A program made the position numbers and the translations under genes. Shown here in pieces: positions 1 through 64,000 of a DNA stretch of 64,000 bases. Under the pieces are notes generated by a model that saw only the letters and a list, made by a program, of their open reading frames with translations, made no database searches and was not told where the DNA came from. The DNA is from Rhodobium gokarnense (lineage in GTDB: Bacteria > Pseudomonadota > Alphaproteobacteria > Rhizobiales > Rhodobiaceae), in assembly GCF_025961475.1 (NCBI RefSeq), contig NZ_JAOQNS010000006.1, positions 248,001-312,000 on the forward strand, read 5' to 3'. Within the stretch, counting starts at the first letter, position 1. Each line of letters begins with the position of its first letter.

Positions 1-1
1 C

Positions 2-241
2 GTCATCACCGGGCCGAAGGGCGGCGCCGGCACTGTCCACCTGCCGCTCAGGGTCGTCGCGCTGATCCCGAAGCTGGAGGAAAAGGAGCAGCAGGTCCTC
101 TACACCAAGCTGCACGACGTCGTCGTCCAGATGCCGGAGGGCCAGGGGTCGGTGCCCTGGGCGTTCATCGACGAGGAAGTCGTCGTCGACACGACGGAAC
201 GCTTCCGCATCTATGTCGGCTTCGACAGCAGCAAGAAATAG
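2..241 (+). CDS. C-terminal fragment of an unrecognised protein
   Basis: The window opens inside a reading frame that runs for 79 codons to a TAG at 239-241. The visible tail is hydrophilic with alternating beta-type segments (LPLRVVALIPKLEEKEQQVL, then VPWAFIDEEVVVDTTERFRI) and ends in FDSSKK. Codon use matches the neighbours, with G or C in most third positions, so it is very likely real coding sequence. I do not recognise the family. The gene ends about 50 bases before the putative gcv promoter, so it belongs to a separate upstream transcript. Confidence 0.6.
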   Translation, partial: VITGPKGGAGTVHLPLRVVALIPKLEEKEQQVLYTKLHDVVVQMPEGQGSVPWAFIDEEVVVDTTERFRIYVGFDSSKK

Positions 242-291
242 CCTCGAACGGTCGCTGGTGTCGCGGCTGCGGGTCTGACATTTCTGGGCCA

Positions 292-320
292 TTGACTCCG
301 CGACATTGCGCCACAAGAAT
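292..320 (+). promoter_or_regulatory. candidate sigma70 promoter of the gcv operon
   Basis: TTGACT at 292-297 and AAGAAT at 315-320 are separated by exactly 17 bases. The predicted start near 327 would put the whole tandem glycine riboswitch (381-570) in the 5' leader, which is the expected order. Confidence 0.5.
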
Positions 321-380
321 GCGATCGGCTGACGAGCGTCGCGAGTCGGCCGGCGTCCGGGCAACCGGGCGCGCAAGCGT

Positions 381-570
381 GTGCGGGAGAGACCGGCGGA
401 CCCGTCAGGGCCGCGGCCGGCGCCGAAGGAGCAACTGCCTCGGAAACTCTCAGGCAAAGGGACCGCGCAAGCCCAGCGACACTCTGGAAAGCGGCCCGGC
501 AACGGGCTCACCGAAGGAGTAACCGGCGGCTTGCCGCCGGGAAATCTCTCAGGTCTCGGGACAGAGGAGG
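381..570 (+). promoter_or_regulatory. tandem glycine riboswitch (gcvT motif)
   Basis: Two consecutive aptamers carry the conserved gcvT-motif blocks. Aptamer 1 (about 381-470) has GCGGGAGAG, CGCCGAAGGAGCAA and AACTCTCAGGCAAAGGGACC. Aptamer 2 (about 481-570) has CTCACCGAAGGAGTAA and AAATCTCTCAGG, followed by GGGACAGAGG. The known family senses glycine, the substrate of the operon directly downstream, and in gcv leaders glycine binding usually switches expression on. The element lies 58 bases before gcvT. Confidence 0.95.
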
Positions 571-571
571 C

Positions 572-601
572 GCGAAATTTCCGGCATCGCCGGACTTTCG
601 C
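572..601 (+). promoter_or_regulatory. hairpin downstream of riboswitch, likely expression platform
   Basis: GCGAAA (572-577) pairs with TTTCGC (596-601), and TCCGGC (580-585) pairs with GCCGGA (589-594) around an ATC loop. The hairpin begins two bases after the second aptamer. No U-tract follows, so it is not a standard intrinsic terminator. The gcvT Shine-Dalgarno GAGGA (618-622) lies just downstream, which makes translational control or a Rho-related mechanism possible; this is inference. Confidence 0.5.
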
Positions 602-627
602 CGCTGACCCCTTGCCCGAGGACCAGA

Positions 628-1770
628 ATGGCCGATACCACATCCGATCCCGACCTGAAGCAGACGCCGCTTCACGCCCGTCATGCCGCCCTCGGCGCGC
701 GCCTGGTGCCCTTCGCCGGCTACGAGATGCCGGTGCAGTATGAGGGCATCCTGGCCGAGCACACCTGGACGCGCGAGAATGCCGGCCTTTTCGACGTCTC
801 CCATATGGGCCAGGCGTTCCTTGCCGGCCCGGACCACGCGACGGCGGCCGCCGCGCTTGAAAAACTCGTCCCCGGCGACATCGCCGGCCTGAAGCCCGGC
901 CGCATCCGCTACACGCTCCTGCTCAACGACGCCGGCGGCATCCTCGACGACCTGATGGTCACGCGCTCGGCCGATCCGGCCGATGACGGCCGGCTCTATC
1001 TGGTCGTCAACGCCGCCAATAAGGACGCCGACTACGCCGTCATTCGCGCCGCCCTGCCGCCGGACGTCTCACTCCAGGTCTCCGAGGACCGGGCGCTGAT
1101 CGCCATCCAGGGCCCGAAGGCGGCCGAGGTCATGGCGCGGCACTGCGATAAGTGTGGCGACCTTTCGTTCATGGCAGCAAACAGTGCGGCGTTCGACGGC
1201 ATCGACTGCCATATCGGCCGCTCCGGCTACACCGGCGAGGACGGCTTCGAGATTTCCGTTGCCGCCAACAGGGCGGTTGCCGTCTGGGATGCGCTCGTCG
1301 TCGAGGACGAGGTGAAGCCCGTTGGCCTCGGCGCCCGCGATTCCCTGCGCCTCGAAGCCGGCCTCTGCCTGCACGGCCACGACATCGACAAGGAGACGAC
1401 GCCGGTCGCGGCCGATCTCCTCTTTGCGATTTCCAAGCGCCGCCGCGAGGAAGGTGGCTTTCCGGGTGCAGAAAAAATCCTCGCCGAGATGGAGAGCGGC
1501 CCGGCGGAAAAACGTGTCGGCCTCGCGCTGGAAGGCCGCGCGCCGGCCCGCGAGGGCGCCGAGATCGTCAAGGACGGAAAGGCCGTCGGCCGCGTTACCT
1601 CCGGCGGCTTCGGTCCCACCGTCGGCGCGCCGATCGCCATGGGCTATGTCGCAGCGGACTGCGCCGCCACAGGCACCGAGCTGGACCTGATGGTGCGCGG
1701 CCGGGCGCTGAAGGCGAAGGTCGTCGACATGCCCTTCGTGCCCCAGCGCTATTACCGCAAGCCCAAATAA
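628..1770 (+). CDS. gcvT: glycine cleavage system T protein (aminomethyltransferase)
   Basis: T protein moves the aminomethyl group from lipoyl-GcvH to tetrahydrofolate, releasing ammonia and forming 5,10-methylene-THF. The 380-residue product has the usual family length: a folate-binding GcvT domain over roughly residues 14-265 and a C-terminal barrel from about 285. Residues 104-110 (GILDDLM) hold the aspartate position known to be catalytic in the family, and the VSHMGQ and [11 protein letters not shown] blocks are also present. ATG 628 is preceded by GAGGA at 618-622. It is the first gene of gcvT-H-PA-PB and sits directly under the glycine riboswitch, so glycine availability should control the whole cluster. 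Confidence 0.97.
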
Positions 1771-1816
1771 TGACCTCCCAACGAACCAGACAAGATCACC
1801 TGACGAGGACGAACCG

Positions 1817-2188
1817 ATGACCGTCTATTTCACCAAGGACCATGAATGGATTTCACTCGACGGCGACGTCGGCACGGTTGGCATCACCGACTATGCCCAA
1901 AACCAGCTCGGCGACGTCGTCTTCGTCGAGCTGCCCGATGTCGGCAAGGCGCTGTCAAAGGGCGGCGACGCGGCCGTCGTGGAATCGGTGAAGGCCGCCA
2001 GCGAGGTCTACGCGCCGATCTCCGGCGAGGTCGTGGAGGTCAACGAGGCCCTCACCGACGCGCCGGAAAAGGTCAACGCCGAGGCCGAGACCGGCGCCTG
2101 GTTCTTCAAGGTCAAGCTCTCGGACACCGGCGAGCTCGACGGCCTGATGGATTCTGAGGCCTACAAGGCCCACATCGCCGACCTTTGA
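1817..2188 (+). CDS. gcvH: glycine cleavage system H protein (lipoyl carrier)
   Basis: H protein carries the aminomethyl intermediate on a lipoyl arm between the P, T and L proteins. The 123-residue product is normal for the family. The lipoylation motif ESVKAASE is intact with the acceptor lysine at residue 59, and the beta-barrel signatures [18 protein letters not shown] and [10 protein letters not shown] are present. It follows gcvT after 46 bases and precedes gcvPA by 144 bases; that gap contains a palindromic repeat. The lipoamide dehydrogenase (L protein) is not in this window and is presumably shared with the 2-oxoacid dehydrogenases. Confidence 0.97.
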
Positions 2189-2205
2189 GGGGTGGCGGGC
2201 GCCGC

Positions 2206-2289
2206 TCCTGGATTGCTTCGCTCCGCTCGCAATGACGCCAGTGTGACCGTCATTGCGAGGAGGCCGCAAGGCCGACGCGGCAATCCATG
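2206..2289. repeat. palindromic intergenic repeat, family 1 copy 1
   Basis: The arm TGGATTGCTTCGCT...CGCAATGACG (2209-2237) is repeated in inverted form as CGTCATTGCGAGGAGGCC...CGGCAATCCA (2249-2287). Related copies occur at 10756-10851 and 35241-35330. This copy sits between gcvH and gcvPA, inside the operon, so it will be transcribed and can fold into a long stem. Confidence 0.85.
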
Positions 2290-2332
2290 AGGCGGCCGAC
2301 CCGAACCCGACACGCAAGCGAGCGACCCTCCC

Positions 2333-3679
2333 ATGCGCTACCTGCCTTTGACCGACACCGACCGCGCCGACATGCTCCAGCGCATCGGCGTTGCCGCCAT
2401 TGACGACCTGTTCGTCGATATCCCCGAGGACGTTCGCCTCAAGGACCTCGTCGACCTGCCAAAGGCGGCCGGCGAGATGTCCGTGGAGCGGCAGATGTCG
2501 AAGATGGCGGCGAAGAACGTCGCTGCCGGCTCCGTGCCCTTCTTCGTCGGCGCCGGCGCCTATCGCCACCACGTGCCGGCGACCGTCGACCATCTCATCC
2601 AGCGCTCCGAGTTCCTGACCGCCTACACCCCCTACCAGCCGGAAATCAGCCAGGGCACGCTGCAGACCCTGTTCGAGTTCCAGACCCAGGTCGCGGGGCT
2701 TACCGGCATGGATGTGGCCAACGCCTCCATGTATGACGGCTCGACGGCGACGGCCGAGGCGGTGCTGATGGCGCACAGGCTGACCCGGCGCAAGAAGGCG
2801 GTGCTCTCCGGCGGCCTCCATCCGCAATATCGCGAGGTGGTCAGGAACCTCTCCGACATGGCCGGCGACGACCTCGTCTGCCTCGCTCCCGATCCCGCCG
2901 GCACGGAGGCGATCCTCGACGAAATCGACAACGACACCTCCTGCGTCGTCGTCCAGACCCCGTCCTTCTACGGCCAGCTCACGGACCTGACGGCCATCGC
3001 CGAAAAGGCCCATGCGCACAAGGCGCTGCTGATCGCCGTCGTCACCGAAATCGTCTCGCTCGGCGCCTTGCAGCCGCCGGGCGCCATGGGCGCCGACATC
3101 GTCGTCGCCGAGGGGCAGTCGATCGGCAATTCCCTCAATTTCGGCGGCCCCTATGTCGGCCTCTTCGCCACCCGCCAGAACTTCGTGCGCCAGATGCCGG
3201 GCCGGCTTGCCGGCCTGACGACGGACGCCGAGGGCCGTCGCGGCTACGTGCTGACGCTGTCGACCCGCGAGCAGCACATCCGGCGGGAAAAGGCGACCTC
3301 CAATATCTGCACCAACTCCGGCCTCTGCGCGCTCGCCTTCACCATCCACATGACGCTGCTGGGTGCTGCGGGCCTGAAGAGGCTGGCGATGCTCAACCAC
3401 CAGAGCGCGGTCAAGCTCGCCGACGCGCTTGCCGGTGTCCCGGGCGTCGAGGTGCTCAACGAGAGCTTCTTCAACGAATTCACCATCCGCACGCCGAAAC
3501 CGGCATCCGATGTGATCGAGGCGCTGGCAGAAAAGGACGTCCTCGGCGGCGTGCCGGTCTCGCGGTTGGAACCCGATGACGACGACCTCGCAAACCTCAT
3601 CGTCGTCGCAGCGACGGAGATCAATTCCGACGACGACCGCCAAGCCTATGCGGAAGCCCTGACGGAGGTGCTGGCATGA
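2333..3679 (+). CDS. gcvPA: glycine dehydrogenase (decarboxylating) subunit 1
   Basis: This is the N-terminal half of the P protein, which forms a heterotetramer with subunit 2 and decarboxylates glycine on PLP. At 448 residues it has the length of the two-subunit form, whereas the fused form is about 950. Recognised stretches are [19 protein letters not shown] at the start, then [29 protein letters not shown] and the [16 protein letters not shown] segment [17 protein letters not shown]. The ATG at 2333 has no strong Shine-Dalgarno. The stop overlaps the gcvPB start (ATGA at 3676-3679), so the two halves are translationally coupled, which suits equal subunit amounts. Confidence 0.95.
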
Positions 3680-5256
3680 CCATGAACCGCGAAGGCCGCC
3701 CCACCGCGCCGGGCGAGGTCGAAAGCACGATGCCGGACACCTTCACCGGCAACCGCGCGCTCCGCATCGAGGAGCCGGTCATCTTCGACGTCGGCACCGC
3801 TGAGGCGACCGGTGTCGACCTGCCCGAGCCTGACAGCGCCGTGACGTCCCGCCTCGGCGGCCTGGAGCGCAGCGAGCCGCTCGACCTTCCGGGTCTCGCC
3901 GAGCCGGAGGCCATGCGCCACTACGTGCGGCTTTCCCAGAAGAACTACGCCATCGACATGGGGCTCTATCCGCTCGGCTCCTGCACCATGAAGCACAATC
4001 CGCGCCTCAACGAGAAGATGGCGCGGCTGCCGGGCTTTGCCGACGTCCATCCCTTGCAGCCGGTCTCCACCGTCCCGGGCGCGCTGAAGCTGATCGCCGA
4101 ATGCGCCCGCTGGCTCTGCGTGTCGACCGGCATGGAAGCCGTCGCCATGAGCCCGAAGGCCGGCGCCCATGGCGAACTCTGCGGCATGATGGCGATCAAG
4201 GCCGCCCACGCCGCCCATGGCGAGGACCGCTCCATCGTGCTGGTCCCGGAATCCGCCCATGGCACCAACCCGGCGACAGCGGCACTCCTCGGCTACAAGG
4301 TTGTCGCCATCCCCGCCCGCAAGGACGGTACGGTCGATCCCGCCGCCGTCATCGAGCGCCTGTCGGACGACGTCGCCGGCATCATGCTGACCAACCCCAA
4401 CACCTGCGGGCTGTTCGAGCGCGACATCGTCGAGATCGCGAAAGCGGTCCACGAGGCCGGCGCCTATTTCTACTGCGACGGCGCCAACCTCAACGCCATC
4501 CTCGGCAAGGCCCGGCCGGGCGACCTCGGCGTCGACTGCATGCACATCAACCTGCACAAGACGTTTTCCACGCCCCATGGCGGCGGCGGCCCCGGCGCCG
4601 GCCCGGTGGTGCTGTCGGAGCGGCTCTCGGCCTTCGCCCCATTGCCCTATGTGAAGATGACCGCAGACGGCCCTGAGCTCATTGAGACGCTCGGCGACGC
4701 CGAGGCGGACGGCCAAAAACCCTTCGGCCGCATGACGGCCTTCCACGGCCAGATGGGCATGTTCGTGCGCGCCATGACCTACATGCTCTCGCATGGCGCC
4801 GACGGCCTGCGGCAGGCGTCCGAGGACGCCGTCCTCAACGCCAACTATGTGCGCGCCGGCCTGCAGGACGTCATGAGCCTGCCCTTCGGCGAGCGGCCCT
4901 ACATGCACGAGGTGCTGTTCGACGATTCGTTCCTCGACGACACAGGCGTCTCCACCCTCGATTTCGCCAAGGCGATGATCGACGAGGGCTTCCATCCGAT
5001 GACCATGTATTTCCCGCTGGTCGTCCACGGCGCCATGCTGATCGAGCCGACCGAATCGGAATCCAAGGCCAGCCTCGATCTCTTCGTCGCGACGCTCCGC
5101 GACCTCGTCATGCGGGCAAAACGCGGCGAGGTCGACCGCTTCAAGGGTGCGCCCTGGTACGCGCCGCGCCGGCGCCTCGACGAGACGGCCGCCGCCCGCC
5201 ATCCGGTGCTGAAATGGACGCCGCCCGAACCGCAGGCGGCGGACGCCGCCGAATAG
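3676..5256 (+). CDS. gcvPB: glycine dehydrogenase (decarboxylating) subunit 2, PLP-binding
   Basis: This is the C-terminal half of the P protein, carrying the PLP lysine. The 526-residue product has [18 protein letters not shown], with the Schiff-base lysine at about residue 295, preceded by the [10 protein letters not shown] segment; [13 protein letters not shown] is near the N-terminus. The start overlaps the gcvPA stop (ATGA). A second in-frame ATG at 3682 is possible. It is the last gene of the gcv operon: a hairpin followed by a U-rich stretch lies about 90 bases downstream. Confidence 0.95.
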
Positions 5257-5342
5257 GCCAAGATTGACGCCGCGGGGTGCCGTGCGGCGTCGTCACGCTT
5301 TCTAAACGCAACGCCCCCTATGCTTACCGGATTGGAAACGCC

Positions 5343-5383
5343 GGCGGGCCGGGCGTTGCGCAATTGCGGCCCGCCTTCTATTT
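5343..5383 (+). terminator. candidate intrinsic terminator after the gcv operon
   Basis: GGCGGGCC (5343-5350) pairs perfectly with GGCCCGCC (5368-5375), followed by TTCTATTTA. The U-run is interrupted. A second 8-bp stem, GACGCCGC/GCGGCGTC at 5266-5273/5284-5291, lies just upstream without U-tract. Either or both may end gcv transcription before the secretion genes. Confidence 0.45.
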
Positions 5384-5440
5384 AGGAACGATGTCGCGCC
5401 GGGGTGCGCGCACCGGCCGGTTACGGCATTGGGACGGCGA

Positions 5441-7186
5441 ATGGATTCCAGGAAGGCCGAAAGCAAGCTGATCGAGCGGATCGTCGCGACCTCGCGCAAG
5501 GCGCTGGTCGGGGTCGGCATCTTTTCCATGGTCATCAACATTCTGATGCTGACCGGCCCGCTGTTCATGCTGCAGATCTACGATCGCGTGCTGACCAGCC
5601 ACAGCATTCCGACGCTGCTCGCCTTCTCCGTCCTCGTCGTCACGCTCTACGGCTTCCTTGGTATCCTGGAGTTCATCCGCCAGCGCGTGCTGGTGCGCAT
5701 CGGCCACCGCTTCGACGAGGAGGCCGGGCCGACGGCCTTCGAGACCTATATCGAGGCGCCGCTGATCGCCGGCCCGCGCGGCGAGGTGGTGCAGCCGATC
5801 CGCGACATCGACCAGGTCCGCCAGTTCTTCTCCGGTCCGGCGATCACGGCGCTGTTCGACATGCCGTGGATGCCGGTCTACCTGTCCCTGATCTTCATCT
5901 TCCATCCGGTCCTCGGCCTTGTCGCCGTCGGCGGCGCGCTGTTCCTGTTCGTGATCGCGCTTGCCACCGATTTCTCGACCCGCAAGGCGCTCGCCGAGGC
6001 CAACAAGATGACCGGCAGGCGCCTGACCTTTGCCGAGGCCGGCCGGCGCAACGCCGAGGTCGTGCGCGGCATGGGCATGCGCGGCGCGCTCGCCAAGGTC
6101 TGGGGCGAGGTCAATGATGGCTATGTCCGGGCCTATTCCAACGCCGTCGACCGCACCTCCGGCTATTCCGTCATCACCAAGGTGTTCCGCCTGTTCCTGC
6201 AGTCGCTGATCCTTGCCGTCGGCGCCTGGCTGGCGATCCTCAACGAGATTTCGCCGGGCACCATGATCGCCGCCTCCATCATCATGACGCGGGCGCTGCA
6301 GCCGATCGAACAGGCGGTGACCAACTGGCGCGGCCTGATCCAGGGACGCCAGGCCTTCCGCCGCCTGAAGCAGACCCTGACGATCCTGCCCGACCAGGAG
6401 CGCACGCGCCTGGAGCCGCCGCGCGAGCGGCTGACCGTGGAAAACCTCGCCGTCGTCCCGCCCGGCGCCCAGAAGCCGACCGTCGCCAATGTCGGCTTCG
6501 AGCTCACCGCCGGCACGGCGCTCGGCGTCATCGGCCCCTCCGGCAGCGGCAAGTCGACCCTTGCCCGCGCCCTCGTCGGCGTCTGGCCGGCGGCCAGAGG
6601 CTCGGTCCGCCTCGACGGCGCGCCCTTCGACCAGTGGCGCGAGGACGACATCGGCCGCTATATCGGCTATCTGCCCCAGGACGTGGAGCTCTTTTCCGGC
6701 ACCGTTGCCGACAACATCTCGCGCTTCGATCCGGAGCGCACGTCCGAGGCGGTGATCGCCGCCTCGCGCCTTGCCGGGCTGCATGACCTCGTGGTGCGGC
6801 TGCCGGAAGGCTACGACACCGAAGTGGGCGAGGGGGCCGCGGTGCTCTCGGCCGGCCAGCGCCAGCGCCTGGCGCTCGCCCGCACGCTCTACCGCGACCC
6901 GTTCCTCATCGTCCTCGACGAGCCCAACTCCAATCTCGACGGCGACGGCGAGGCGGCGCTCACCCACGCCATCCGCACGGTCAAGGAAAGGGGCGGCATC
7001 GTCGTCATCGTCGCCCACCGGGCCGGTGCGGTCGTTGCCGTCGACCGCCTGCTGGTCGTGGAGGAGGGCCAGCAGTCGGCGATCGGTCCGCGCGACGAGA
7101 TCCTTGCCAAGATCATGAAACAGCGGCCCCAGGTCGGCGCCCAGCCGGTACAGGGCGCCGAGACCAGCCAGAAAGGCAGCGGGTAG
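5441..7186 (+). CDS. type I secretion system permease/ATPase (PrtD/HlyB family)
   Basis: This is an inner-membrane ABC exporter half-molecule for type I protein secretion. The first ~300 residues form the membrane domain (VGIFSMVINILMLTGPLFML, TLLAFSVLVVTLYGFLGI and further hydrophobic segments). The nucleotide-binding domain has Walker A GPSGSGKST (365-373), signature LSAGQRQRLALAR, Walker B FLIVLDEP and the H-loop VIVAHRA. At about 581 residues it matches the PrtD subfamily, which lacks the N-terminal peptidase-like domain. I prefer ATG 5441 over TTG 5429, because GGGA at 5431-5434 is well spaced from it. The HlyD adaptor follows after 5 bases. No TolC-type outer membrane gene and no RTX-repeat substrate lie in the window. 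Confidence 0.92.
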   Translation: MDSRKAESKLIERIVATSRKALVGVGIFSMVINILMLTGPLFMLQIYDRVLTSHSIPTLLAFSVLVVTLYGFLGILEFIRQRVLVRIGHRFDEEAGPTAFETYIEAPLIAGPRGEVVQPIRDIDQVRQFFSGPAITALFDMPWMPVYLSLIFIFHPVLGLVAVGGALFLFVIALATDFSTRKALAEANKMTGRRLTFAEAGRRNAEVVRGMGMRGALAKVWGEVNDGYVRAYSNAVDRTSGYSVITKVFRLFLQSLILAVGAWLAILNEISPGTMIAASIIMTRALQPIEQAVTNWRGLIQGRQAFRRLKQTLTILPDQERTRLEPPRERLTVENLAVVPPGAQKPTVANVGFELTAGTALGVIGPSGSGKSTLARALVGVWPAARGSVRLDGAPFDQWREDDIGRYIGYLPQDVELFSGTVADNISRFDPERTSEAVIAASRLAGLHDLVVRLPEGYDTEVGEGAAVLSAGQRQRLALARTLYRDPFLIVLDEPNSNLDGDGEAALTHAIRTVKERGGIVVIVAHRAGAVVAVDRLLVVEEGQQSAIGPRDEILAKIMKQRPQVGAQPVQGAETSQKGSG

Positions 7187-7191
7187 CGGCC

Positions 7192-8499
7192 ATGGCAAAG
7201 CCTGAAAAACCCGTCAGCCAGACCATCGGACGGTATCTCGTCGCCGGCTTCGTCGCCGTTGCGCTGCTTGCCGGCGGCATCGGCGGCTGGGCGGCCTTCG
7301 CCCATATTTCCAGCGCCGTCGTCGCCTCGGGCATGGTCGTCGTGGAAGGCAGCGCCAAGGAGGTGCAGCACCGCGAGGGCGGCATCGTCGGCGAGATCCG
7401 CGTCAAGAACGGCGACCGGGTGAAGGCCGGCGACCTGCTCGTCCGGCTCGACGAGACGCTGCTGCGCGCCAATCTGGAGATCATCGCCGCCCAGCTCGTC
7501 GACTACGAGGCCCGCATGGCGCGGCTCGAAGCCGAACGCGACCAGCGCGACAGCATCGATTTCCCGGACCACCTCCTCGGCGCGGGCGTCAAGCCCGACG
7601 CGGTCAAGGCGGTGGAGGGCGAGACGACGTTCTTCATCGCGCGCAAATCGGCCGTCGAGGGCCAGCTTGCCCAGAACCGGGAAAAGATCGTCCAGCTCAA
7701 CGACCAGATCGTCGGCCTGGAAGCCCAGCGCCGTTCCAAACGCGAGGAGATCGAGCTCATCGAGAAGGAGCTTGAGGGCCTGGAAGAGCTGCACAAGAAG
7801 GGCCACGTGCCGGTCACGCGCATCAACGCGCTGAAGCGCGACGCCGCCCGGCTCGTCGGCGAGGAGCGCGCCTTCGGCTCGCAGATCGCCGTCACCAAGG
7901 GCCAGATTTCCGAGACCCAGCTCAAGCTCCTGCAGGTGGAGCGCGACTTCCGCGAATCGGTGCTGAAGGAACTGCAGGACGTGCAGGCCAAGGTGGCGGA
8001 GCTGCGCGAGCGCCGCGTCGCCGCCCAGGACCAGCTCAACCGCTCCGACATCCGCGCGCCGGTCTCCGGCATCGTCCACGAACTGAAGGTGCACACGGTC
8101 GGCGGCGTCATCCAGCCCGGCGAGACATTCGTGAAGATCATTCCGATCGCTGACAGCCTCGTCGTCGATGCGCGGATCTCGCCGGTCGACATCGACCAGC
8201 TCCAGGCCGGCCAGCCGGCGCGGGTGACGTTCTCCGCCTTCAACCAGCGCACCACGCCGCAGCTTTCCGGCAAGGTCAAGACGATCTCGCCGGATCTCTC
8301 CTTCGACCAGGCGACCAACACCTCCTACTACACCGTCCGGCTCGACATCGCCGACGATGAGCTGGCCCGGCTCGGTGAACTCGTCCTGGTGCCCGGCATG
8401 CCGGCGGAGGTCTTCATCACCACCGGCGACCGCCGCGTCATCAGCTATCTGGTGAAGCCGCTGGCAGACCAGTTCCGCCGGACCTTCCGCGAGCAGTAG
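7192..8499 (+). CDS. type I secretion periplasmic adaptor (HlyD/PrtE family)
   Basis: This membrane fusion protein links the ABC exporter to an outer membrane TolC-like channel. The 435-residue product has one N-terminal membrane anchor (residues about 14-40, YLVAGFVAVALLAGG...). A first lipoyl half-motif follows (VQHREGGIVGEIRVKNGDRV), then a long coiled-coil hairpin over roughly 90-270, the second half (IRAPVSGIVHELKVHTVGG) and a beta-barrel end near DARISPVDIDQLQAGQPARV. It is 5 bases downstream of the ABC gene, so the two are one operon. A hairpin with seven U at 8585-8608 could also terminate this transcript. Confidence 0.92.
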   Translation: MAKPEKPVSQTIGRYLVAGFVAVALLAGGIGGWAAFAHISSAVVASGMVVVEGSAKEVQHREGGIVGEIRVKNGDRVKAGDLLVRLDETLLRANLEIIAAQLVDYEARMARLEAERDQRDSIDFPDHLLGAGVKPDAVKAVEGETTFFIARKSAVEGQLAQNREKIVQLNDQIVGLEAQRRSKREEIELIEKELEGLEELHKKGHVPVTRINALKRDAARLVGEERAFGSQIAVTKGQISETQLKLLQVERDFRESVLKELQDVQAKVAELRERRVAAQDQLNRSDIRAPVSGIVHELKVHTVGGVIQPGETFVKIIPIADSLVVDARISPVDIDQLQAGQPARVTFSAFNQRTTPQLSGKVKTISPDLSFDQATNTSYYTVRLDIADDELARLGELVLVPGMPAEVFITTGDRRVISYLVKPLADQFRRTFREQ

Positions 8500-8538
8500 A
8501 AAAGGCGGGCAAGGGCCGTTTTGCCGCCGCCGGGGCGG

Positions 8539-8567
8539 TTGACAAAGGCGCCGGAGCGCCCTTATTT
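8539..8567 (+). promoter_or_regulatory. candidate promoter of rpmJ
   Basis: A perfect TTGACA at 8539-8544 is followed, after 17 bases, by TTATTT at 8562-8567. Transcription would start near 8574, about ten bases before the 8585-8608 hairpin. Confidence 0.55.
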
Positions 8568-8584
8568 TCCGGCCCGAGACATGG

Positions 8585-8608
8585 GCGCGCGTTCGGCGCG
8601 CTTTTTTT
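8585..8608 (+). terminator. intrinsic terminator hairpin in the rpmJ leader
   Basis: GCGCGC (8585-8590), loop GTTCG, GCGCGC (8596-8601), then seven T (8602-8608). It has the form of a Rho-independent terminator. It can end the secretion operon transcript. Because a promoter lies at 8539-8567, it also falls in the short rpmJ leader, where it could act as an attenuator. Confidence 0.7.
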
Positions 8609-8649
8609 GGTTTTCAGTCGCGACCGACATCGCCGACGAGGACAGAACA

Positions 8650-8775
8650 ATGAAGATCAAGAATTCGCTGAAATCGCTTGCGACCCGCCACCGCGACAAC
8701 CGCATGGTTCGCCGCCGCGGCCGCATCTACATCATCAACAAGAAGAACCCGCGCTTCAAGGCCCGCCAGGGCTGA
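8650..8775 (+). CDS. rpmJ: 50S ribosomal protein L36, cysteine-free form
   Basis: The 41-residue basic product [18 protein letters not shown]... ending in NPRFKARQG is the alphaproteobacterial L36 type. It lacks the four zinc-binding Cys/His residues of the classical short L36, so it is the zinc-independent (C-minus) form. ATG 8650 is preceded by GAGGA at 8638-8642. The frame stays open upstream to an ATG at 8581, but that extension overlaps the terminator hairpin and matches nothing in the family. It is a monocistronic gene: its own promoter lies upstream and a strong terminator at 8846-8873 downstream. Confidence 0.96.
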
Positions 8776-8845
8776 GCCCGCTGACCGCTTCTTGAGATCT
8801 GGCCGCCGCCCGTTTTTAACGGGCGCGGTTTTCGGCGTTGGAAAA

Positions 8846-8873
8846 GCACCGTGCCTCGCGCGGTGCTTTTTTT
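8846..8873 (+). terminator. intrinsic terminator after rpmJ
   Basis: GCACCG (8846-8851) pairs with CGGTGC (8861-8866) across a nine-base loop and is followed by seven T (8867-8873). Confidence 0.85.
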
Positions 8874-8966
8874 GTTGGACCGTTTGCGGTTCCTGCACTG
8901 CAAAGCTCGCGCGGCGGCGCGCAACCGTAAACCAAAGCCCCATCCAACAAGTTTGCGTGACGCAAA

Positions 8967-8994
8967 TTGACGTGGGCCGCGCCGGGACTATCCT
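8967..8994 (+). promoter_or_regulatory. candidate promoter of the TPR-hydrolase pair
   Basis: TTGACG (8967-8972), 16 bases, then TATCCT (8989-8994). The ATG of the TPR gene begins only 8 bases after the -10 hexamer, so a transcript from here would be leaderless or nearly so. Confidence 0.5.
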
Positions 8995-9001
8995 CTCTTT
9001 C

Positions 9002-9742
9002 ATGAGTACGATCCCGACGACAAAACGCCTTGCCGCCGCATTCCTGGCGCTCACGCTCGCCTTTGGTGCCGGCGCCCTCAGTGCCGCCTATGCCGCGGAG
9101 ACGGAAACCGCCCCCGACATGGACACCGAGGAGCCCGATCCGGAGACCTTCGGTGCCGTGCCGTTGCCGGAGCGCATGCCGGACGGCGGCGGCGAGGTGC
9201 TGCCCGGTGCGCCCGTCGACGAGGAGGCTGCCGAAGAATCGGCTCCCGCCCCCAAGACGCGGGCCGAACGGCTGGATGCCCTCTTCGCCGATCTGAAAGC
9301 GGCCAGGAGCGACGAGGACGCCAAGAAGACGGCGGCGCGCATCGCCGAGACGATGCTGCAGTCCGGCAGCGCGACCATCGACCTTCTGATGGCACGGGCG
9401 CTGGTCTCCGTCCACGCCAAGGATTACGCGCTCGCTCTCGACCTGCTCGATGCGGTCGTCCGCCTGAAACCGGATTTCGTGGAAGGCTGGAACAAGCGCG
9501 CGACCGTCCATTTCCTGCGCCGCGACTACGCAAGGTCGCTCGCCGACATCCACCGCACCCTTGAGATGGAGCCGCGCCATTTCGGCGCCATCAACGGCCT
9601 TGCCGTGATCCTGGAAAACCTCGACAACGAGGAGCGCGCGCTCGATGCCTACAAGCGGCTGATCGAGATCTACCCCCGCAACGAGCAGGCGCTGAAGGAA
9701 ATCAAGGAACTCTCCGAAAAGGCGGAAGGCCGGCAGATTTGA
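9002..9742 (+). CDS. exported TPR-repeat protein
   Basis: The 246-residue protein begins with a clear Sec signal peptide (RLAAAFLALTLAFGAGALSA, cleavage near AYA-AET). An acidic, proline-rich linker follows, then from about residue 130 at least three TPR-like helical repeats (for example YALALDLLDAVVRLKPDFVE and RALDAYKRLIEIYPRNEQAL). TPR proteins of this size in the periplasm usually act as protein-interaction scaffolds; no enzymatic motif is visible. ATG 9002 is chosen because it starts the signal peptide. The stop overlaps a TTG start of the next gene (TTGA, 9739-9742), so the two are translationally coupled. Confidence 0.8.
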   Translation: MSTIPTTKRLAAAFLALTLAFGAGALSAAYAAETETAPDMDTEEPDPETFGAVPLPERMPDGGGEVLPGAPVDEEAAEESAPAPKTRAERLDALFADLKAARSDEDAKKTAARIAETMLQSGSATIDLLMARALVSVHAKDYALALDLLDAVVRLKPDFVEGWNKRATVHFLRRDYARSLADIHRTLEMEPRHFGAINGLAVILENLDNEERALDAYKRLIEIYPRNEQALKEIKELSEKAEGRQI

Positions 9743-10722
9743 CGACACCCGGTTTCGGCGCCGACGTGCTCTTGTCGCTGCTGGTCGTCGCCCTCGCGCT
9801 CGCCGTCTATTCGCGGCTGCGCGCCATCACCATCGACGGCATCTATCCGCCGACGGGCACCCGCCGCGCGGTCGACGGCACCGCGGTGCATTTCGTCGAC
9901 GTTCCGGCGGACCGGCCGGACGCGCCGGTGCTGGTGCTGATCCATGGCGCCAGCGGCAATCTCCGCGATCCGATGCTGGCCTTGCGGGCGCGGCTTCAGG
10001 GCCGCTATCGCCTCCTCCTGGTCGACCGGCCGGGCCACGGCTGGAGCGCGCGGGCAGGGCGCGGCGATGCGGCTCCCACGGCCCAGGCCGGGCGGATCGC
10101 CGGGCTGATGTCGGAGCTCGGGATCGGGCGCGCCATCGTCCTCGGCCATTCCTGGGGCGGCTCGGTCGCCGCGGCCTTCGCCGTCCATCACCCTGAAAAG
10201 ACCGCCGGCCTCGTTTTCCTGGCGCCCGCCACCCATCCCTGGGAAGGCGGCGTCACCTGGTACTACCGGCTCGCCGCGATGCCTGTCATCGGCCGCATCT
10301 TCTGCGAGGTGCTGGTGTTGCCGATCGCCAAGCTGGCCCGCGACCGCGGCATCCGCAGCGTCTTTTCCCCGGCCGAGCCGCCGGACGACTATGCCGAGGA
10401 CGCCCATATCGACCTGTCGCTGCGGCCTGCCACCTTCCGCGCCAATGCCGAGGACATCGCCGGTCTCATCGGCCATGTCACGGCGCTGTCGCCGCGCTAT
10501 CGGGAAATTTCAGCGCCGACCGCGATCATCGCCGACGATGCGGACAGGATCGTCTACACGCACATCCATTCGGTGGGCCTGGAACGGGACATCGCCGGCG
10601 CGCGGCTCATCCGCGTTGCGGACGCCGGCCACATGCCCCACCACACCCGCACCGACACGGTCGTTGCCGCCATCGACGAGGTGGCTGCACGGGGCGAGGA
10701 ACCGGCGGAGACGGTTGCCTGA
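9739..10722 (+). CDS. alpha/beta-hydrolase fold protein
   Basis: This 327-residue hydrolase has an N-terminal membrane-associated stretch (VLLSLLVVALALAVYSRL), so it may be anchored. The oxyanion region is LVLIHGASGN and the nucleophile elbow GHSWGGS. A late aspartate (IIADDADRIV) and histidine (DAGHMPHH) complete the triad. The substrate cannot be predicted. The start is an unusual TTG at 9739 overlapping the TPR stop, supported by the purine-rich GGAAGG upstream and by the lack of a better start before the hydrophobic segment. It is followed by a long palindromic repeat. Confidence 0.85.
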   Translation: MTTPGFGADVLLSLLVVALALAVYSRLRAITIDGIYPPTGTRRAVDGTAVHFVDVPADRPDAPVLVLIHGASGNLRDPMLALRARLQGRYRLLLVDRPGHGWSARAGRGDAAPTAQAGRIAGLMSELGIGRAIVLGHSWGGSVAAAFAVHHPEKTAGLVFLAPATHPWEGGVTWYYRLAAMPVIGRIFCEVLVLPIAKLARDRGIRSVFSPAEPPDDYAEDAHIDLSLRPATFRANAEDIAGLIGHVTALSPRYREISAPTAIIADDADRIVYTHIHSVGLERDIAGARLIRVADAGHMPHHTRTDTVVAAIDEVAARGEEPAETVA

Positions 10723-10755
10723 AACGGGAAGCGGTTTTGAGGGGGCAGAACAAGC

Positions 10756-10851
10756 TGTCATTGCGAGCGCAGCGAAGCAATCCAGGGGCCGCTGGCTCGG
10801 AGCGTGCGGCCCCTGGATTGCCGCGCTCGCTTCGCTCACTCGCAATGACGC
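10756..10851. repeat. palindromic intergenic repeat, family 1 copy 2
   Basis: TGTCATTGCGAGCGCAGCGAAGCAATCCAGGGGCCGC at 10756-10792 is mirrored by GCGGCCCCTGGATTGCC...CTCGCAATGACG at 10806-10850, giving a near-perfect stem of about 35 bp. The core arms match the copies at 2206-2289 and 35241-35330. It lies between the convergent hydrolase and pyk genes and may also help terminate both. Confidence 0.85.
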
Positions 10852-10879
10852 CTGATGGGGTTATCGCCCGAAAAAAGCG

Positions 10880-12316
10880 TTAAATCCCGCTGCTGCCGTC
10901 CGAGCCGACGAAGGCGATGCGCAGCATGTTGGTCGAGCCGGGCGTGCCGAAGGGAACGCCGGCAACGATGATGATGCGCTGGCCGGGGCGGGCAAGGCCC
11001 ATGCGGAAGGAGATGCGCGAGGCCTTGTCGACCATGTCCGCCTCGTGCTGGGCGTCCTCGCTGACGACGCAGCGAAGGCCCCAGATGAGGGCGAGCCGGC
11101 GCGCGGTCTCCACGACAGGAGAAAGCGCGATGATCGGGTTGGACGGGCGCTCGCGCGCCACGCGCAGCGCCGTGGCGCCCGACGAGGTATAGCAGACGAC
11201 GGAGGAGAGCCGCAGCGTTTCGGCGATCTGGCGGGCGGCGGCGGCGATCGCGTCGGCGCCGGTCGCCTCCGGCTCGGTGCGCTGGCCGCGCAGGAGGTCC
11301 GGATAGACCGGGTCCTGCTCCACTTCCTCGGCGATCTTGTTCATCGTCGAGACGGCCTCGACCGGAAAGTCGCCGGCGGCCGATTCGGCCGACAGCATGA
11401 CCGCGTCGGCGCCCTCGAAGACGGCGGTGGCGACGTCGGAGACTTCCGCGCGGGTTGGCACCGGCGAGGAAATCATCGATTCCAGCATCTGGGTGGCGAC
11501 GACGACGGGCTTGCCGGCGCGCCGGCAGGCGCGGGTGATCCGCTTCTGCAGGCCCGGGACCTGTTCCAGCGGCATTTCCACGCCGAGGTCGCCGCGCGCC
11601 ACCATCAGGGCGTCGGAGAGTTCGATGATCTCGTTGAGGGCTTCCAGCGCCTGGGGCTTTTCGATCTTGGAAAGGCAGCCGGCGCGCCCGCGCACCAGCT
11701 TGCGCAGCTCCGCGATATCCTCGGCGCGCTGCACGAAGGAAAGGGCGATCCAGTCGACATTGGCCGCGACGGCGGCGTCGAGGTCGGCCCGGTCCTTCGG
11801 GGTGAGGGCGCCGAAATCGATGGTCGTGTCGGGAACGCTGACGCCCTTGCGGTTGGAGAGCTTGCCGCCGTTGACGACCTTCGTCGTGCAGGAGGTGGCG
11901 TCGCAGTCTTCCACGACGAGCTTCAGCCGGCCGTCGTCGAGCAGCAGCCGGTCGCCGGGCTTCAGGGCGCTCAGGATCTCAGGGTGGGGCAGGTGCACGC
12001 GATGGACGTCGCCGGGCGTCGGATCGGAATCGAGCACGAAGGTGGCGCCGTCTTCCAGCTCTACGGCATCGTCCGCGAAGGTGGCGACGCGCAGCTTCGG
12101 GCCCTGCAGGTCGACCAGGATGCCGATCGGGTGGCCGACATCGGCCTCCACGTCGCGAATCATCGCCACGTAGTTGTTCAGCATCTCATGGCTCGAATGG
12201 CTCATATTGATGCGGAAGACGTCGGCGCCGGCGCGGCACAGTTCGGCGATCTTTTCGCGGGTGTTGGAGGCCGGGCCGAGGGTGGCGAGGATCTTGACGT
12301 TGCGTGCGCGGGTCAT
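10880..12316 (-). CDS. pyk: pyruvate kinase
   Basis: The enzyme converts PEP and ADP to pyruvate and ATP, the last step of glycolysis. The 478-residue product matches type II bacterial enzymes. Visible motifs are KILATLGPAS at the N-terminus, FRINMSHSSHE (substrate-binding Arg and the start of the first beta-alpha unit), the signature block SKIEKPQALEALNEII, MVARGDLGVEMPLEQVP for metal binding, and the C-terminal allosteric domain. The start MTRARNVKI at 12316 is preferred over longer frames, since it overlaps the upstream DUF1036 stop in an ATGA arrangement. PPDK at 61763 can run the reverse direction. Confidence 0.96.
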   Translation of the reverse strand: MTRARNVKILATLGPASNTREKIAELCRAGADVFRINMSHSSHEMLNNYVAMIRDVEADVGHPIGILVDLQGPKLRVATFADDAVELEDGATFVLDSDPTPGDVHRVHLPHPEILSALKPGDRLLLDDGRLKLVVEDCDATSCTTKVVNGGKLSNRKGVSVPDTTIDFGALTPKDRADLDAAVAANVDWIALSFVQRAEDIAELRKLVRGRAGCLSKIEKPQALEALNEIIELSDALMVARGDLGVEMPLEQVPGLQKRITRACRRAGKPVVVATQMLESMISSPVPTRAEVSDVATAVFEGADAVMLSAESAAGDFPVEAVSTMNKIAEEVEQDPVYPDLLRGQRTEPEATGADAIAAAARQIAETLRLSSVVCYTSSGATALRVARERPSNPIIALSPVVETARRLALIWGLRCVVSEDAQHEADMVDKASRISFRMGLARPGQRIIIVAGVPFGTPGSTNMLRIAFVGSDGSSGI

Positions 12317-12768
12317 CGGCTGACCGTGCCTGCCTGGGTCGGTTCCGTCAACTGGACCGTCCAGGTGCGCTGTTCGCCGGTGTCGATTTCGAAAAACCCG
12401 GTGCGCTCGAAGCCGCGCGCCACGCACTCCTCGATGCCGTTGATGGTGAATTTCTTCTCACGCGTACACATGAATGCCTTGCCGCTCCATTCGCCGCCCT
12501 GATCGTAGTCTATTGCGTAAATGTAATAGAACCGCGAATTCAGCGGCCCCGGGATCAGAGTCTCGCATTGATCCGGTGGAAGGTTCCACCAACCCTCGGT
12601 AACCCAGCTCTTGGCATCACGGTATCCGATGGCCACCCCGACCATGCCGCCTGTGCGGTTGCACATGCGGAAGTCGGCGAGCGCCGGTACTGTTCCGGTC
12701 AGGACCGTTCCGGCCAGAATCGTCACGGCGATCAGGGCTGTCCGGGTCAGTTGACTGAGTGGTGCCAT
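12313..12768 (-). CDS. DUF1036 exported protein, coupled to pyk
   Basis: The 151-residue product has a Sec signal (LTRTALIAVTILAGTVLTGTVPALA) and a DUF1036 domain (DFRMCNRTGGMVGVAIGYRD, SEGWWNLPP-type block as VTEGWWNLPPDQC). Paired cysteines (MCNR, DQCETL, FMCTRE, EECVAR) suggest disulfides in the periplasm. The role of the family is unknown to me, although linkage to pyruvate kinase is common in rhizobia-like genomes. The start MAPLSQ at 12768 gives the signal peptide; a longer in-frame ATG at 12840 is less likely. The stop overlaps pyk by four bases. Confidence 0.85.
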   Translation of the reverse strand: MAPLSQLTRTALIAVTILAGTVLTGTVPALADFRMCNRTGGMVGVAIGYRDAKSWVTEGWWNLPPDQCETLIPGPLNSRFYYIYAIDYDQGGEWSGKAFMCTREKKFTINGIEECVARGFERTGFFEIDTGEQRTWTVQLTEPTQAGTVSR

Positions 12769-12861
12769 GGGGCGACAACAATCCGTGGCGGCGAAGATCT
12801 TGAGATGTCTACCGGTTCCGTATCGAAGGTCCGGTCTCAATCCGATCGGTCGGGAACTGCT

Positions 12862-12890
12862 CTAATGCGACGCCAGCCCGGCATTGTCAA
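12862..12890 (-). promoter_or_regulatory. candidate promoter of the DUF1036-pyk operon
   Basis: On the minus strand TTGACA (12890-12885) and CATTAG (12867-12862) are 17 bases apart. This lies about 95 bases upstream of the DUF1036 start. Confidence 0.5.
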
Positions 12891-13005
12891 CGAAACGCTG
12901 CATGTCGACGCTGCCCGCGGGGCCCTGGCGCGCATGGGCCTGCGACCCTCAGCTTCAATTGGGTGAAAACGTCATTTTCGTGGCGAAGCTGCTGTTTTCC
13001 GTGCG

Positions 13006-13929
13006 TTAGTCGCGCGGCCGCGCCACCCAGATGCCGGCGACGATGGCTGCCCCGCCGGCGATCTGCAGTGGGCCGAGCGCTTCCGACAGCACGATCCAGC
13101 CGACGACCGCCGCCGTCATCGCCTCCATGAAGATGACGAGGGAGGAGAAGACGGCCGAAAGATGCCCGAGCGCATAGGCGAGCAGTCCCTGGCCGCCGAC
13201 ATGGGCAAGGAGCGCCAGCGCCAGCAGCGCCGACAGCCCGATGACGGTCTCCGGCAGGAAGCTTCCCTCCATCGCGGCGGCAAAGCCGAAGAGGCAGAGC
13301 GCGGTGACGATCGACGAGCGGAACATGATGACGCCGGTCGGCGCTGTCCGCCGCGCGGCCCGGACGGCCAGGAAATAGAGCCCGAAAAAGAGCGAGGTGC
13401 AGATGCCGAAGAGATCGCCGGTCAGCCGGTCGGGCGCAAAGCTGTAGGAGGAGCCGACCAGCGTTCCGGCACCGGCAAGGCAGAGCGCAAGGCCGGCGAG
13501 CGAGGCGCGGCTGACGGCCTCCCCGATGAACAGGCCCGAGCCGAGCACCACCCAGACCGGCGCCATGGTGGCCAGGAACGTGGCGTTGGCGATCGTCGTG
13601 TTGAGGATCGAAAGGTGCCAGAAGATGAGATCGCCGGTGAAGAAGAGGCCGGCGAGCACCTGCGCCCGCGTCCACGGCGTTGCCTCGGCGGTTGTTCCCG
13701 TGCGCCGGCGCTGCCGGTCGGCCTCAAGCCGGGCCCAGAGATAGAGGAACGGCAGCGACAGCGCCACGCGCCAGAAGGCGCTGGTGAACGGCCCGACCTC
13801 GGCAAAGCGCACGAACACCGGCGACACGCCCATCGCCACTGCGCCGGCAACGAGGGCCGTAAACGCCACCGCGAAGGACGGGGCGGGCGCCGGCGGCGGG
13901 CTCGGGACGGGCGAGGAGGGCGGGCTCAT
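13006..13929 (-). CDS. DMT-superfamily (EamA) transporter
   Basis: This 307-residue inner-membrane protein has about ten hydrophobic segments in two EamA repeats. The first (residues about 22-155) includes VFVRFAEVGPFTSAFWRVAL and FLATMAPVWVVLGSGLFIGE. The second (about 170-300) includes RSSIVTALCLFGFAAAMEGS and SSLVIFMEAMTAAVVGWIVL followed by SEALGPLQIAGGAAIVAGI. Such proteins are drug/metabolite exporters or importers, and the substrate cannot be read from sequence. The N-terminus is proline-rich. It is transcribed divergently from the N-formylglutamate amidohydrolase gene, with only 85 bases between the starts. Confidence 0.88.
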   Translation of the reverse strand: MSPPSSPVPSPPPAPAPSFAVAFTALVAGAVAMGVSPVFVRFAEVGPFTSAFWRVALSLPFLYLWARLEADRQRRRTGTTAEATPWTRAQVLAGLFFTGDLIFWHLSILNTTIANATFLATMAPVWVVLGSGLFIGEAVSRASLAGLALCLAGAGTLVGSSYSFAPDRLTGDLFGICTSLFFGLYFLAVRAARRTAPTGVIMFRSSIVTALCLFGFAAAMEGSFLPETVIGLSALLALALLAHVGGQGLLAYALGHLSAVFSSLVIFMEAMTAAVVGWIVLSEALGPLQIAGGAAIVAGIWVARPRD

Positions 13930-14014
13930 GGGCGGCGAAAACCGGGATGGAGGTCTGCAAGAAACGCCGGTCCCTCGTATGGCAAGTTCCCGACAAGGTC
14001 ACTATTATTTACGC

Positions 14015-14842
14015 ATGCTTGAAACCTACCACGAAGACGCCGCGGCGGTCGCGACGCCCGAACAGGCCGGATTCGATCCGATCGAACGGATCGCCGGCGA
14101 CCTTGACCGCGGCCTCCTGATCATCTGCGACCACGCCGCCAACGCGCTGCCGCCGGAATACGGATCGCTGGGCCTCGGACCCGAGGATCTCGCCCGCCAT
14201 ATCGGCTACGACATCGGCGCCGGGGCGCTGACCCGCGCGCTCGCCGCCCGCCTCGGCGTGCCGGCGCTGCTGACGACCTTTTCCCGGCTGCTGATCGATC
14301 CCAATCGCGGCGAGGACGACCCGACGCTTTTGATGCGGCTCTCCGACGGCGCCATCATCCCCGGCAATGCGCGGGCGGACGCGGCGGAAAAACAGCGCCG
14401 CCTCACGCGCTACTACCGGCCCTATCACGACGCCATCAATGCGGCGATCGACGCCGGGGTCGAGCGCGGCCGGCCGCCGGCCGTGTTCTCGGTCCACTCC
14501 TACACGCCGGTCTGGCGCGGCTGGCCGCGGCCCTGGCATGCCGGCATCCTTTGGGACAACGACCCGCGCTTCGCCGTGCCGCTGATCGACAAGCTCCGCG
14601 CCGACCCGCACCTGGTCGTCGGCGACAACGAGCCCTATACCGGTGCCCTGAAGAACGACACGCTCTATCGCCACGGCACGCGCCGGGGCATCGCCCACGC
14701 GCTGCTTGAGGTCCGCCAGGACCTCATCGCCGACGACGAGGGCGTCGGCGAATGGACCGACCGGCTGGAGCCGATCCTGACCGAGATCCTGGAGATTCCG
14801 GATCTCAACGAGATCCGCCATTTCGGCTCGCGCTGCGGCTGA
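14015..14842 (+). CDS. N-formylglutamate amidohydrolase family protein
   Basis: The family hydrolyses N-formylglutamate to glutamate and formate at the end of histidine degradation; some members act on other N-acyl amino acids. The 275-residue product contains LIICDHAANALPPEYGSLGL, RHIGYDIGAGAL, LLTTFSRLLIDPNRGEDD and FSVHSYTPVWRG, which are characteristic blocks carrying the metal-binding His/Asp residues. No other hut gene is nearby, so the true substrate is uncertain. Start ATG 14015 (MLETYHED) is chosen; ATG 13979 is an in-frame alternative. Longer extensions would overlap the divergent transporter. Confidence 0.85.
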   Translation: MLETYHEDAAAVATPEQAGFDPIERIAGDLDRGLLIICDHAANALPPEYGSLGLGPEDLARHIGYDIGAGALTRALAARLGVPALLTTFSRLLIDPNRGEDDPTLLMRLSDGAIIPGNARADAAEKQRRLTRYYRPYHDAINAAIDAGVERGRPPAVFSVHSYTPVWRGWPRPWHAGILWDNDPRFAVPLIDKLRADPHLVVGDNEPYTGALKNDTLYRHGTRRGIAHALLEVRQDLIADDEGVGEWTDRLEPILTEILEIPDLNEIRHFGSRCG

Positions 14843-14966
14843 CCTCTGAACCAGATAGTATGGACCACCGACGCCGTCAGGCGTCGCAAGCCCGAACGGG
14901 CGCCGCCGCCCATGCGGCGTAAAGCCTGCGTGGCGCCTGAACGCAAATACATAAGGGGAGAAAAAG

Positions 14967-15305
14967 ATGGCGAACGATCCGTCCGCCGGCATCGACGAGA
15001 AAGAGCGCACCGAGATCGAGGCTGCCGTGTTCCGCCGGCTGGTGGAGCATCTGCGCGGCCGCACGGACGTGCAGAACATCGACCTGATGAACCTTTCCGG
15101 CTTCTGCCGCAATTGCCTGTCCAACTGGTACCAGGATGCGGCCGCCGAAAAGGGCATTGACCTTGAAAAAGGCGATGCGCGCGAGATCGTCTACGGAATG
15201 CCCTATGACGACTGGAAGGCGCGCTACCAGGCTGACGCGACGCCCGCCCAGATGGCTGCCTACGAAAAGAGCCGGCCCGATGCCAAGGAAGACCACAAGG
15301 AATAA
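14967..15305 (+). CDS. DUF1244 family protein
   Basis: The 112-residue cytosolic protein has the full DUF1244 signature: EIEAAVFRRLVEHLRGRTDV, NLSGFCRNCLSNWY with its paired cysteines, and YGMPYDDWKARYQ. Family members of about 100 residues are found across Proteobacteria and have no established biochemical function that I know of. A Shine-Dalgarno GGGGAG (14955-14960) precedes ATG 14967. It stands alone, 124 bases after the amidohydrolase and 123 bases before the GapR gene. The two-cysteine NC-L-NW core could bind metal, which is inference only. Confidence 0.88.
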   Translation: MANDPSAGIDEKERTEIEAAVFRRLVEHLRGRTDVQNIDLMNLSGFCRNCLSNWYQDAAAEKGIDLEKGDAREIVYGMPYDDWKARYQADATPAQMAAYEKSRPDAKEDHKE

Positions 15306-15363
15306 GGCCGGCATGCCGGCCGTGCGGCGGAACCGTCTTGACCGCCGTCGCGGCTTGATGCAT

Positions 15364-15395
15364 GCCTGCGGCCCCGCCTTCGCGGGGACGGGATT
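15364..15395. repeat. short palindrome of the CCCCGCCTTCGCGGGG type
   Basis: CCCCGC (15372-15377) and GCGGGG (15382-15387) are separated by CTTC. This short motif resembles widespread intergenic palindromes. It lies in the 123-base gap before the GapR gene. Confidence 0.45.
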
Positions 15396-15428
15396 TGTTT
15401 GGACGCGGTGATTTGAGGAGGCAGGACT

Positions 15429-15695
15429 ATGGCGGAACCCGGTGGCGTTGCGGCCGGCCAGCTTCGTTCGTTCGTTGAGCGGATCGAGCGCCTGGAAGAA
15501 GAGAAAAAGGCGATTTCCGACGACATCAAGGACGTCTTCGGCGAGGCCAAGGCGACCGGTTTCGACACCAAGGTGATGCGCCAGGTGCTGAAGCTGCGCA
15601 AGCAGGACACGGCGGAGCGCCAGGAGCAGGAAGCCCTCCTCGACCTCTACATGCACGCCCTTGGCATGGCGCCCAGCGGCGACATCGAAGAGTAG
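15429..15695 (+). CDS. gapR: GapR-family (DUF2312) nucleoid-associated protein
   Basis: The 88-residue protein matches the DUF2312/UPF0335 family, which includes Caulobacter GapR, a protein that binds overtwisted DNA ahead of forks and RNA polymerase. The core is [38 protein letters not shown] and [13 protein letters not shown], an antiparallel helical dimerisation and DNA-clamping domain. The Shine-Dalgarno AGGAGG at 15415-15420 is strong. It is convergent with the MFS gene, separated by three bases. Together with ccrM and smc nearby it belongs to chromosome maintenance. Confidence 0.9.
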
Positions 15696-15698
15696 CGC

Positions 15699-16907
15699 CT
15701 AGATTCCTTCCAGCCGCCGCGTTTCGACGCGACCGAGAAGCGCGGCAAGGAAGATGCACAGAAGCGCGACCGGCCAGACGTAGATCAGCGCGCCGGTCCA
15801 GGTGCCGACGAGCCCGACGATCCATGTGGTGATCGCCGGGCCGACGAACTGGCCGATCGATACCCCCTGGAACATGAAGCCGTTGACGGTCGAAGCGTGG
15901 CCGGGCGTCGGCGCGTGCACGGCGACGGCGGAAAACAGCGAGCCGGGAATGGCGCCGCCGACGCCGGAAAACAAGACGCCACCGGCGATCCTAAGCCAGA
16001 TCGGCAGGGGATCGAGAAAGACCAGTGATCCGCCGCAGGCCATGGTCAGCGCCGTCGCCTGGATGACCTGCGCCCGCTTGAATCCGCTCGACAGCAGGAA
16101 GCCGGAGGCAAGGTTGCCGCCCGCATTGGCGGCCATCACGGCGGCGCCCGCGGTGGCGGCGGCCGGCAGCGACCAGCCGGCCTGTTCGACGAGGATCAGC
16201 GGCACGAAGGCGGTGACCACCAGATAGAGGCTGGAATAGCAGCCGAAGATGCCGGCAAGCAGCGCCGGCCCCGGCACCTTCAGAACCTCAAGGAACGACC
16301 CTCCCGTCGATGTGGTCCGCGCTGTCTCGGGGCGCGCTGCAACGGGTTTCGTTGCCCAGACCATCAGGCCCGCGAAGAACACGTAGCTGACCGCGATCGC
16401 AATCCACATGCCGCGCCAGCCCACATCGTCGAGGAGGGCGCCGCTGATGAGCAGCATGGAGGCCGCGCCGCCGGGAACGAACGCCCCCCATAGGCCGAAT
16501 GCCTTCGGCCGATCCTCCGGTCGCGCCAGCCGGGAGAGCAGCGGCGGCAGGGAAACCGAGACCAGCACGAAGCCGATGCCTTCCCCGGCGCGGCTGGCGA
16601 TCAGCGGCACGGCGGAGTTGGCGAGCGAGCCGAGGGCGCTGGAGACGCCGGCAAAGCAGAGGCCGACCGCGGCGATCCGAAGGTGCCCGAAACGATCGGC
16701 AAAGGCACCGAAGAGGATGCCCGTGACGGCCGTCACGATGGTGAACATGGAGACCACCAGCCCGGCCTGGAACAGGCTGAGGCCGAGTTCGGCCCTGAGC
16801 AGCGGCAGCGCCGCCGGCACCTTGCCGATCAGGAACGCGGCCGAGACGCCGACGAGAAAGACGGCGGTGACGCGGCTCCAGGAGGTCGTTTGAGGCTCGG
16901 CGGTCAT
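15699..16907 (-). CDS. MFS transporter, CynX/NimT-like
   Basis: This 402-residue major facilitator has about 12 hydrophobic segments. The loop 2-3 motif appears as GILFGAFADRFGHLRIAAVG, and the central loop has few charges. Other recognised stretches are GIGFVLVSVSLPPLLSRLA, GLWGAFVPGGAASMLLISGA and GAAVMAANAGGNLASGFLLS. The overall pattern resembles the CynX/NimT group (cyanate, nitroimidazole and related anions), but substrate assignment is not supported. It is monocistronic, facing the GapR gene head-on; about 115 bases separate its start from the end of the next minus-strand gene (amn). Confidence 0.85.
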   Translation of the reverse strand: MTAEPQTTSWSRVTAVFLVGVSAAFLIGKVPAALPLLRAELGLSLFQAGLVVSMFTIVTAVTGILFGAFADRFGHLRIAAVGLCFAGVSSALGSLANSAVPLIASRAGEGIGFVLVSVSLPPLLSRLARPEDRPKAFGLWGAFVPGGAASMLLISGALLDDVGWRGMWIAIAVSYVFFAGLMVWATKPVAARPETARTTSTGGSFLEVLKVPGPALLAGIFGCYSSLYLVVTAFVPLILVEQAGWSLPAAATAGAAVMAANAGGNLASGFLLSSGFKRAQVIQATALTMACGGSLVFLDPLPIWLRIAGGVLFSGVGGAIPGSLFSAVAVHAPTPGHASTVNGFMFQGVSIGQFVGPAITTWIVGLVGTWTGALIYVWPVALLCIFLAALLGRVETRRLEGI

Positions 16908-17023
16908 TCTGAGGGATGTCGCAATCGCAAGGGCGGAAACGCCTCAAATACACCGCAGCACACCCGCCGACTAGGGACCGAGGCGAAAACAGTACGTCAA
17001 TCGGAGTGAGCCCGGGCCGGCCG

Positions 17024-18511
17024 CTACTGGAAGGCGGTTTCGGAAAAGCTGCGGAGCTTGCGCGAATGGAGCTGTTCCGGAGGCATCTCGCGAAGCTTCT
17101 CCAGTGCCCTGATGCCGATCTCCAGGTGCTGGCCGATCTGCCGGTCATAAAAGGCGTTGGCCATGCCGGGCAGCTTCAGTTCGCCATGCAGCGGCTTGTC
17201 TGAGACGCACAAAAGCGTTCCGTAGGGCACCCGGAACCGGAACCCGTTGGCGGCGATCGTCGCCGATTCCATGTCGAGCGCGATGGCGCGGGACTGGGAG
17301 AAGCGCTGCACCGGCTCGCGGTGGTCGCGCAGTTCCCAGTTGCGGTTGTCGATGGTGGCGACCGTGCCGGTGCGCATCACCCGCTTCAGCTCCCAGGCCG
17401 AAAGCCCGGTGATCTCCGCCACCGCCTGTTCCAGCGCCACCTGGATCTCGGCGAGCGGCGGGATCGGCACCCAGGTCGGCAGGTCCGCATCGAGCACGTG
17501 GTCCTCGCGCACATAGCCGTGGGCGAGCACATAGTCGCCGAGCTTCTGGGTATTCCTGAGCCCCGCGCAATGGCCGAGCATCAGCCAGGCGTGCGGCCTG
17601 AGCACCGCCACGTGGTCGGTGATCGTCTTGGCGTTGGACGGGCCGACGCCGATGTTGATCAGCGTGATGCCGGAGCGATCCGGCCGGGTCAGGTGATAGG
17701 CCGGCATCTGCGGCATCCGGTCGGGAAGCGCGCCGTCGGCTTCACCGCCCGAGCGCGTCACCCGGTTGCCGGGTTCGACGAACGCCTCGTAGCCTCCGCG
17801 CCCGGTCTCCATCATCTCCCGCGCCATCCGGCAGAAGGCATCGACGTAGAACTGGTAGTTGGTGAAGAGCACGAAGTTCTGGAAATTCTCCGCGCTGGTC
17901 GCCGTGTAATGGCGCAGCCGGTGCAGCGAGTAGTCGACCCGCGGCGCGGTGAACGGGGCAAGTGGCAGGGCGGCGTCCGGCGCCGTGACGTGGGTGCCGT
18001 TGACGATGGCGTCGTCGGTGACGGCAAGGTCCGGCACGTCGAAGATGTCGCGTAGCGGCTTCTGCGCCGGGTCCGGAGCATGGCCGCCGAGATGGGTGTC
18101 GTCGTCGAAGACGAAATGGAGCGGGATCGGCGTTTCCGACGGGCCGATATGCACCGCCGTGCCGTGGTTGGCGATCAGGTGGTCGAGCTGTTCGTGCAGA
18201 TAGGTGGCAAAGAGGGCCGGCTGTGTCACCGTCGTGGCATAGTGTCCGGGGCCGGGGACGAAGCCGTAGGCGAGCCGCGAATCGACCCGTGAATAGGTGT
18301 CGCTGGAAAACCGGATCTCCGGATAGAAGGCACGCACCCGCCTCTCCAGCACCTCGCCGGCAAGCATCGCGTCGAACCGGGCCCTGATATGGGCCGTCGC
18401 GGTCTCGTAGAGCGCAATCAGATGGTCGACGGCGGCGGCCGGATCGTCGAAGGAGCGCCGCGCGCACTGCGGTGCGAGGTCGATATCTGGTGTATTCACG
18501 GTGTCCATCAT
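17024..18511 (-). CDS. amn: AMP nucleosidase
   Basis: The enzyme cleaves AMP to adenine and ribose 5-phosphate, controlling adenylate levels. The product is about 495 residues, as in E. coli Amn (484). The N-terminal domain includes FYPEIRFSSDTYSRVDSRLA and GFVPGPGHYATTVTQP. The C-terminal phosphorylase-like domain includes TLINIGVGPSNAKTITDHV, LMLGHCAGLR, DMESATIAANGFRFRVPYGT and LLCVSDKPLHGELKLPGMAN. The start is one of two adjacent ATGs at 18511 and 18508; a longer frame to 18547 is less likely. It is divergent from ccrM across a 221-base regulatory region. Confidence 0.93.
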   Translation of the reverse strand: MMDTVNTPDIDLAPQCARRSFDDPAAAVDHLIALYETATAHIRARFDAMLAGEVLERRVRAFYPEIRFSSDTYSRVDSRLAYGFVPGPGHYATTVTQPALFATYLHEQLDHLIANHGTAVHIGPSETPIPLHFVFDDDTHLGGHAPDPAQKPLRDIFDVPDLAVTDDAIVNGTHVTAPDAALPLAPFTAPRVDYSLHRLRHYTATSAENFQNFVLFTNYQFYVDAFCRMAREMMETGRGGYEAFVEPGNRVTRSGGEADGALPDRMPQMPAYHLTRPDRSGITLINIGVGPSNAKTITDHVAVLRPHAWLMLGHCAGLRNTQKLGDYVLAHGYVREDHVLDADLPTWVPIPPLAEIQVALEQAVAEITGLSAWELKRVMRTGTVATIDNRNWELRDHREPVQRFSQSRAIALDMESATIAANGFRFRVPYGTLLCVSDKPLHGELKLPGMANAFYDRQIGQHLEIGIRALEKLREMPPEQLHSRKLRSFSETAFQ

Positions 18512-18667
18512 GCAATCCGTTCGTATTCGCCTAACGCCTTGGCGCATCGGTGTTTTGCCGGCGGCAAACGCCCTCGACGCCCGGCAGATTCAACCTGTGG
18601 AAGCATCCATGGCTCTGCCACAGGGTAAACAAACCGTTGACACAGAAAGTAAATTTGTCCCGGCGCT

Positions 18668-18682
18668 TTAACCGGGTCTTTA
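18668..18682 (+). promoter_or_regulatory. candidate CtrA box upstream of ccrM
   Basis: TTAA (18668-18671), seven bases, TTTA (18679-18682) is one mismatch from the CtrA consensus TTAA-N7-TTAA. It lies 51 bases before ccrM, a known CtrA target in Caulobacter and rhizobia. A GATTC (GANTC, the CcrM recognition site) is at 18587-18591 in the same gap, and a TTGACA lies at 18638-18643 without a clear -10. Confidence 0.4.
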
Positions 18683-18723
18683 CCGTGTCGGGCCACTCTC
18701 ATGCTCATAGTTGCGTAAGGTAG

Positions 18724-19863
<1,140 letters not shown>

Positions 19864-19872
19864 CCGAGCGGG

Positions 19873-20964
19873 CTAGCGCTTCGGCTTCAGAGCGTCTTCG
19901 AAGGCATGCGCGATGACCTTGCGCATGACCGTCGGCAGCGCCGCCTCGTCGAGCGTTGCCGCCGGCTCCCACCAGTGCCCGTCCGGCGCAGGCGCCTTGC
20001 CGATCTCGGCCGCATAGACGTCGAGCTCCAGCCGGAAATGGGTGAAGACGTGCCGCACCGGCCCCGTCGCTTGTCGCCAATTGGCCGAAAACGGCGCGGC
20101 ATCGAGCGCCCCGTCCGGATCGAAGTCCGCCGTCCATGCCGTTGTCGGCACCTCGGCCATGCCCCCCAAAAGTCCCTTCGGCGGTCGCCTTGTGAGCAGG
20201 ATCGCCCCGTCCTTGCGCCGGCAGACGAACGCCGCGCCCTTGCGCGTCGGTTTCGGCGTCTTGGCGCCCTTCACCGGAAAGCGATCCGGCTGGTCTTCCG
20301 ATTGCGCCTTGCAGGACCCGAGGAACGGGCAGAGCGCGCAGGCCGGCCTGGTCGGCGTGCAGATCGTCGCGCCGAGATCCATCATGCCTTGAGCGAAGTC
20401 GCCGGGGCGCGTCGACGGGGTGAGGGTGGCCGCAAGCCGCTTCAGCTCCGGCTTGGCGTCGGGAAGCGGCGTGTCGATGGCAAAGAGCCGGGCCACCACC
20501 CGCTCCACATTGCCGTCGACGACGGTCGCGGGCCGGTCGAAGGCGATGGCGGAAATCGCTGCCGCCGTATAGGGGCCGATGCCGGGGAGGGACAGCAGCC
20601 CCGCCTCGGTCTCGGGAAACTTGCCGCCATGCTCGGCGGCCAGCACCTCAGCGCATTTCTTCAGGTTCCGCGCGCGGCTGTAGTAGCCGAGGCCCGCCCA
20701 TGCGGCCATGACGTCGTCGGTCTTTGCCGCGGCGAGGTCGGCAAGCTCCGGCCAGCGCCTGAGGAAAGCGTGGAAATAGGGGCCAACAGCCGCCACCGTC
20801 GTCTGTTGCAGCATGATTTCCGACAGCCACACGTGATATGGATCGGGAACGACGCCGAGTTTTCTATCCCCTGGTCCGACGCGCCAAGGAAGCTTCCTTG
20901 CGTTGCGGTCGTACCAGTCGAGCAAGGGGCGTGTGTCGATGGTGGCGGGGGCGGTCTGGTCCAT
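19873..20964 (-). CDS. mutY: A/G-specific adenine glycosylase
   Basis: MutY removes adenine mispaired with 8-oxoguanine. In the 363-residue product the catalytic glutamate is in WLSEIMLQQT (E49), and the helix-hairpin-helix is LPGIGPYTAAAI with the catalytic aspartate at D150 (VVDGNVERV). The iron-sulfur cluster cysteines are C202, C209, C212 and C218 in the required C-X6-C-X2-C-X5-C spacing. A C-terminal NUDIX-like domain for 8-oxoG recognition follows (about 235-360). ATG 20964 is chosen over an upstream TTG at 20982. It is divergent from the DUF721 gene. Confidence 0.95.
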   Translation of the reverse strand: MDQTAPATIDTRPLLDWYDRNARKLPWRVGPGDRKLGVVPDPYHVWLSEIMLQQTTVAAVGPYFHAFLRRWPELADLAAAKTDDVMAAWAGLGYYSRARNLKKCAEVLAAEHGGKFPETEAGLLSLPGIGPYTAAAISAIAFDRPATVVDGNVERVVARLFAIDTPLPDAKPELKRLAATLTPSTRPGDFAQGMMDLGATICTPTRPACALCPFLGSCKAQSEDQPDRFPVKGAKTPKPTRKGAAFVCRRKDGAILLTRRPPKGLLGGMAEVPTTAWTADFDPDGALDAAPFSANWRQATGPVRHVFTHFRLELDVYAAEIGKAPAPDGHWWEPAATLDEAALPTVMRKVIAHAFEDALKPKR

Positions 20965-21131
20965 GCCGCAGGTATCGGGCAACCGCTGGCAAAATCAAGC
21001 CGCGCGTTCGCATCGCTGCATATGACAGCATGGAAGCGATTGACCGGCGGGCGCTTGCGGGCGCAGGATTCCAGGCAGGACGCCGCCGCCGTCTTGACGG
21101 CAACGAAGTGCGGCGAGGGACGAACAGAAGA

Positions 21132-21638
21132 ATGGCCTCCGAGCCTTCAAAGAAACGCCGCGGGCGCGCCATGCCGCTTGCCGAGCTGATCGGCGGGGCG
21201 CTTGCGCCTGCCTGCCGCAAGCGCGGCTTTGCCGCCGCCGACATCCTGACCCACTGGCCCGACATCGTCGGCGTGCGCTACGGCGCGGTGACCCAGCCGG
21301 AAAAGCTGAGCTGGCCGCGCCACGACGAGGACGACTACGCGCCGGCGACCCTGCACCTTCGCTGCGAAGGGGCGGCGGCGCTGCTGCTGCAACACGAACT
21401 GCCGCAGATCCTGGAACGCATCAACGGCTTCCTCGGCTGGCGCGCCGTTGACCGCGTCCGCATCGTCCAGCGCCCGCTCGCAAGGCGCGATGCGCCGAAG
21501 ACGAAGGCGCCCGGTCCCCTCGACGCCAATGCCGAGGCGGCCCTCGCCGAAAGCCTTGAGGGCATCGACGACGATGCCCTGCGCGCAGCGCTCGACCGGC
21601 TCGGCCGCGCCACCCTCGGCGACCGCGGTCGTCGCTGA
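21132..21638 (+). CDS. DUF721 / DciA-like protein
   Basis: The 168-residue basic protein has the DUF721 core: PLAELIGGALAPACRKRGFA, ILTHWPDIVGVRYGAVTQPE, TLHLRCEGAAALLLQHELPQ and ILERINGFLGWRAVDRVRI. DUF721 includes DciA, the ancestral loader of replicative helicase DnaB, through this same KH-like fold. Whether this copy loads helicase is inference. The start MASEPSKKR at 21132 is supported by the basic N-terminus and the purine-rich leader. The order mutY / DUF721 / thioredoxin-fold oxidoreductase / smc recurs in Hyphomicrobiales. Confidence 0.82.
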   Translation: MASEPSKKRRGRAMPLAELIGGALAPACRKRGFAAADILTHWPDIVGVRYGAVTQPEKLSWPRHDEDDYAPATLHLRCEGAAALLLQHELPQILERINGFLGWRAVDRVRIVQRPLARRDAPKTKAPGPLDANAEAALAESLEGIDDDALRAALDRLGRATLGDRGRR

Positions 21639-21780
21639 TCCATTGACCATTGCCCGCGCGTCGCCGTTTTTCATCGCCATATTGTGATTTGCCCCGTTCG
21701 GTGGCAGTTGATGATAACGACGCCAATCCCCGTGCCGGCGCCGCGCCGCACGACTCCATGACAAACAGGAAGGACTCCCC

Positions 21781-22446
21781 GTGACCCTGTCCCGCCGCAC
21801 ATTCGCCGGCCTTGGTGCCGCCGCCCTTTCCGCCGCCGCGTTCGGCGCCGCCGTCCGTCCGGCCCTTTCCCAGGAGAGCGGCGGGAGCCCCGACAAGCTG
21901 ATGGTGCCGGGGCCCCTCGGCGAGCATGTGCTCGGCGAGGAATCGGCGCCCGTCACGATCATCGAATACGCCTCGCTGACCTGCGGCCACTGCGCCAATT
22001 TCCATGAGCACACCTTCCCGGAACTGAAGAAGCGCTACGTCGACACCGGCAAGGTCCGCTTCATCTTCCGCGAGTTCCCGCTCGACCAGCCCCAGGGCGT
22101 GCCGCTGGCGACCGCCGGTTTCGCGCTCGCCAACTGCGCGCCGGAGGGCACCTATTTCGATGTCATCGGCCTTCTTTTCGAAAAGCTCGACGTCTGGGCC
22201 GGCAGCCCGAACCCGGCAAATGCTCTGTTCGATCTCGTGAAACAGGTCGGTTTCACACAGGATTCCTTCCGCGAATGCTTGACGAATCAGGAAGTTCTCG
22301 ACGGAGTAACTGCGGTGAGGAACCGTGCGCATACCGAATTCGGCGTGAGTTCGACGCCCACTTTCTTCATCAATGGCAAGATGGTCCGCGGGGCAATGAG
22401 CATTGACGAGATGGCGGAACTTATCGACCCGCTTCTCAAGAGCTGA
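21781..22446 (+). CDS. DsbA-family thiol-disulfide oxidoreductase with Tat signal
   Basis: The 221-residue protein starts with a twin-arginine signal, LSRRTFAGLGAAALSAAAFG, so it is probably exported folded by Tat. After that, DKLMVPGPLGEHVLGEESAP leads into a thioredoxin fold with the active site CGHC (TCGHCANFHEHTF) and the cis-proline loop STPTFFING. This matches the DsbA/BdbD-like (thioredoxin_4) group that acts as oxidant or isomerase in the periplasm. The start is GTG 21781 with AGGAAGGA at 21768-21775. smc follows after 96 bases. Confidence 0.9.
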   Translation: MTLSRRTFAGLGAAALSAAAFGAAVRPALSQESGGSPDKLMVPGPLGEHVLGEESAPVTIIEYASLTCGHCANFHEHTFPELKKRYVDTGKVRFIFREFPLDQPQGVPLATAGFALANCAPEGTYFDVIGLLFEKLDVWAGSPNPANALFDLVKQVGFTQDSFRECLTNQEVLDGVTAVRNRAHTEFGVSSTPTFFINGKMVRGAMSIDEMAELIDPLLKS

Positions 22447-22542
22447 CGGCGCCCGCCGTTCGGCGCGGCTGAGCGCGTCCGCTGTCCGCAACAGGCGTGA
22501 CGGCCGTGATGTGACTGCCGGCGCGACCTCAAGGCCGCGCCG

Positions 22543-25500
22543 ATGAAGTTCTCCAAACTCCGCATTCTCGGCTTCAAGTCCTTCGTCGAGCCGGTCGAGT
22601 TCCATTTCGAGGATGGGCTGACCGGCATCGTCGGGCCCAATGGCTGCGGCAAGTCCAACCTTGTCGAGGCCCTGCGCTGGGTGATGGGCGAAAGCTCCTA
22701 CAAGAACATGCGCGCGTCCGGCATGGACGACGTGATCTTTTCCGGCTCGCACAGCCGGCCGGCCCGCAACACCGCCGAAGTCGTCGTCATCCTCGACAAC
22801 GCAGAGCGCCGCCTGCCGGCAACGCTTGCCGATACCGACGCCGTGGAAATCACAAGGCGCATCGAGCGCGAGGCGGGGTCCGTCTACAAGATCAACGGCA
22901 AGGACGCCCGCGCCCGCGACGTCCAGCTCCTCTTTGCCGATGCCTCGACCGGCGCGCGCTCGCCGGCGCTCGTCCGTCAGGGCCAGGTCGGCGAGTTGAT
23001 TGCCGCCAAGCCGACCCAGCGCCGCGCCATCCTGGAAGAGGCCGCCGGCATTTCCGGCCTGCACTCGCGTCGCCACGAGGCGGAGCTGCGCCTGCGCGGG
23101 GCCGAGCAGAACCTCGAGCGGCTGGAAGACGTGCTGGTGCAGATCGACACCCAGCACGAGAGCCTGAAGCGCCAGGCCCGCCAGGCCAACCGCTATCGCA
23201 ACCTCTCCCACGAGATCCGCAAGTCCGAGGCCGCGCTCCTGCACATCCGCTGGCAGGCCGCAAAGGCCGCCGTTGCCGCCGACGAGGCGGCGCTGACCGA
23301 GGCGAGCAAAGAAGTGGCGCGGCGCACCGAGGTCCAGGCCGGCGCGGCGAAGGAGCAGGCGATCGCCGCCCACGAGCTGACGGGCCTCCGGGACGCCGAG
23401 GCAAAGAGTGGCGCCGCGCTGCAGCGCCTGAAGCTCAGCCTCGGCGAACTCGACGCCGAGGACCGGCGCGTGCGCGACCGCATCGCCGACCTGGAACGGC
23501 GCCTGGAACAACTCGCCGGCGACGCCGAGCGCGAAGAGAAGATGAAGGCCGAGACCGCCGAGGCGCTGGAGCGGCTCGACGAGGAGCTGCGCACGCTCGC
23601 CGCCGAGGATGCTTCAACCGGGGAACGGGCCGGCGAGGTCGATCGCCGCGTCGCCGAGGCAGAGGAAAAGCTCGCAGCCTCGGAAAAGGAACAGTCGCGT
23701 GTCACGGCCGAGGCCGCCGACATCAAGGCGCGCCGCGATCAGCTCGACCGGACCTTGCGCGATGCCGCTGCCCGGGCCGAGCGCCTTGGCGGCCAGATCG
23801 CCGACGTTGACCGGGAGCTTCAGAAGATCACGGCGGAACTCGCCGGGGACACTGCGATCTCCGCCGCGACCGCCGAACGCGATGCCGCAACCGCGGCCCT
23901 TGCCGAGGCCGAGGAATTGTTGGCCGCCGCCGAGGCCAGGGCCGTAACCGCCCAGGAGGCGGAGCGCGCCGCCCGCCCGGCCGTCACCGAGGCGGAAAAG
24001 ACCCTCGGCCGTATCGACGTCGAGGCCGGTACTCTCAAGCGCCTTCTGGCGCGCGGGACGGAAGCGAAATGGAGCCCGGTCGTTGAAAGCGTCTCGGTGA
24101 CGAGCGGCTTTGAACGCGCGCTCGGTGCGGCGCTGGGCGAGGATCTCGATGCCCCGGCCGATGCCGACGCGCCGGCCCACTGGTCGCTGGTGGAAGCGTC
24201 GGGCGATCCGGCCCTGCCGGAGGGCGCGCGTGCGCTCGCCGACGTCGTCAAGGCGCCGGACGTCCTTCATCGCCGCATCGCCCAGATCGGCATCGTGGAG
24301 CAGGCGGACGGCCCGCGCCTGCAGAAATCCCTCAAGCCCGGCCAGCGGCTCGTCAGCCGCGAGGGCGATCTCTGGCGCTGGGACGGTTTTGTCGCCGCCG
24401 CCGATGCGCCGAGCGCCGCCGCCGAGCGGCTCGCCCAGAAGAACCGGCTGGAGGAACTGACCGCCGAGCGTGCCGAGGCCGAACGCCAGCAGGATGCCTG
24501 TCGTGAGACCCTTTCCGCCCGCGAGGCGGAGCGGCGTACGGCCGACGATTCGGTGAAGGAGGCGCGCGGCGCCGTTTCCGCCGGCCGCCAGCGGCTCGAC
24601 CGCGCCCGCGATGCCCTGATCCGGGCGGAAAAGGCGTCCACGGAACGCATCTCGCGCCAGAGCGCCCTGGAAGAGGCGCGCATCCGCCTCGCCTCCAGCC
24701 TGGACGAGGCAGAAAGCGCCCGCACTGAGGCGACCGAGTCCCGCGCCGCACTGCCGGACACCGCCGGCCTGGAAGACCAGTTGCAGCGCCTGCGCGCCGA
24801 GGTCGCTGAACATCGCGGCGCCGTCGCCGAGGCCCGCTCCGAACGCACCACGCTCGTGCGCGAGGCGGAGATGCGGGCCGCCCGGCGCGGCTCCATCGGC
24901 CGCGAGAAGCAGAGCTGGCAGACCCGCGCCGACAATGCCGGCGCCCAGGAAAAGGTGCTGGCCGATCGTCGCAAGGATGCCGCCGACGAACTGGAAGCGA
25001 TCCGCGGCGCGCCCGGCGAGATCGCTGAAAAACGCCTCACGCTCCAGGCGACCATCGGCACCGCCGAGGAAAAACGGAAATCGGACGCCGACGCGCTGGC
25101 GCTCGGCGAACGGCGCCAGGCCGATGCCGACCGTGCCGCCCGCGAGGCGCTCGACGCCCTGTCCGGCGCCCGCGAGGCCCGTGCCCGGGCTGAGGAGCGG
25201 CTGAACGGTGCACGTGAGCGCGAAAAGGACACCGAAACCCGGATCGAGGAAACCCTGCAGTGCCGGGCGTCCGAGGCGGCTGAGCTTGCCGAGCTGAAGC
25301 CCGGTGCGGCGCCCCCCGACCCCGATGCCGTGGAGGCCCGCCTTGAGCGCCTGAAGACGGAGCGCGAACGGCTCGGCTCGGTGAACCTTCGGGCCGAGGA
25401 AGAGGCCGAGGCGATTGCCGAGCAGCGCGATGCGCTGACGGCGGAACGCGACGACCTCATCGAGGCGATCCGCAAGCTGCGCCAGGGCATCCTCTCGCTC

Positions 25501-25998
25501 AACCGCGAGGCCCGCGAGCGCCTGCTCGCCGCCTTCGAGACCGTCAACGGCCACTTCAAGGAGCTGTTCACGCACCTCTTCGGCGGCGGCACGGCGGAAC
25601 TGCAGCTTGTCGATTCGGACGACCCGCTCGATGCCGGCCTGGAGATCGTCGCCCGCCCGCCGGGCAAGAAGCCCCAGACCATGACGCTGCTCTCCGGTGG
25701 CGAACAGGCGCTGACGGCGCTCGCCCTGATCTTTGCCGTGTTCCTGACCAACCCGGCGCCGATCTGCGTCCTCGACGAGGTCGACGCCCCGCTCGACGAC
25801 TCCAATGTGGAGCGCTACTGCGATCTCCTGTCGGAGATGACACGGCGCACCGACACCCGATTCGTCATCGTCACCCACAACCCGATCACCATGGCGCGCA
25901 TGAACCGCCTGTTCGGGGTGACGATGGCCGAACGCGGCGTTTCCCAGCTCGTCTCGGTCGACCTTGAGACGGCCGAGCGCTACCGCGAAGCCGGTTGA
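22543..25998 (+). CDS. smc: chromosome segregation protein SMC
   Basis: This is the SMC ATPase of bacterial condensin. The 1151-residue chain has the N-terminal head with Walker A GPNGCGKSN (31-39) and a first coiled-coil arm (about 170-495). A hinge domain over roughly 500-620 (KWSPVVESVSVTSGFERALG to GDLWRWDGFVAAAD) and a second coiled-coil arm follow. The C-terminal head has the signature LLSGGEQALTALAL and Walker B ICVLDEVDAPLDDSN. The alanine- and glutamate-rich arms explain several long open frames on the opposite strand. ScpA and ScpB are not in this window. Confidence 0.96.
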   Translation: MKFSKLRILGFKSFVEPVEFHFEDGLTGIVGPNGCGKSNLVEALRWVMGESSYKNMRASGMDDVIFSGSHSRPARNTAEVVVILDNAERRLPATLADTDAVEITRRIEREAGSVYKINGKDARARDVQLLFADASTGARSPALVRQGQVGELIAAKPTQRRAILEEAAGISGLHSRRHEAELRLRGAEQNLERLEDVLVQIDTQHESLKRQARQANRYRNLSHEIRKSEAALLHIRWQAAKAAVAADEAALTEASKEVARRTEVQAGAAKEQAIAAHELTGLRDAEAKSGAALQRLKLSLGELDAEDRRVRDRIADLERRLEQLAGDAEREEKMKAETAEALERLDEELRTLAAEDASTGERAGEVDRRVAEAEEKLAASEKEQSRVTAEAADIKARRDQLDRTLRDAAARAERLGGQIADVDRELQKITAELAGDTAISAATAERDAATAALAEAEELLAAAEARAVTAQEAERAARPAVTEAEKTLGRIDVEAGTLKRLLARGTEAKWSPVVESVSVTSGFERALGAALGEDLDAPADADAPAHWSLVEASGDPALPEGARALADVVKAPDVLHRRIAQIGIVEQADGPRLQKSLKPGQRLVSREGDLWRWDGFVAAADAPSAAAERLAQKNRLEELTAERAEAERQQDACRETLSAREAERRTADDSVKEARGAVSAGRQRLDRARDALIRAEKASTERISRQSALEEARIRLASSLDEAESARTEATESRAALPDTAGLEDQLQRLRAEVAEHRGAVAEARSERTTLVREAEMRAARRGSIGREKQSWQTRADNAGAQEKVLADRRKDAADELEAIRGAPGEIAEKRLTLQATIGTAEEKRKSDADALALGERRQADADRAAREALDALSGAREARARAEERLNGAREREKDTETRIEETLQCRASEAAELAELKPGAAPPDPDAVEARLERLKTERERLGSVNLRAEEEAEAIAEQRDALTAERDDLIEAIRKLRQGILSLNREARERLLAAFETVNGHFKELFTHLFGGGTAELQLVDSDDPLDAGLEIVARPPGKKPQTMTLLSGGEQALTALALIFAVFLTNPAPICVLDEVDAPLDDSNVERYCDLLSEMTRRTDTRFVIVTHNPITMARMNRLFGVTMAERGVSQLVSVDLETAERYREAG

Positions 25999-26098
25999 AG
26001 CGGCACGCTCCCGACCGGTTTTGTTGCATCGCGACCAATTGCCTAGATGTCGGACGCCGATTTTTCGGTGAAAAATTTAATATATTCAAGGAGTTGGT

Positions 26099-26203
26099 AT
26101 GATATTAGAGTTTCTTGACACGGTTGCGGGCGCTGACTATTGTGCGCCCGGCTTCCACGGGGTGCGGCGGTTTATACGCGCGTTTTCCGGCATTCGACGT
26201 TGA
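26099..26203 (+). CDS. possible 34-residue leader peptide before atpI
   Basis: An ideal Shine-Dalgarno AAGGAG (26088-26093) stands five bases before ATG 26099, opening 34 codons (MILEFLDTVAGADYCAPGFH, then a basic tail) that stop at TGA 26201-26203, ten bases before the atpI start. The surrounding 26070-26115 stretch is unusually AT-rich. Against it: the best atp promoter (26115-26143) lies inside this frame, so only a transcript from further upstream would carry it. I recognise no homologue. Confidence 0.25.
   Translation: MILEFLDTVAGADYCAPGFHGVRRFIRAFSGIRR
26115..26143 (+). promoter_or_regulatory. promoter of the F0 ATP synthase operon
   Basis: Perfect TTGACA (26115-26120), 17 bases, TATTGT (26138-26143). 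The predicted start near 26150 leaves a leader of about 64 bases before atpI. Confidence 0.65.
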
Positions 26204-26213
26204 TGAGGGGGTG

Positions 26214-26621
26214 ATGTCCGAAGATCGCCCATCGCCGGAAAATGACGGCAAGACGCCCGCGTCCGGTTCGGAAGCCGGTCTGTCGGAAAGGCTCGACAGG
26301 CTCGGGCGCGCGCTCAACGAGCGGCGGCGCGACGAGCCGCCGTCCGGACCGGCCGACAGGAACAAGGGGGCGCAGGGCTATGCCCAGGCGTTTCGCTTGT
26401 CGACGGAGTTTATTGCGGGGATCCTTGTCGGTGCCGCCCTCGGATGGGCCGGTGACAAGCTGCTGGGAACCTCGCCATGGGGGCTGATCGTCTTCTTGCT
26501 CCTCGGTTTTGCTGCGGGCATTTTCAATGTCCTGCGCGCGGCGGGCCTGATGGCCGAACCGGGAACGAAAAAGGAAGACGGGACGCGAGGGAACGACCGG
26601 CCGGACGGCGGGTCGAAATAA
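26214..26621 (+). CDS. atpI: ATP synthase subunit I (AtpI)
   Basis: AtpI is a small membrane protein that helps assembly of the c-ring. The 135-residue product has a hydrophilic, charged N-terminal half and two membrane helices: FIAGILVGAALGWAGDKLLG and WGLIVFLLLGFAAGIFNVLR, the AtpI/Gene-1 pattern. ATG 26214 is supported by GAGGGG at 26206-26210; GTG 26211 is an alternative. It opens the atpI-B-E-F'-F operon, 23 bases upstream of atpB. Confidence 0.9.
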   Translation: MSEDRPSPENDGKTPASGSEAGLSERLDRLGRALNERRRDEPPSGPADRNKGAQGYAQAFRLSTEFIAGILVGAALGWAGDKLLGTSPWGLIVFLLLGFAAGIFNVLRAAGLMAEPGTKKEDGTRGNDRPDGGSK

Positions 26622-26644
26622 CAGGGCGATGAAGGGCTGACGCG

Positions 26645-27394
26645 GTGTCGAACGATCCGATTCATCAGTTCCATATCCAGAAATGGTTTCCGATCGAGAT
26701 CGGAGGCGTCGACTTCTCTTTCACCAACTCGTCGTTCTTCATGGCGGCCACCGTCGCTGTGGCGGCCGGCTTCCTGATCCTGTCGACGAACGGCCGCGGC
26801 CTGGTGCCGAGCCGCTGGCAGTCGATGGCGGAGATGTCCTACGAGTTCGTCGCCGACATGCTGCGAAGTAGCGCCGGAACGGCCGGGATGAAGTTCTTCC
26901 CCTTCGTGTTCTCGCTGTTCATGTTCGTGCTGATCGCCAACCTCTTAGGCATGTTCCCCTATTTCTTCACGGTCACCAGCCACATCATCGTCACCTTCGC
27001 GCTGGCGATGTCGGTGATCCTGACCGTTGTCATCTACGGCTTCGTCAACCACGGCATGGGCTTTTTGAAGCTCTTCGTGCCCGCAGGCGTGCCGGTATAT
27101 CTCTTGCCGCTGGTCACGCTGATCGAGATCATCTCGTTCCTGTCGCGGCCGATCAGCCTCTCCGTCCGTCTCTTCGCCAACATGCTGGCCGGCCACATCA
27201 CCCTGAAGGTGTTCGCCGGCTTCGTCGTCTCGCTCGGCGCCCTTGGCGCGGTCGGGGTCGGCGGCGCGATCCTGCCGTTGGCGATGGCCGTTGCGCTGAC
27301 CGCGCTGGAATTCCTGGTCGCCTTCCTGCAGGCCTATGTGTTTGCGGTTCTGACCTGCATGTATCTCAACGACGCGCTGCATCCGAGCCATTAG
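26645..27394 (+). CDS. atpB: ATP synthase F0 subunit a
   Basis: Subunit a forms the proton half-channels against the c-ring. The 249-residue polytopic protein begins at GTG 26645. The essential arginine is R175 in [34 protein letters not shown] near the N-terminus and [20 protein letters not shown] near the C-terminus are typical of alphaproteobacterial AtpB. Five to six hydrophobic segments are visible. It lies 23 bases after atpI and 79 bases before atpE. Confidence 0.97.
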
Positions 27395-27473
27395 GAAGCG
27401 GACGGCCGAACCACCGACATCACCCTTTACGACAACATCCGACAACGGTTTCGACCAACAAGGAGCATCTCAA

Positions 27474-27698
27474 ATGGAAGCGGAAGCTGCAAAGTACATC
27501 GGCGCTGGTATTGCCTGCCTCGGCATGGGCGGCGCCGGCATCGGCCTCGGCACCATCTTCGGCAACTACCTCGCCGGCGCCCTGCGCAATCCGTCGGCCG
27601 CCGACGGCCAGTTCGGCCGCCTGATCTTCGGCTTCGCCGTGACGGAAGCCCTCGGCATCTTTTCGCTGCTGGTCGCTCTGATCCTGCTCTTTGCTTGA
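27474..27698 (+). CDS. atpE: ATP synthase F0 subunit c
   Basis: This is the proteolipid forming the rotating c-ring. The 74-residue product folds as a two-helix hairpin: [20 protein letters not shown], polar loop ALRNPSA, and [20 protein letters not shown]. The proton-carrying carboxylate is E58. The glutamate without the extra sodium-ligand pattern suggests proton coupling (inference). A strong AAGGAG (27462-27467) precedes the ATG, as expected for a subunit needed in many copies. Confidence 0.97.
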
Positions 27699-27774
27699 TC
27701 CGGTTGCCGATCGCTTAGAAACGGACGACTGGCGGCGCGCTCTTTAGGTGCCCGCTGGTCAATCGGAGGCGTTG

Positions 27775-28344
27775 ATGGCAAGCGAAGCAACGACCGAAAC
27801 GACAGTCCACACGGAAACCGGTGTGCCGGGTGGCGAGGCGCATGGCGGGCAGCCCAACTTCCCGCCGTTCGACAGCTCGACCTTCCCGTCGCAGCTCCTG
27901 TGGCTGGCGATCATGTTCGGCCTCTTCTACTACCTGATGTCGAAGGTGGCGCTGCCGCGCATCGCCGGCATCCTGGAGGATCGTGAGGACCGCATCGCCG
28001 GCGATCTCGCCGAGGCCGACCGGCTGAAGCGCGAGACCGACGAGGCGATCGCCGCCTACGAGCAGGCGCTGGCCGAGGCCCGCAACAAGGCCCACACCAT
28101 CGCCCGCACCAATCGCGAGAAGCTCGAGGCCGAGGTCGAGGCCAAGCGCACCGCGGCCGAGGACAAGCTGAACCAGAAGCTGGCCGAGGCCGACGCGCGG
28201 ATTTCCGAGATCAAGGAAGCCGCCCTGAAGGAAGTCGACGGCATCGCGGCGGAAACCGCCGAGGAGATCGTCGCCAGCCTGATCGGCGCCAAGGTTTCCA
28301 AGGCCGAGCTCGACAAGGCCGTGGCGGCCGGAATGGCCAAATAG
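27775..28344 (+). CDS. atpF': ATP synthase F0 subunit b'
   Basis: This is one of the two divergent b-type stator subunits found in alphaproteobacteria and phototrophs. The 189-residue product has a hydrophilic N-terminal tail, one membrane helix (LLWLAIMFGLFYYLMSKVAL) and then a long charged helical arm (ILEDREDRIAGDLAEADRLK onward) that forms the peripheral stalk. ATG 27775 follows CGGAGGC at 27764-27770; the upstream GTG 27748 is less likely. It is followed by atpF after 16 bases. The gene is sometimes named atpG or atpX in other genomes. Confidence 0.92.
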   Translation: MASEATTETTVHTETGVPGGEAHGGQPNFPPFDSSTFPSQLLWLAIMFGLFYYLMSKVALPRIAGILEDREDRIAGDLAEADRLKRETDEAIAAYEQALAEARNKAHTIARTNREKLEAEVEAKRTAAEDKLNQKLAEADARISEIKEAALKEVDGIAAETAEEIVASLIGAKVSKAELDKAVAAGMAK

Positions 28345-28360
28345 GCCGCTGGGGAGAGAC

Positions 28361-28840
28361 ATGGACGCGACATTCTGGGCCCTCGTCGCCCTCATCCTGT
28401 TCTTCATCGTCATCTTCTGGGTCAAGGTGCCGGGCAAGATCGGCGCCAGCCTCGACGCCCGCGCCGAGCGTATCCAGAAGGAGCTCGACGAGGCCCGCCG
28501 GCTGCGCGAGGAAGCGCAGGCGCTGCTCGCCGACTACCAGCGCAAGCGCCGCGAGGCCGAGCAGGAGGCCGAGGACATCATCGCCGAGGCCAAGGCCGAG
28601 GCGGAGCGGCTGACCGCGGTCACCAACAAGTCGCTTGAGGAAATGATCGAGCGCCGCACCAAGGCGGCCGAGGTCAAGATCACCCAGGCCGAGGCCCAGG
28701 CGGTCGCCGCCGTCCGCGCGCGTGCCGCCGACGTCGCGGTCGCCGCGGCGGAACAAATCCTCGCCGAAAAGGTGAGCGGCGATGCCGCCAGCAAGATGAT
28801 CGAAACCAGCATCAAGGACGTCGCCGCCAACCTCAACTGA
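28361..28840 (+). CDS. atpF: ATP synthase F0 subunit b
   Basis: This is the second b-type stator subunit, pairing with b'. The 159-residue product has an N-terminal membrane helix (FWALVALILFFIVIFWVKVP) directly followed by a charged, heptad-like arm (IGASLDARAERIQKELDEAR and later EAEQEAEDIIAEAKAEAERL). It ends the F0 operon: an intrinsic terminator lies 46 bases downstream. The F1 genes (atpHAGDC) are absent from the window, as in most Hyphomicrobiales, where F0 and F1 are separate loci. Confidence 0.95.
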   Translation: MDATFWALVALILFFIVIFWVKVPGKIGASLDARAERIQKELDEARRLREEAQALLADYQRKRREAEQEAEDIIAEAKAEAERLTAVTNKSLEEMIERRTKAAEVKITQAEAQAVAAVRARAADVAVAAAEQILAEKVSGDAASKMIETSIKDVAANLN

Positions 28841-28885
28841 GGCATTCGTCGGAAGCGGGGCGCCACACCGGAACTGTCGGATCGA

Positions 28886-28909
28886 GGCCGGGCCAGCGCC
28901 CGGCCTTTT
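28886..28909. terminator. intrinsic terminator between atpF and rnhB
   Basis: GGCCGGG (28886-28892) pairs with CCCGGCC (28899-28905) around a six-base loop and is followed by TTTTCCTTT. It ends the atp operon. Confidence 0.85.
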
Positions 28910-28942
28910 CCTTTGTCGGAACGGACATTGACGGCGAGGGCC

Positions 28943-29596
28943 TCACCGCCGCGCTTCGGCGGCCTCGCGGCAGGGCTTGAAGCTGAGCCGATGGTGCGGG
29001 CTCGGCCCGAGGGCGGCGAGGGCTTCTTTATGTGCCTTCGTGCCGTAGCCCATGTGGTTCTCGAAGCCGTAGCCGGGGCAGCACTCGGCGAGCCGGACCA
29101 TCAGCCGGTCGCGCGTCACCTTGGCAACGATCGAGGCCGCCGCGATCGACAGCGATCGCGCGTCGCCCTTGATAACGGGCTCGCAGGGCTGGCAAAGGCC
29201 GGGCGGCACGTGGCAGCCGTCGGCAAGCACCAGGCTGGGCCGATGGGGCAGGGCGGCGACGGCTCGCGCCATGGCCCACAGGCTTGCCGCGAGAATGTTC
29301 GTTGCATCGATGCGCCGGACCGAGCCGGCGGCAACCGCGACGGTGGCCGCCTCGCAGATTTCGGCAAAGAGCGCCTCGCGCCTTGCCGCCGTCAGCTTCT
29401 TGGAATCGTCAAGCCCGTCCGGCACGCGCGCCGGGTCGAGGATGACGGCGGCAGCAACGACAGGCCCGGCGAGTGGACCGCGGCCGGCCTCGTCGGTGCC
29501 GGCGACGAGGCCGCCATAGACCTTCCGGCCCCGCTCCTCGATCCGGAAATCGGGGCCTGCCGGCAGATCGAGGTCGAGGAGAATCGGGCTGGCCAT
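28943..29596 (-). CDS. rnhB: ribonuclease HII
   Basis: RNase HII removes ribonucleotides embedded in DNA and RNA primers. The 217-residue product has the catalytic DE pair in [15 protein letters not shown] (D35, E36) and the later aspartate in [10 protein letters not shown] (D126), with [17 protein letters not shown] and [18 protein letters not shown] also typical. The start [12 protein letters not shown] at 29596 fits the family alignment better than ATG 29641. It is downstream of the radical SAM gene on the same strand; if the longer start were used the two would be only four bases apart, so they are probably one transcript. Confidence 0.94.
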
Positions 29597-29645
29597 GGCG
29601 CGATGATTGCCGATCGGATCGGCGCCGGCAATTGTCCGCATCGGA

Positions 29646-30791
29646 TCAGAACAGGTCGAGCTGAACAGCGCCGGAATTGGGCGGCGTAAAAAGCTCGGTA
29701 TTGAGCTTCAGCTTGCGCCGGTTGAGGCCGAGCCGCTTGGAGGCCAGCTCGAACCGCCGTCCGACCATCCAGGCATAGGGCCCCGTGCCGCGCATGCGCT
29801 TGCCGAATTCCGCGTCGTAGTCCTTGCCGCCGCGCATCGTCCGCAGCACTGACAGCACGTGGCGGTAGCGGTCCGGATAGTGGCGCAGCAGCCATTCCCG
29901 GAAGACGGGGCTGACCTCGGCCGGCAACCGCAGCAGGATGTAGCCCGCCTCGCGGGCCCCGGCCGCCGCCGCCGCATCGAGGATCTTCTCGATGCCGTCG
30001 TCGTTGAGAGCCGGGATCACGGGCGCAATCATCACCGCCGTTGGAACGCCGGCCTCGGCGAGTGCCTTTACCGCTTCGAGCCGGCGATAGGGCGCCGAGG
30101 CCCGCGGCTCCATCGTCCGCGCCATCTTCGCATCGAGCGTGGTGATGGAGAGCGCGACCTTGGCAAGGCCCTTTTCCGCCATCCGGGACAGGATATCGAT
30201 GTCGCGCAGCACCATCGCCGACTTGGTGACGACGCCGACCGGATGGTTGGTGCGCTCCAGCACCTCCAGGATGCCGCGCATGATGCGCCAGGTCTTTTCG
30301 ATCGGCTGGTAGGGGTCGGTGTTGGTGCCGATGGCGATCGTCTTCGGCTTGTAGCCGGGGGCGGCCAGCTCCCGCTCCAGGAGTTCGGCCGCATTCGGCT
30401 TGGCGAACAGCCGCGATTCGAAGTCGAGCCCGGCCGAGAGGCCCATATAGGCGTGGGTCGGGCGGGCAAAGCAGTAGGCGCAGCCGTGCTCGCAGCCGCG
30501 ATAGGGGTTGATGGACCGGTCGAACGAAATGTCGGGCGAGTCGTTGCGGGTGATGATCTTGCGTGCCCGCTCCGTCTGCACATGGGTCTGGAACGGCGGC
30601 AACGCGTCGAGCGTCTCCCAGCCGTCATCGGTGAGCACGCGCTCCTCGCGCTCGTAGCGCCCGCTGCGGTTGGACTGGGCGCCGCGCCCGCGCCGCCGGT
30701 CCGGGCGGATGGTGAGGTCCGGCGCAATGCCCGCATCCGCGCCCTCAAGGGGGCGGGCGAGCCGGGGATCGATCTGGGCAAAGTCGTTCAT
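29646..30791 (-). CDS. PA0069-family radical SAM protein (SplB-like)
   Basis: The 381-residue protein has the radical SAM cluster motif in [13 protein letters not shown] (C100, C104, C107; CX3CX2C) and [20 protein letters not shown], in keeping with the PA0069 group related to spore photoproduct lyase. The N-terminus is rich in arginine ([17 protein letters not shown]), and this tail is typical of the group. Function is not established; a role in DNA or nucleotide repair is an inference, strengthened by a LexA-type box in its promoter. rnhB follows on the same strand, so both may respond to DNA damage together. Confidence 0.88.
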
Positions 30792-30889
30792 GGCTTTTGT
30801 CCCGGTTGCCGCGGCCCGGTCCTGCCCGTGCCGCCGAACCGCCTGCCGCGACTCGTCTCATCCGACCGTCGTCGAAGGCGGTCCCATAG

Positions 30890-30917
30890 AGGATAGGAAC
30901 AAACGAGAACAAAGCAA
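30890..30917 (-). promoter_or_regulatory. candidate promoter of the radical SAM gene
   Basis: On the minus strand TTGCTT (30917-30912) and TATCCT (30895-30890) are 16 bases apart, about 100 bases before the gene start. The -35 element lies within the LexA-type box. Confidence 0.45.
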
Positions 30918-30921
30918 GAAC
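30897..30921 (-). promoter_or_regulatory. LexA-type SOS box (alphaproteobacterial direct repeat)
   Basis: Read on the minus strand, GTTC-TTGCTTT-GTTC (30921-30907) is an exact match to the alphaproteobacterial LexA consensus GTTC-N7-GTTC. A third GTTC follows six bases later (30900-30897). The box overlaps the -35 of the putative radical SAM promoter. The remainder of the 307-base divergent gap (30792-31098) shows nothing else I can name. Confidence 0.6.
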
Positions 30922-31098
30922 TTTGTCTCTGGGAGACCGAAATCGGCAAGCCGGTGCTTGCTTAGCCGGGCATTGCGGATAAAACGGGCAGTGGGCCGAG
31001 AAACAGTCCCCGCAAGCTGCGGGAAAGAAACGGACCTTTGCGCTGATGCCAACGACACGGACCCACACAGCATGCGCCCGGCGGGAGCGGGGGACGCC

Positions 31099-31791
31099 AT
31101 GCTGAGCGTCGTCATTCCGACGCTCAACGACGAACGGACGCTGGGACCGACCCTCGGGGCGCTGATCCCGGCGACGCTTGCCGGCATCCTGAAGGAGGTG
31201 GTGATCGCCGATGGCGGCTCCACCGACGAGACCGACGTCATCGCCGAAGCCACCGGCTGCATCTTCGTTGCCAGTAGCCGCCGGCGCGGAAAGCGGCTGG
31301 TCGCCGGCGTGAAGGCGGTGGAACGCGCCGACTGGTTCCTGTTCCTCAATCCCGACACGGTGCTCGCCACCGACTGGGAGGCCGAGGCGGCGAGCTTCAT
31401 CGAGCGGGTGGAGCGCTCCGGCGATCCGCGCCACGCGGCCGTGTTCCGGTTCCGGCTCGACGGCTTCGACGGCAAATCGCGGGTTCGCGAGGGGCTGGCC
31501 GGCATGCGCTGCCGCCTCTTCGGCATCGCCTATGCCAACCAGGGCCTCCTGATCTCCCGCTGGCTCTACGACGACCTCGGCGGCCACCGGGACCTGCCGG
31601 CGATGGAGGACGTTGACCTCATCCGCCGCATCGGCCGGAAGCGCCTCCATTTCCTGACCTCGGCGGCCGTCAACCCGGCGGCGAAGACGACCGAGGGCGA
31701 GCGCCGGCCCGGCATGGTCCGCAACGGGCTGTGCCTGGCGCTCCTGATGCTCCGCGTGCCCCCGCGCATGGTCGCCCGGCTGCAGGCGTAG
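31099..31791 (+). CDS. family 2 glycosyltransferase
   Basis: The 230-residue protein is a GT-A fold transferase: LSVVIPTLNDERTLGPTLGA at the N-terminus, VVIADGGSTDETD for nucleotide-sugar binding, LFLNPDTVLATDWE as the metal-binding DxD-like strand, and AMEDVDLIRRIGRK as the late ED motif. It resembles the small TIGR04283-type transferases. No polysaccharide cluster surrounds it, so acceptor and donor are unknown. ATG 31099 is preceded by GGGGGA (31089-31094); ATG 31072 is possible. It is divergent from the radical SAM gene. Confidence 0.82.
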   Translation: MLSVVIPTLNDERTLGPTLGALIPATLAGILKEVVIADGGSTDETDVIAEATGCIFVASSRRRGKRLVAGVKAVERADWFLFLNPDTVLATDWEAEAASFIERVERSGDPRHAAVFRFRLDGFDGKSRVREGLAGMRCRLFGIAYANQGLLISRWLYDDLGGHRDLPAMEDVDLIRRIGRKRLHFLTSAAVNPAAKTTEGERRPGMVRNGLCLALLMLRVPPRMVARLQA

Positions 31792-31877
31792 GGGCGGGGC
31801 GGCCTGCCGAGCGGATAGGGGACGACCGCTACCACGCTTGCGGCTCCCGCCCTCCGCTTTCCACCCGTACCGCGTCA

Positions 31878-31898
31878 CCACCGGGCTCGACCCGGTGG
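31878..31898. repeat. perfect 8-5-8 palindrome (CCACCGGG/CCCGGTGG)
   Basis: CCACCGGG, loop CTCGA, CCCGGTGG. It lies in the 378-base gap between the glycosyltransferase and marR and may act as a REP-like element or bidirectional terminator. Confidence 0.6.
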
Positions 31899-31955
31899 TC
31901 CATGATGACGTGCGGTATATTTTAGCCTAAGAGGTTGAAATCAAAGGCCTCATGG

Positions 31956-31978
31956 ATTGCCGGGTCAAGCCCGGCAAT
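31956..31978. repeat. perfect 9-5-9 palindrome (ATTGCCGGG/CCCGGCAAT)
   Basis: ATTGCCGGG, loop TCAAG, CCCGGCAAT, flanked by CATGG and GACGC. It has the same architecture as the 31878-31898 element 58 bases away, and its arm resembles the repeat arms at 54904 and 56335. Confidence 0.65.
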
Positions 31979-32117
31979 GACGCAGGAGAGGGGGGAGCCG
32001 AAACAAGGCCCCCAATCTGTCCCCTCGCATGGCCACCATGTCGTCGCGCCTGCGCGCCCCCATACCATCTCGGTCGAACGGATCGACCCCCCACGCCCCC
32101 TTGCATCTTCCCGCGTC

Positions 32118-32155
32118 TTGCCTTAGAAACATAACCAGATATATAACGGGGTATA
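32118..32155 (+). promoter_or_regulatory. candidate marR promoter with imperfect operator
   Basis: TTGCCT (32118-32123), 16 bases, TATATA (32140-32145). The imperfect palindrome TATAAC-GG-GGTATA (32142-32155, five of six positions paired) overlaps the -10 and start site and could be an autoregulatory MarR operator. Confidence 0.45.
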
Positions 32156-32169
32156 AAAAATCGAAAATC

Positions 32170-32676
32170 ATGACCGAAGACATCCTCAGGACCCTCGGCC
32201 ATCTGGCGCTCGGCAGCCGCATGAAGCGGCTTGGCGAGATGCTGCAGGCGCAGACCCAGGCGCTGGTCGCGGGGACGGGCGCCGACCTGCCGGCGGCGCA
32301 GTATCCCTTGCTGGAGGCGCTCGAGCGGCTCGGCCCGACGAAGATCGGCGTCCTCGCGGCGGTGCTCGGCGTCGCCCAGCCGGGCGTTACCCGCATGGTC
32401 GACAAGCTGGAGGCAGCCGGCTGGGTAGAGACCCAGAGGGACGACGACGACCGGCGCGTGCGCACGGTGCGGTTGACCGCGACGGCGAACAGGATGCTGG
32501 AAAAGGCCCGCAAGGACGTCTGGCCGACCATCGAGGCGGCGGTCGCCGATGCCTGTGCGACGGGTGAGGGACCGCTGCTCGACCGGCTGACGGCCCTTGA
32601 GGATGCCTTGAAGGAGGCGCCGCTCACACGGCGTGCCGCGGCCCTTCGCGAGGGAGGCGACGATGGACGATCTTGA
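32170..32676 (+). CDS. MarR-family transcriptional regulator
   Basis: The 168-residue winged helix-turn-helix protein has the MarR layout: N-terminal dimer helix (HLALGSRMKRLGEMLQAQTQ), recognition region (IGVLAAVLGVAQPGVTRMVD), KLEAAGWVETQRDDDDRRVR as the wing, and a C-terminal dimerisation helix. MarR repressors usually bind a palindrome in their own promoter and release it on ligand binding. The 3' end overlaps the GNAT gene by 14 bases, so the acetyltransferase is the likely co-regulated partner. Upstream bases 32118-32169 are notably AT-rich. Confidence 0.9.
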   Translation: MTEDILRTLGHLALGSRMKRLGEMLQAQTQALVAGTGADLPAAQYPLLEALERLGPTKIGVLAAVLGVAQPGVTRMVDKLEAAGWVETQRDDDDRRVRTVRLTATANRMLEKARKDVWPTIEAAVADACATGEGPLLDRLTALEDALKEAPLTRRAAALREGGDDGRS

Positions 32677-33340
32677 TCTCCCGGTCCGCGCGAGCCTGTG
32701 GTCCGATCAGGCCGACCTGTCGGAAGGCGGCGATCTCGCCCGGCGCTACCGGCCCGACGTCAATCTCTTTGCCGCCACGCGGGATGACAGTCCCTCGGCG
32801 CTGCAAGCCCTCGCCGATCTAGTCGCCCCGGGCGAGAAGGTCTTCATGCTGCAGGCACCCGAGGTCGTCGTGCCGGACGGCCTTGCCGTAGAGCTTGCCG
32901 CTCCCGGCGTGCAGATGGTGCTCACCCGTCCGGTCTCGCCGCCCGACCGCACCGGCATCGACGTCGTCGGCGCGGCGGACGCCGCCGAGATGCTGGCCCT
33001 TGCCACGCTGACGAAGCCGGGCCCGTTCCTGGCGGGAACCCACCTGATGGGCCGCTTCCTCGGCATTCGGATCGGCGGCCGGCTGGCGGCGATGGCCGGG
33101 GTGCGCATGCGCTTTCCCGGCCATGTGGAGGTGAGCGGCGTCTGCACCCATCCCGACTTCCAGGGGCGCGGCCTCGGACGCCGGCTTTCCGCGGCCATTG
33201 CCGAGGACATCGCGGCCGGCGGAAGCACCCCGTTCCTCCACGCCTGGGCCTCCAACGACGCGGCGATTTCGCTCTATCGCTCGCTCGGCTTCGAGCTGCG
33301 GCGCGAGATGAACGTGGCTGTGCTGGTGCGCGCGGAATAG
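32663..33340 (+). CDS. GNAT-family N-acetyltransferase
   Basis: The 225-residue protein has its GNAT domain in the C-terminal two thirds. The acetyl-CoA loop is QGRGLG (167-172) inside VCTHPDFQGRGLGRRL, and the late strand is HAWASNDAAISLYRSLGFEL. The N-terminal ~90 residues form the divergent half of a tandem-GNAT arrangement. The acceptor is unknown. ATG 32663 is preceded by GAGGGAGG (32650-32657) inside the marR gene. It shares a transcript with marR and converges with moaB, seven bases apart. Confidence 0.87.
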   Translation: MDDLDLPVRASLWSDQADLSEGGDLARRYRPDVNLFAATRDDSPSALQALADLVAPGEKVFMLQAPEVVVPDGLAVELAAPGVQMVLTRPVSPPDRTGIDVVGAADAAEMLALATLTKPGPFLAGTHLMGRFLGIRIGGRLAAMAGVRMRFPGHVEVSGVCTHPDFQGRGLGRRLSAAIAEDIAAGGSTPFLHAWASNDAAISLYRSLGFELRREMNVAVLVRAE

Positions 33341-33347
33341 GCCGCGG

Positions 33348-33920
33348 TCAGCTCTTGCGGCCCGGCATCGGCCGGTTCTTGCGGCGTTGCATGTGCTCGT
33401 CGAGCCGCGGCAGGATTTCCACGAAATTGCACGGCTTCTGCCGGTAGTCGAGCTGCGCCTTGAGGATGCCGTCCCAGGCGTCCTTGCAGGCGCCGGGAGA
33501 GCCCGGAAGCACGAAGAGGTAGGTCGCATTGGCAACGCCGCCCGTCGCCCGGCTCTGGATCGCCGAGGTGCCGATCTTGGCGTAGCTGATCTGGGTGAAG
33601 AGGGCGGAGAACCCGTCCATGCGCTTTTCGAACAGCGGCTCGATCGCCTCCGGCGTCACGTCGCGGCCGGTAAAGCCCGTGCCGCCGGTGGAAATCACCA
33701 CGTCGATGCCGTCCTCGGCGATCCACTTCTTGACGATCTCCTGGATCGCGCCGACGTCGTCTTTCGAGATCGCGCGGTCGGCCAGCACGTGGCCGGCCTC
33801 TTCCAGACGCGCCTTCAGCGTATCGCCGGATCTGTCGTCGTCGAGCGTACGCGTGTCGGAGACCGTCAGGACGGCGATGTTGAGGGGAATGAACGGGCGG
33901 TCGTCGTCGTCATGGTGCAT
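33348..33920 (-). CDS. moaB: molybdenum cofactor biosynthesis protein B
   Basis: MoaB/Mog-type proteins bind molybdopterin and catalyse or assist its adenylation before molybdenum insertion. The 190-residue product shows PLNIAVLTVSDTRTLDDDRS, the GGTGFTGRDVTPEAI signature with its conserved TGxxGRDxT core, and LPGSPGACKDAWDGIL near the end. The C-terminus is extended by a basic tail (EHMQRRKNRPMPGRKS). It stands alone, with no other moa or mob gene in the window. The start at 33920 has no competing ATG that preserves the N-terminal strand. Confidence 0.93.
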   Translation of the reverse strand: MHHDDDDRPFIPLNIAVLTVSDTRTLDDDRSGDTLKARLEEAGHVLADRAISKDDVGAIQEIVKKWIAEDGIDVVISTGGTGFTGRDVTPEAIEPLFEKRMDGFSALFTQISYAKIGTSAIQSRATGGVANATYLFVLPGSPGACKDAWDGILKAQLDYRQKPCNFVEILPRLDEHMQRRKNRPMPGRKS

Positions 33921-34127
33921 GGGAGTTCTCCGATTGGTGCCGATTTGCCTCGGCTATTGCGGATGGCGCCGAGCTGTGGCATGTGCCGGGCGGATCGTGG
34001 GCCGGCGCCGATCCCGGCGTTTGGCTGCTCTCCGATAGCATTTTTTGTCGCGGGAAAGCACCCGGTCCGACAGCAACGACCAATTGCGAGTGGAGTGCCC
34101 GCCTCCCGGCGCACCCAGGAACGCTGA

Positions 34128-35054
34128 ATGGCAAGAAAACCGAACTTCATCGTCCTCGGCCAGGACAAGAGCGGCACCTCACTGTTCTACAGGGTGTTCG
34201 AGGGGCACCCCGAGATCGCGCTGTCGCGCAAGAAGGAACTGCATTTCTTCAACTCCCATTGGGAGGAGGGCATCGACTGGTACCTGGATTTCTTCGAGGA
34301 GACTGACAAGCCCTTCATCGGCGAAATCTCGCCGTCCTACATCTATTCGGCCAAGATCGTCGAGCGGGTCCATTCGGTCCTCGGGCCCGAGGCAAAGATC
34401 ATCTTCATCCTCCGCCGGCCGATCGAGCAGCTCTATTCGCGCTATCTGCAGAACATCTGCGCCAACCGCGAGGCGCCGGACTTCGATTTCGTGCTGCAAA
34501 AGGTGACCGCCAACCGCAGGCGCGGCATCATCAACGCACTTTCCAAGGTCTACGAGCTGTTCGGCAAGGAGAACGTGCTGCCGCTGTTCTACGAAAAGGA
34601 CGTGGCGACCGCCGAGCCGACCTTTGAGCAGAAGATCTATGCCCATCTCGGCGTTGCCGACCGCACGCCGCGCCACGTCTCGGCCTCCAACCGGGTCAAC
34701 AGCGGGGTGATGCCGCGCTTCCTTGCCTCCGGTGATGAGCCCATGGAGATCGTTCAGGACGGCGTGCGCTACCGCATTCCGAAGAACCGGCTGGTCTTCT
34801 GCGGCCAGCCCCGCAATTCCAAGATATGGCGCAAGGCCGGTCCGGAGGCGATCCGGAAAGCCCTGGAAAGCCAGAAGAGCTGGCAGACCGAGATCTCCGA
34901 GGAGCTCTATGCCAGGCTCCTTGAGGAGTGGGTCGAGCCCTACGCCCGCGAGCTGGAGGAGCGCTTCGGCTACGACATGGACCACTGGCGCGTGAAGCCG
35001 CGCCGCATCGCCTACGACCCCGCCCCGCCGCCGGAGCGCCTGATCGTCGAATAG
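34128..35054 (+). CDS. sulfotransferase-fold protein (first copy)
   Basis: The 308-residue protein carries the 5'-phosphosulfate loop of PAPS-dependent sulfotransferases, VLGQDKSGTSLFYR (about 9-22), and the 3'-phosphate-binding region IIFILRRPIEQLYSRY. No signal peptide is present, so it would act in the cytosol on small molecules, lipids or carbohydrate precursors. Candidate partners are not adjacent: moaB lies divergently upstream and a ceramidase-like membrane protein about 500 bases downstream. ATG 34128 has a weak upstream purine tract. It is unrelated in detail to the sulfotransferase at 40277. Confidence 0.82.
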   Translation: MARKPNFIVLGQDKSGTSLFYRVFEGHPEIALSRKKELHFFNSHWEEGIDWYLDFFEETDKPFIGEISPSYIYSAKIVERVHSVLGPEAKIIFILRRPIEQLYSRYLQNICANREAPDFDFVLQKVTANRRRGIINALSKVYELFGKENVLPLFYEKDVATAEPTFEQKIYAHLGVADRTPRHVSASNRVNSGVMPRFLASGDEPMEIVQDGVRYRIPKNRLVFCGQPRNSKIWRKAGPEAIRKALESQKSWQTEISEELYARLLEEWVEPYARELEERFGYDMDHWRVKPRRIAYDPAPPPERLIVE

Positions 35055-35240
35055 GGAAGGGGGGCGGTGCCGACACTTTCTCCTGCCGCGCACTATTCCC
35101 TCCCTTTTGTTGCGGGACAGGGCTCCGTTTTGTCGGCGGGCTATCGAGGACGCCTCAGCCCCCGGCCGTCTCCCCCGGAGGCTTTACTGCAGCCGGCGGC
35201 CCGTCTGGAACCCCCATGCCGAGGCGCGTGGCACAGCCGC

Positions 35241-35330
35241 TCCTGGATTGCTTCGCTTCGCTCGCAATGACGGTATTCTCTGGTTTTTCGGCGTCATCGC
35301 GAGGAGCCGAAGGCGACGCGGCGATCCAGA
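35241..35330. repeat. palindromic intergenic repeat, family 1 copy 3
   Basis: CCTGGATTGCTTCGC...GCAATGACG (35242-35272) is inverted as CGTCATCGCGAGGAGCC...GGCGATCCAG (35292-35329), matching the copies at 2206 and 10756. It occupies the middle of the 505-base gap 35055-35559, which otherwise holds only the hairpin at 35509-35534. Confidence 0.85.
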
Positions 35331-35508
35331 GCAGGGTGCTCAGAGCGGGTACGACCCTTGACCGCCGCACTTGCGGTGATGGTTCTTGCGAGGCTCGCGC
35401 CATGCGCCGCTCCCCGCTGTCGAACCGGCGCGATGACGAGTGTGTTTTCCAACCCCTGGGAAGCCCGCCCGCCCTTGCGGAACACGTCACAATTGCCAGT
35501 TAGAGAAA

Positions 35509-35534
35509 GGATCGCCGGGCGCCTCCGGCGATCC
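35509..35534. repeat. perfect 10-6-10 hairpin before the ceramidase-like gene
   Basis: GGATCGCCGG (35509-35518) pairs perfectly with CCGGCGATCC (35525-35534), and the flanks GAGA/TCTC extend the symmetry. It ends 25 bases before ATG 35560. On the plus strand no U-tract follows, so it would be a leader structure or operator rather than a terminator. Confidence 0.7.
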
Positions 35535-35559
35535 CCTCTCAACAAGCGATTGCCGGACC

Positions 35560-36213
35560 ATGGAACAGATCAACGTCTATTGCGAACGCACCGATTTCGG
35601 CTTTTGGGCCGAGCCGGTCAACGCGCTCACCAACCTTGCCTTCATCCTCGTCGCCGTCTGGGCGCTGGCCAACCGGCCGAGGGGCGGGCGCAGCGACTGG
35701 CTCGTCGTCGCCCTTGCCGGCCTCGTCGCCCTCGTCGGCATCGGCTCGTTCCTGTTCCACACGCTGGCGACCCGCTGGGCCGGGCTCGCCGACGTCATCC
35801 CGATCACCGCCTTCATCTACCTCTTCTTCTTCACGATGATGGTGCGCCTGTTCCGGCTGCACTGGGTGCTCTCGCTCATCGCCACCGTCGCCTTCTTCTT
35901 GGCCGCGCGCTATGCAACGCCGCTGTTCCGCGACATCGTCGGCTATTCCGCCGGCTATGTGCCGCCGCTGATCGGCATGGTCGGTGCCGGCATCGCGCTG
36001 ATGCTTGCGCGGCGGCCGGGCGGACCGCTCCTTCTCGCCGCCGCCGGCCTCTTTGCCGTCTCGCTCACCTTCCGCATCCTCGACGGCCCGACTTGCGGAA
36101 CCTTTCCGCTCGGAACGCACTTCCTTTGGCACCTTTTCAACGCAATGGTACTCTACACCCTGCTGCGGGCCGTCATGAGTCCCTCCGCCGCGCTTGAACG
36201 GAATTCAGGTTGA
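35560..36213 (+). CDS. ceramidase-superfamily membrane protein
   Basis: The 217-residue polytopic protein has seven or so hydrophobic segments and the motifs of the alkaline ceramidase (CREST-type) family. The N-terminal CERTDFGFWAEPVNALTN is followed by GSFLFHTLATRWAGLADVIP with the first histidine and aspartate of the zinc site, and HFLWHLFNAMVLYTLL with the late histidine pair. Bacterial members are mostly uncharacterised, so ceramide hydrolysis is not demonstrated. ATG 35560 is chosen because it starts the conserved N-terminus. It is transcribed alone, after a strong hairpin. Confidence 0.82.
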   Translation: MEQINVYCERTDFGFWAEPVNALTNLAFILVAVWALANRPRGGRSDWLVVALAGLVALVGIGSFLFHTLATRWAGLADVIPITAFIYLFFFTMMVRLFRLHWVLSLIATVAFFLAARYATPLFRDIVGYSAGYVPPLIGMVGAGIALMLARRPGGPLLLAAAGLFAVSLTFRILDGPTCGTFPLGTHFLWHLFNAMVLYTLLRAVMSPSAALERNSG

Positions 36214-36323
36214 TCCTGCAAAACATCGAAAAGCGGGAAAAACGGCGCAAAATGCCGCTCAACGACGTTCCGTCAGACAGAAAATAAACTGAAATCGAAT
36301 TGATTTCGGGAAATATGGGGAAG

Positions 36324-36340
36324 TAACCGATATTCGGTTA
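36324..36340. promoter_or_regulatory. perfect palindrome upstream of malic enzyme, candidate operator
   Basis: TAACCGA-TAT-TCGGTTA is a perfect 7-3-7 inverted repeat ending 13 bases before the maeB ATG. At that position it could bind a dimeric repressor or fold over the ribosome binding site (AGAAAGG, 36341-36347). The region just upstream (36270-36320) is AT-rich and probably holds the promoter. Confidence 0.6.
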
Positions 36341-36353
36341 AGAAAGGTGCGGA

Positions 36354-38672
36354 ATGACCAGAGACCGAGGCGAAGACAGGGACAAGGCCAACGATTTCGA
36401 CGAGTCGGCGCTCTTCTATCACGAGTACCCGAGGCCCGGAAAACTGGAGATCGCAGCGACCAAGCCGCTGGGCAACCAACGCGACCTGGCGCTCGCCTAT
36501 TCGCCGGGCGTCGCCGCGCCATGCCGGGCGATCGCCGCCAACGCCGGCATCGCCTCCAAATACACCGCCCGCGGCAACCTCGTCGCCGTCATCACCAACG
36601 GCACCGCCGTCCTCGGCCTCGGCTCCATCGGCCCGCTTGCGGCCAAGCCGGTGATGGAAGGAAAGGCGGTCCTCTTCAAGAAATTCGCCGGTATCGACGT
36701 CTTCGACATCGAGGTCGACGAAAAGGACCCGGACCGCTTCTGCGACACCGTCGCCTCGCTTGAGCCGACCTTCGGCGGCATCAACCTTGAGGACATCAAG
36801 GCGCCGGAGTGCTTCATCATCGAGCGCGCCCTGCGCGAGCGCATGAACGTGCCGGTCTTCCACGACGACCAGCACGGCACGGCGATCATCGTCGGCGCCG
36901 CCGTCCTCAATGCGCTGGAACTCTCCGGCAAGAAGGCCTCCGAGGTGAAGATCGTCGCCTCGGGCGCCGGCGCCGCCGCGCTCGCCTGCCTCAATCTGCT
37001 GATCGCCCTCGGCGTCGACCGCAAGAACATCTGGGTCACCGACATCAAGGGCCTCGTCTATGAAGGTCGCACCGAGGAGATGGACGAGTGGAAGGCGGCG
37101 TTCGCCCAAGAGAGCGACAAGCGCAGCCTTGCCGAGGTCATCGACGGCGCCGACATCTTCCTCGGCCTGTCCGCCGGCGGCGTCCTGAAGCCGGAAATGG
37201 TCGCCAGGATGGCGCCGACGCCACTGATCATGGCGCTCGCCAATCCGGCGCCGGAGATCATGCCGGAGGTCGCGCTCGCCGTCCGCGAAGACGCTCTCAT
37301 CTGCACGGGGCGCTCGGATTTTCCGAACCAGGTCAATAACGTTCTGTGCTTCCCCTACATCTTCCGTGGCGCCCTCGACGTCGGCGCCACGGCCATCAAC
37401 GAGGAAATGAAACTCGCCGCCGTGCGGGCGATCGCCGACCTCGCCAAGGAGGAGCCCTCGGACGTCGCCGCCAGAGCCTATGGCGGCGTTTCCAACACCT
37501 TCGGCCCGGCCTACCTGATCCCGTCGCCCTTCGACCAGCGGCTGATCCTGAGGATCGCGCCGGCGGTGGCGCGCGCCGCCATGGAGACGGGTGTCGCGGC
37601 CCGCCCGATCGAGGATTTCACGGACTACTATGAGCGCCTCGTGCGCTTCGTCTTCCGTTCCGGCCTCGTCATGAAGCCGGTGATCGCGGCCGCCCGCGAG
37701 AACCGCAAGCGCGTCATCTATTCCGACGGCGAGGACGAGCGCGTGCTGCGCGCCGCCCAGGTGGTGATCGAGGACGGGCTCGCCGATCCGATCCTGATCG
37801 GTCGGCCGCGGGTCATCGACACCCGCGCCAGACGCTTCGGCCTGAAGATCGTGCCGAGCCGGGATCTGGCCATCATCAACCCGGAGGACGACCCGCGCTA
37901 CCGCGACTATGTCGACCTCTATTTCTCCTGTGTCGGCCGCCGCGGCATGACGCCGGAGGCCTGCCGCACCATGGTCCGCACCAATTCCACGGTGATCGGC
38001 GCGCTCGCCGTCCGGCGCGGCGATGCCGATGCGCTGATCTGCGGCCTCGACGGGCGCTTCGCCCGGCACATGCGCGACGTCCGCCACGTCGTCGGCGTGG
38101 CACCCGGCGTGCGCGACTTCTCCGCCCTGTCGCTGCTGCTGACGCCGCGCGGCCCCTATTTCCTCACCGACACCTATGTGAGCGAGGATCCGGGCCCGGA
38201 AGAGATCGCCGAGATGACGCTCTTGGCCTCCAGCCACATCCGCCGCTTCGGCATCGCGCCGAAGGCCGCGCTCCTCTCCCACTCCAATTTCGGCACCCAT
38301 TCCAGCCGCTCCGCCCTGAAGATGCGCGAGGCGGTGGAACTGCTCTGGCAGATGGCGCCGGACCTTGAGGTCGACGGCGAGATGCACGGCGACAGCGCGC
38401 TCTCCGACATTTTCCGCGAGCGCGTCATGCCCGACAGCCACCTGACCTCGGAGGCCAACCTGCTGGTCTTCCCCAACCTCGATGCCGCCAACATCGCCAT
38501 GTCGCTGATCAAGGTGATGACCGACGCGCTCCATGTCGGCCCGATCCTCCTCGGCGCCGCACACCCCGCCCACATCCTGACGCCCTCGGTGACCTCGCGC
38601 GGGGTCGTCAACATGTCGGCGCTCGCCGTCGTGGAGGCCCAGAGCATCGAGCAGATCGGCGCAACGGCGTGA
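36354..38672 (+). CDS. maeB: NADP-dependent malic enzyme, PTA-fused form
   Basis: The enzyme decarboxylates malate to pyruvate with NADP(H). The 772-residue product has the malic domain first (residues about 20-430: [45 protein letters not shown] for the cofactor and [16 protein letters not shown]). A phosphotransacetylase-like domain follows (about 440-765: [60 protein letters not shown]). That C-terminal domain is regulatory in the family, responding to acetyl-CoA. The stop overlaps a GTG start of the next gene (GTGA). Confidence 0.96.
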
Positions 38673-39511
38673 CGGCGCAGCAGGACACCGGGACCATGAT
38701 GCGCGGGACGCCGAAGGTCCGCGGCTATCTGGCGGGCGACGTCGACCGCGCGGTGTTCCTCTATCGCCAGAGCGCCCGGGTCACCTGGCTCGTCGGCCTC
38801 GACTATGGCGGCGCGCGCCCGGCCTGGACCGTCGGCTCGCGCTTCTTCGGCCGGTTCTATCCGAACCGCTGCGACCTCTCGCCGGACGGCCGGCTGTTCC
38901 TCTATTTCGTGCAAGGAAAGAGCCAGAAGAAATACCAGGACAAGCACCAGTTCTGGACGGCCTTCTGCCAGCCGCCCGACGTCAAGGCGCTGCTGCTCCT
39001 TGCCCATTTCGACACCTGGGGCGGCGGCGGGCGGTTCCTGCCCGGCCGCAAGGCGGTCGTTGCGCCGGGCATGCACCCGGACTTCGATCTCGCCGGCAGC
39101 TACCGCGTCGGCGGCTACGACGTCGTCTTCCGCGACCACCCCTATAACGACTGGACCAGCGGCCACGGCTGGACGGTGGACCGCTACAACGACTGGGGCA
39201 TCGGCAAGGCCTGGTCGAAGACGGCGGGCGGTTTTACGGTCAAGCGGATAGTCCGCCACGGGCGCAATATCGGCGAGTTCTCCCTGCACCGCTACGAGGT
39301 CTATGACCGGCGCAAGGGAACGCTCGTCTTCGACGGCGCCGACGAGTTCCACTGGATGGACGTCGACAATCGCGGCCGCCTCATCGGCGCCGCCGGCAGC
39401 CGCGTCGTCATCTTCCCCAACCTGCCGGCGATCCTGCGCCGGCGCGGCATCGAGACCGACCTGGAACAGAAGGTGCGTCGGGCACAACGCCTCAAGCGGG
39501 AGCCTGCCTGA
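38669..39511 (+). CDS. uncharacterised protein coupled to malic enzyme
   Basis: The 280-residue soluble protein is not recognised. It is rich in aromatic residues and glycine, with strand-like repeats such as RPAWTVGSRFFGRFYPNRCD, VVFRDHPYNDWTSGHGWTVD and HRYEVYDRRKGTLVFDGADE; this pattern suggests an all-beta, propeller-like fold (inference). No signal peptide or membrane segment is seen. The start is GTG 38669, overlapping the maeB stop by four bases (GTGA), so the two should be co-translated. Internal ATGs at residues 10-11 are alternatives. Codon use matches the neighbours. Confidence 0.75.
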   Translation: MTAQQDTGTMMRGTPKVRGYLAGDVDRAVFLYRQSARVTWLVGLDYGGARPAWTVGSRFFGRFYPNRCDLSPDGRLFLYFVQGKSQKKYQDKHQFWTAFCQPPDVKALLLLAHFDTWGGGGRFLPGRKAVVAPGMHPDFDLAGSYRVGGYDVVFRDHPYNDWTSGHGWTVDRYNDWGIGKAWSKTAGGFTVKRIVRHGRNIGEFSLHRYEVYDRRKGTLVFDGADEFHWMDVDNRGRLIGAAGSRVVIFPNLPAILRRRGIETDLEQKVRRAQRLKREPA

Positions 39512-39684
39512 GCGGTTTTGACGGCACCGCCGGGAACCGGGCGGCACGGGTTACCGTTCCTGCCCGGACCTTGCTGTCCGCGCCGCCATGGCATCGGCCC
39601 GCCACCCTTTCCAAAGGGCGGCCCGGCGTTCCATGATGGCGGAACAGTCGCGTTTTCAATTTGCCCGCCCGGGAAGTCGTTCCA

Positions 39685-40254
39685 ATGGATCGCATCCTCA
39701 TTGCCTACACCACCGAGGAAGGCCAGACCGCCAAGATTTGCGGCCGCATTGCCGAGCGCCTCGCCGCCCACGCCTTCGATCCGGTCATCCACAACATCAG
39801 GGTCGACAAGAGTGTGCCGAACCGGCTGACGGGCGCCATCGTTGCCGGCTCGGTGCATCTCGGCGCCCATTCCAGAGCGCTTGCCGCCTTCGTCCGAGAC
39901 AACAGGGAAAAGCTCTCGGCGCTGCCGTCGGCGTTCATTTCCGTCAGCCTGCAATCGGCATCGCCGGATGCCGACGAGCGCGACGAGGTGCGCTCGGTTG
40001 CCGAAGACTTCCTGGCCGAAACCGGCTTCAAGCCGCTGTTCCTGCACACCGCGGCAGGGGCCGTCCACGATGCGCGCATCGGACCGTTGCGCCGGGTCGT
40101 GCTGCATTGGATCCTGCGGCGCCGCGGCGTCGACCTCGACCCGTCGGGCGATACGGAATTCACCGACTGGACCGCGCTCGACCGCTTCGTCGACGAATAC
40201 GCCCACGCGTTGCGCGGCGAGGAGGAATTGGGCGCGCCGCGCCTGGAGGCCTGA
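39685..40254 (+). CDS. flavodoxin-domain protein (HemG-like)
   Basis: The 189-residue protein opens with MDRILIAYTTEEGQTAKICG, the phosphate-binding loop of flavodoxins with a TEEGQT substitution as in HemG-type protoporphyrinogen oxidases. Next come GSVHLGAHSRALAAFVRDN for the FMN ring loop and SVSLQSASPD. A basic C-terminal helix (RRVVLHWILRRRGVDLD) resembles the HemG membrane-proximal insert. Protoporphyrinogen oxidation is plausible but not certain. ATG 39685 starts the first beta strand. It converges with the second sulfotransferase, 22 bases apart. Confidence 0.8.
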   Translation: MDRILIAYTTEEGQTAKICGRIAERLAAHAFDPVIHNIRVDKSVPNRLTGAIVAGSVHLGAHSRALAAFVRDNREKLSALPSAFISVSLQSASPDADERDEVRSVAEDFLAETGFKPLFLHTAAGAVHDARIGPLRRVVLHWILRRRGVDLDPSGDTEFTDWTALDRFVDEYAHALRGEEELGAPRLEA

Positions 40255-40276
40255 TCATTCGGGGAGCGGGAAGCGG

Positions 40277-41521
40277 CTACGCGCCGTTGCCGTCGTCCGT
40301 CTGCCGGTCACGCAGGAGCTTCAGGCCGCTGAGGGCGGCCGCCGGCCCGTGGCCGCCGAACACGGACAGGAGCGAGCGCTTCAGCTTCGCGGTCGCCGGT
40401 GATTCCAGTCGTGCATCCGCCCGCTCCTTGCGCGCCACCTCAAGCTCCGGATCGAAGGCGAGCGCCCGGTCGAACGAGGAGATCGCCCGCTCCGGATCGT
40501 TGTCGTAAAGGGCGAGCATGCCGCTCTGGTAAAGGACGATCGCCTTCAGCCGCTCCGCTTCCACGGCCTGGTCGTTGATCAGCCGGGCAAGGTCGCGGAG
40601 CGTCGCCTCGGACCAGTCCGGACCCGCCTCTGCCGGCATCTCCGGCTCCTTCAGGGCGATCCCGAACGCTTCCTCCAGATAGGCGAGGTCCTCCGCGGCA
40701 TCGGCCCGGACGGTGTCGGCGACCTCCTGCGGCAGCGCGAAGGGGGTGCCGGCGATCGCGGCAAGCCCGCGCAGATTCTTGGCCCGGTCGGTATTGCGCC
40801 GCTTGCCCTCAAGCTTCGGCGCGGTGTCGGCAAGGGCATCGAGCAGCAGCGCGGCCTCGGCCGAAACGCTCTCGTTGCGGAAGGTGGCGCTCTCCTCGAT
40901 GAGGCCCGGATCGATGCCGACGACGGCGCAGAAATCGGTCCTGACGTCGCCCTCGTGCAGGGCGTCGTAGTCGAACGGGCGAACGACCACATTGTCCTTG
41001 CCGAAGACCTCGATGAATTTCGGCAGCAGTTTGGAAAACCGGGAAAACCGCGGCTCGGCAAAACACTCCTTGAGCGTCCTGTGCCCGGTCTTGACGTCCT
41101 GCTGCATCGCGCTTGCCGCATGGGAGACCGGATGGCGCACATAGCAGACGACGGTGACCTCGCAGGCCGCCGCTCCGAAATGCCCGGCAAGCTGGCGCAG
41201 CGCCTCGCCATCGAGGGTCGAAAAATATTCCGAGGAGAGGATCAGTTTCTCGAAGCTCTTGTCGCGCAGCGCCTCATCCAGCCGCTTCAGATAGCGCGTG
41301 GTGTCGGCGCGGATCGCCGCCCGGTCGCCATAGCCGCGCTTGATATTGAGGCCGATCGTCTCCGGCGCCTCGTGGAAATGGGAGACCAGCCAGAACTGGC
41401 TCTGCTGCGGGCCCGGATAGCAGATGCCGGCCTCGGCGAGCCTGTCCCGGCTTGCCGCCAGCGATCCCTGGATGAACGAGGTACCGGTCTTGCTGGTGCC
41501 GATATGCAGGAAGAGCTTCAT
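40277..41521 (-). CDS. sulfotransferase-like protein with C-terminal helical repeats
   Basis: The 414-residue protein starts with MKLFLHIGTSKTGTSFIQGS, a P-loop-like 5'-phosphosulfate motif. KLILSSEYFSTLDGEALRQL and VTVVCYVRHPVSHAASAMQ give the 3'-phosphate region. After about residue 300 it adds a helical tail with a TPR-like unit (NDPERAISSFDRALAFDPEL). This combination suggests sulfation of cell-surface glycans or capsule-like polymers, which is inference. ATG 41521 is preferred; a longer open frame extends to 41716 but lacks family-like sequence. No glycan cluster is adjacent. Confidence 0.78.
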   Translation of the reverse strand: MKLFLHIGTSKTGTSFIQGSLAASRDRLAEAGICYPGPQQSQFWLVSHFHEAPETIGLNIKRGYGDRAAIRADTTRYLKRLDEALRDKSFEKLILSSEYFSTLDGEALRQLAGHFGAAACEVTVVCYVRHPVSHAASAMQQDVKTGHRTLKECFAEPRFSRFSKLLPKFIEVFGKDNVVVRPFDYDALHEGDVRTDFCAVVGIDPGLIEESATFRNESVSAEAALLLDALADTAPKLEGKRRNTDRAKNLRGLAAIAGTPFALPQEVADTVRADAAEDLAYLEEAFGIALKEPEMPAEAGPDWSEATLRDLARLINDQAVEAERLKAIVLYQSGMLALYDNDPERAISSFDRALAFDPELEVARKERADARLESPATAKLKRSLLSVFGGHGPAAALSGLKLLRDRQTDDGNGA

Positions 41522-41877
41522 GCCAGCGCGGGTCTTTTTGAAAGGCGTGAACGGGGCCGCGGTTCGGGGGAGGAGCGGCCGGCCATGGACAGTGCCGCCA
41601 CTCTGCGAAGGATTGGCCGCAAAGTCCATGGGGCCGCCTGAGAAAAAGCCCTCTGGTTGGGCGAGCGCCGCCGATGGCAAGGGCGGTTTGCCGCAACCGC
41701 CGCCAGGGCGCCTCAAAGCGCTAGGGCGCGTGCGCGGAACATGTGCGCTTTCAATCTGTTATCCCTTGAGAGAGGGGCCGCACGCCTTGTTTGCCGTGGT
41801 CTCGTCCCCATGTTAGAGCAGATTTTTTGACGGCCGGCCCGACACCAGCTTCGGCCCGACAGGAGTTTAAGAGCGAC
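41522..41877. other. 356-base divergent intergenic region
   Basis: The gap separates the minus-strand sulfotransferase from the plus-strand S49 protease, so it should hold both promoters. I see no convincing -35/-10 pair, repeat or RNA structure. AGGAG at 41861-41865 is the protease ribosome binding site. Confidence 0.5.
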
Positions 41878-42750
41878 ATGTTCGATTGGATCCGCACCCG
41901 CTTGCCGGAAAGATGGCAGAAGGATCACCCCTTTGTGCCCGTGGTGCGCCTGTCCGGCGCGATCGGCATGGTGACGCCGCTGCGCCCCGGCCTGTCGCTC
42001 GCCACCTGCGCGCCGGCGCTGTCGAAGGCGTTTTCCTACAAGCACGCCCCGGCGGTCGCGATCATCGTCAATTCGCCGGGCGGCTCGCCGGTGCAGTCGC
42101 GGCTGATCTACCAGCGCATTCGCGACCTGGCGGAGGAAAAGGAAAAGCAGGTCTTCGTCTTCGTCGAGGACGTTGCGGCCTCCGGCGGCTACATGATCGC
42201 CCTTGCCGGCGACGAGATCGTCGTCGATCCGTCGTCCATCGTCGGCTCCATCGGCGTCGTCGCCGCCACCTTCGGGTTTACCGAGGCGATGAAGAAGCTC
42301 GGCGTGGAACGCCGGGTCTACACCTCCGGCGACAGGAAGGTGATGCTCGATCCCTTCCAGCCCGCGGACGAGGAGGACGTCGCCCACCTGAAGGCCCTGC
42401 AGGCGGAGATCCACGAGACCTTCATCGATATGGTCAAGGAGCGCCGCGGCGACATCCTGCAGGACGACGTCGACCTCTTCAACGGCCGCTACTGGACCGG
42501 TTTGCAGGCGCAAGGCTTCGGCCTTGCCGACAAGATCGGCGACCTGCGCGGCGTGCTGAGGGAGCGCTACGGACCGGAGGTCAAGTTCAAGCTGGTCTCT
42601 TCCGACCGCAGCTTCTTCATGCGGCGCGGCGCCCGGGGTGCTACGATTGCCGCCGGCCCGGACGGCGTCCGGCTCGAGGCCTCCGGCCTTACGGGCGACC
42701 TCGTCTCGACGCTGGAAGAGCGCGCTCTGTGGGCGCGCTACGGGCTCTGA
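41878..42750 (+). CDS. S49-family serine peptidase (SohB/SppA-like)
   Basis: The 290-residue protein has the S49 core: VVRLSGAIGMVTPLRPGLSL, AIIVNSPGGSPVQSRLIYQ, then FVEDVAASGGYMIALAGDEI with the nucleophilic serine in ASGGY and VDPSSIVGSIGVV. The general-base lysine is probably the one in YTSGDRKVMLDPF. The short single-domain form resembles archaeal and rhizobial SppA/SohB that clear signal peptides or degrade membrane proteins. No clear N-terminal membrane anchor is seen; the small membrane protein 26 bases downstream could serve as one. ATG 41878 follows AGGAG at 41861-41865. Confidence 0.9.
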   Translation: MFDWIRTRLPERWQKDHPFVPVVRLSGAIGMVTPLRPGLSLATCAPALSKAFSYKHAPAVAIIVNSPGGSPVQSRLIYQRIRDLAEEKEKQVFVFVEDVAASGGYMIALAGDEIVVDPSSIVGSIGVVAATFGFTEAMKKLGVERRVYTSGDRKVMLDPFQPADEEDVAHLKALQAEIHETFIDMVKERRGDILQDDVDLFNGRYWTGLQAQGFGLADKIGDLRGVLRERYGPEVKFKLVSSDRSFFMRRGARGATIAAGPDGVRLEASGLTGDLVSTLEERALWARYGL

Positions 42751-42776
42751 CGCAAAGGGAGTGGGGCTTACCTGCC

Positions 42777-42962
42777 ATGGCACAGCTTCTTCTTGTCGGT
42801 CTCATCGGCATTGCCGCGATCGTCGGCTGGAACACGGTGAAGAAGGAAATGGCGCGGGTGGAGAAAAAGCTCCACGAAAATGACCCGAAGAAAAAGCGCG
42901 CCCGCGACGACGTCGAGACCCTGGAAGCCGGCGCCGACGGCGTCTACCGGCCGAAGGAATAG
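42777..42962 (+). CDS. 61-residue single-pass membrane protein, partner of the S49 gene
   Basis: The short product MAQLLLVGLIGIAAIVGWNT has one N-terminal membrane helix, followed by a strongly charged cytosolic tail (KKEMARVEKKLHENDPKKKR, then an acidic end). GGGAG at 42757-42761 lies upstream. It starts 26 bases after the protease stop and is very likely in the same transcript. The family is not recognised beyond being a conserved-looking small membrane protein. A role as membrane tether for the protease is speculation from context. Confidence 0.75.
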   Translation: MAQLLLVGLIGIAAIVGWNTVKKEMARVEKKLHENDPKKKRARDDVETLEAGADGVYRPKE

Positions 42963-43050
42963 GCAACACTCCATCCGAACAGGGAAAGCGCCGGAAAAAC
43001 ATCCCGGCGCTCCCGCTTGAGCCGGCGCCGTGAGGCGCCGGGCCTTTCTG

Positions 43051-43341
43051 CTATTGCGCGGTGCTATTGCCCTGCTGCCAACCGCCGCCCCATCCCGGGC
43101 CCTTGTTGGCGAGCGCCCACTTGCAGTCCTGCGACAGGTCCTTGAAGTGGGATTCCAGGCAATTCGGGATCTCGCCCCGGCCATGTTTCAGGTGGCCGCA
43201 ATAGGTGGCGATTTCCTTCTTGCAGTGGGTGCCGACGAGGCCCCCGCCTGCGCCTTGCCCCGCACCCTGGGCGAGCGCGGGACCGGCCGACACGGCAAGG
43301 GCAAGCGTCGAGCCGAGAAGGATCTTCATCAGCGTGTTCAT
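43051..43341 (-). CDS. small secreted cysteine-rich-repeat protein
   Basis: The 96-residue protein has a Sec signal (LMKILLGSTLALAVSAGPAL, cleaved near ALA-QGA). A mature part follows with four cysteines: C-KKEIATY-C at the front, then GEIPNCLESHFKDLSQDC. This spacing resembles the cysteine-rich repeat found in Golgi GLG1 and in short bacterial periplasmic proteins. The ends are glycine-rich. The function is unknown. It converges with the S49 operon and is divergent from glyQ. Confidence 0.78.
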   Translation of the reverse strand: MNTLMKILLGSTLALAVSAGPALAQGAGQGAGGGLVGTHCKKEIATYCGHLKHGRGEIPNCLESHFKDLSQDCKWALANKGPGWGGGWQQGNSTAQ

Positions 43342-43485
43342 GACACAGGCCTTTCATCGTGCGGCGGAAAACTGTTTCGACCGCCGCCCCGCAGCCCGTA
43401 CCTTATATGGGGTCCGTAAAAGCCCGCTTGTATGCGCCGACACGCCGCATTGCCGCACCTTGACGCGGCCGCAAGGCGCGCCCGC

Positions 43486-43514
43486 TTGACCACCAACAGT
43501 CCCGCGACTACGGT
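43486..43514 (+). promoter_or_regulatory. candidate glyQ promoter
   Basis: TTGACC (43486-43491), 17 bases, TACGGT (43509-43514). A start near 43521 would leave about 30 bases before ATG 43552. Confidence 0.45.
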
Positions 43515-43551
43515 CCGCGCGCCGATGAAGCCTGACGCCGGAAACCTTTCC

Positions 43552-44493
43552 ATGACCGACGAGACCGTTGCCGACCACATGCGCCCCGAACGCTCGTTCC
43601 AGGCGCTGATCCTGACGCTCCAGAAATTCTGGGCCGACAAGGGCTGCGCCATCCTGCAGCCCTACGACATGGAGGTCGGCGCCGGCACCTTCCATCCGGC
43701 GACGACCCTGCGCTCGCTCGGCACAAGGCACTGGAAGGCCGCCTATGTGCAGCCCTCGCGCCGCCCGACGGACGGGCGCTACGGCGAGAACCCGAACCGT
43801 TTGCAGCACTACTACCAGTTCCAGGTCATCCTGAAGCCCTCGCCGGACGACCTCCAGGACCTCTATCTCGGCAGCCTGAAGGCGATCGGCATCGACCCGC
43901 TCCTGCACGACATCCGCTTCGTGGAGGACGACTGGGAAAGCCCGACGCTCGGCGCCTGGGGCCTCGGCTGGGAGTGCTGGTGCGACGGCATGGAGGTCTC
44001 CCAGTTCACTTATTTCCAGCAGGTCGCGGGCTTCGAGTGCTCGCCCGTTTCCGGCGAGCTGACCTACGGGCTGGAGCGGCTGGCCATGTATGTGCAGGGC
44101 GTCGACAACGTCTACGACCTCAACTTCAACGGCCGCGAGGGCGCCGAAAAGATCAGCTATGGCGACGTCTTCCTGCAGGCCGAGCAGGAATATTCCAGGC
44201 ACAATTTCGAATACGCCGACACGGACATGCTGTTCCGCCATTTCCGCGACGCCGAGGCCGAGTGCAAGAGCCTCCTGGAAAAGGGCGATGCGGGCGAGGG
44301 CGCCCTCCATCGCTGCGTCCTGCCGGCCTACGACCAGTGCATCAAGGCGAGCCACGCCTTCAACCTTTTGGACGCCCGCGGCGTCATCTCGGTAACGGAG
44401 CGCCAGAGCTACATCCTGCGCGTCCGCGACCTCGCCAAGGCCTGCGGCGCGGCGTTCCTCAGGACCGATGCGGGCGGGGCCGAGGCGGCTTAA
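43552..44493 (+). CDS. glyQ: glycyl-tRNA synthetase alpha chain
   Basis: The alpha subunit of the (alpha-beta)2 bacterial GlyRS is the catalytic class II aminoacylation core. The 313-residue product has [40 protein letters not shown] and [20 protein letters not shown], which carries motif 2 of the enzyme, plus [23 protein letters not shown] 43552 fits the predicted transcript start; ATGs at 43525 and 43579 are alternatives. The beta subunit glyS lies about 8.4 kb downstream rather than adjacent, with accessory genes between. Confidence 0.96.
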
Positions 44494-44692
44494 CGCCCGG
44501 GCATTTCTTCAAAGACCAGACAGTTCCGGACCGGCCGGCCGCGTCGCCGCCGGCATGGGACGATTCGCGCACCGTCGCCTCCGGGGAAATGTATACGCAA
44601 CCATGAATTGCTGTCCCTCATGTGCTAGGACAAGGATGCGGTCCGTCTTCGCTTGACGTGTCGGCCGGGACCGCTTTGGCGCGTTGCAAAAG

Positions 44693-45433
44693 ATGTTCCG
44701 GGACGTCTTTCAGATGGGAAGAAGAGCGAAGGGTCTGAGTCTTTTCATATTTCTATTTGGTGTTTTGATCTTGTCGGCGCGCGGAATCGACAACAGCGGC
44801 AACACGAGAGATATCTTATTTGCAATCGGTTTACCGGGAGTGATCCTTGTTTTACTCATTGATAGAAATTTTCTAGCGATCAAGAGCCGGGCATGGAGCA
44901 AGAAAAATGGTCTTTTGATGGTTCTCATGTTCGGTTTTACAGTTCTCAACATGGTGCTCTGCATCACCGACGACGACAGCGTGCTGGCCTTGATGCTGCA
45001 GTCGCTTGTGCAATCCCATGTCTCGCCCTGGCAGGCGAAGGCGCTCTCGGCCGTTGAGGCGGCCGCCGTGACGTCACTGCTTCTTGGCGCGGCGGGGCCA
45101 TGGATCGTCAGGACAGCCGTCGGCAGCGAGACCGATTTCGGTGCGTTTGATCGCCTCAAGGCGTTCGTCGCCACGCTGCCGAAGCTCGTGGCCGCGGCGC
45201 TCCTGCTGGCCGCAGTCAACCTTCTTGCCGTCTTCTCAACGTCGATCGGGACGGCTGTCGAGGGGATCGCCACCGACTATTGGACCGGCCTTCTGGTGTC
45301 GATGCCGGTCTATATCGCGTTCAGCGTCCTGATGCTTTCCTTCATGCTCTTTCTCGCGGCCGCCCTCGTCGAGGCCTATCTCAGGCTCGATCCGGAGCCG
45401 CTGTTCTTAACGCCGCAAGGCGAGCCGGGCTGA
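44693..45433 (+). CDS. membrane protein of unknown family, paralogue 1 of 3
   Basis: The ~246-residue protein has about six membrane segments, including SLFIFLFGVLILSARG, LLMVLMFGFTVLNMVLCI and KLVAAALLLAAVNLLAVF. It shares an ordered set of features with the next two genes: an AA-G-GPW-V motif (GAAGPWIVRTAV), then a RLKAFVATLPKLVAAALLL block, then an LNLL/VNLL helix, and a last helix ending in VEAYLRL. The first 200 bases are AT-rich against the surroundings. I do not recognise the family. ATG 44693 is chosen; TTG 44684 and ATG 44714 are possible. It is 200 bases after glyQ. Confidence 0.72.
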   Translation: MFRDVFQMGRRAKGLSLFIFLFGVLILSARGIDNSGNTRDILFAIGLPGVILVLLIDRNFLAIKSRAWSKKNGLLMVLMFGFTVLNMVLCITDDDSVLALMLQSLVQSHVSPWQAKALSAVEAAAVTSLLLGAAGPWIVRTAVGSETDFGAFDRLKAFVATLPKLVAAALLLAAVNLLAVFSTSIGTAVEGIATDYWTGLLVSMPVYIAFSVLMLSFMLFLAAALVEAYLRLDPEPLFLTPQGEPG

Positions 45434-45446
45434 AAGCGAGGTGACA

Positions 45447-46172
45447 ATGCTTGAAACCGCCCTTCGGACCATCCGCAACAACCGCCGCTATTTCCTGCTC
45501 GGGTCGTTCGCCTGGATTGTCATCATTGCGTTTCTGGCGGTCCGTTCGGACTTTCGCACCATCCTCACGGTCGTCGTTCTAGCGGTGGGATACGCGCCGG
45601 CGTTTCTAATGACGATTGCCGAACACGTTCGTAAGGCAACGTGGGCGGAAAAGAACGCCCGGTCCTTCGCCGCAATCCTGTTCACCATGCTCGCCGTGGA
45701 GTTCTTCAACTACATCCTCACCGACCTAGCCAGCGACCCGACCGTCGCTCCCTTCGTCCTCCAAGCGGACAGCGACCTTGCACCCTGGCACCTCAACATC
45801 CTCGCGGCCGCGTTTGCCGCCATTTGCACCATGCTGCTCTATGCGGCGCTGGGACCATGGTTCGTCCGGGTGGCCGTCGATGGACTGCGGGGCCTGGGCG
45901 CCATGGAACGCCTGAAGGCGCTGGTCCTGACCATTCCAAGGCTGATCCCGGCCGGGCTCCTGCTGGTTGTTCTCAACCTTGTCGTCATCTACCGCACGGA
46001 CATCGGCGCGGCCCTTGGCGCGGTAACGACGCAATATTGGGCGTTTCTGGCCCTGGCTGCGCTGGTGTCCCTGGTGGTGGTCGTCGTGTGCCTCACCATC
46101 AAGCTCTTCACCGCAATCGCTATCGCCGACGGGTACCGCCAAATCGAGGCCGTGCCGCAGCCGTCCCTGTGA
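45447..46172 (+). CDS. membrane protein of unknown family, paralogue 2 of 3
   Basis: The 241-residue polytopic protein repeats the features of the preceding gene: ALGPWFVRVAVDGLRGLGAM, ERLKALVLTIPRLIPAGLLL, VVLNLVVIYRTDIGAALGAV and a last helix ending in IAIADGYRQIEA. Its N-terminal helices are YFLLGSFAWIVIIAFLAV and TILTVVVLAVGYAPAFL. GAGG at 45438-45441 precedes ATG 45447. It starts 14 bases after paralogue 1, so they form one transcript. No catalytic, transport or binding signature is visible. Confidence 0.72.
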   Translation: MLETALRTIRNNRRYFLLGSFAWIVIIAFLAVRSDFRTILTVVVLAVGYAPAFLMTIAEHVRKATWAEKNARSFAAILFTMLAVEFFNYILTDLASDPTVAPFVLQADSDLAPWHLNILAAAFAAICTMLLYAALGPWFVRVAVDGLRGLGAMERLKALVLTIPRLIPAGLLLVVLNLVVIYRTDIGAALGAVTTQYWAFLALAALVSLVVVVVCLTIKLFTAIAIADGYRQIEAVPQPSL

Positions 46173-46203
46173 ACACGCATTTTAAGAAAAAGCCGGAATT
46201 GTA

Positions 46204-46947
46204 ATGTTCAAGAAATCCATATGGATATTGAAACAAAGATCTATCGCAATAGTAACCGCAATATTGGGTATTTTGGCCTGGTCGTTCATCTGTCGTCAGG
46301 TTAATGCGGTGATTTTGCGTGATTTGGGACGTGAAATAATTGGTATCATTGTTCTTTTTATTGTTGTTCGACATCTTCAGCCTGAGAGGGCCCAAAGCGG
46401 GACGGCCCTGCGGCGCCTGCCGACATTTCTGATCAAGGCCGTCCTGGTGGTCGTCATGACAGGGTTGGCCCAGATGCTCATGGCAGTGACTGTCGCTCGG
46501 GCGAGTCTGGCGGGCCTGCTCGGCGACACGCCGAATGGCCTGGCATTTCTGGCGGTGGTTGGGGCGCTTGCCGCGCTGATCATGGCAGTCGTCTTCGGCG
46601 TATTCGGGCCGTGGCTCGTCGAAGCGGCTCTGGGTCCGAGATCCGGCATCGCTGCCAGCACGCGAGCCGGCTTGGCAACGCTTCGGTACACATTCCCTCG
46701 ACTGCTGATTCCGTGCGCGATGTTCTGGCTTCTCAACATCGTGGCGATGCGCGTTCAGGACGTCATCCAACCTCTGCTGTCGATGCCCAGCGGCTCGGTC
46801 GCACAAAATGGAGCAGCCCTTGCCCTGGGCGCCTTCGTGGTCGTCTTCAGAATCTACGCCTGGGTGCTCCTTGCGGTCGTGGTGAGCGACGCCTACCGGC
46901 GCGGCATGCAGGCCTCGTCGGCTGAAGGGGAACGGGTTACGGCCTGA
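46204..46947 (+). CDS. membrane protein of unknown family, paralogue 3 of 3
   Basis: The 247-residue protein is the most divergent of the three but keeps the order: VFGPWLVEAALGPRSGIAAS, RYTFPRLLIPCAMFWLLNIV and a C-terminal helix ending in VVVSDAYRRGMQA. About six membrane helices are visible. The first 60 codons use many A/T-ending triplets (for example KKSIWILKQRSIAIVTAILG), unlike the GC-rich rest of the window, suggesting recent acquisition of at least this part. It starts 31 bases after paralogue 2 and ends the set; the next gene begins 141 bases later. Confidence 0.7.
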   Translation: MFKKSIWILKQRSIAIVTAILGILAWSFICRQVNAVILRDLGREIIGIIVLFIVVRHLQPERAQSGTALRRLPTFLIKAVLVVVMTGLAQMLMAVTVARASLAGLLGDTPNGLAFLAVVGALAALIMAVVFGVFGPWLVEAALGPRSGIAASTRAGLATLRYTFPRLLIPCAMFWLLNIVAMRVQDVIQPLLSMPSGSVAQNGAALALGAFVVVFRIYAWVLLAVVVSDAYRRGMQASSAEGERVTA

Positions 46948-47088
46948 GCAGGCAGGTGATTGAGGCTCGTCTTTCGGTCGGTTCAAAAACCGCGCCGGAA
47001 ATCTTCCCTTGCCGCCACGGCCGCAAGACTGCTTCGATGCGGCTTTGAAGCCTGAGCCGTCACCCCTGCACCAATTCCGGAGATGCCG

Positions 47089-48399
47089 ATGACCGACCGT
47101 CCCTGCGTGCTCGTCACCGGTGCGGGCGGCTTCATCGGCGCTGCCATCGTTGCAAGGCTGCGCGCGGACGGTTTTGAGGTGCGAGGCGTTGCCCGCGACG
47201 CGGAGGCGGCCGCGCGGCGCATGCCGGGCATCGACTGGGTTTCCGGCGACTTCAATCGCGATGGGGCGCCGGACGCCTGGCGGCCGCGGCTTCAGGGCGT
47301 TGCGGCCGTCGTCAACGCCGCCGGCATCCTGCAGGACGGGGCCGGCGACAGCCTTGAAGCTGTCCATATCCATGGCGCCGATGCGCTCTTTGCCGCTGCC
47401 GAGGCCGCTGGCATCCGCCGCGTCGTGCAGATTTCGGCCATCGGCGCCGAGCCGGAGGCCGCCACCGCCTTCATGCGCACCAAGGCCGAGGGCGACCGGC
47501 GGCTGAAGGCGCGCGACCTCGACTGGATCGTCTTGAGGCCCGGCCTCGTCATCGGCCGGCCGGTCTATGGCGGCACCGGGCTCATTCGCGGCCTTGCCGC
47601 CCTGCCGTTCGCGACGCCGGTGATGGCCGGAGCAAAGCCCATGCAGGTGATCGGCCTCGAAGAAGTGGCGGCCGAGGTCGCCCGGAGCCTCGGGCCCGAC
47701 GCAAAAACCCGCGTCGTCCACGACCTCGTCCATCCCGAGCCGCACGAGCTTGCCGCGATCATCACCCGCCATCGCCAATGGCTCGGCTTCGCCCCCGTGC
47801 CGACGGTCTTTGCGCCGGCCTGGACCGGACGGCTTCTCGGCAGGGTCGGCGATCTCTGCGGCTGGTTCGGCTGGCGCGCGCCGATCCGCTCCACCGCCAT
47901 CAAACAGACGCTGGAAGGCGTCGTCGGCGATCCGGCCCAGTGGATCGCCGACACCGGCGCCGACCCGACGCCGCTTGAGGCGCTGCCCGATCTCGGCCCG
48001 GCAACGGTCCAGGACCGCTGGCACGCACGGCTCTGGGCGCTGCGCCCGCTCGCGCTCGTCGGCCTTGCCCTCTTCTGGCTGGTCTCCGGCCTCGTCGCCC
48101 TCGGCCCGGGCTTTTCCGACGCGGTCTCCAGCCTGATCGTCGCCGGCCTTAGTGCCGAGCCAGCGCGCTGGCTGACGGCCGCGACCGCCGCCCTCGACAT
48201 CGCGGTCGGCGCGGCGCTCCTGTTCCGGCGCTGGCACAGGGCGGCGCTCGTCGCCACGCTCCTCGTCAGCCTTGCCTATCTCGTTGGCGGCACGCTGCTG
48301 GCGCCCATGCTCTGGGTCGATCCGTTGGCACCGCTCCTGAAAATCGTGCCGCAGATGCTGCTCGCCCTGATGCTGCTGGCAACGGCCGAGGCTCGCTGA
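47089..48399 (+). CDS. SDR-family oxidoreductase fused to a DoxX-like membrane domain
   Basis: The 436-residue protein joins two parts. Residues 1-280 are an atypical short-chain dehydrogenase: NAD(P)-binding CVLVTGAGGFIGAAIVARL, VAAVVNAAGILQD, and WIVLRPGLVIGR, as in NDUFA9-like and NmrA-like proteins. From about residue 310 four membrane helices resemble a DoxX-like domain (LRPLALVGLALFWLVSGLVA, AATAALDIAVGAALLFRRWH, LLVSLAYLVGGTLLAPMLWV). ATG 47089 is spaced correctly from CCGGAG (47077-47082). The stop overlaps the ATG of the DUF2269 gene by one base, so they form a coupled pair. Confidence 0.85.
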   Translation: MTDRPCVLVTGAGGFIGAAIVARLRADGFEVRGVARDAEAAARRMPGIDWVSGDFNRDGAPDAWRPRLQGVAAVVNAAGILQDGAGDSLEAVHIHGADALFAAAEAAGIRRVVQISAIGAEPEAATAFMRTKAEGDRRLKARDLDWIVLRPGLVIGRPVYGGTGLIRGLAALPFATPVMAGAKPMQVIGLEEVAAEVARSLGPDAKTRVVHDLVHPEPHELAAIITRHRQWLGFAPVPTVFAPAWTGRLLGRVGDLCGWFGWRAPIRSTAIKQTLEGVVGDPAQWIADTGADPTPLEALPDLGPATVQDRWHARLWALRPLALVGLALFWLVSGLVALGPGFSDAVSSLIVAGLSAEPARWLTAATAALDIAVGAALLFRRWHRAALVATLLVSLAYLVGGTLLAPMLWVDPLAPLLKIVPQMLLALMLLATAEAR

Positions 48400-48872
48400 T
48401 GGAGCTCTTTCAGATACTCCGCGTCCTCCACATCCTCGGCGCCGCCGTGCTCTTCGGCACGGGCATGGGCATCGCCTTTTTCATGGTTCTGGCCCACCGC
48501 ACGGCCGATCCGAAGCTGATCGCCCATGTCGGCTCCGGCGTCGTCCTCGCCGATGCGCTCTTTACCGCGACCGCCGTCATCGCCCAGCCGGTCACAGGCG
48601 TCTGGCTGGCTTACGAGATGGGCCACGACCTGCTGTCGTCCTGGGTCGTCATTGCCGTCGCGCTCTATCTCCTCACCGGCGCCTTCTGGCTGCCCGTCGT
48701 CGTCATCCAGATGAAGATGCGCGATCTGGCAAGGACAGCGGCAGGGCAGGGCGCGCCGCTGCCCGCCGCCTACCACCACCTGTTCCGCATCTGGTTCGCC
48801 TTCGGCTGGCCGGCCTTTGCGGCCGTTCTCGCGATCTTCTGGATCATGGTCGCCCGACCGGATTTCTGGTGA
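48399..48872 (+). CDS. DUF2269 integral membrane protein
   Basis: The 157-residue protein has four membrane helices (ILRVLHILGAAVLFGTGMGI, VVLADALFTATAVIAQPVTG, WVVIAVALYLLTGAFWLPVV, WFAFGWPAFAAVLAIFWIMV) and the conserved early RVLHILGA histidine of DUF2269. Its start codon overlaps the stop of the SDR-DoxX gene (TGATG), indicating translational coupling and a shared membrane complex. The function of the family is not known to me; the histidines in helices 1 and near residue 126 could be cofactor ligands, which is speculation. Confidence 0.85.
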   Translation: MELFQILRVLHILGAAVLFGTGMGIAFFMVLAHRTADPKLIAHVGSGVVLADALFTATAVIAQPVTGVWLAYEMGHDLLSSWVVIAVALYLLTGAFWLPVVVIQMKMRDLARTAAGQGAPLPAAYHHLFRIWFAFGWPAFAAVLAIFWIMVARPDFW

Positions 48873-49091
48873 GCATCCGCCTTGCCCTGCGTCAAAAGAT
48901 GCGCGGCACATGCTCCTTTCACCCTTACATTCAACGCTCCTGATATGTACCGTTGGGTTCCGCCCGCCGGGCCCGCCAACGGGCATTGACGCCCTTCGCT
49001 TCAACGCGCGCGGAGGGCGTGGTGATCGCGGTGCCGCCGCGCGTGCCATCGGGTCCGGTCAATGCCCGTCAGAGACGAAGAGGAGACGCCT

Positions 49092-49331
49092 ATGACAGAC
49101 CCCGTGATCGCCCAGAAGGGTCCTTACGTCGTCACCGTGGAGGAGGGAAAATCCTATTTCTGGTGCGCCTGCGGCCGCTCCAAGGACCAGCCCTTCTGCG
49201 ACGGCTCCCACACGGGCACCGGCTTCCTGCCGGTCCGCTGGAAGGCGGACGCCTCGGGCGAGCAGTATTTCTGCGGCTGCAAGCACACCAGGACGCCGCC
49301 CTTCTGCGACGGCACCCACGAGACGCTCTGA
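49092..49331 (+). CDS. dual CDGSH iron-sulfur protein
   Basis: The 79-residue protein contains two CDGSH-type [2Fe-2S] sites. The first is CACGRSKDQPFCDGSH (C25, C27, C36, H40). The second is CGCKHTRTPPFCDGTH (C61, C63, C72, H76). Both keep the unusual three-Cys, one-His ligand set and the P-X-CDG core. Bacterial tandem CDGSH proteins of this size are thought to act in redox or Fe-S transfer. AGGAGA at 49081-49086 fixes ATG 49092. It is monocistronic, 219 bases after DUF2269. Confidence 0.93.
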   Translation: MTDPVIAQKGPYVVTVEEGKSYFWCACGRSKDQPFCDGSHTGTGFLPVRWKADASGEQYFCGCKHTRTPPFCDGTHETL

Positions 49332-49437
49332 GCCGCCGGGCGGTGCTTCCGAGCCGCCATGTTAATACGCATTATCCGTTGATCTTGACGCCTTGCCTGT
49401 CGATACTGCCGCTGGGCGGGCCGAGAGGGAGAACGGA

Positions 49438-50001
49438 ATGATCACCTGGATAATCCTCGCCGTCGTCGTCCTGGCGGCAATCTACGGCGTCGTCCTCTAC
49501 AACAGGCTGGTGAAATTCCGCCAGATGGTGGCCGAGGGCTGGAGCGGCATCGACGTCCAGCTCAAGCGCCGCGCCAACCTCATCCCCAATCTGATGGAAG
49601 CGGTGAAGGGCTATATGGGCCACGAACGTGAGACGCTCGAAGAGGTCACCGCCCTTCGCGCCCGCGCCGAAAAGGCAAGCGAGGAGGATGCCGATCCGGC
49701 CCGCCGCAGCCTCATCGAAGGTGCGCTTTCCGGCGCGCTCGGCCGGCTCTTTGCCCTTGCGGAGAACTATCCGGACCTGAAGGCGAGCCAGAATTTTATA
49801 GACTTCCAGGACGCGCTGGAAGCGGTGGAAGAGCAGATCCAGCTCTCCCGCCGCTACTACAATGGCGCCGTGCGCAACCTCAACGTCGCCGTGGAATCCT
49901 TCCCCAGCAACCTTGTCGCCTCCACCTTCAAGTTCGAAAAGGCCGACTATTTCGAGCTCGAGGCGACCGAGGACCGCGCCGTCCCGAAGGTCTCCTTCTG
50001 A
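49438..50001 (+). CDS. lemA: LemA-family membrane protein
   Basis: The 187-residue protein starts with an outward-anchored helix (MITWIILAVVVLAAIYGVVL) and then the LemA helical bundle: YNRLVKFRQMVAEGWSGIDV, QLKRRANLIPNLMEAVKGYM, LFALAENYPDLKASQNFIDF and RRYYNGAVRNLNVAVESFPS. LemA proteins are of unclear function, and their genes are often linked to DUF2207 or TPM-domain genes, as here. GAGAGGGAGAA precedes ATG 49438. The two DUF2207 genes follow 54 bases later on the same strand, probably in the same operon. Confidence 0.93.
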   Translation: MITWIILAVVVLAAIYGVVLYNRLVKFRQMVAEGWSGIDVQLKRRANLIPNLMEAVKGYMGHERETLEEVTALRARAEKASEEDADPARRSLIEGALSGALGRLFALAENYPDLKASQNFIDFQDALEAVEEQIQLSRRYYNGAVRNLNVAVESFPSNLVASTFKFEKADYFELEATEDRAVPKVSF

Positions 50002-50055
50002 CGCCTCAAGCACAATCGCCAAGGCATTTTCGCCGCTCACCGAAAGGGGAACGCG

Positions 50056-50823
50056 ATGATCCGGCACCTTCTGGCGCTTTGCGTCATCTCCCTGCTATTC
50101 GCCGCCGGCGCGGCTATGGCCGAGGAAGAAATCCTTTCCTTTGACAGCGATATCGTCCTCTCGGAGGACGGTACCCTCGACGTCACCGACACGATCCGCG
50201 TCCGGTCCGAGGGCTACAAGATGACGAAGGGGGTCTTCTACGAGCCCCCGTACGTATATATGTATCGCGAATTCCAGGTCGAATATAAGGATTCTGACGT
50301 CGCCCGCCCGACGGTCGGCCTGGATATTCTGGAGATACGGAAAGACGGCGACGCCATTACCTATCAAGCCAGGCAGGAAGGCCTGAACATCTTTATCAGT
50401 TCGCGCAATATCTTTCCCGAGCTTGGCGTCCACACTTACGAGTTCCGCTACCGGACCCGCGCGCACATCCTCTGTCGCGCCGATCAAGAGCTCCTTTATT
50501 GGAAAGTGGTCAGCAACAACTGGGACTTTCCAATCCTCAAGATCAGGGCGGGCATCACCCTGCCGGCGGGCGTCGCGGCCCGGCTTCCGGAAACTTTGGC
50601 CGGCTTGGTGGAATCGAAAGGCATCGAGGGCCGCATCGCTCGAGGTGGCCCCAACACCATCGCCTTCAAAACAAGGCGGACGCTGCCCCCCGGCGAGGCC
50701 TTCGCCGTTCGGATTGCTTTCGAAAAGGGCACCTTTGCTGACTGTGCCGACCGGCACGCGATGCGCGGCGGCGAAAGCATCGACGGGAGCAACTCCGTCG
50801 TGGGCAAACAGGGAGAGAAATGA
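50056..50823 (+). CDS. short DUF2207 exported protein (N-terminal domain only)
   Basis: The 255-residue protein has a signal peptide (LLALCVISLLFAAGAAMA) and the soluble DUF2207 domain: ILSFDSDIVLSEDGTLDVTD, LYWKVVSNNWDFPILKIRAG and AFKTRRTLPPGEAFAVRIAF. It then stops without the membrane helices and C-terminal region of normal DUF2207 proteins. It aligns along its length with the first ~240 residues of the next gene, so the pair arose by partial duplication. The reading frame is intact with no internal stop, and codon use is normal. It probably remains periplasmic. The stop overlaps the next ATG (ATGA). Confidence 0.82.
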   Translation: MIRHLLALCVISLLFAAGAAMAEEEILSFDSDIVLSEDGTLDVTDTIRVRSEGYKMTKGVFYEPPYVYMYREFQVEYKDSDVARPTVGLDILEIRKDGDAITYQARQEGLNIFISSRNIFPELGVHTYEFRYRTRAHILCRADQELLYWKVVSNNWDFPILKIRAGITLPAGVAARLPETLAGLVESKGIEGRIARGGPNTIAFKTRRTLPPGEAFAVRIAFEKGTFADCADRHAMRGGESIDGSNSVVGKQGEK

Positions 50824-52733
50824 TGCGGCAGTTCCTGGCACTCGTGATCCTTGCGCTCGCCTTCGCCGCCAGCCCGGCAAAGGCCGAGGAGGAAATCCTC
50901 TCCTACGAGAGTGACATCGTCGTTGCCGAGGACGGCACGCTGGACGTCACCGAGACGATCCGGGTCCGGGCCGAGGGCCGCAAGATCAAGCGGGGCATCT
51001 ACCGGGATTTCCCGGTCCAGTACCGCACCGCCAACGGCCTGCGCCGTGCCGTCGGCTTCGACGTCATCGAGATCAGGCGGGACGGCAAGAAGGAGCCCTG
51101 GCACAGCGCCTGGGTCGACGGCTACGAGCGCATCTATATCGGTGACGAGGACGTCTTCCTAAATTCCGGCGAATACACCTACACCATTCGCTACGAGACG
51201 ACCCACCAGCTCCGCTTCTTTGCCGCTTATGACGAGCTCTACTGGAACGTCACGGGTAATTTCTGGGACTTTCCGATCCGCCGCGCCGTCGCCCGGATCG
51301 CGCTCCCGCAGGCCGCGGAAATCCTGCAAAGGGCGGCCTATACCGGCTACCAGGGCGACAGGGGGAGGGCCTATCGGGTCAGCAATCAGGGCTTCAACAC
51401 CATCACCTTCGAGACCACCCGGCCGCTCGCCCGCAACCAGGGACTGACGGTCGGTGTCGGCTTTTCCAAGGGCGTCGTCGACGAGCCGGGCCCGGTCGGC
51501 CGCTTCCTCAACGCCTTCCTCGACAATTTCGGCCTCTTCCTCCTCGTCGTCGGCACCTTCGGCGTCGGCGCCTACTTCTTCGCCAAATGGCTGGAGGTCG
51601 GCCGCGATCCGGAAGGTGGCGTCATCATCCCGCTCTACGAGCCGCCGAAGGGCCTGTCGCCGGCCGCCCTCAGCTATCTCCACTACCAGACCTTCGCATC
51701 CGGGCGCGGCGGCGCCACCAAGGCCTTCATCGCCGCGCTCCTGTCGCTGGCGGTCAAGGGACGGATCCGGCTCGACGAGGAGGGCAAGAAGAAGGTCGCC
51801 CTGGAGGCGGCGGACCGCAGGACCGACGACCTTCCAGGCGGCGAGAGGGCGCTGATGGACGGGTTCCTCGGTGGCCGCGACCGCTTCGTCGTCGAGCGGG
51901 CCAACGCCACGACGCTCGTGAGGACAAGGGCCGCTTTCCGCAAGGCGATCCTCACGGAGTACGAGGGAAAGTTCTTCAGGAACAACTATTTCGTCTCGAT
52001 TGTCGGCGCCGTCATCTCCGTTGCCATCCTCATCGCCTTCATCTTCTTCCACGCGCCGACGGATACCGAACTCGGCACCATGATCATCGCCGCCTTTTCC
52101 GGCTTCGGCGGCGCCTTTCTGCTCTCCATGGGGCTCTACCGCCTGCTCGGCTGGATCCCGGGAGGAAGTTCGGCGATCGCCGGCACCTTCCTGACGATCC
52201 TCGGCGCCGTCATCTTCGCGCCGTCGCTGGTCATGCCGCTGCTGCTTGCCGGCGCTGCCACGATGATCCCGGCGATGGTCGTCGCCCTTTGCGTCCTCAA
52301 CATCCTCTTCTTCGGCCTGATGCGGGCGCCGACGGTCATCGGCCGGCGTATCATGGACGAGACGGAGGGTTTCAAGATGTTTCTCTCCGTCGCCGAAGCG
52401 GACCGCATGAACATGATCGACGCGCCGGACGTCACCGAGCCGGTGTTCGAGAAATACCTGCCCTACGCGATCGCCCTCGGCGTCGAGAAGCCGTGGTCGA
52501 ACGCGTTTTCCGACTACCTCGCCCGCGCACGGCCGGGCGAGATCGTCTCCTCCTACCATCCGGGCTGGTACCGCGGCGGCTCCTTCGATGTCGGCCATAT
52601 CGGCTCGATGACATCGGGCATCGTCTCCGCCGTCGGCTCCAGCGTCTCCGCGGCAACGCCCAGTTCCTCCGGCTCGTCGGGCGGCGGCTCGTCCGGCGGA
52701 GGCGGCGGTGGTGGCGGCGGCGGCGGCTGGTAG
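50820..52733 (+). CDS. full-length DUF2207 membrane protein
   Basis: The 637-residue protein has a signal peptide (ending near SPAKA-EEE) and a DUF2207 domain (about 24-235: ILSYESDIVVAEDGTLDVTE, LYWNVTGNFWDFPIRRAVAR). A first membrane helix follows (FLLVVGTFGVGAYFFAKWLE), then a cytosolic predicted region around 270-390 and a cluster of helices (about 400-500). The tail is glycine- and serine-rich, ending in eleven consecutive glycines and a tryptophan. Such tails are typical of the family. It is coupled to the short paralogue by an ATGA overlap; a second ATG at 50823 is also possible. LemA and DUF2207 likely function together in envelope maintenance (inference). Confidence 0.88.
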   Translation: MMRQFLALVILALAFAASPAKAEEEILSYESDIVVAEDGTLDVTETIRVRAEGRKIKRGIYRDFPVQYRTANGLRRAVGFDVIEIRRDGKKEPWHSAWVDGYERIYIGDEDVFLNSGEYTYTIRYETTHQLRFFAAYDELYWNVTGNFWDFPIRRAVARIALPQAAEILQRAAYTGYQGDRGRAYRVSNQGFNTITFETTRPLARNQGLTVGVGFSKGVVDEPGPVGRFLNAFLDNFGLFLLVVGTFGVGAYFFAKWLEVGRDPEGGVIIPLYEPPKGLSPAALSYLHYQTFASGRGGATKAFIAALLSLAVKGRIRLDEEGKKKVALEAADRRTDDLPGGERALMDGFLGGRDRFVVERANATTLVRTRAAFRKAILTEYEGKFFRNNYFVSIVGAVISVAILIAFIFFHAPTDTELGTMIIAAFSGFGGAFLLSMGLYRLLGWIPGGSSAIAGTFLTILGAVIFAPSLVMPLLLAGAATMIPAMVVALCVLNILFFGLMRAPTVIGRRIMDETEGFKMFLSVAEADRMNMIDAPDVTEPVFEKYLPYAIALGVEKPWSNAFSDYLARARPGEIVSSYHPGWYRGGSFDVGHIGSMTSGIVSAVGSSVSAATPSSSGSSGGGSSGGGGGGGGGGGW

Positions 52734-52848
52734 GGCCCGGCGCAAAGCACCGCACTGCAGCGGGGGGTGACTTTTTCCCCCGCCCTTGGTAACGGACGGC
52801 GCCGGACGGCAGTTGCCCGCCGGCGTCCTCCGACCGAGCGAGACCGAT

Positions 52849-54879
52849 ATGCCTGACCTCTTTCTGGAACTCTTCAGCGAAGAAATCCCCGCGCGCATGC
52901 AGCGCCGGGCCGGCGAGGATCTGAAGAAGCTGGTGACCGACGGTCTGGTGGACGCGGGCCTGCCGTATGAGGGCGCCAAGGCCTTCGCCACCCCGCGCCG
53001 GCTGGCGCTGCACGTTGCCGGCGTGCCGGTGCGCTCGCCGGACGTCAAGGAAGAGCGCAAGGGCCCGCGCGTCGGCGCCCCGGAAAAGGCGCTGGCAGGG
53101 TTCCTGCGCGCCGCCGGTCTCGACAGCGTCGACCAGGCGGAGATCGTCTCCGACCCCAAGAAGGGCGATTTTTACGTCGCCCGCATCGAAAAGCCGGGCC
53201 GCGAGGCAACCGAGATCGTCGCCGAACTGGTCGCCGACACCATCCGCAAATTCCCCTGGCCGAAATCCATGCGCTGGGGCGAGGGGAGCCTTCGCTGGGT
53301 GCGCCCGCTGCACTCGATCCTGTGCACCTTCGGCGCGGAGACCGAGGACCCGGACGTCATCGCCGTCGAGGTCGACGGCATCCCGTCGGGCGACGTCACC
53401 TATGGCCATCGCTTCCTGGCGCCCGGTCCGATCCGCGTGAAGCGCCTCGACGACTATATGACGTCGCTGGAAAAGGCGAAGGTCGTGCTCGATGCCGACC
53501 GCCGCAAGGACATCATCCGCACCGACGCCGACAACGCCGCCCACGCCATCGGCCTTGAGGTCGTCACCGACGAAAAGCTCCTGGACGAGGCGTCGGGCCT
53601 CGTCGAATGGCCCGTCGTGCTGGTCGGCAGTTTCGACGAGCGGTTCCTAGATATGCCCGACGAGGTCATCCGCACCTCGATCCGCGAGCACCAGAAGTGC
53701 TTCGTGCTCTCCGATCCGAAGACCGGAAAACTCGCCAACCGCTTCGTGCTGGTCTCCAACCTGGAGGCCAGCGACGGCGGTCTTGCGATCACGGCCGGCA
53801 ACGAGAAGGTCATTCGCGCGCGGCTGTCGGATGCCGACTTCTTCTGGCAGTCCGACCTGAAGACGCCGCTCGCCGACAACGTCGCAAAGCTCGACGACAT
53901 CGTCTTCCACGAAAAGCTCGGCAGCCAGGGCGAGCGCGTCAAGCGGCTGGAAACGCTGGCCGCTGCCATCGCCGAAAAGATCGGAGCCGACCCGGCAAAG
54001 GCGGCGCGCGCGGCCAAGCTCGCCAAGGCCGACCTCGTCTCGCACATGGTCTTCGAGTTCCCCGAGCTGCAGGGCCTGATGGGCAAGTACTACGCGGAAG
54101 CGCAGGGCGAGGATGCCGCCGTCGCCACTGCCATCGAGGATCACTACAAGCCGCAGGGGCCGTCGGATGACGTGCCGTCCGAGCCGGTCGCGATTGCCGT
54201 CGCCCTTGCCGACAAGCTCGACATGCTGACCGGGTTTTGGGCCATCGACGAAAAGCCCACCGGCTCCAAGGATCCGTTTGCGCTGAGGCGCGCGGCCCTC
54301 GGCGTTATTCGGATCATCCTGGAGAACGAGCTTCGCTTCCCGCTCGCCGCCGACCCGGACCTCCTCAACTTCTTCGCCGACCGTCTGAAGGTGCAGTTGC
54401 GGGAGGAGGGCGCCCGGCATGACCTCGTCGATGCGGTCTTCGCCCTCGACGACCAGGACGACCTCCTGATGGTCGTGCGCCGCATCGAGGCGCTGGGCAC
54501 ATTCCTCGACAGCGACGACGGCGCCAACCTCCTCGCCGGCTACAAGCGCGCGGTCAACATCCTGCGCGCGGAAGAAAAGAAGTCCGGCGAAACCTATTCC
54601 GGCCGCCCCGACCCGAACCTCCTGACCGAGCAGGCCGAAAAGGATCTTGCCGGCGCCATCGACATCGCCCGCACCGATGCGGCCAAAGCCATCGACGCCG
54701 AGGACTTCGCCGCCGCCATGGCCGCCTTGGCCACCCTGCGCGCGCCCGTCGACACCTTCTTCGACGACATCCTCGTAAACGCCGACGACCCGGCGCTACG
54801 GGAGAACCGCCTAAAGCTCCTCAACGAAATCCGCGAGGCGACGCTGGCGGTAGCGGATTTTTCGCGGATCGGATCCTGA
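52849..54879 (+). CDS. glyS: glycyl-tRNA synthetase beta chain
   Basis: The beta subunit contributes tRNA binding and the anticodon-binding domain to bacterial GlyRS. The 676-residue product shows [60 protein letters not shown] and [20 protein letters not shown], with the HD-like and C-terminal helical domains ([15 protein letters not shown]). ATG 52849 begins the conserved N-terminus. It is 115 bases after DUF2207. The catalytic partner glyQ lies 8.4 kb upstream, so balanced expression of the two subunits would need a long transcript or two promoters. Confidence 0.96.
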
Positions 54880-54903
54880 TCGCTCCCGCCCGCCCAACAC
54901 TCC

Positions 54904-55074
54904 GTCGTCATCCCGGCCCCCGAGCCGGGATCCATTGCCCCTGTCCAAACGGTATGCCAGTCGTAGATTGATTCGGCATGTGCGCCGATAGGAGTCCGAG
55001 CGCATTCGTGACAGGCTACCGCGCCGAAACAGGCAATGGATACCGGGTTTCCGCTTCGCTCCGCCCGGCACGAC
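54904..55074. repeat. ~170 bp palindromic element, family 2 copy A
   Basis: The ends GTCGTCATCCCGGC...GAGCCGGGATCCATTGCC (54904-54939) and GGCAATGGATACCGGGT...CCGCCCGGCACGAC (55032-55074) are inverted relatives. The same arrangement recurs at 56335-56506, with conserved arms and a more divergent middle. The element lies in the 330-base gap after glyS. Confidence 0.85.
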
Positions 55075-55209
55075 GGAAGAGGGAAAACACCCGCCTTTCG
55101 TCATCCAACCCCTCCGCCCCGCGGTGATTTGGGTGCCTTCACTTCCCGAAAGCCGGTTTTCGCTCATCACCCCATTGCCGTCATGCGAAACAGGCGGTAA
55201 CGCGGGGGC

Positions 55210-56181
55210 ATGACCAAGCCCGATGCGCCCCGGCGCACCCGCCTGTCGTTCGTCTACAGCAGCTTCGGTCCGCCCCTGTCGACCCTTCGCCTGGTCGAGA
55301 CCGGGGTGCCCGACCTGATGCCGGGACACCTGCGGGTGGCAATGACCTATGCGCCGGTGAACCCGTCCGACCTCATCCCGATAACGGGCGCCTACTCCCA
55401 TCGGATCGCGCTGCCGGCCGTCGCCGGCTATGAAGGGGTGGGCCGCGTGGTCGAGGCCTCGCCCGAGCTGTCCCATAGGGTCGGCCAGCGCGTGCTTCCG
55501 CTGCGCGGCGAGGGCACCTGGCAGACGCTCGTGGATTGTGCGGGGAGCGATGCCGTTGAGGTTCCGGGCGCCGTCCCGGACGCGGTCGCCGCGCGCGCGT
55601 ATATCAACCCGCTCGCCGCCTTCACCATGCTCCGGCTCTGGCCGGTGCGCGGCAGGTCTGTCCTGTTGAGCGGAGCGGGGTCGAGCTGCGCCGACTATCT
55701 CGGCCACTGGGCGCTCCGCCAAGGGGCCAAGAGCGCCATCGGCATCTACCGCTCAAAGAGCCGCGTGCCGCGGATGCGCGCCCTTGGCATCGAGCCTGTG
55801 TCGATGAAAGACGCCACGCGCATTGCCGAAGCGGCGGGGCCGGCCGACGTGACCTTCGATGCCCTCGGCGGCCCGGTTGCGTCGCGGATCCTGGGTCTGA
55901 TGCCGGAGGGGTCGAGCTTCGTCGGCTACGGCCTGTTGACCGGCGAGCCCGTCTCGCCGCCGGACGTGCCTCGCGCGTCCTTTTGCCGGTTCCACATGCG
56001 CGACCATCTCGCGCCGGGCGGGATGGCCAACGCCTTCGCCGGTATCTGGCCGCTACTCGCCGGTATGGAGTTGCCGCCGGCCCGCATCTTTCCCGCCCGG
56101 CAATGGCGAGAGGCAATCGCCGAGGCCGCGCGGCCCGGCGCGCCAAAACCGATCCTCGATTTTTCGCAGATCGAAGGTTGA
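55210..56181 (+). CDS. MDR-family zinc-free quinone/enoyl reductase
   Basis: The 323-residue protein follows the medium-chain dehydrogenase layout of the MECR/quinone oxidoreductase branch: MTYAPVNPSDLIPITGAYSH for substrate binding, PAVAGYEGVGRVVEASPELS, INPLAAFTMLRLWPVRGRSV and LLSGAGSSCADYLGHWALRQ in the nucleotide-binding region. The structural and catalytic zinc ligands of alcohol dehydrogenases are missing. It probably uses NADPH; the substrate is unknown. ATG 55210 follows a G-rich tract (55203-55207). The gene is enclosed between two copies of the family 2 repeat, with no neighbours in operon spacing. Confidence 0.83.
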   Translation: MTKPDAPRRTRLSFVYSSFGPPLSTLRLVETGVPDLMPGHLRVAMTYAPVNPSDLIPITGAYSHRIALPAVAGYEGVGRVVEASPELSHRVGQRVLPLRGEGTWQTLVDCAGSDAVEVPGAVPDAVAARAYINPLAAFTMLRLWPVRGRSVLLSGAGSSCADYLGHWALRQGAKSAIGIYRSKSRVPRMRALGIEPVSMKDATRIAEAAGPADVTFDALGGPVASRILGLMPEGSSFVGYGLLTGEPVSPPDVPRASFCRFHMRDHLAPGGMANAFAGIWPLLAGMELPPARIFPARQWREAIAEAARPGAPKPILDFSQIEG

Positions 56182-56334
56182 CGGGCCGGCTTTGCTCTGG
56201 CCGTCGGGGCGGGAGAACGAGCGGCCGACACGGGCGAAACCGGACGGATAGACAGCGTTGGCAAACGGGTGGGCACCGTCGACAAATGCGCGGGCAGGGG
56301 CAACAGACGACCGCTCCCGTCCACCAAACGCTCG

Positions 56335-56506
56335 GTCGTCATCCCGGCCTCCGAGCCGGGATCCAATGCCCCTCTCCACACGGTACGCCGGTCGTTGAGC
56401 GACCTCGGCTTTTGCGTTGATCGAAGGCCGAACGCGGCCGCACCGGGCTACGTCGCCGAGATGGGCAATGGATACCGGGTCTCCGCTGCGCTCCGCCCGG
56501 CATGAC
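56335..56506. repeat. ~170 bp palindromic element, family 2 copy B
   Basis: GTCGTCATCCCGGCCTCCGA (start) and CTCCGCCCGGCATGAC (end) match copy A in order and orientation, so the two are direct repeats of a palindromic unit about 1.4 kb apart. The remainder of the 511-base gap 56182-56692 contains the arsR operator near its end and nothing else recognised. Confidence 0.85.
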
Positions 56507-56664
56507 GGGTGTGGGGACCAGCGCTCTGCACCGCCGCGCTTGCCTCACGTGCGAATGGTCCGCTTCGGCCCTTCTATCCCTCAGTCGCTTGACCTCTCCA
56601 TCCCGCCATCCGGCCGTTTCCATCCTCTAACCGGCCTTTCCTCACTGAAAATCCCTATTGCATC

Positions 56665-56692
56665 ATTTCGATAATTCGACTATTCTCGAAAT
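56665..56692. promoter_or_regulatory. candidate ArsR operator
   Basis: ATTTCGA (56665-56671) and TCGAAAT (56686-56692) form an inverted repeat with a 14-base spacer that directly abuts the arsR ATG. This is a suitable position for autorepression by an ArsR dimer. Confidence 0.55.
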
Positions 56693-57025
56693 ATGGAAAA
56701 ACAAACGGCGCTGAACGCCCTGTCGGCTCTGGCCCAGGAAACGCGGATCGATGTGTACCGGCTGCTGGTGAAGGCCGGGCCGGAGGGGATGGCGGCAGGC
56801 GCGATTGCCGAGAAGCTCGGCGTCATGCCGAACACGCTGTCGTCCCATCTCGGCATCCTGTCGAATGCCGGGCTGGTCAAGGCGGAACGGGCGGGCAGGG
56901 TGATCCGCTACACGGCGGAACTGGACGCCATGCAGGGGCTGCTGGCCTATCTGATGCGCGACTGCTGCGGCGGCAACCCTCAAGTGTGCGGGCCGCTCGC
57001 CGGGCTGATCGAGGAGACGTGCTGA
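56693..57025 (+). CDS. arsR: ArsR-family arsenic-responsive repressor
   Basis: The 110-residue winged-helix repressor has ALAQETRIDVYRLLVKAGPE, the HTH AGAIAEKLGVMPNTLSSHLG and the wing RAGRVIRYTAELDAM. The classical ELCVCDL metal site is absent. Instead three cysteines lie near the C-terminus (C91, C92, C99, plus C110), resembling the arrangement described for Acidithiobacillus ArsR, which binds As(III) there. It should repress its own operon until arsenite binds. It is the first gene of arsR-arsC-aqp, with an inverted repeat just before the ATG. Confidence 0.9.
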   Translation: MEKQTALNALSALAQETRIDVYRLLVKAGPEGMAAGAIAEKLGVMPNTLSSHLGILSNAGLVKAERAGRVIRYTAELDAMQGLLAYLMRDCCGGNPQVCGPLAGLIEETC

Positions 57026-57133
57026 CGCGCGGCTCGCCTGAAAAACAAGAGAGCGTGCGGGCGAACCTTCGGTTCGGACCGCAAGACGCTGTGAACCGAC
57101 GCCATCAATCAACGCCAAGGGGGGGACCCGGAG

Positions 57134-57649
57134 ATGACGGAAAAAACCTACAACGTGCTGTTCCTGTGCACCGGCAATTCGGCGCGCTCGATCCTTGCCG
57201 AGGCAATCCTCGGCCGTGAGGGGGCGGGACGCTTCCGGGCCTTTTCCGCCGGCAGCCAGCCGAAGGGCGAGGTGCATACCTTCGCCATCGACCTCCTGAA
57301 AAAGCTCAATTACGAGACGGACGGCTTTTCGTCCAAGAGCTGGGACGTCTTTGCCGGCCCGGGCGCGCCGAAGATGGATTTCGTCTTCACCGTCTGCGAC
57401 AACGCCGCCTCGGAAGTCTGCCCGGTGTGGCCGGGCCAGCCGATGTCCGCCCATTGGGGCGTGCCCGATCCGGCCGCAGCCGAGGGCACGGAGGCGGAAC
57501 GGCGCTACGCCTTCGCCGATGCCTACCGGATGCTTTCCCACCGCATCTCGGTCTTCGTCAACCTGCCGATCACCAGCCTCGACAATCTCACCCTGAAGAA
57601 GAAGCTCGACGCCATCGGTGCGGCAAGCACCGAGACGGCCGAGGCCTGA
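57134..57649 (+). CDS. arsC: arsenate reductase, LMW-phosphatase type
   Basis: ArsC reduces As(V) to As(III) using the fold of low-molecular-weight tyrosine phosphatase. The 171-residue product has the P-loop CTGNSAR (C12 to R18) and the general-acid region HWGVPDPAA. Other redox cysteines (C97-type in [10 protein letters not shown]) may form the disulfide relay, with glutaredoxin or thioredoxin recycling. GGGGGGACC (57120-57128) lies upstream of ATG 57134, although the spacing is short. The aquaporin gene starts three bases after its stop. Confidence 0.93.
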
Positions 57650-57652
57650 GCC

Positions 57653-58348
57653 ATGGCGTTTTCGCAGCGACAGCGGCTTGCGGCGGAGTTTTTGGGGACG
57701 GCGTTCCTGCTTGCCACCGTCGTCGGCTCCGGCATCATGGCCGAGCGGCTCGCCGGCGGCAACGTTGCCGTGGCGCTCCTCGGCAACACCATCCCGACCG
57801 GCGCCATCCTCTTCGTCCTGATCACCATGCTGGGACCGATTTCGGGCGCCCATTTCAACCCGGCCGTCACCTTCGCCTTCCTCATACGCGGCGAGATCGC
57901 GAGCCGGGAAGCGGGGTTCTTCGTCGTTGCCCAGGTCGCCGGCGGCCTTGCCGGTGCGGCGGCCGCGCATTTCATGTTCGAGCTGCCGATCGTCCAGGTC
58001 TCCGCGCACTTTCGCACGGGGCCCGCCCAATGGGGCTCGGAGGCGATCGCCACCTTCGGCCTCGTCGCGACGATCCTGGCGACGGTTCGGTTCCGCCCCA
58101 CCGCCGTGCCCGCCGCCGTCGGGCTCTACATCACCGCGGCCTACTGGTTCACGGCCTCCACGTCCTTCGCCAACCCGGCGGTGACGGTGGCGCGCTCTTT
58201 CACCGACACCTTTTCCGGCATCGCCCCGGAGCACATGCCGGCCTTCATCCTCGCCCAGTTCGTCGGCGCCGGCCTTGCCGTGCCGCTGTTCGGATGGCTG
58301 CTGTCGGAGGAAAAACAGCAAGAATTCGCAGAGGAACCGGCGGAGTAA
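57653..58348 (+). CDS. aqpS: aquaglyceroporin-family channel, likely arsenite efflux (AqpS-like)
   Basis: The 231-residue channel has six membrane helices and both NPA boxes: GAHFNPAVTFAFLIRG (first) and TSFANPAVTVARSFTDTF (second, with the selectivity arginine after NPAVTVA). In Sinorhizobium meliloti, AqpS in an ars operon releases arsenite downhill, and the context here is the same: arsR-arsC-aqp with three bases between arsC and aqp. No ArsB or Acr3 pump is present in the window, so this channel would be the only arsenite exit here. The symbol is assigned by context. Confidence 0.88.
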   Translation: MAFSQRQRLAAEFLGTAFLLATVVGSGIMAERLAGGNVAVALLGNTIPTGAILFVLITMLGPISGAHFNPAVTFAFLIRGEIASREAGFFVVAQVAGGLAGAAAAHFMFELPIVQVSAHFRTGPAQWGSEAIATFGLVATILATVRFRPTAVPAAVGLYITAAYWFTASTSFANPAVTVARSFTDTFSGIAPEHMPAFILAQFVGAGLAVPLFGWLLSEEKQQEFAEEPAE

Positions 58349-58351
58349 CCG

Positions 58352-59242
58352 TCAGTCGGCAGGCGCAAGTTTCGTCGGCGCCACCCACCATTCGGGGTGT
58401 GCCGACGTGATCGCCGCCGCCGCCCGCGCTGCCGCATCGGCGCTGTCGTAAAGCCCGAAGACGGTCGCGCCCGAGCCCGACATGCGTGTCAGGAGCGGTC
58501 CCGTACCGCTGACGGTACGAAGCGCATCGGCAATGGCAGGCGCGAGCGTCGCTGCCGTTGCCTCAAGGTCGTTGCGGCAGGTGGCAATGAAGGCAACGAG
58601 CGCGTCGCGGCCGGAAAGGTCCGGCACGGCGCCGATCCCCGCATTTTCGCGCTTTGCCAGCGCCTTGAAGACGGCGGGCGTCGACACGCTCACCCCCGGA
58701 TTGACGAGAACCGCATCGCAGCCGCCAAAGGCGGCCAGCGGATCGAGGTCCGTGCCGATGCCGGTTGCCCTCAGCGGCCGTCCGACGACGCACATCGGCA
58801 CGTCGGCGCCAAGCGGGGCCGAGAGATCGGCAAGCGCCTCAAGAGAAAAGTCCAGGCCCCACAGCCGGTTGAGGGCGCGCAGGGTCGCCGCCGCATCGGC
58901 CGAGCCGCCGCCGATCCCGGACGCGACCGGCAGGTTCTTTTCAAGGGAAAGCCGTACCGGCGGCACCAGCTTGCCGTGCTCGGCGGCAGCCGCCCGAAGC
59001 GCCTTTGCCGCGGCGAGCACCAGATTGTCGCCCGCGCCGGAAAGCCCCTTGGCAAAGGGGCCGGTGATTTCCAGCGTGATCCCGGCACCCGTCGGCGCGG
59101 CCTCCACGTTCAGCCGGTCGCCGATATCGGCGAAGGCAACGAGCGTGTCCAGGAGATGATAGCCGTCCGCGCGCCGTCCGGTGACGTGGAGCGCAAGGTT
59201 GATCTTGGCGGGCGCCGCTTCGGCGATCATGGCAATCAGCAT
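58352..59242 (-). CDS. ispE: 4-diphosphocytidyl-2-C-methyl-D-erythritol kinase
   Basis: IspE phosphorylates CDP-ME in the MEP isoprenoid pathway. The 296-residue GHMP kinase has APAKINLALHVTGRRADGYH at the N-terminus, the ATP loop LPVASGIGGGSADAAAT (104-120) and TRMSGSGATVFGLYDSADAA near the end. ATG 59242 is taken; ATG 59230 is equally plausible. It converges with the aquaporin gene, separated by three bases, and lies 81 bases downstream of the TPR gene on the same strand, a pairing seen in other Hyphomicrobiales. Confidence 0.95.
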   Translation of the reverse strand: MLIAMIAEAAPAKINLALHVTGRRADGYHLLDTLVAFADIGDRLNVEAAPTGAGITLEITGPFAKGLSGAGDNLVLAAAKALRAAAAEHGKLVPPVRLSLEKNLPVASGIGGGSADAAATLRALNRLWGLDFSLEALADLSAPLGADVPMCVVGRPLRATGIGTDLDPLAAFGGCDAVLVNPGVSVSTPAVFKALAKRENAGIGAVPDLSGRDALVAFIATCRNDLEATAATLAPAIADALRTVSGTGPLLTRMSGSGATVFGLYDSADAAARAAAAITSAHPEWWVAPTKLAPAD

Positions 59243-59323
59243 CGACAGGAAAAGGGGAGGGCCAATAGACCGGCCCGTCGCCCACCCGTCAATGCGACCC
59301 GTGGGATCAGTGCGACCGGTCGA

Positions 59324-61120
59324 TCAGCCGTCCTTGTCCTGCTTGCCGGCCTCTTTCGTCGGGTTCTTGGCGACCGGGATCTTGCCGTCGCTGTTGAGGC
59401 CGTCGGCGAGCTTCCTCTTGATCTGGTCAAGGGTCTCCGGCGTCGGGTCGAGGTCGCGGGCGTGGCTCCACTGGAACTGCGCCTCGAGCTTCCTGCCGAC
59501 CATCCAGTAGGCATCGCCGAGATGGTCGTTGATGATCGGGTCGACGGCGCGAAGCTCCACCGCCCGCTCCAGATGGCGCACCGCCTCGTCGTAATTGCCG
59601 AGCCGGTAATAGGCCCAGCCGAGGCTGTCGACGATGTAGCCGTCGTTCGGCCTCAACTCCACGGCCTTGCGGATCATCTCCATCGCGCGGTCGAGGTGGA
59701 TGCCCTGGTCGATCCAGGAGTAGCCGAGATAGTTGAGGGCATCCGGCTCGTTGGGTGACAGGTCCAGCGCCTTCATCAGGTCGGACTCCGCCTTCGCCCA
59801 GAGCTTCGACTGCTCGTAGCAGATGGCCCGGTAGTAGAACATCGCCCAGTGCTCTTTGCCGGGCTTGGCGATGGTGTCGATGCCGCGGCTGTAGATATCG
59901 GCGGCTTCCAGGAACAGCTTGCGGCGCCTCAGCACATTGCCGAGGGCGCGGACGGCATCGAGGTCCGACGGATCGTCGTCGACCAGCTTGATGAGATGCG
60001 CCCGCGCCTCGTCGACCTTGTCGAGGGCCGAGTAGTTGAGGCCGACCTGGATTTCCGCGCCGCGCTTTAGCGGCGAGTCCGGATCGATGGTGAGATAGGT
60101 CTCGATCGCCTGCTCGTAGCGCTTCTGGCGCTCGTAGAGCGTTGCCAGCGCGACCGTGGCGAGCTCGGCCTTCGGGTCCATGTATTTGGCGAGCTGCAGA
60201 TAGACGATGGCAAGGTCGAGGAAGCCATCCCGCCCGATCGCAGAGCCGAGCCAGTAGAGCACCTCGCCGCCGCCGGCCTGCACGTCGCGGATGACGGGTG
60301 CCGGCTGCTTGCCGCTTTCGGCGATCTCCAGGGTGCGGGTCAGGAGCGGATGGCTCGGTACCGTCCGTTCGAAATCGGCGACCACCTTCTTGGCGTCGTC
60401 GAGCCGGCCGACCCGGATCAGGCTGCGCACATAGGCATCGACGATGCGAAGCGCCGTCGGGTCGTTCTCATAGGCGACCTTGATGCGCTTGACCGCCTCG
60501 TCCTTGCGCCCCGCAAGGCCGGCGATCAGCCCGGAATGGTACTGGGCGAACACGGCGGTGCTGCGGTCCTTGCCGTAGTCGTCGAGGAAGGCGATGGCGC
60601 CGTTGGTGTCGCCGGCGCCCTGCATCGCCCAGGCGGTCAGCAGCGCGGAGGAGAGTTCGGCCAGCGGACCCTGCTCGGCGATCGCCTCATAGTGCTTGCG
60701 CGCCTTGTCGAAGGAGCGCTCCTTGTGCGCCTTGATGCCGAGGACGAGCTGCGCCATCCGGTTGTTCTTGTCGATGGTCACGAGACGATCGGCGATCTCG
60801 GCCGCTTCCCCCACCTCGCCGGCGGACAGGAGCAGCTCGAAGGTGCGGTCGAGGAACTCCTTGTTGTCCGGGTCGCCGGCCAGCGCCTCGCGATAGAACT
60901 CGATCGCCTTGTCGACGTCGCGGATCTGCTCGGCGTGCCGTGCCGCCAGATAGCTGCCGGAGAGCGATGGCGGATAGGTCTCGAGCAGGAAGCTCGGCAT
61001 CGTCTGGGCGCTGGCCGCGGCCGGGCCGTGAAGGATCGTGCCGGCGAGCGCCGCAGCGGTCAGGAGTGCCGCCGCAAGGCGCGGCAGATGCGGCAGGGTC
61101 GGGCGGTCGAACAATGTCAT
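59324..61120 (-). CDS. large exported TPR-repeat protein
   Basis: The 598-residue protein begins with a signal peptide (LPRLAAALLTAAALAGTILH, cleavage near ASA-QTM) and then carries TPR-type repeats along its whole length, e.g. DVDKAIEFYREALAGDPDNK and YEQAIETYLTIDPDSPLKRG. The last units are the best conserved: SDLMKALDLSPNEPDALNYL, EMIRKAVELRPNDGYIVDSL and VRHLERAVELRAVDPIINDH. It acts as a periplasmic or outer-membrane scaffold, but partners are unknown. The start MTLFDRP at 61120 gives the signal peptide; the frame stays open to 61312. ispE follows. Confidence 0.86.
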   Translation of the reverse strand: MTLFDRPTLPHLPRLAAALLTAAALAGTILHGPAAASAQTMPSFLLETYPPSLSGSYLAARHAEQIRDVDKAIEFYREALAGDPDNKEFLDRTFELLLSAGEVGEAAEIADRLVTIDKNNRMAQLVLGIKAHKERSFDKARKHYEAIAEQGPLAELSSALLTAWAMQGAGDTNGAIAFLDDYGKDRSTAVFAQYHSGLIAGLAGRKDEAVKRIKVAYENDPTALRIVDAYVRSLIRVGRLDDAKKVVADFERTVPSHPLLTRTLEIAESGKQPAPVIRDVQAGGGEVLYWLGSAIGRDGFLDLAIVYLQLAKYMDPKAELATVALATLYERQKRYEQAIETYLTIDPDSPLKRGAEIQVGLNYSALDKVDEARAHLIKLVDDDPSDLDAVRALGNVLRRRKLFLEAADIYSRGIDTIAKPGKEHWAMFYYRAICYEQSKLWAKAESDLMKALDLSPNEPDALNYLGYSWIDQGIHLDRAMEMIRKAVELRPNDGYIVDSLGWAYYRLGNYDEAVRHLERAVELRAVDPIINDHLGDAYWMVGRKLEAQFQWSHARDLDPTPETLDQIKRKLADGLNSDGKIPVAKNPTKEAGKQDKDG

Positions 61121-61762
61121 GGGCGTGTCGCTGCTGAGTTCTGCTGCTGAGGTCTGTCGGGCCGGCAAGGCACTGCTCCGGCCGGCAGAATCTGGTCGCC
61201 CGCAAGAATGGCCGTTTTGCCAACGTCCTGCAAGGCACGGGACCCGCCTTGCCGGTTTTGCCGCCGAACGGGGAAAAACGGCGGAATCCGGCAAAGGCGG
61301 AGCGGTCGTCATCGGCTCCCCGGGCGCCGGTTTGCGGCCGGAATGTGCCCCGGCGACCTCCCCGGAATGTCGAATGACGAAAACCTGTCACATCAATCGT
61401 CGAGATTGTCGGCAAAATCATGTAACAAAACCGTGCACGCCGAAGAGCGTGTATCGCCGCGTTAGCGGCAGATGCCGGCGGAACGCGAAAGGGGAGGAGC
61501 GCGTAAGCTGCCGGACGGGGACGCGGAAGCGCAAGAACGGGGAAAAGACGGCAGATATCAGCCGCTGAATCCCGTGTCCAGAGGGCACGCGCCAATCCGC
61601 CCGCGGTAATTTGATGCTATGCGGATAAGTCACCTTGCGGTGTGCGTTTATTGGGTGCATTGCGACCGGGTGATTTGCCACTCAGACCATGAAACCGGAC
61701 CGGCAGGGAAACCCGACCCTGCCCCCTCCCAACCGGTTGACTGCAAAAAGGAAGGACGCGTC
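61121..61762. other. 642-base divergent region before ppdK
   Basis: This gap holds the start regions of the minus-strand TPR gene and the plus-strand ppdK. No complete gene or repeat copy is seen, and no convincing -35/-10 pair. A nested hairpin lies at 61693-61738, and AAGGAAGGA at 61748-61756 is the ppdK ribosome binding site. Confidence 0.5.
61693..61738 (+). promoter_or_regulatory. nested hairpin in the ppdK leader
   Basis: The inner stem GGCAGGG (61702-61708)/CCCTGCC (61717-61723) is enclosed by AACCGG (61693-61698)/CCGGTT (61733-61738). It ends 24 bases before ATG 61763. It has no U-tract. Function unknown; a leader structure is likely. Confidence 0.45.

Positions 61763-64000
<2,238 letters not shown>

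Follow-up and report, generated by a model that had tools for sequence, protein, structure and literature searches.

The trio and its chromosomal slot

Three neighbouring genes on one strand, here called A, B and C, encode six-helix membrane proteins within the window, by which we mean the whole stretch of 64,000 nucleotides analysed from the 5.1-Mb genome of Rhodobium gokarnense (G000), for which two congeners were compared. The ORF coordinates confirm that the three frames lie where the preliminary description placed them, and the features on which the following analysis draws are these:

43432..44493, + strand: glyQ, left border of the slot (PF02091, E 5e-143); the actual start probably lies further into the frame
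44493..46977, no strand: accessory segment of about 2.5 kb that occupies the glyQ-SDR slot, with G+C below that of the flanks
44693-45433, + strand: protein A, ATG start, about 246 aa (249 from a possible longer start, TTG 44684), member of the six-TM family
45447-46172, + strand: protein B, ATG start, about 241 aa (243 from a possible longer start, GTG 45441)
46204-46947, + strand: protein C, 247 aa, the member nearest the wider family
47083..48399, + strand: gene of SDR/DoxX-like type (PF13460 and PF13781) that bounds the slot on the right, 91% identical in congener G002

The gaps had been given as 14 and 31 bases; the second is indeed 31 nt (B to C), but the first, from the stop of A to the ATG of B, measures 13 nt. 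This spacing is compatible with an operon and thus with the single transcript proposed at the outset, but no sigma-70-like sites were found. The G+C by codon position is coding-like, and all three frames are open over their full length, show codon-position bias and have kept their hydrophobic segments. An ordered set of shared motifs is present as described, reading (in A/B/C order) GPWIV, GPWFV and GPWLV at the first position, TLPKL, TIPRL and TFPRL at the second and AVNL, VLNL and LLNI at the third, while the last helices end in AYL (A), GYR (B) and AYR (C), a small correction, in the case of B, to the AYR/AYL ending given at first. Judged from the sequences, relatedness is strong between A and B (34% identity over 181 residues, blastp E 1e-24), clear between B and C (31% over 119 residues, E 2e-6) and weak between A and C (E 2e-4), the global scores lying 14.5, 6.0 and 3.0 SD, respectively, above 300 block shuffles per pair that kept local hydropathy. 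A is the member most divergent from the rest of the family.

The segment that harbours the trio differs in composition from its surroundings, with G+C in 500-base windows of 0.52-0.64 compared to 0.63-0.74 around it. The trio genes have a G+C of 0.57-0.62 (third positions 0.67-0.80), versus 0.66 for glyQ (0.91) and 0.72 for the SDR gene (0.86). The flanks (35772-44492 and 46978-54659) are about 90% identical to those of congener G002, in which the trio is replaced by a gene on the opposite strand encoding a 409-residue HNH_5 protein (L034 8830-10056, - strand; PF14279, E 8e-9), and the trio island was not found in either of the two congeners searched. Because G002 carries an unrelated HNH gene between such similar flanks, the position between glyQ and the SDR gene is, on this comparison, a variable slot that takes unrelated cargo, and the trio probably represents acquired DNA.

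Several accessory genes set glyQ apart from glyS (recognised by eye) in the window (44493-52785); in some relatives, for example L049 and L055, glyS directly follows glyQ. Two of the ORFs in this interval, at 50056-50823 (255 aa) and 50820-52733 (637 aa, presumably DUF2207-like), have a common N-terminal region, the former looking like a short partial duplicate of its larger neighbour, and congener G001 seems to carry just one of this pair.

Relatives in other Alphaproteobacteria

Simple searches recovered little: B alone had no match in 100 relatives, a three-row profile of the trio had no significant match in 120 relatives (in one of which, G069, later and better profiles detected a single distant member), and a first scan of genome contigs for the trio found none. 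Class-wide (385 genomes, E <= 0.01), the three-row profile gave two matches beyond G000. One of them, in G385 (E 0.003), is a tandem pair, and the other was read as chance, as were the low-scoring matches to this profile other than L065 (L004-L020, L023 and L066, not all inspected singly). With the G385 pair added, the profile matched 11 of 150 genomes (G385 and relatives), all of them in the genus of G385, Thalassospira (29 genomes of the genus shown), the named loci stemming from T. lucentensis (two), T. povalilytica and T. profundimaris.

To relate the trio to these proteins, we used profiles that lack window sequences, in tests that are strong but not wholly independent, as the members were recruited by trio-containing profiles. 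A profile of 29 Thalassospira-type members picked out C alone of the 1185 ORFs at E <= 1 (E 2e-13, 46.3 bits; best of 900 block shuffles and three reversed trio copies, 6.4 bits), a 33-member profile without A, B and C detected both C (E 2e-18 among the 1185 ORFs) and B (E 0.0015, 14.0 bits; best B shuffle 6.9), and a profile of eight members from outside Thalassospira and the window detected C (E 3e-10 at 36.1 bits, with 13.9 bits as the highest score of 1500 shuffles) but not A or B. When the trio was compared with the 29-member alignment, profile against profile, P was 1.7e-7 over 115 columns. No profile without A and B detected A, and a profile of A and B only fails to single out C (13.8 bits versus 16.3 for a chance ORF in L008). 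A is therefore linked to the family through B, and B mainly through C.

The family, with relatives in Alphaproteobacteria that occur as single genes or in tandem sets of two to four, is rare within the sampled genomes. A 32-row profile matched 6 of 385 genomes class-wide (including the trio's own, one match that was set aside and one unstudied), and a 30-row profile matched 7 of 398 phylum-wide (including the trio's own, three of Thalassospira and G712, with a YciC-like protein). Single-gene members reside in G459, G787 and G069, and single or paired genes in the four g332 genomes (G452, G647, G648 and G649). The matches in G225 and G154, located in frames of 835 and 549 residues, were set aside, and G243 (a contig of 3089 bases) was left out of the family reading. 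The complete trio, whose recurrence in other genomes had been proposed as a check, was found only in G000 across the wider searches; what does recur is the tandem arrangement, with at least two adjacent same-strand members at 7 of the 11 Thalassospira-type loci and four in the largest set.

At the Thalassospira loci, in which gene names were read from the ORFs (with CydA, the YeiH-type protein, PF03601, and the MFS protein each checked in one locus), two slots recur, several of the stretches being too short to display both. Slot 1 is bordered by cysD and an aminotransferase gene, with an additional MFS gene in some strains; where cysD is visible (9 of 11 stretches), a member adjoins it in eight cases and the MFS gene intervenes in one. 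Slot 2 has cydAB on one side and, on the other, a LysR gene that is followed by a YeiH-type gene. A member is also found no more than about 3 kb from cysDN, which we take to be sulfate-activation genes, in all four g332 genomes, directly adjacent in three of them, and G649 has one member on either side of cysDN.

The tree resolves several Thalassospira subfamilies that are assorted differently among strains and places the window trio on its own branch. In this branch A and B form a firm pair (100/99), which is in keeping with the local triplication suggested by the preliminary description, but A, B and C group at only 81/83, with long branches meeting, and C may for this reason have a separate history.

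Divergence, predicted structure and nearest known families

To gauge how quickly the family changes, we compared members with their neighbours from the same loci. Identity at the first position of slot 1 is 52-82%, versus 96-99% for CysD (the same five genomes, 10 pairs), and CydB is 87-93% identical in four of these five (6 pairs). Members in slot 2 are 27-38% identical versus 76-89% for CydA (one member per locus at the five loci L093, L097, L098, L100 and L101, 10 pairs; the slot-2 genes of a sixth, L094, were left out). The aminotransferase (77-95%), YeiH (65-87%) and LysR (65-93%) neighbours all change faster than CysD. Finite dN/dS values are 0.08-0.47 for the family, 0.01-0.04 for CysD and 0.07-0.16 for CydA and CydB, and reach up to 0.20 for the aminotransferase, YeiH and LysR genes, overlapping the lower family values. 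The family is thus under purifying selection while changing quickly, and positive selection was not seen, as dN/dS is below 1 throughout the finite pairs. Since dS is saturated in 8 of 26 family pairs (for which no ratio is given) and dS in slot 1 is likewise higher than in CysD, some of the slot "orthologs" may be old paralogs. The slot-2 members look, from their sequences, as if they had been exchanged in cassette-like fashion rather than just diverged, and constraint on the family may be relaxed.

AlphaFold2 models of B (pLDDT 85.4, pTM 0.80) and C (pLDDT 86.5, pTM 0.84) contain long helices that would fit six membrane passes. The most conserved polar or glycine columns (C numbering throughout) are 75 (F), 78 (R/K), 155-156 (R-G), 162 (Y) and 166 (R), alongside 135-140 (G-T-W-L-P-A in most members), 228-231 (S-R-A-Y) and 234-235 (G-E); C itself has A in place of R at position 155. 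They form a core in which F..R occupies the inner end of TM3, GTWLPA or GPW closes TM4, A..RG...Y...R opens TM5 and SRAY..GE closes TM6, and the conserved polar columns group on one side of the models. The membrane orientation assumed here follows the positive-inside rule, and if the N-terminus is cytoplasmic, the conserved columns would be located on or close to the predicted cytoplasmic side. Conservation is low in the predicted outer loops 103-109 and 194-198 (0.22) and likewise in the inner loop 58-67 (0.25).

Neither the structures nor the sequences led to a known family. Foldseek searches of the PDB with the B and C models returned nothing at E 0.001. Among the VIA structural rows, yeast PNS1 (9f63), which resembles choline transporters, ranks third for B (Z 6.9, rmsd 6.7, 191 aligned; two glypican-3 rows stand above it) and tops the rows for C (Z 7.8, rmsd 4.7, 167 aligned). 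Human CTL1 follows at Z 5.5 (B) and 6.1 (C), all scores below a meaningful level, as Z under 8 may denote a common helical-bundle arrangement. In Foldseek, PNS1 appears at E 0.92 for C and is absent among the 50 matches listed for B. The modelled likeness to CTL/SLC44 is therefore a lead only, and no glypican, rhodopsin, GPCR or carrier relation was read from the structural rows. The best matches of 32 members, each to a single member, were at E 0.0074 in Pfam and E 0.0024 in NCBIfam; PADLOC models matched none of the 32 at E <= 1, the best PHROGs match of 30 members was at E 0.018, PDB sequences gave no match at E 1, and searches of viral, phage and plasmid sequences revealed no relative. Nothing that could be tied to the family was found in the opening lines of abstracts in the literature. 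Overall, the Pfam, NCBIfam, PADLOC and PHROGs matches were rejected as scattered, single-member or chance-level, among them B as Na+-NQR subunit C (the NCBIfam match at E 0.0024; 17 bits versus a cut-off of 336) and one g332 member as MscS_TM (Pfam E 0.0034; 16.7 bits versus a cut-off of 28). The initial reading of an unrecognised family is borne out by these scans, which name none and support the view that the trio family is uncatalogued, with an entry in neither Pfam nor NCBIfam.

The closest relatives by profile are the tandem proteins of Thalassospira, which share with the trio the family, the same-strand tandem arrangement, a size of about 230-320 aa and the lack of a Pfam or NCBIfam entry, but occupy other slots and mostly carry GTWLPA and SRAY..GE in place of the window's GPW.V and.DAYR. 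Among catalogued families, YciC/UPF0259 (PF06790) and GPDPase_memb (PF10110) appear nearest by weak profile similarity, and we do not claim membership in either. YciC/UPF0259 proteins resemble the family in size and helix content, but the profile similarity is confined to about 31-35 N-terminal columns (P 0.0079 across 35 columns, and P 0.00037 across 31 with a wider set), there is no Pfam match, and inspection by eye of the genes around the trio and the alphaproteobacterial members showed neither yciA nor yciB. For GPDPase_memb, the similarity extends over 182 columns in C-terminal register for the 30-row alignment (P 0.029), but lies below significance, ranging from P 0.0052 to 0.32 with the query alignment, and the trio family lacks the GDPD catalytic domain; G000 has no PF10110 match. 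Neither PF06790 nor PF10110 is among the 14 Pfam families listed by the 32 members at E <= 1, and nor is EI24 (PF07264), presumably CysZ, a sulfate-transport candidate considered for the proximity to cysDN and rejected. The protein matched weakly in G712 (L150 6185-6988), YciC-like and without a PF06790 match, has Yip1 as its best Pfam match (E 0.003) and hints at a broader assemblage of six-TM families that are hard to tell apart.

Possible roles of the family

We consider it highly probable that the trio is an acquired tandem set, in the variable slot after glyQ, of an uncatalogued alphaproteobacterial family of six-helix inner-membrane proteins of about 250 residues. Nothing recognisable as an enzyme, ATPase or soluble domain is present in the proteins, no enzyme signature was found in the family, and no fixed partner gene is common to all loci. 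As a tentative explanation, less likely right than wrong, we propose an accessory, interchangeable module for membrane protection, akin to immunity or tolerance, in which the conserved core would serve to bind lipid or a shared membrane partner, the variable parts would be fitted to an external challenge that changes, several tandem members would be kept such that several challenges are covered, and the tandem members would perhaps assemble with one another. We favour this proposal because of the tandem sets, the variable slots and the fast change around a constant core. It recalls tandem immunity-gene arrays, in which divergent paralogs likewise stand at fixed positions in tandem sets of varying content, but for the trio family both a toxin partner and a protective effect would be hypothetical; orphan immunity arrays need no cognate toxin gene alongside. 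Counting against protection are the dN/dS values below 1, the lack of PADLOC matches, the equally variable inner loop and the fact that reading the neighbourhoods, mostly by eye, revealed no gene for a toxin, for secretion or for another conflict function beside any of the loci, while the proximity to cysDN in all four g332 genomes hints at a stable housekeeping link. Less probable still is a polymorphic membrane system of self-protection or recognition in Alphaproteobacteria, in which interchangeable tandem sets of very divergent six-TM proteins, exchanged between lineages at fixed chromosomal slots, would combine an unchanging cytoplasmic side with a variable outer side suited to changing toxins, phages or kin.

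About as likely as a protective role is one in lipid or envelope homeostasis, equally tentative, with the family as a distant branch of the small six-TM type represented by YciC/UPF0259 and the GPDPase_memb membrane domain; paralogs would then drift under low constraint, and the tandem copies would be ordinary duplicates. The absence of a catalytic domain agrees with such a role, as does the G712 protein, which adjoins what we take to be yciB and yciA, but its match is at E 4e-4 and comes from one genome among the 398 searched. GPDPase_memb also ranks, weakly, at the top of six non-YciC comparisons for the 30-row (P 0.029), 29-row (P 0.078) and 36-row (P 0.0052) alignments, but not for the trio alone (P 0.32), the YciC comparison spans only its short N-terminal stretch (P 0.0004-0.008), and at E 1 or better PF06790 and PF10110 are missing from the Pfam matches of all 32 members.

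The remaining readings are less likely than either protection or homeostasis. The original idea that A, B and C assemble as obligate subunits into a single hetero-oligomeric complex in the membrane strikes us as unlikely: the close same-strand spacing and the maintenance of three open frames despite strong divergence speak for it, but G452, G647, G648, G459, G787 and G069 each have one detected member, and obligate 1:1:1 assembly would not predict that set size (one to four) and membership vary, so that the idea is weakened rather than refuted. Slightly less probable again is transport or sensing of sulfur compounds tied to the adjacent cysDN, for which the g332 genomes, the slot-1 member in all nine Thalassospira-type stretches with a visible cysD (of 11) and the YeiH-type gene adjoining slot 2 provide arguments; no cys genes were recognised beside the window trio or the G787, G069 and G459 members, however, no transporter family was matched, and the common synteny may merely be inherited position. 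Least probable in our view is decaying acquired DNA without a selected function in the host, as might be read from a low-G+C island found in neither congener searched, since the full-length frames, codon-position bias and intact hydrophobic segments, together with purifying selection on the relatives, argue against decay.

Whatever its role, the trio adds a family missing from Pfam and NCBIfam and links it to variable slots that adjoin genes of core metabolism. Should the sets be protective, they would constitute a simple and testable repertoire of membrane-only immunity; if they are not, they would provide a clear case of a rapidly diversifying membrane family whose role can be tested at one small locus.
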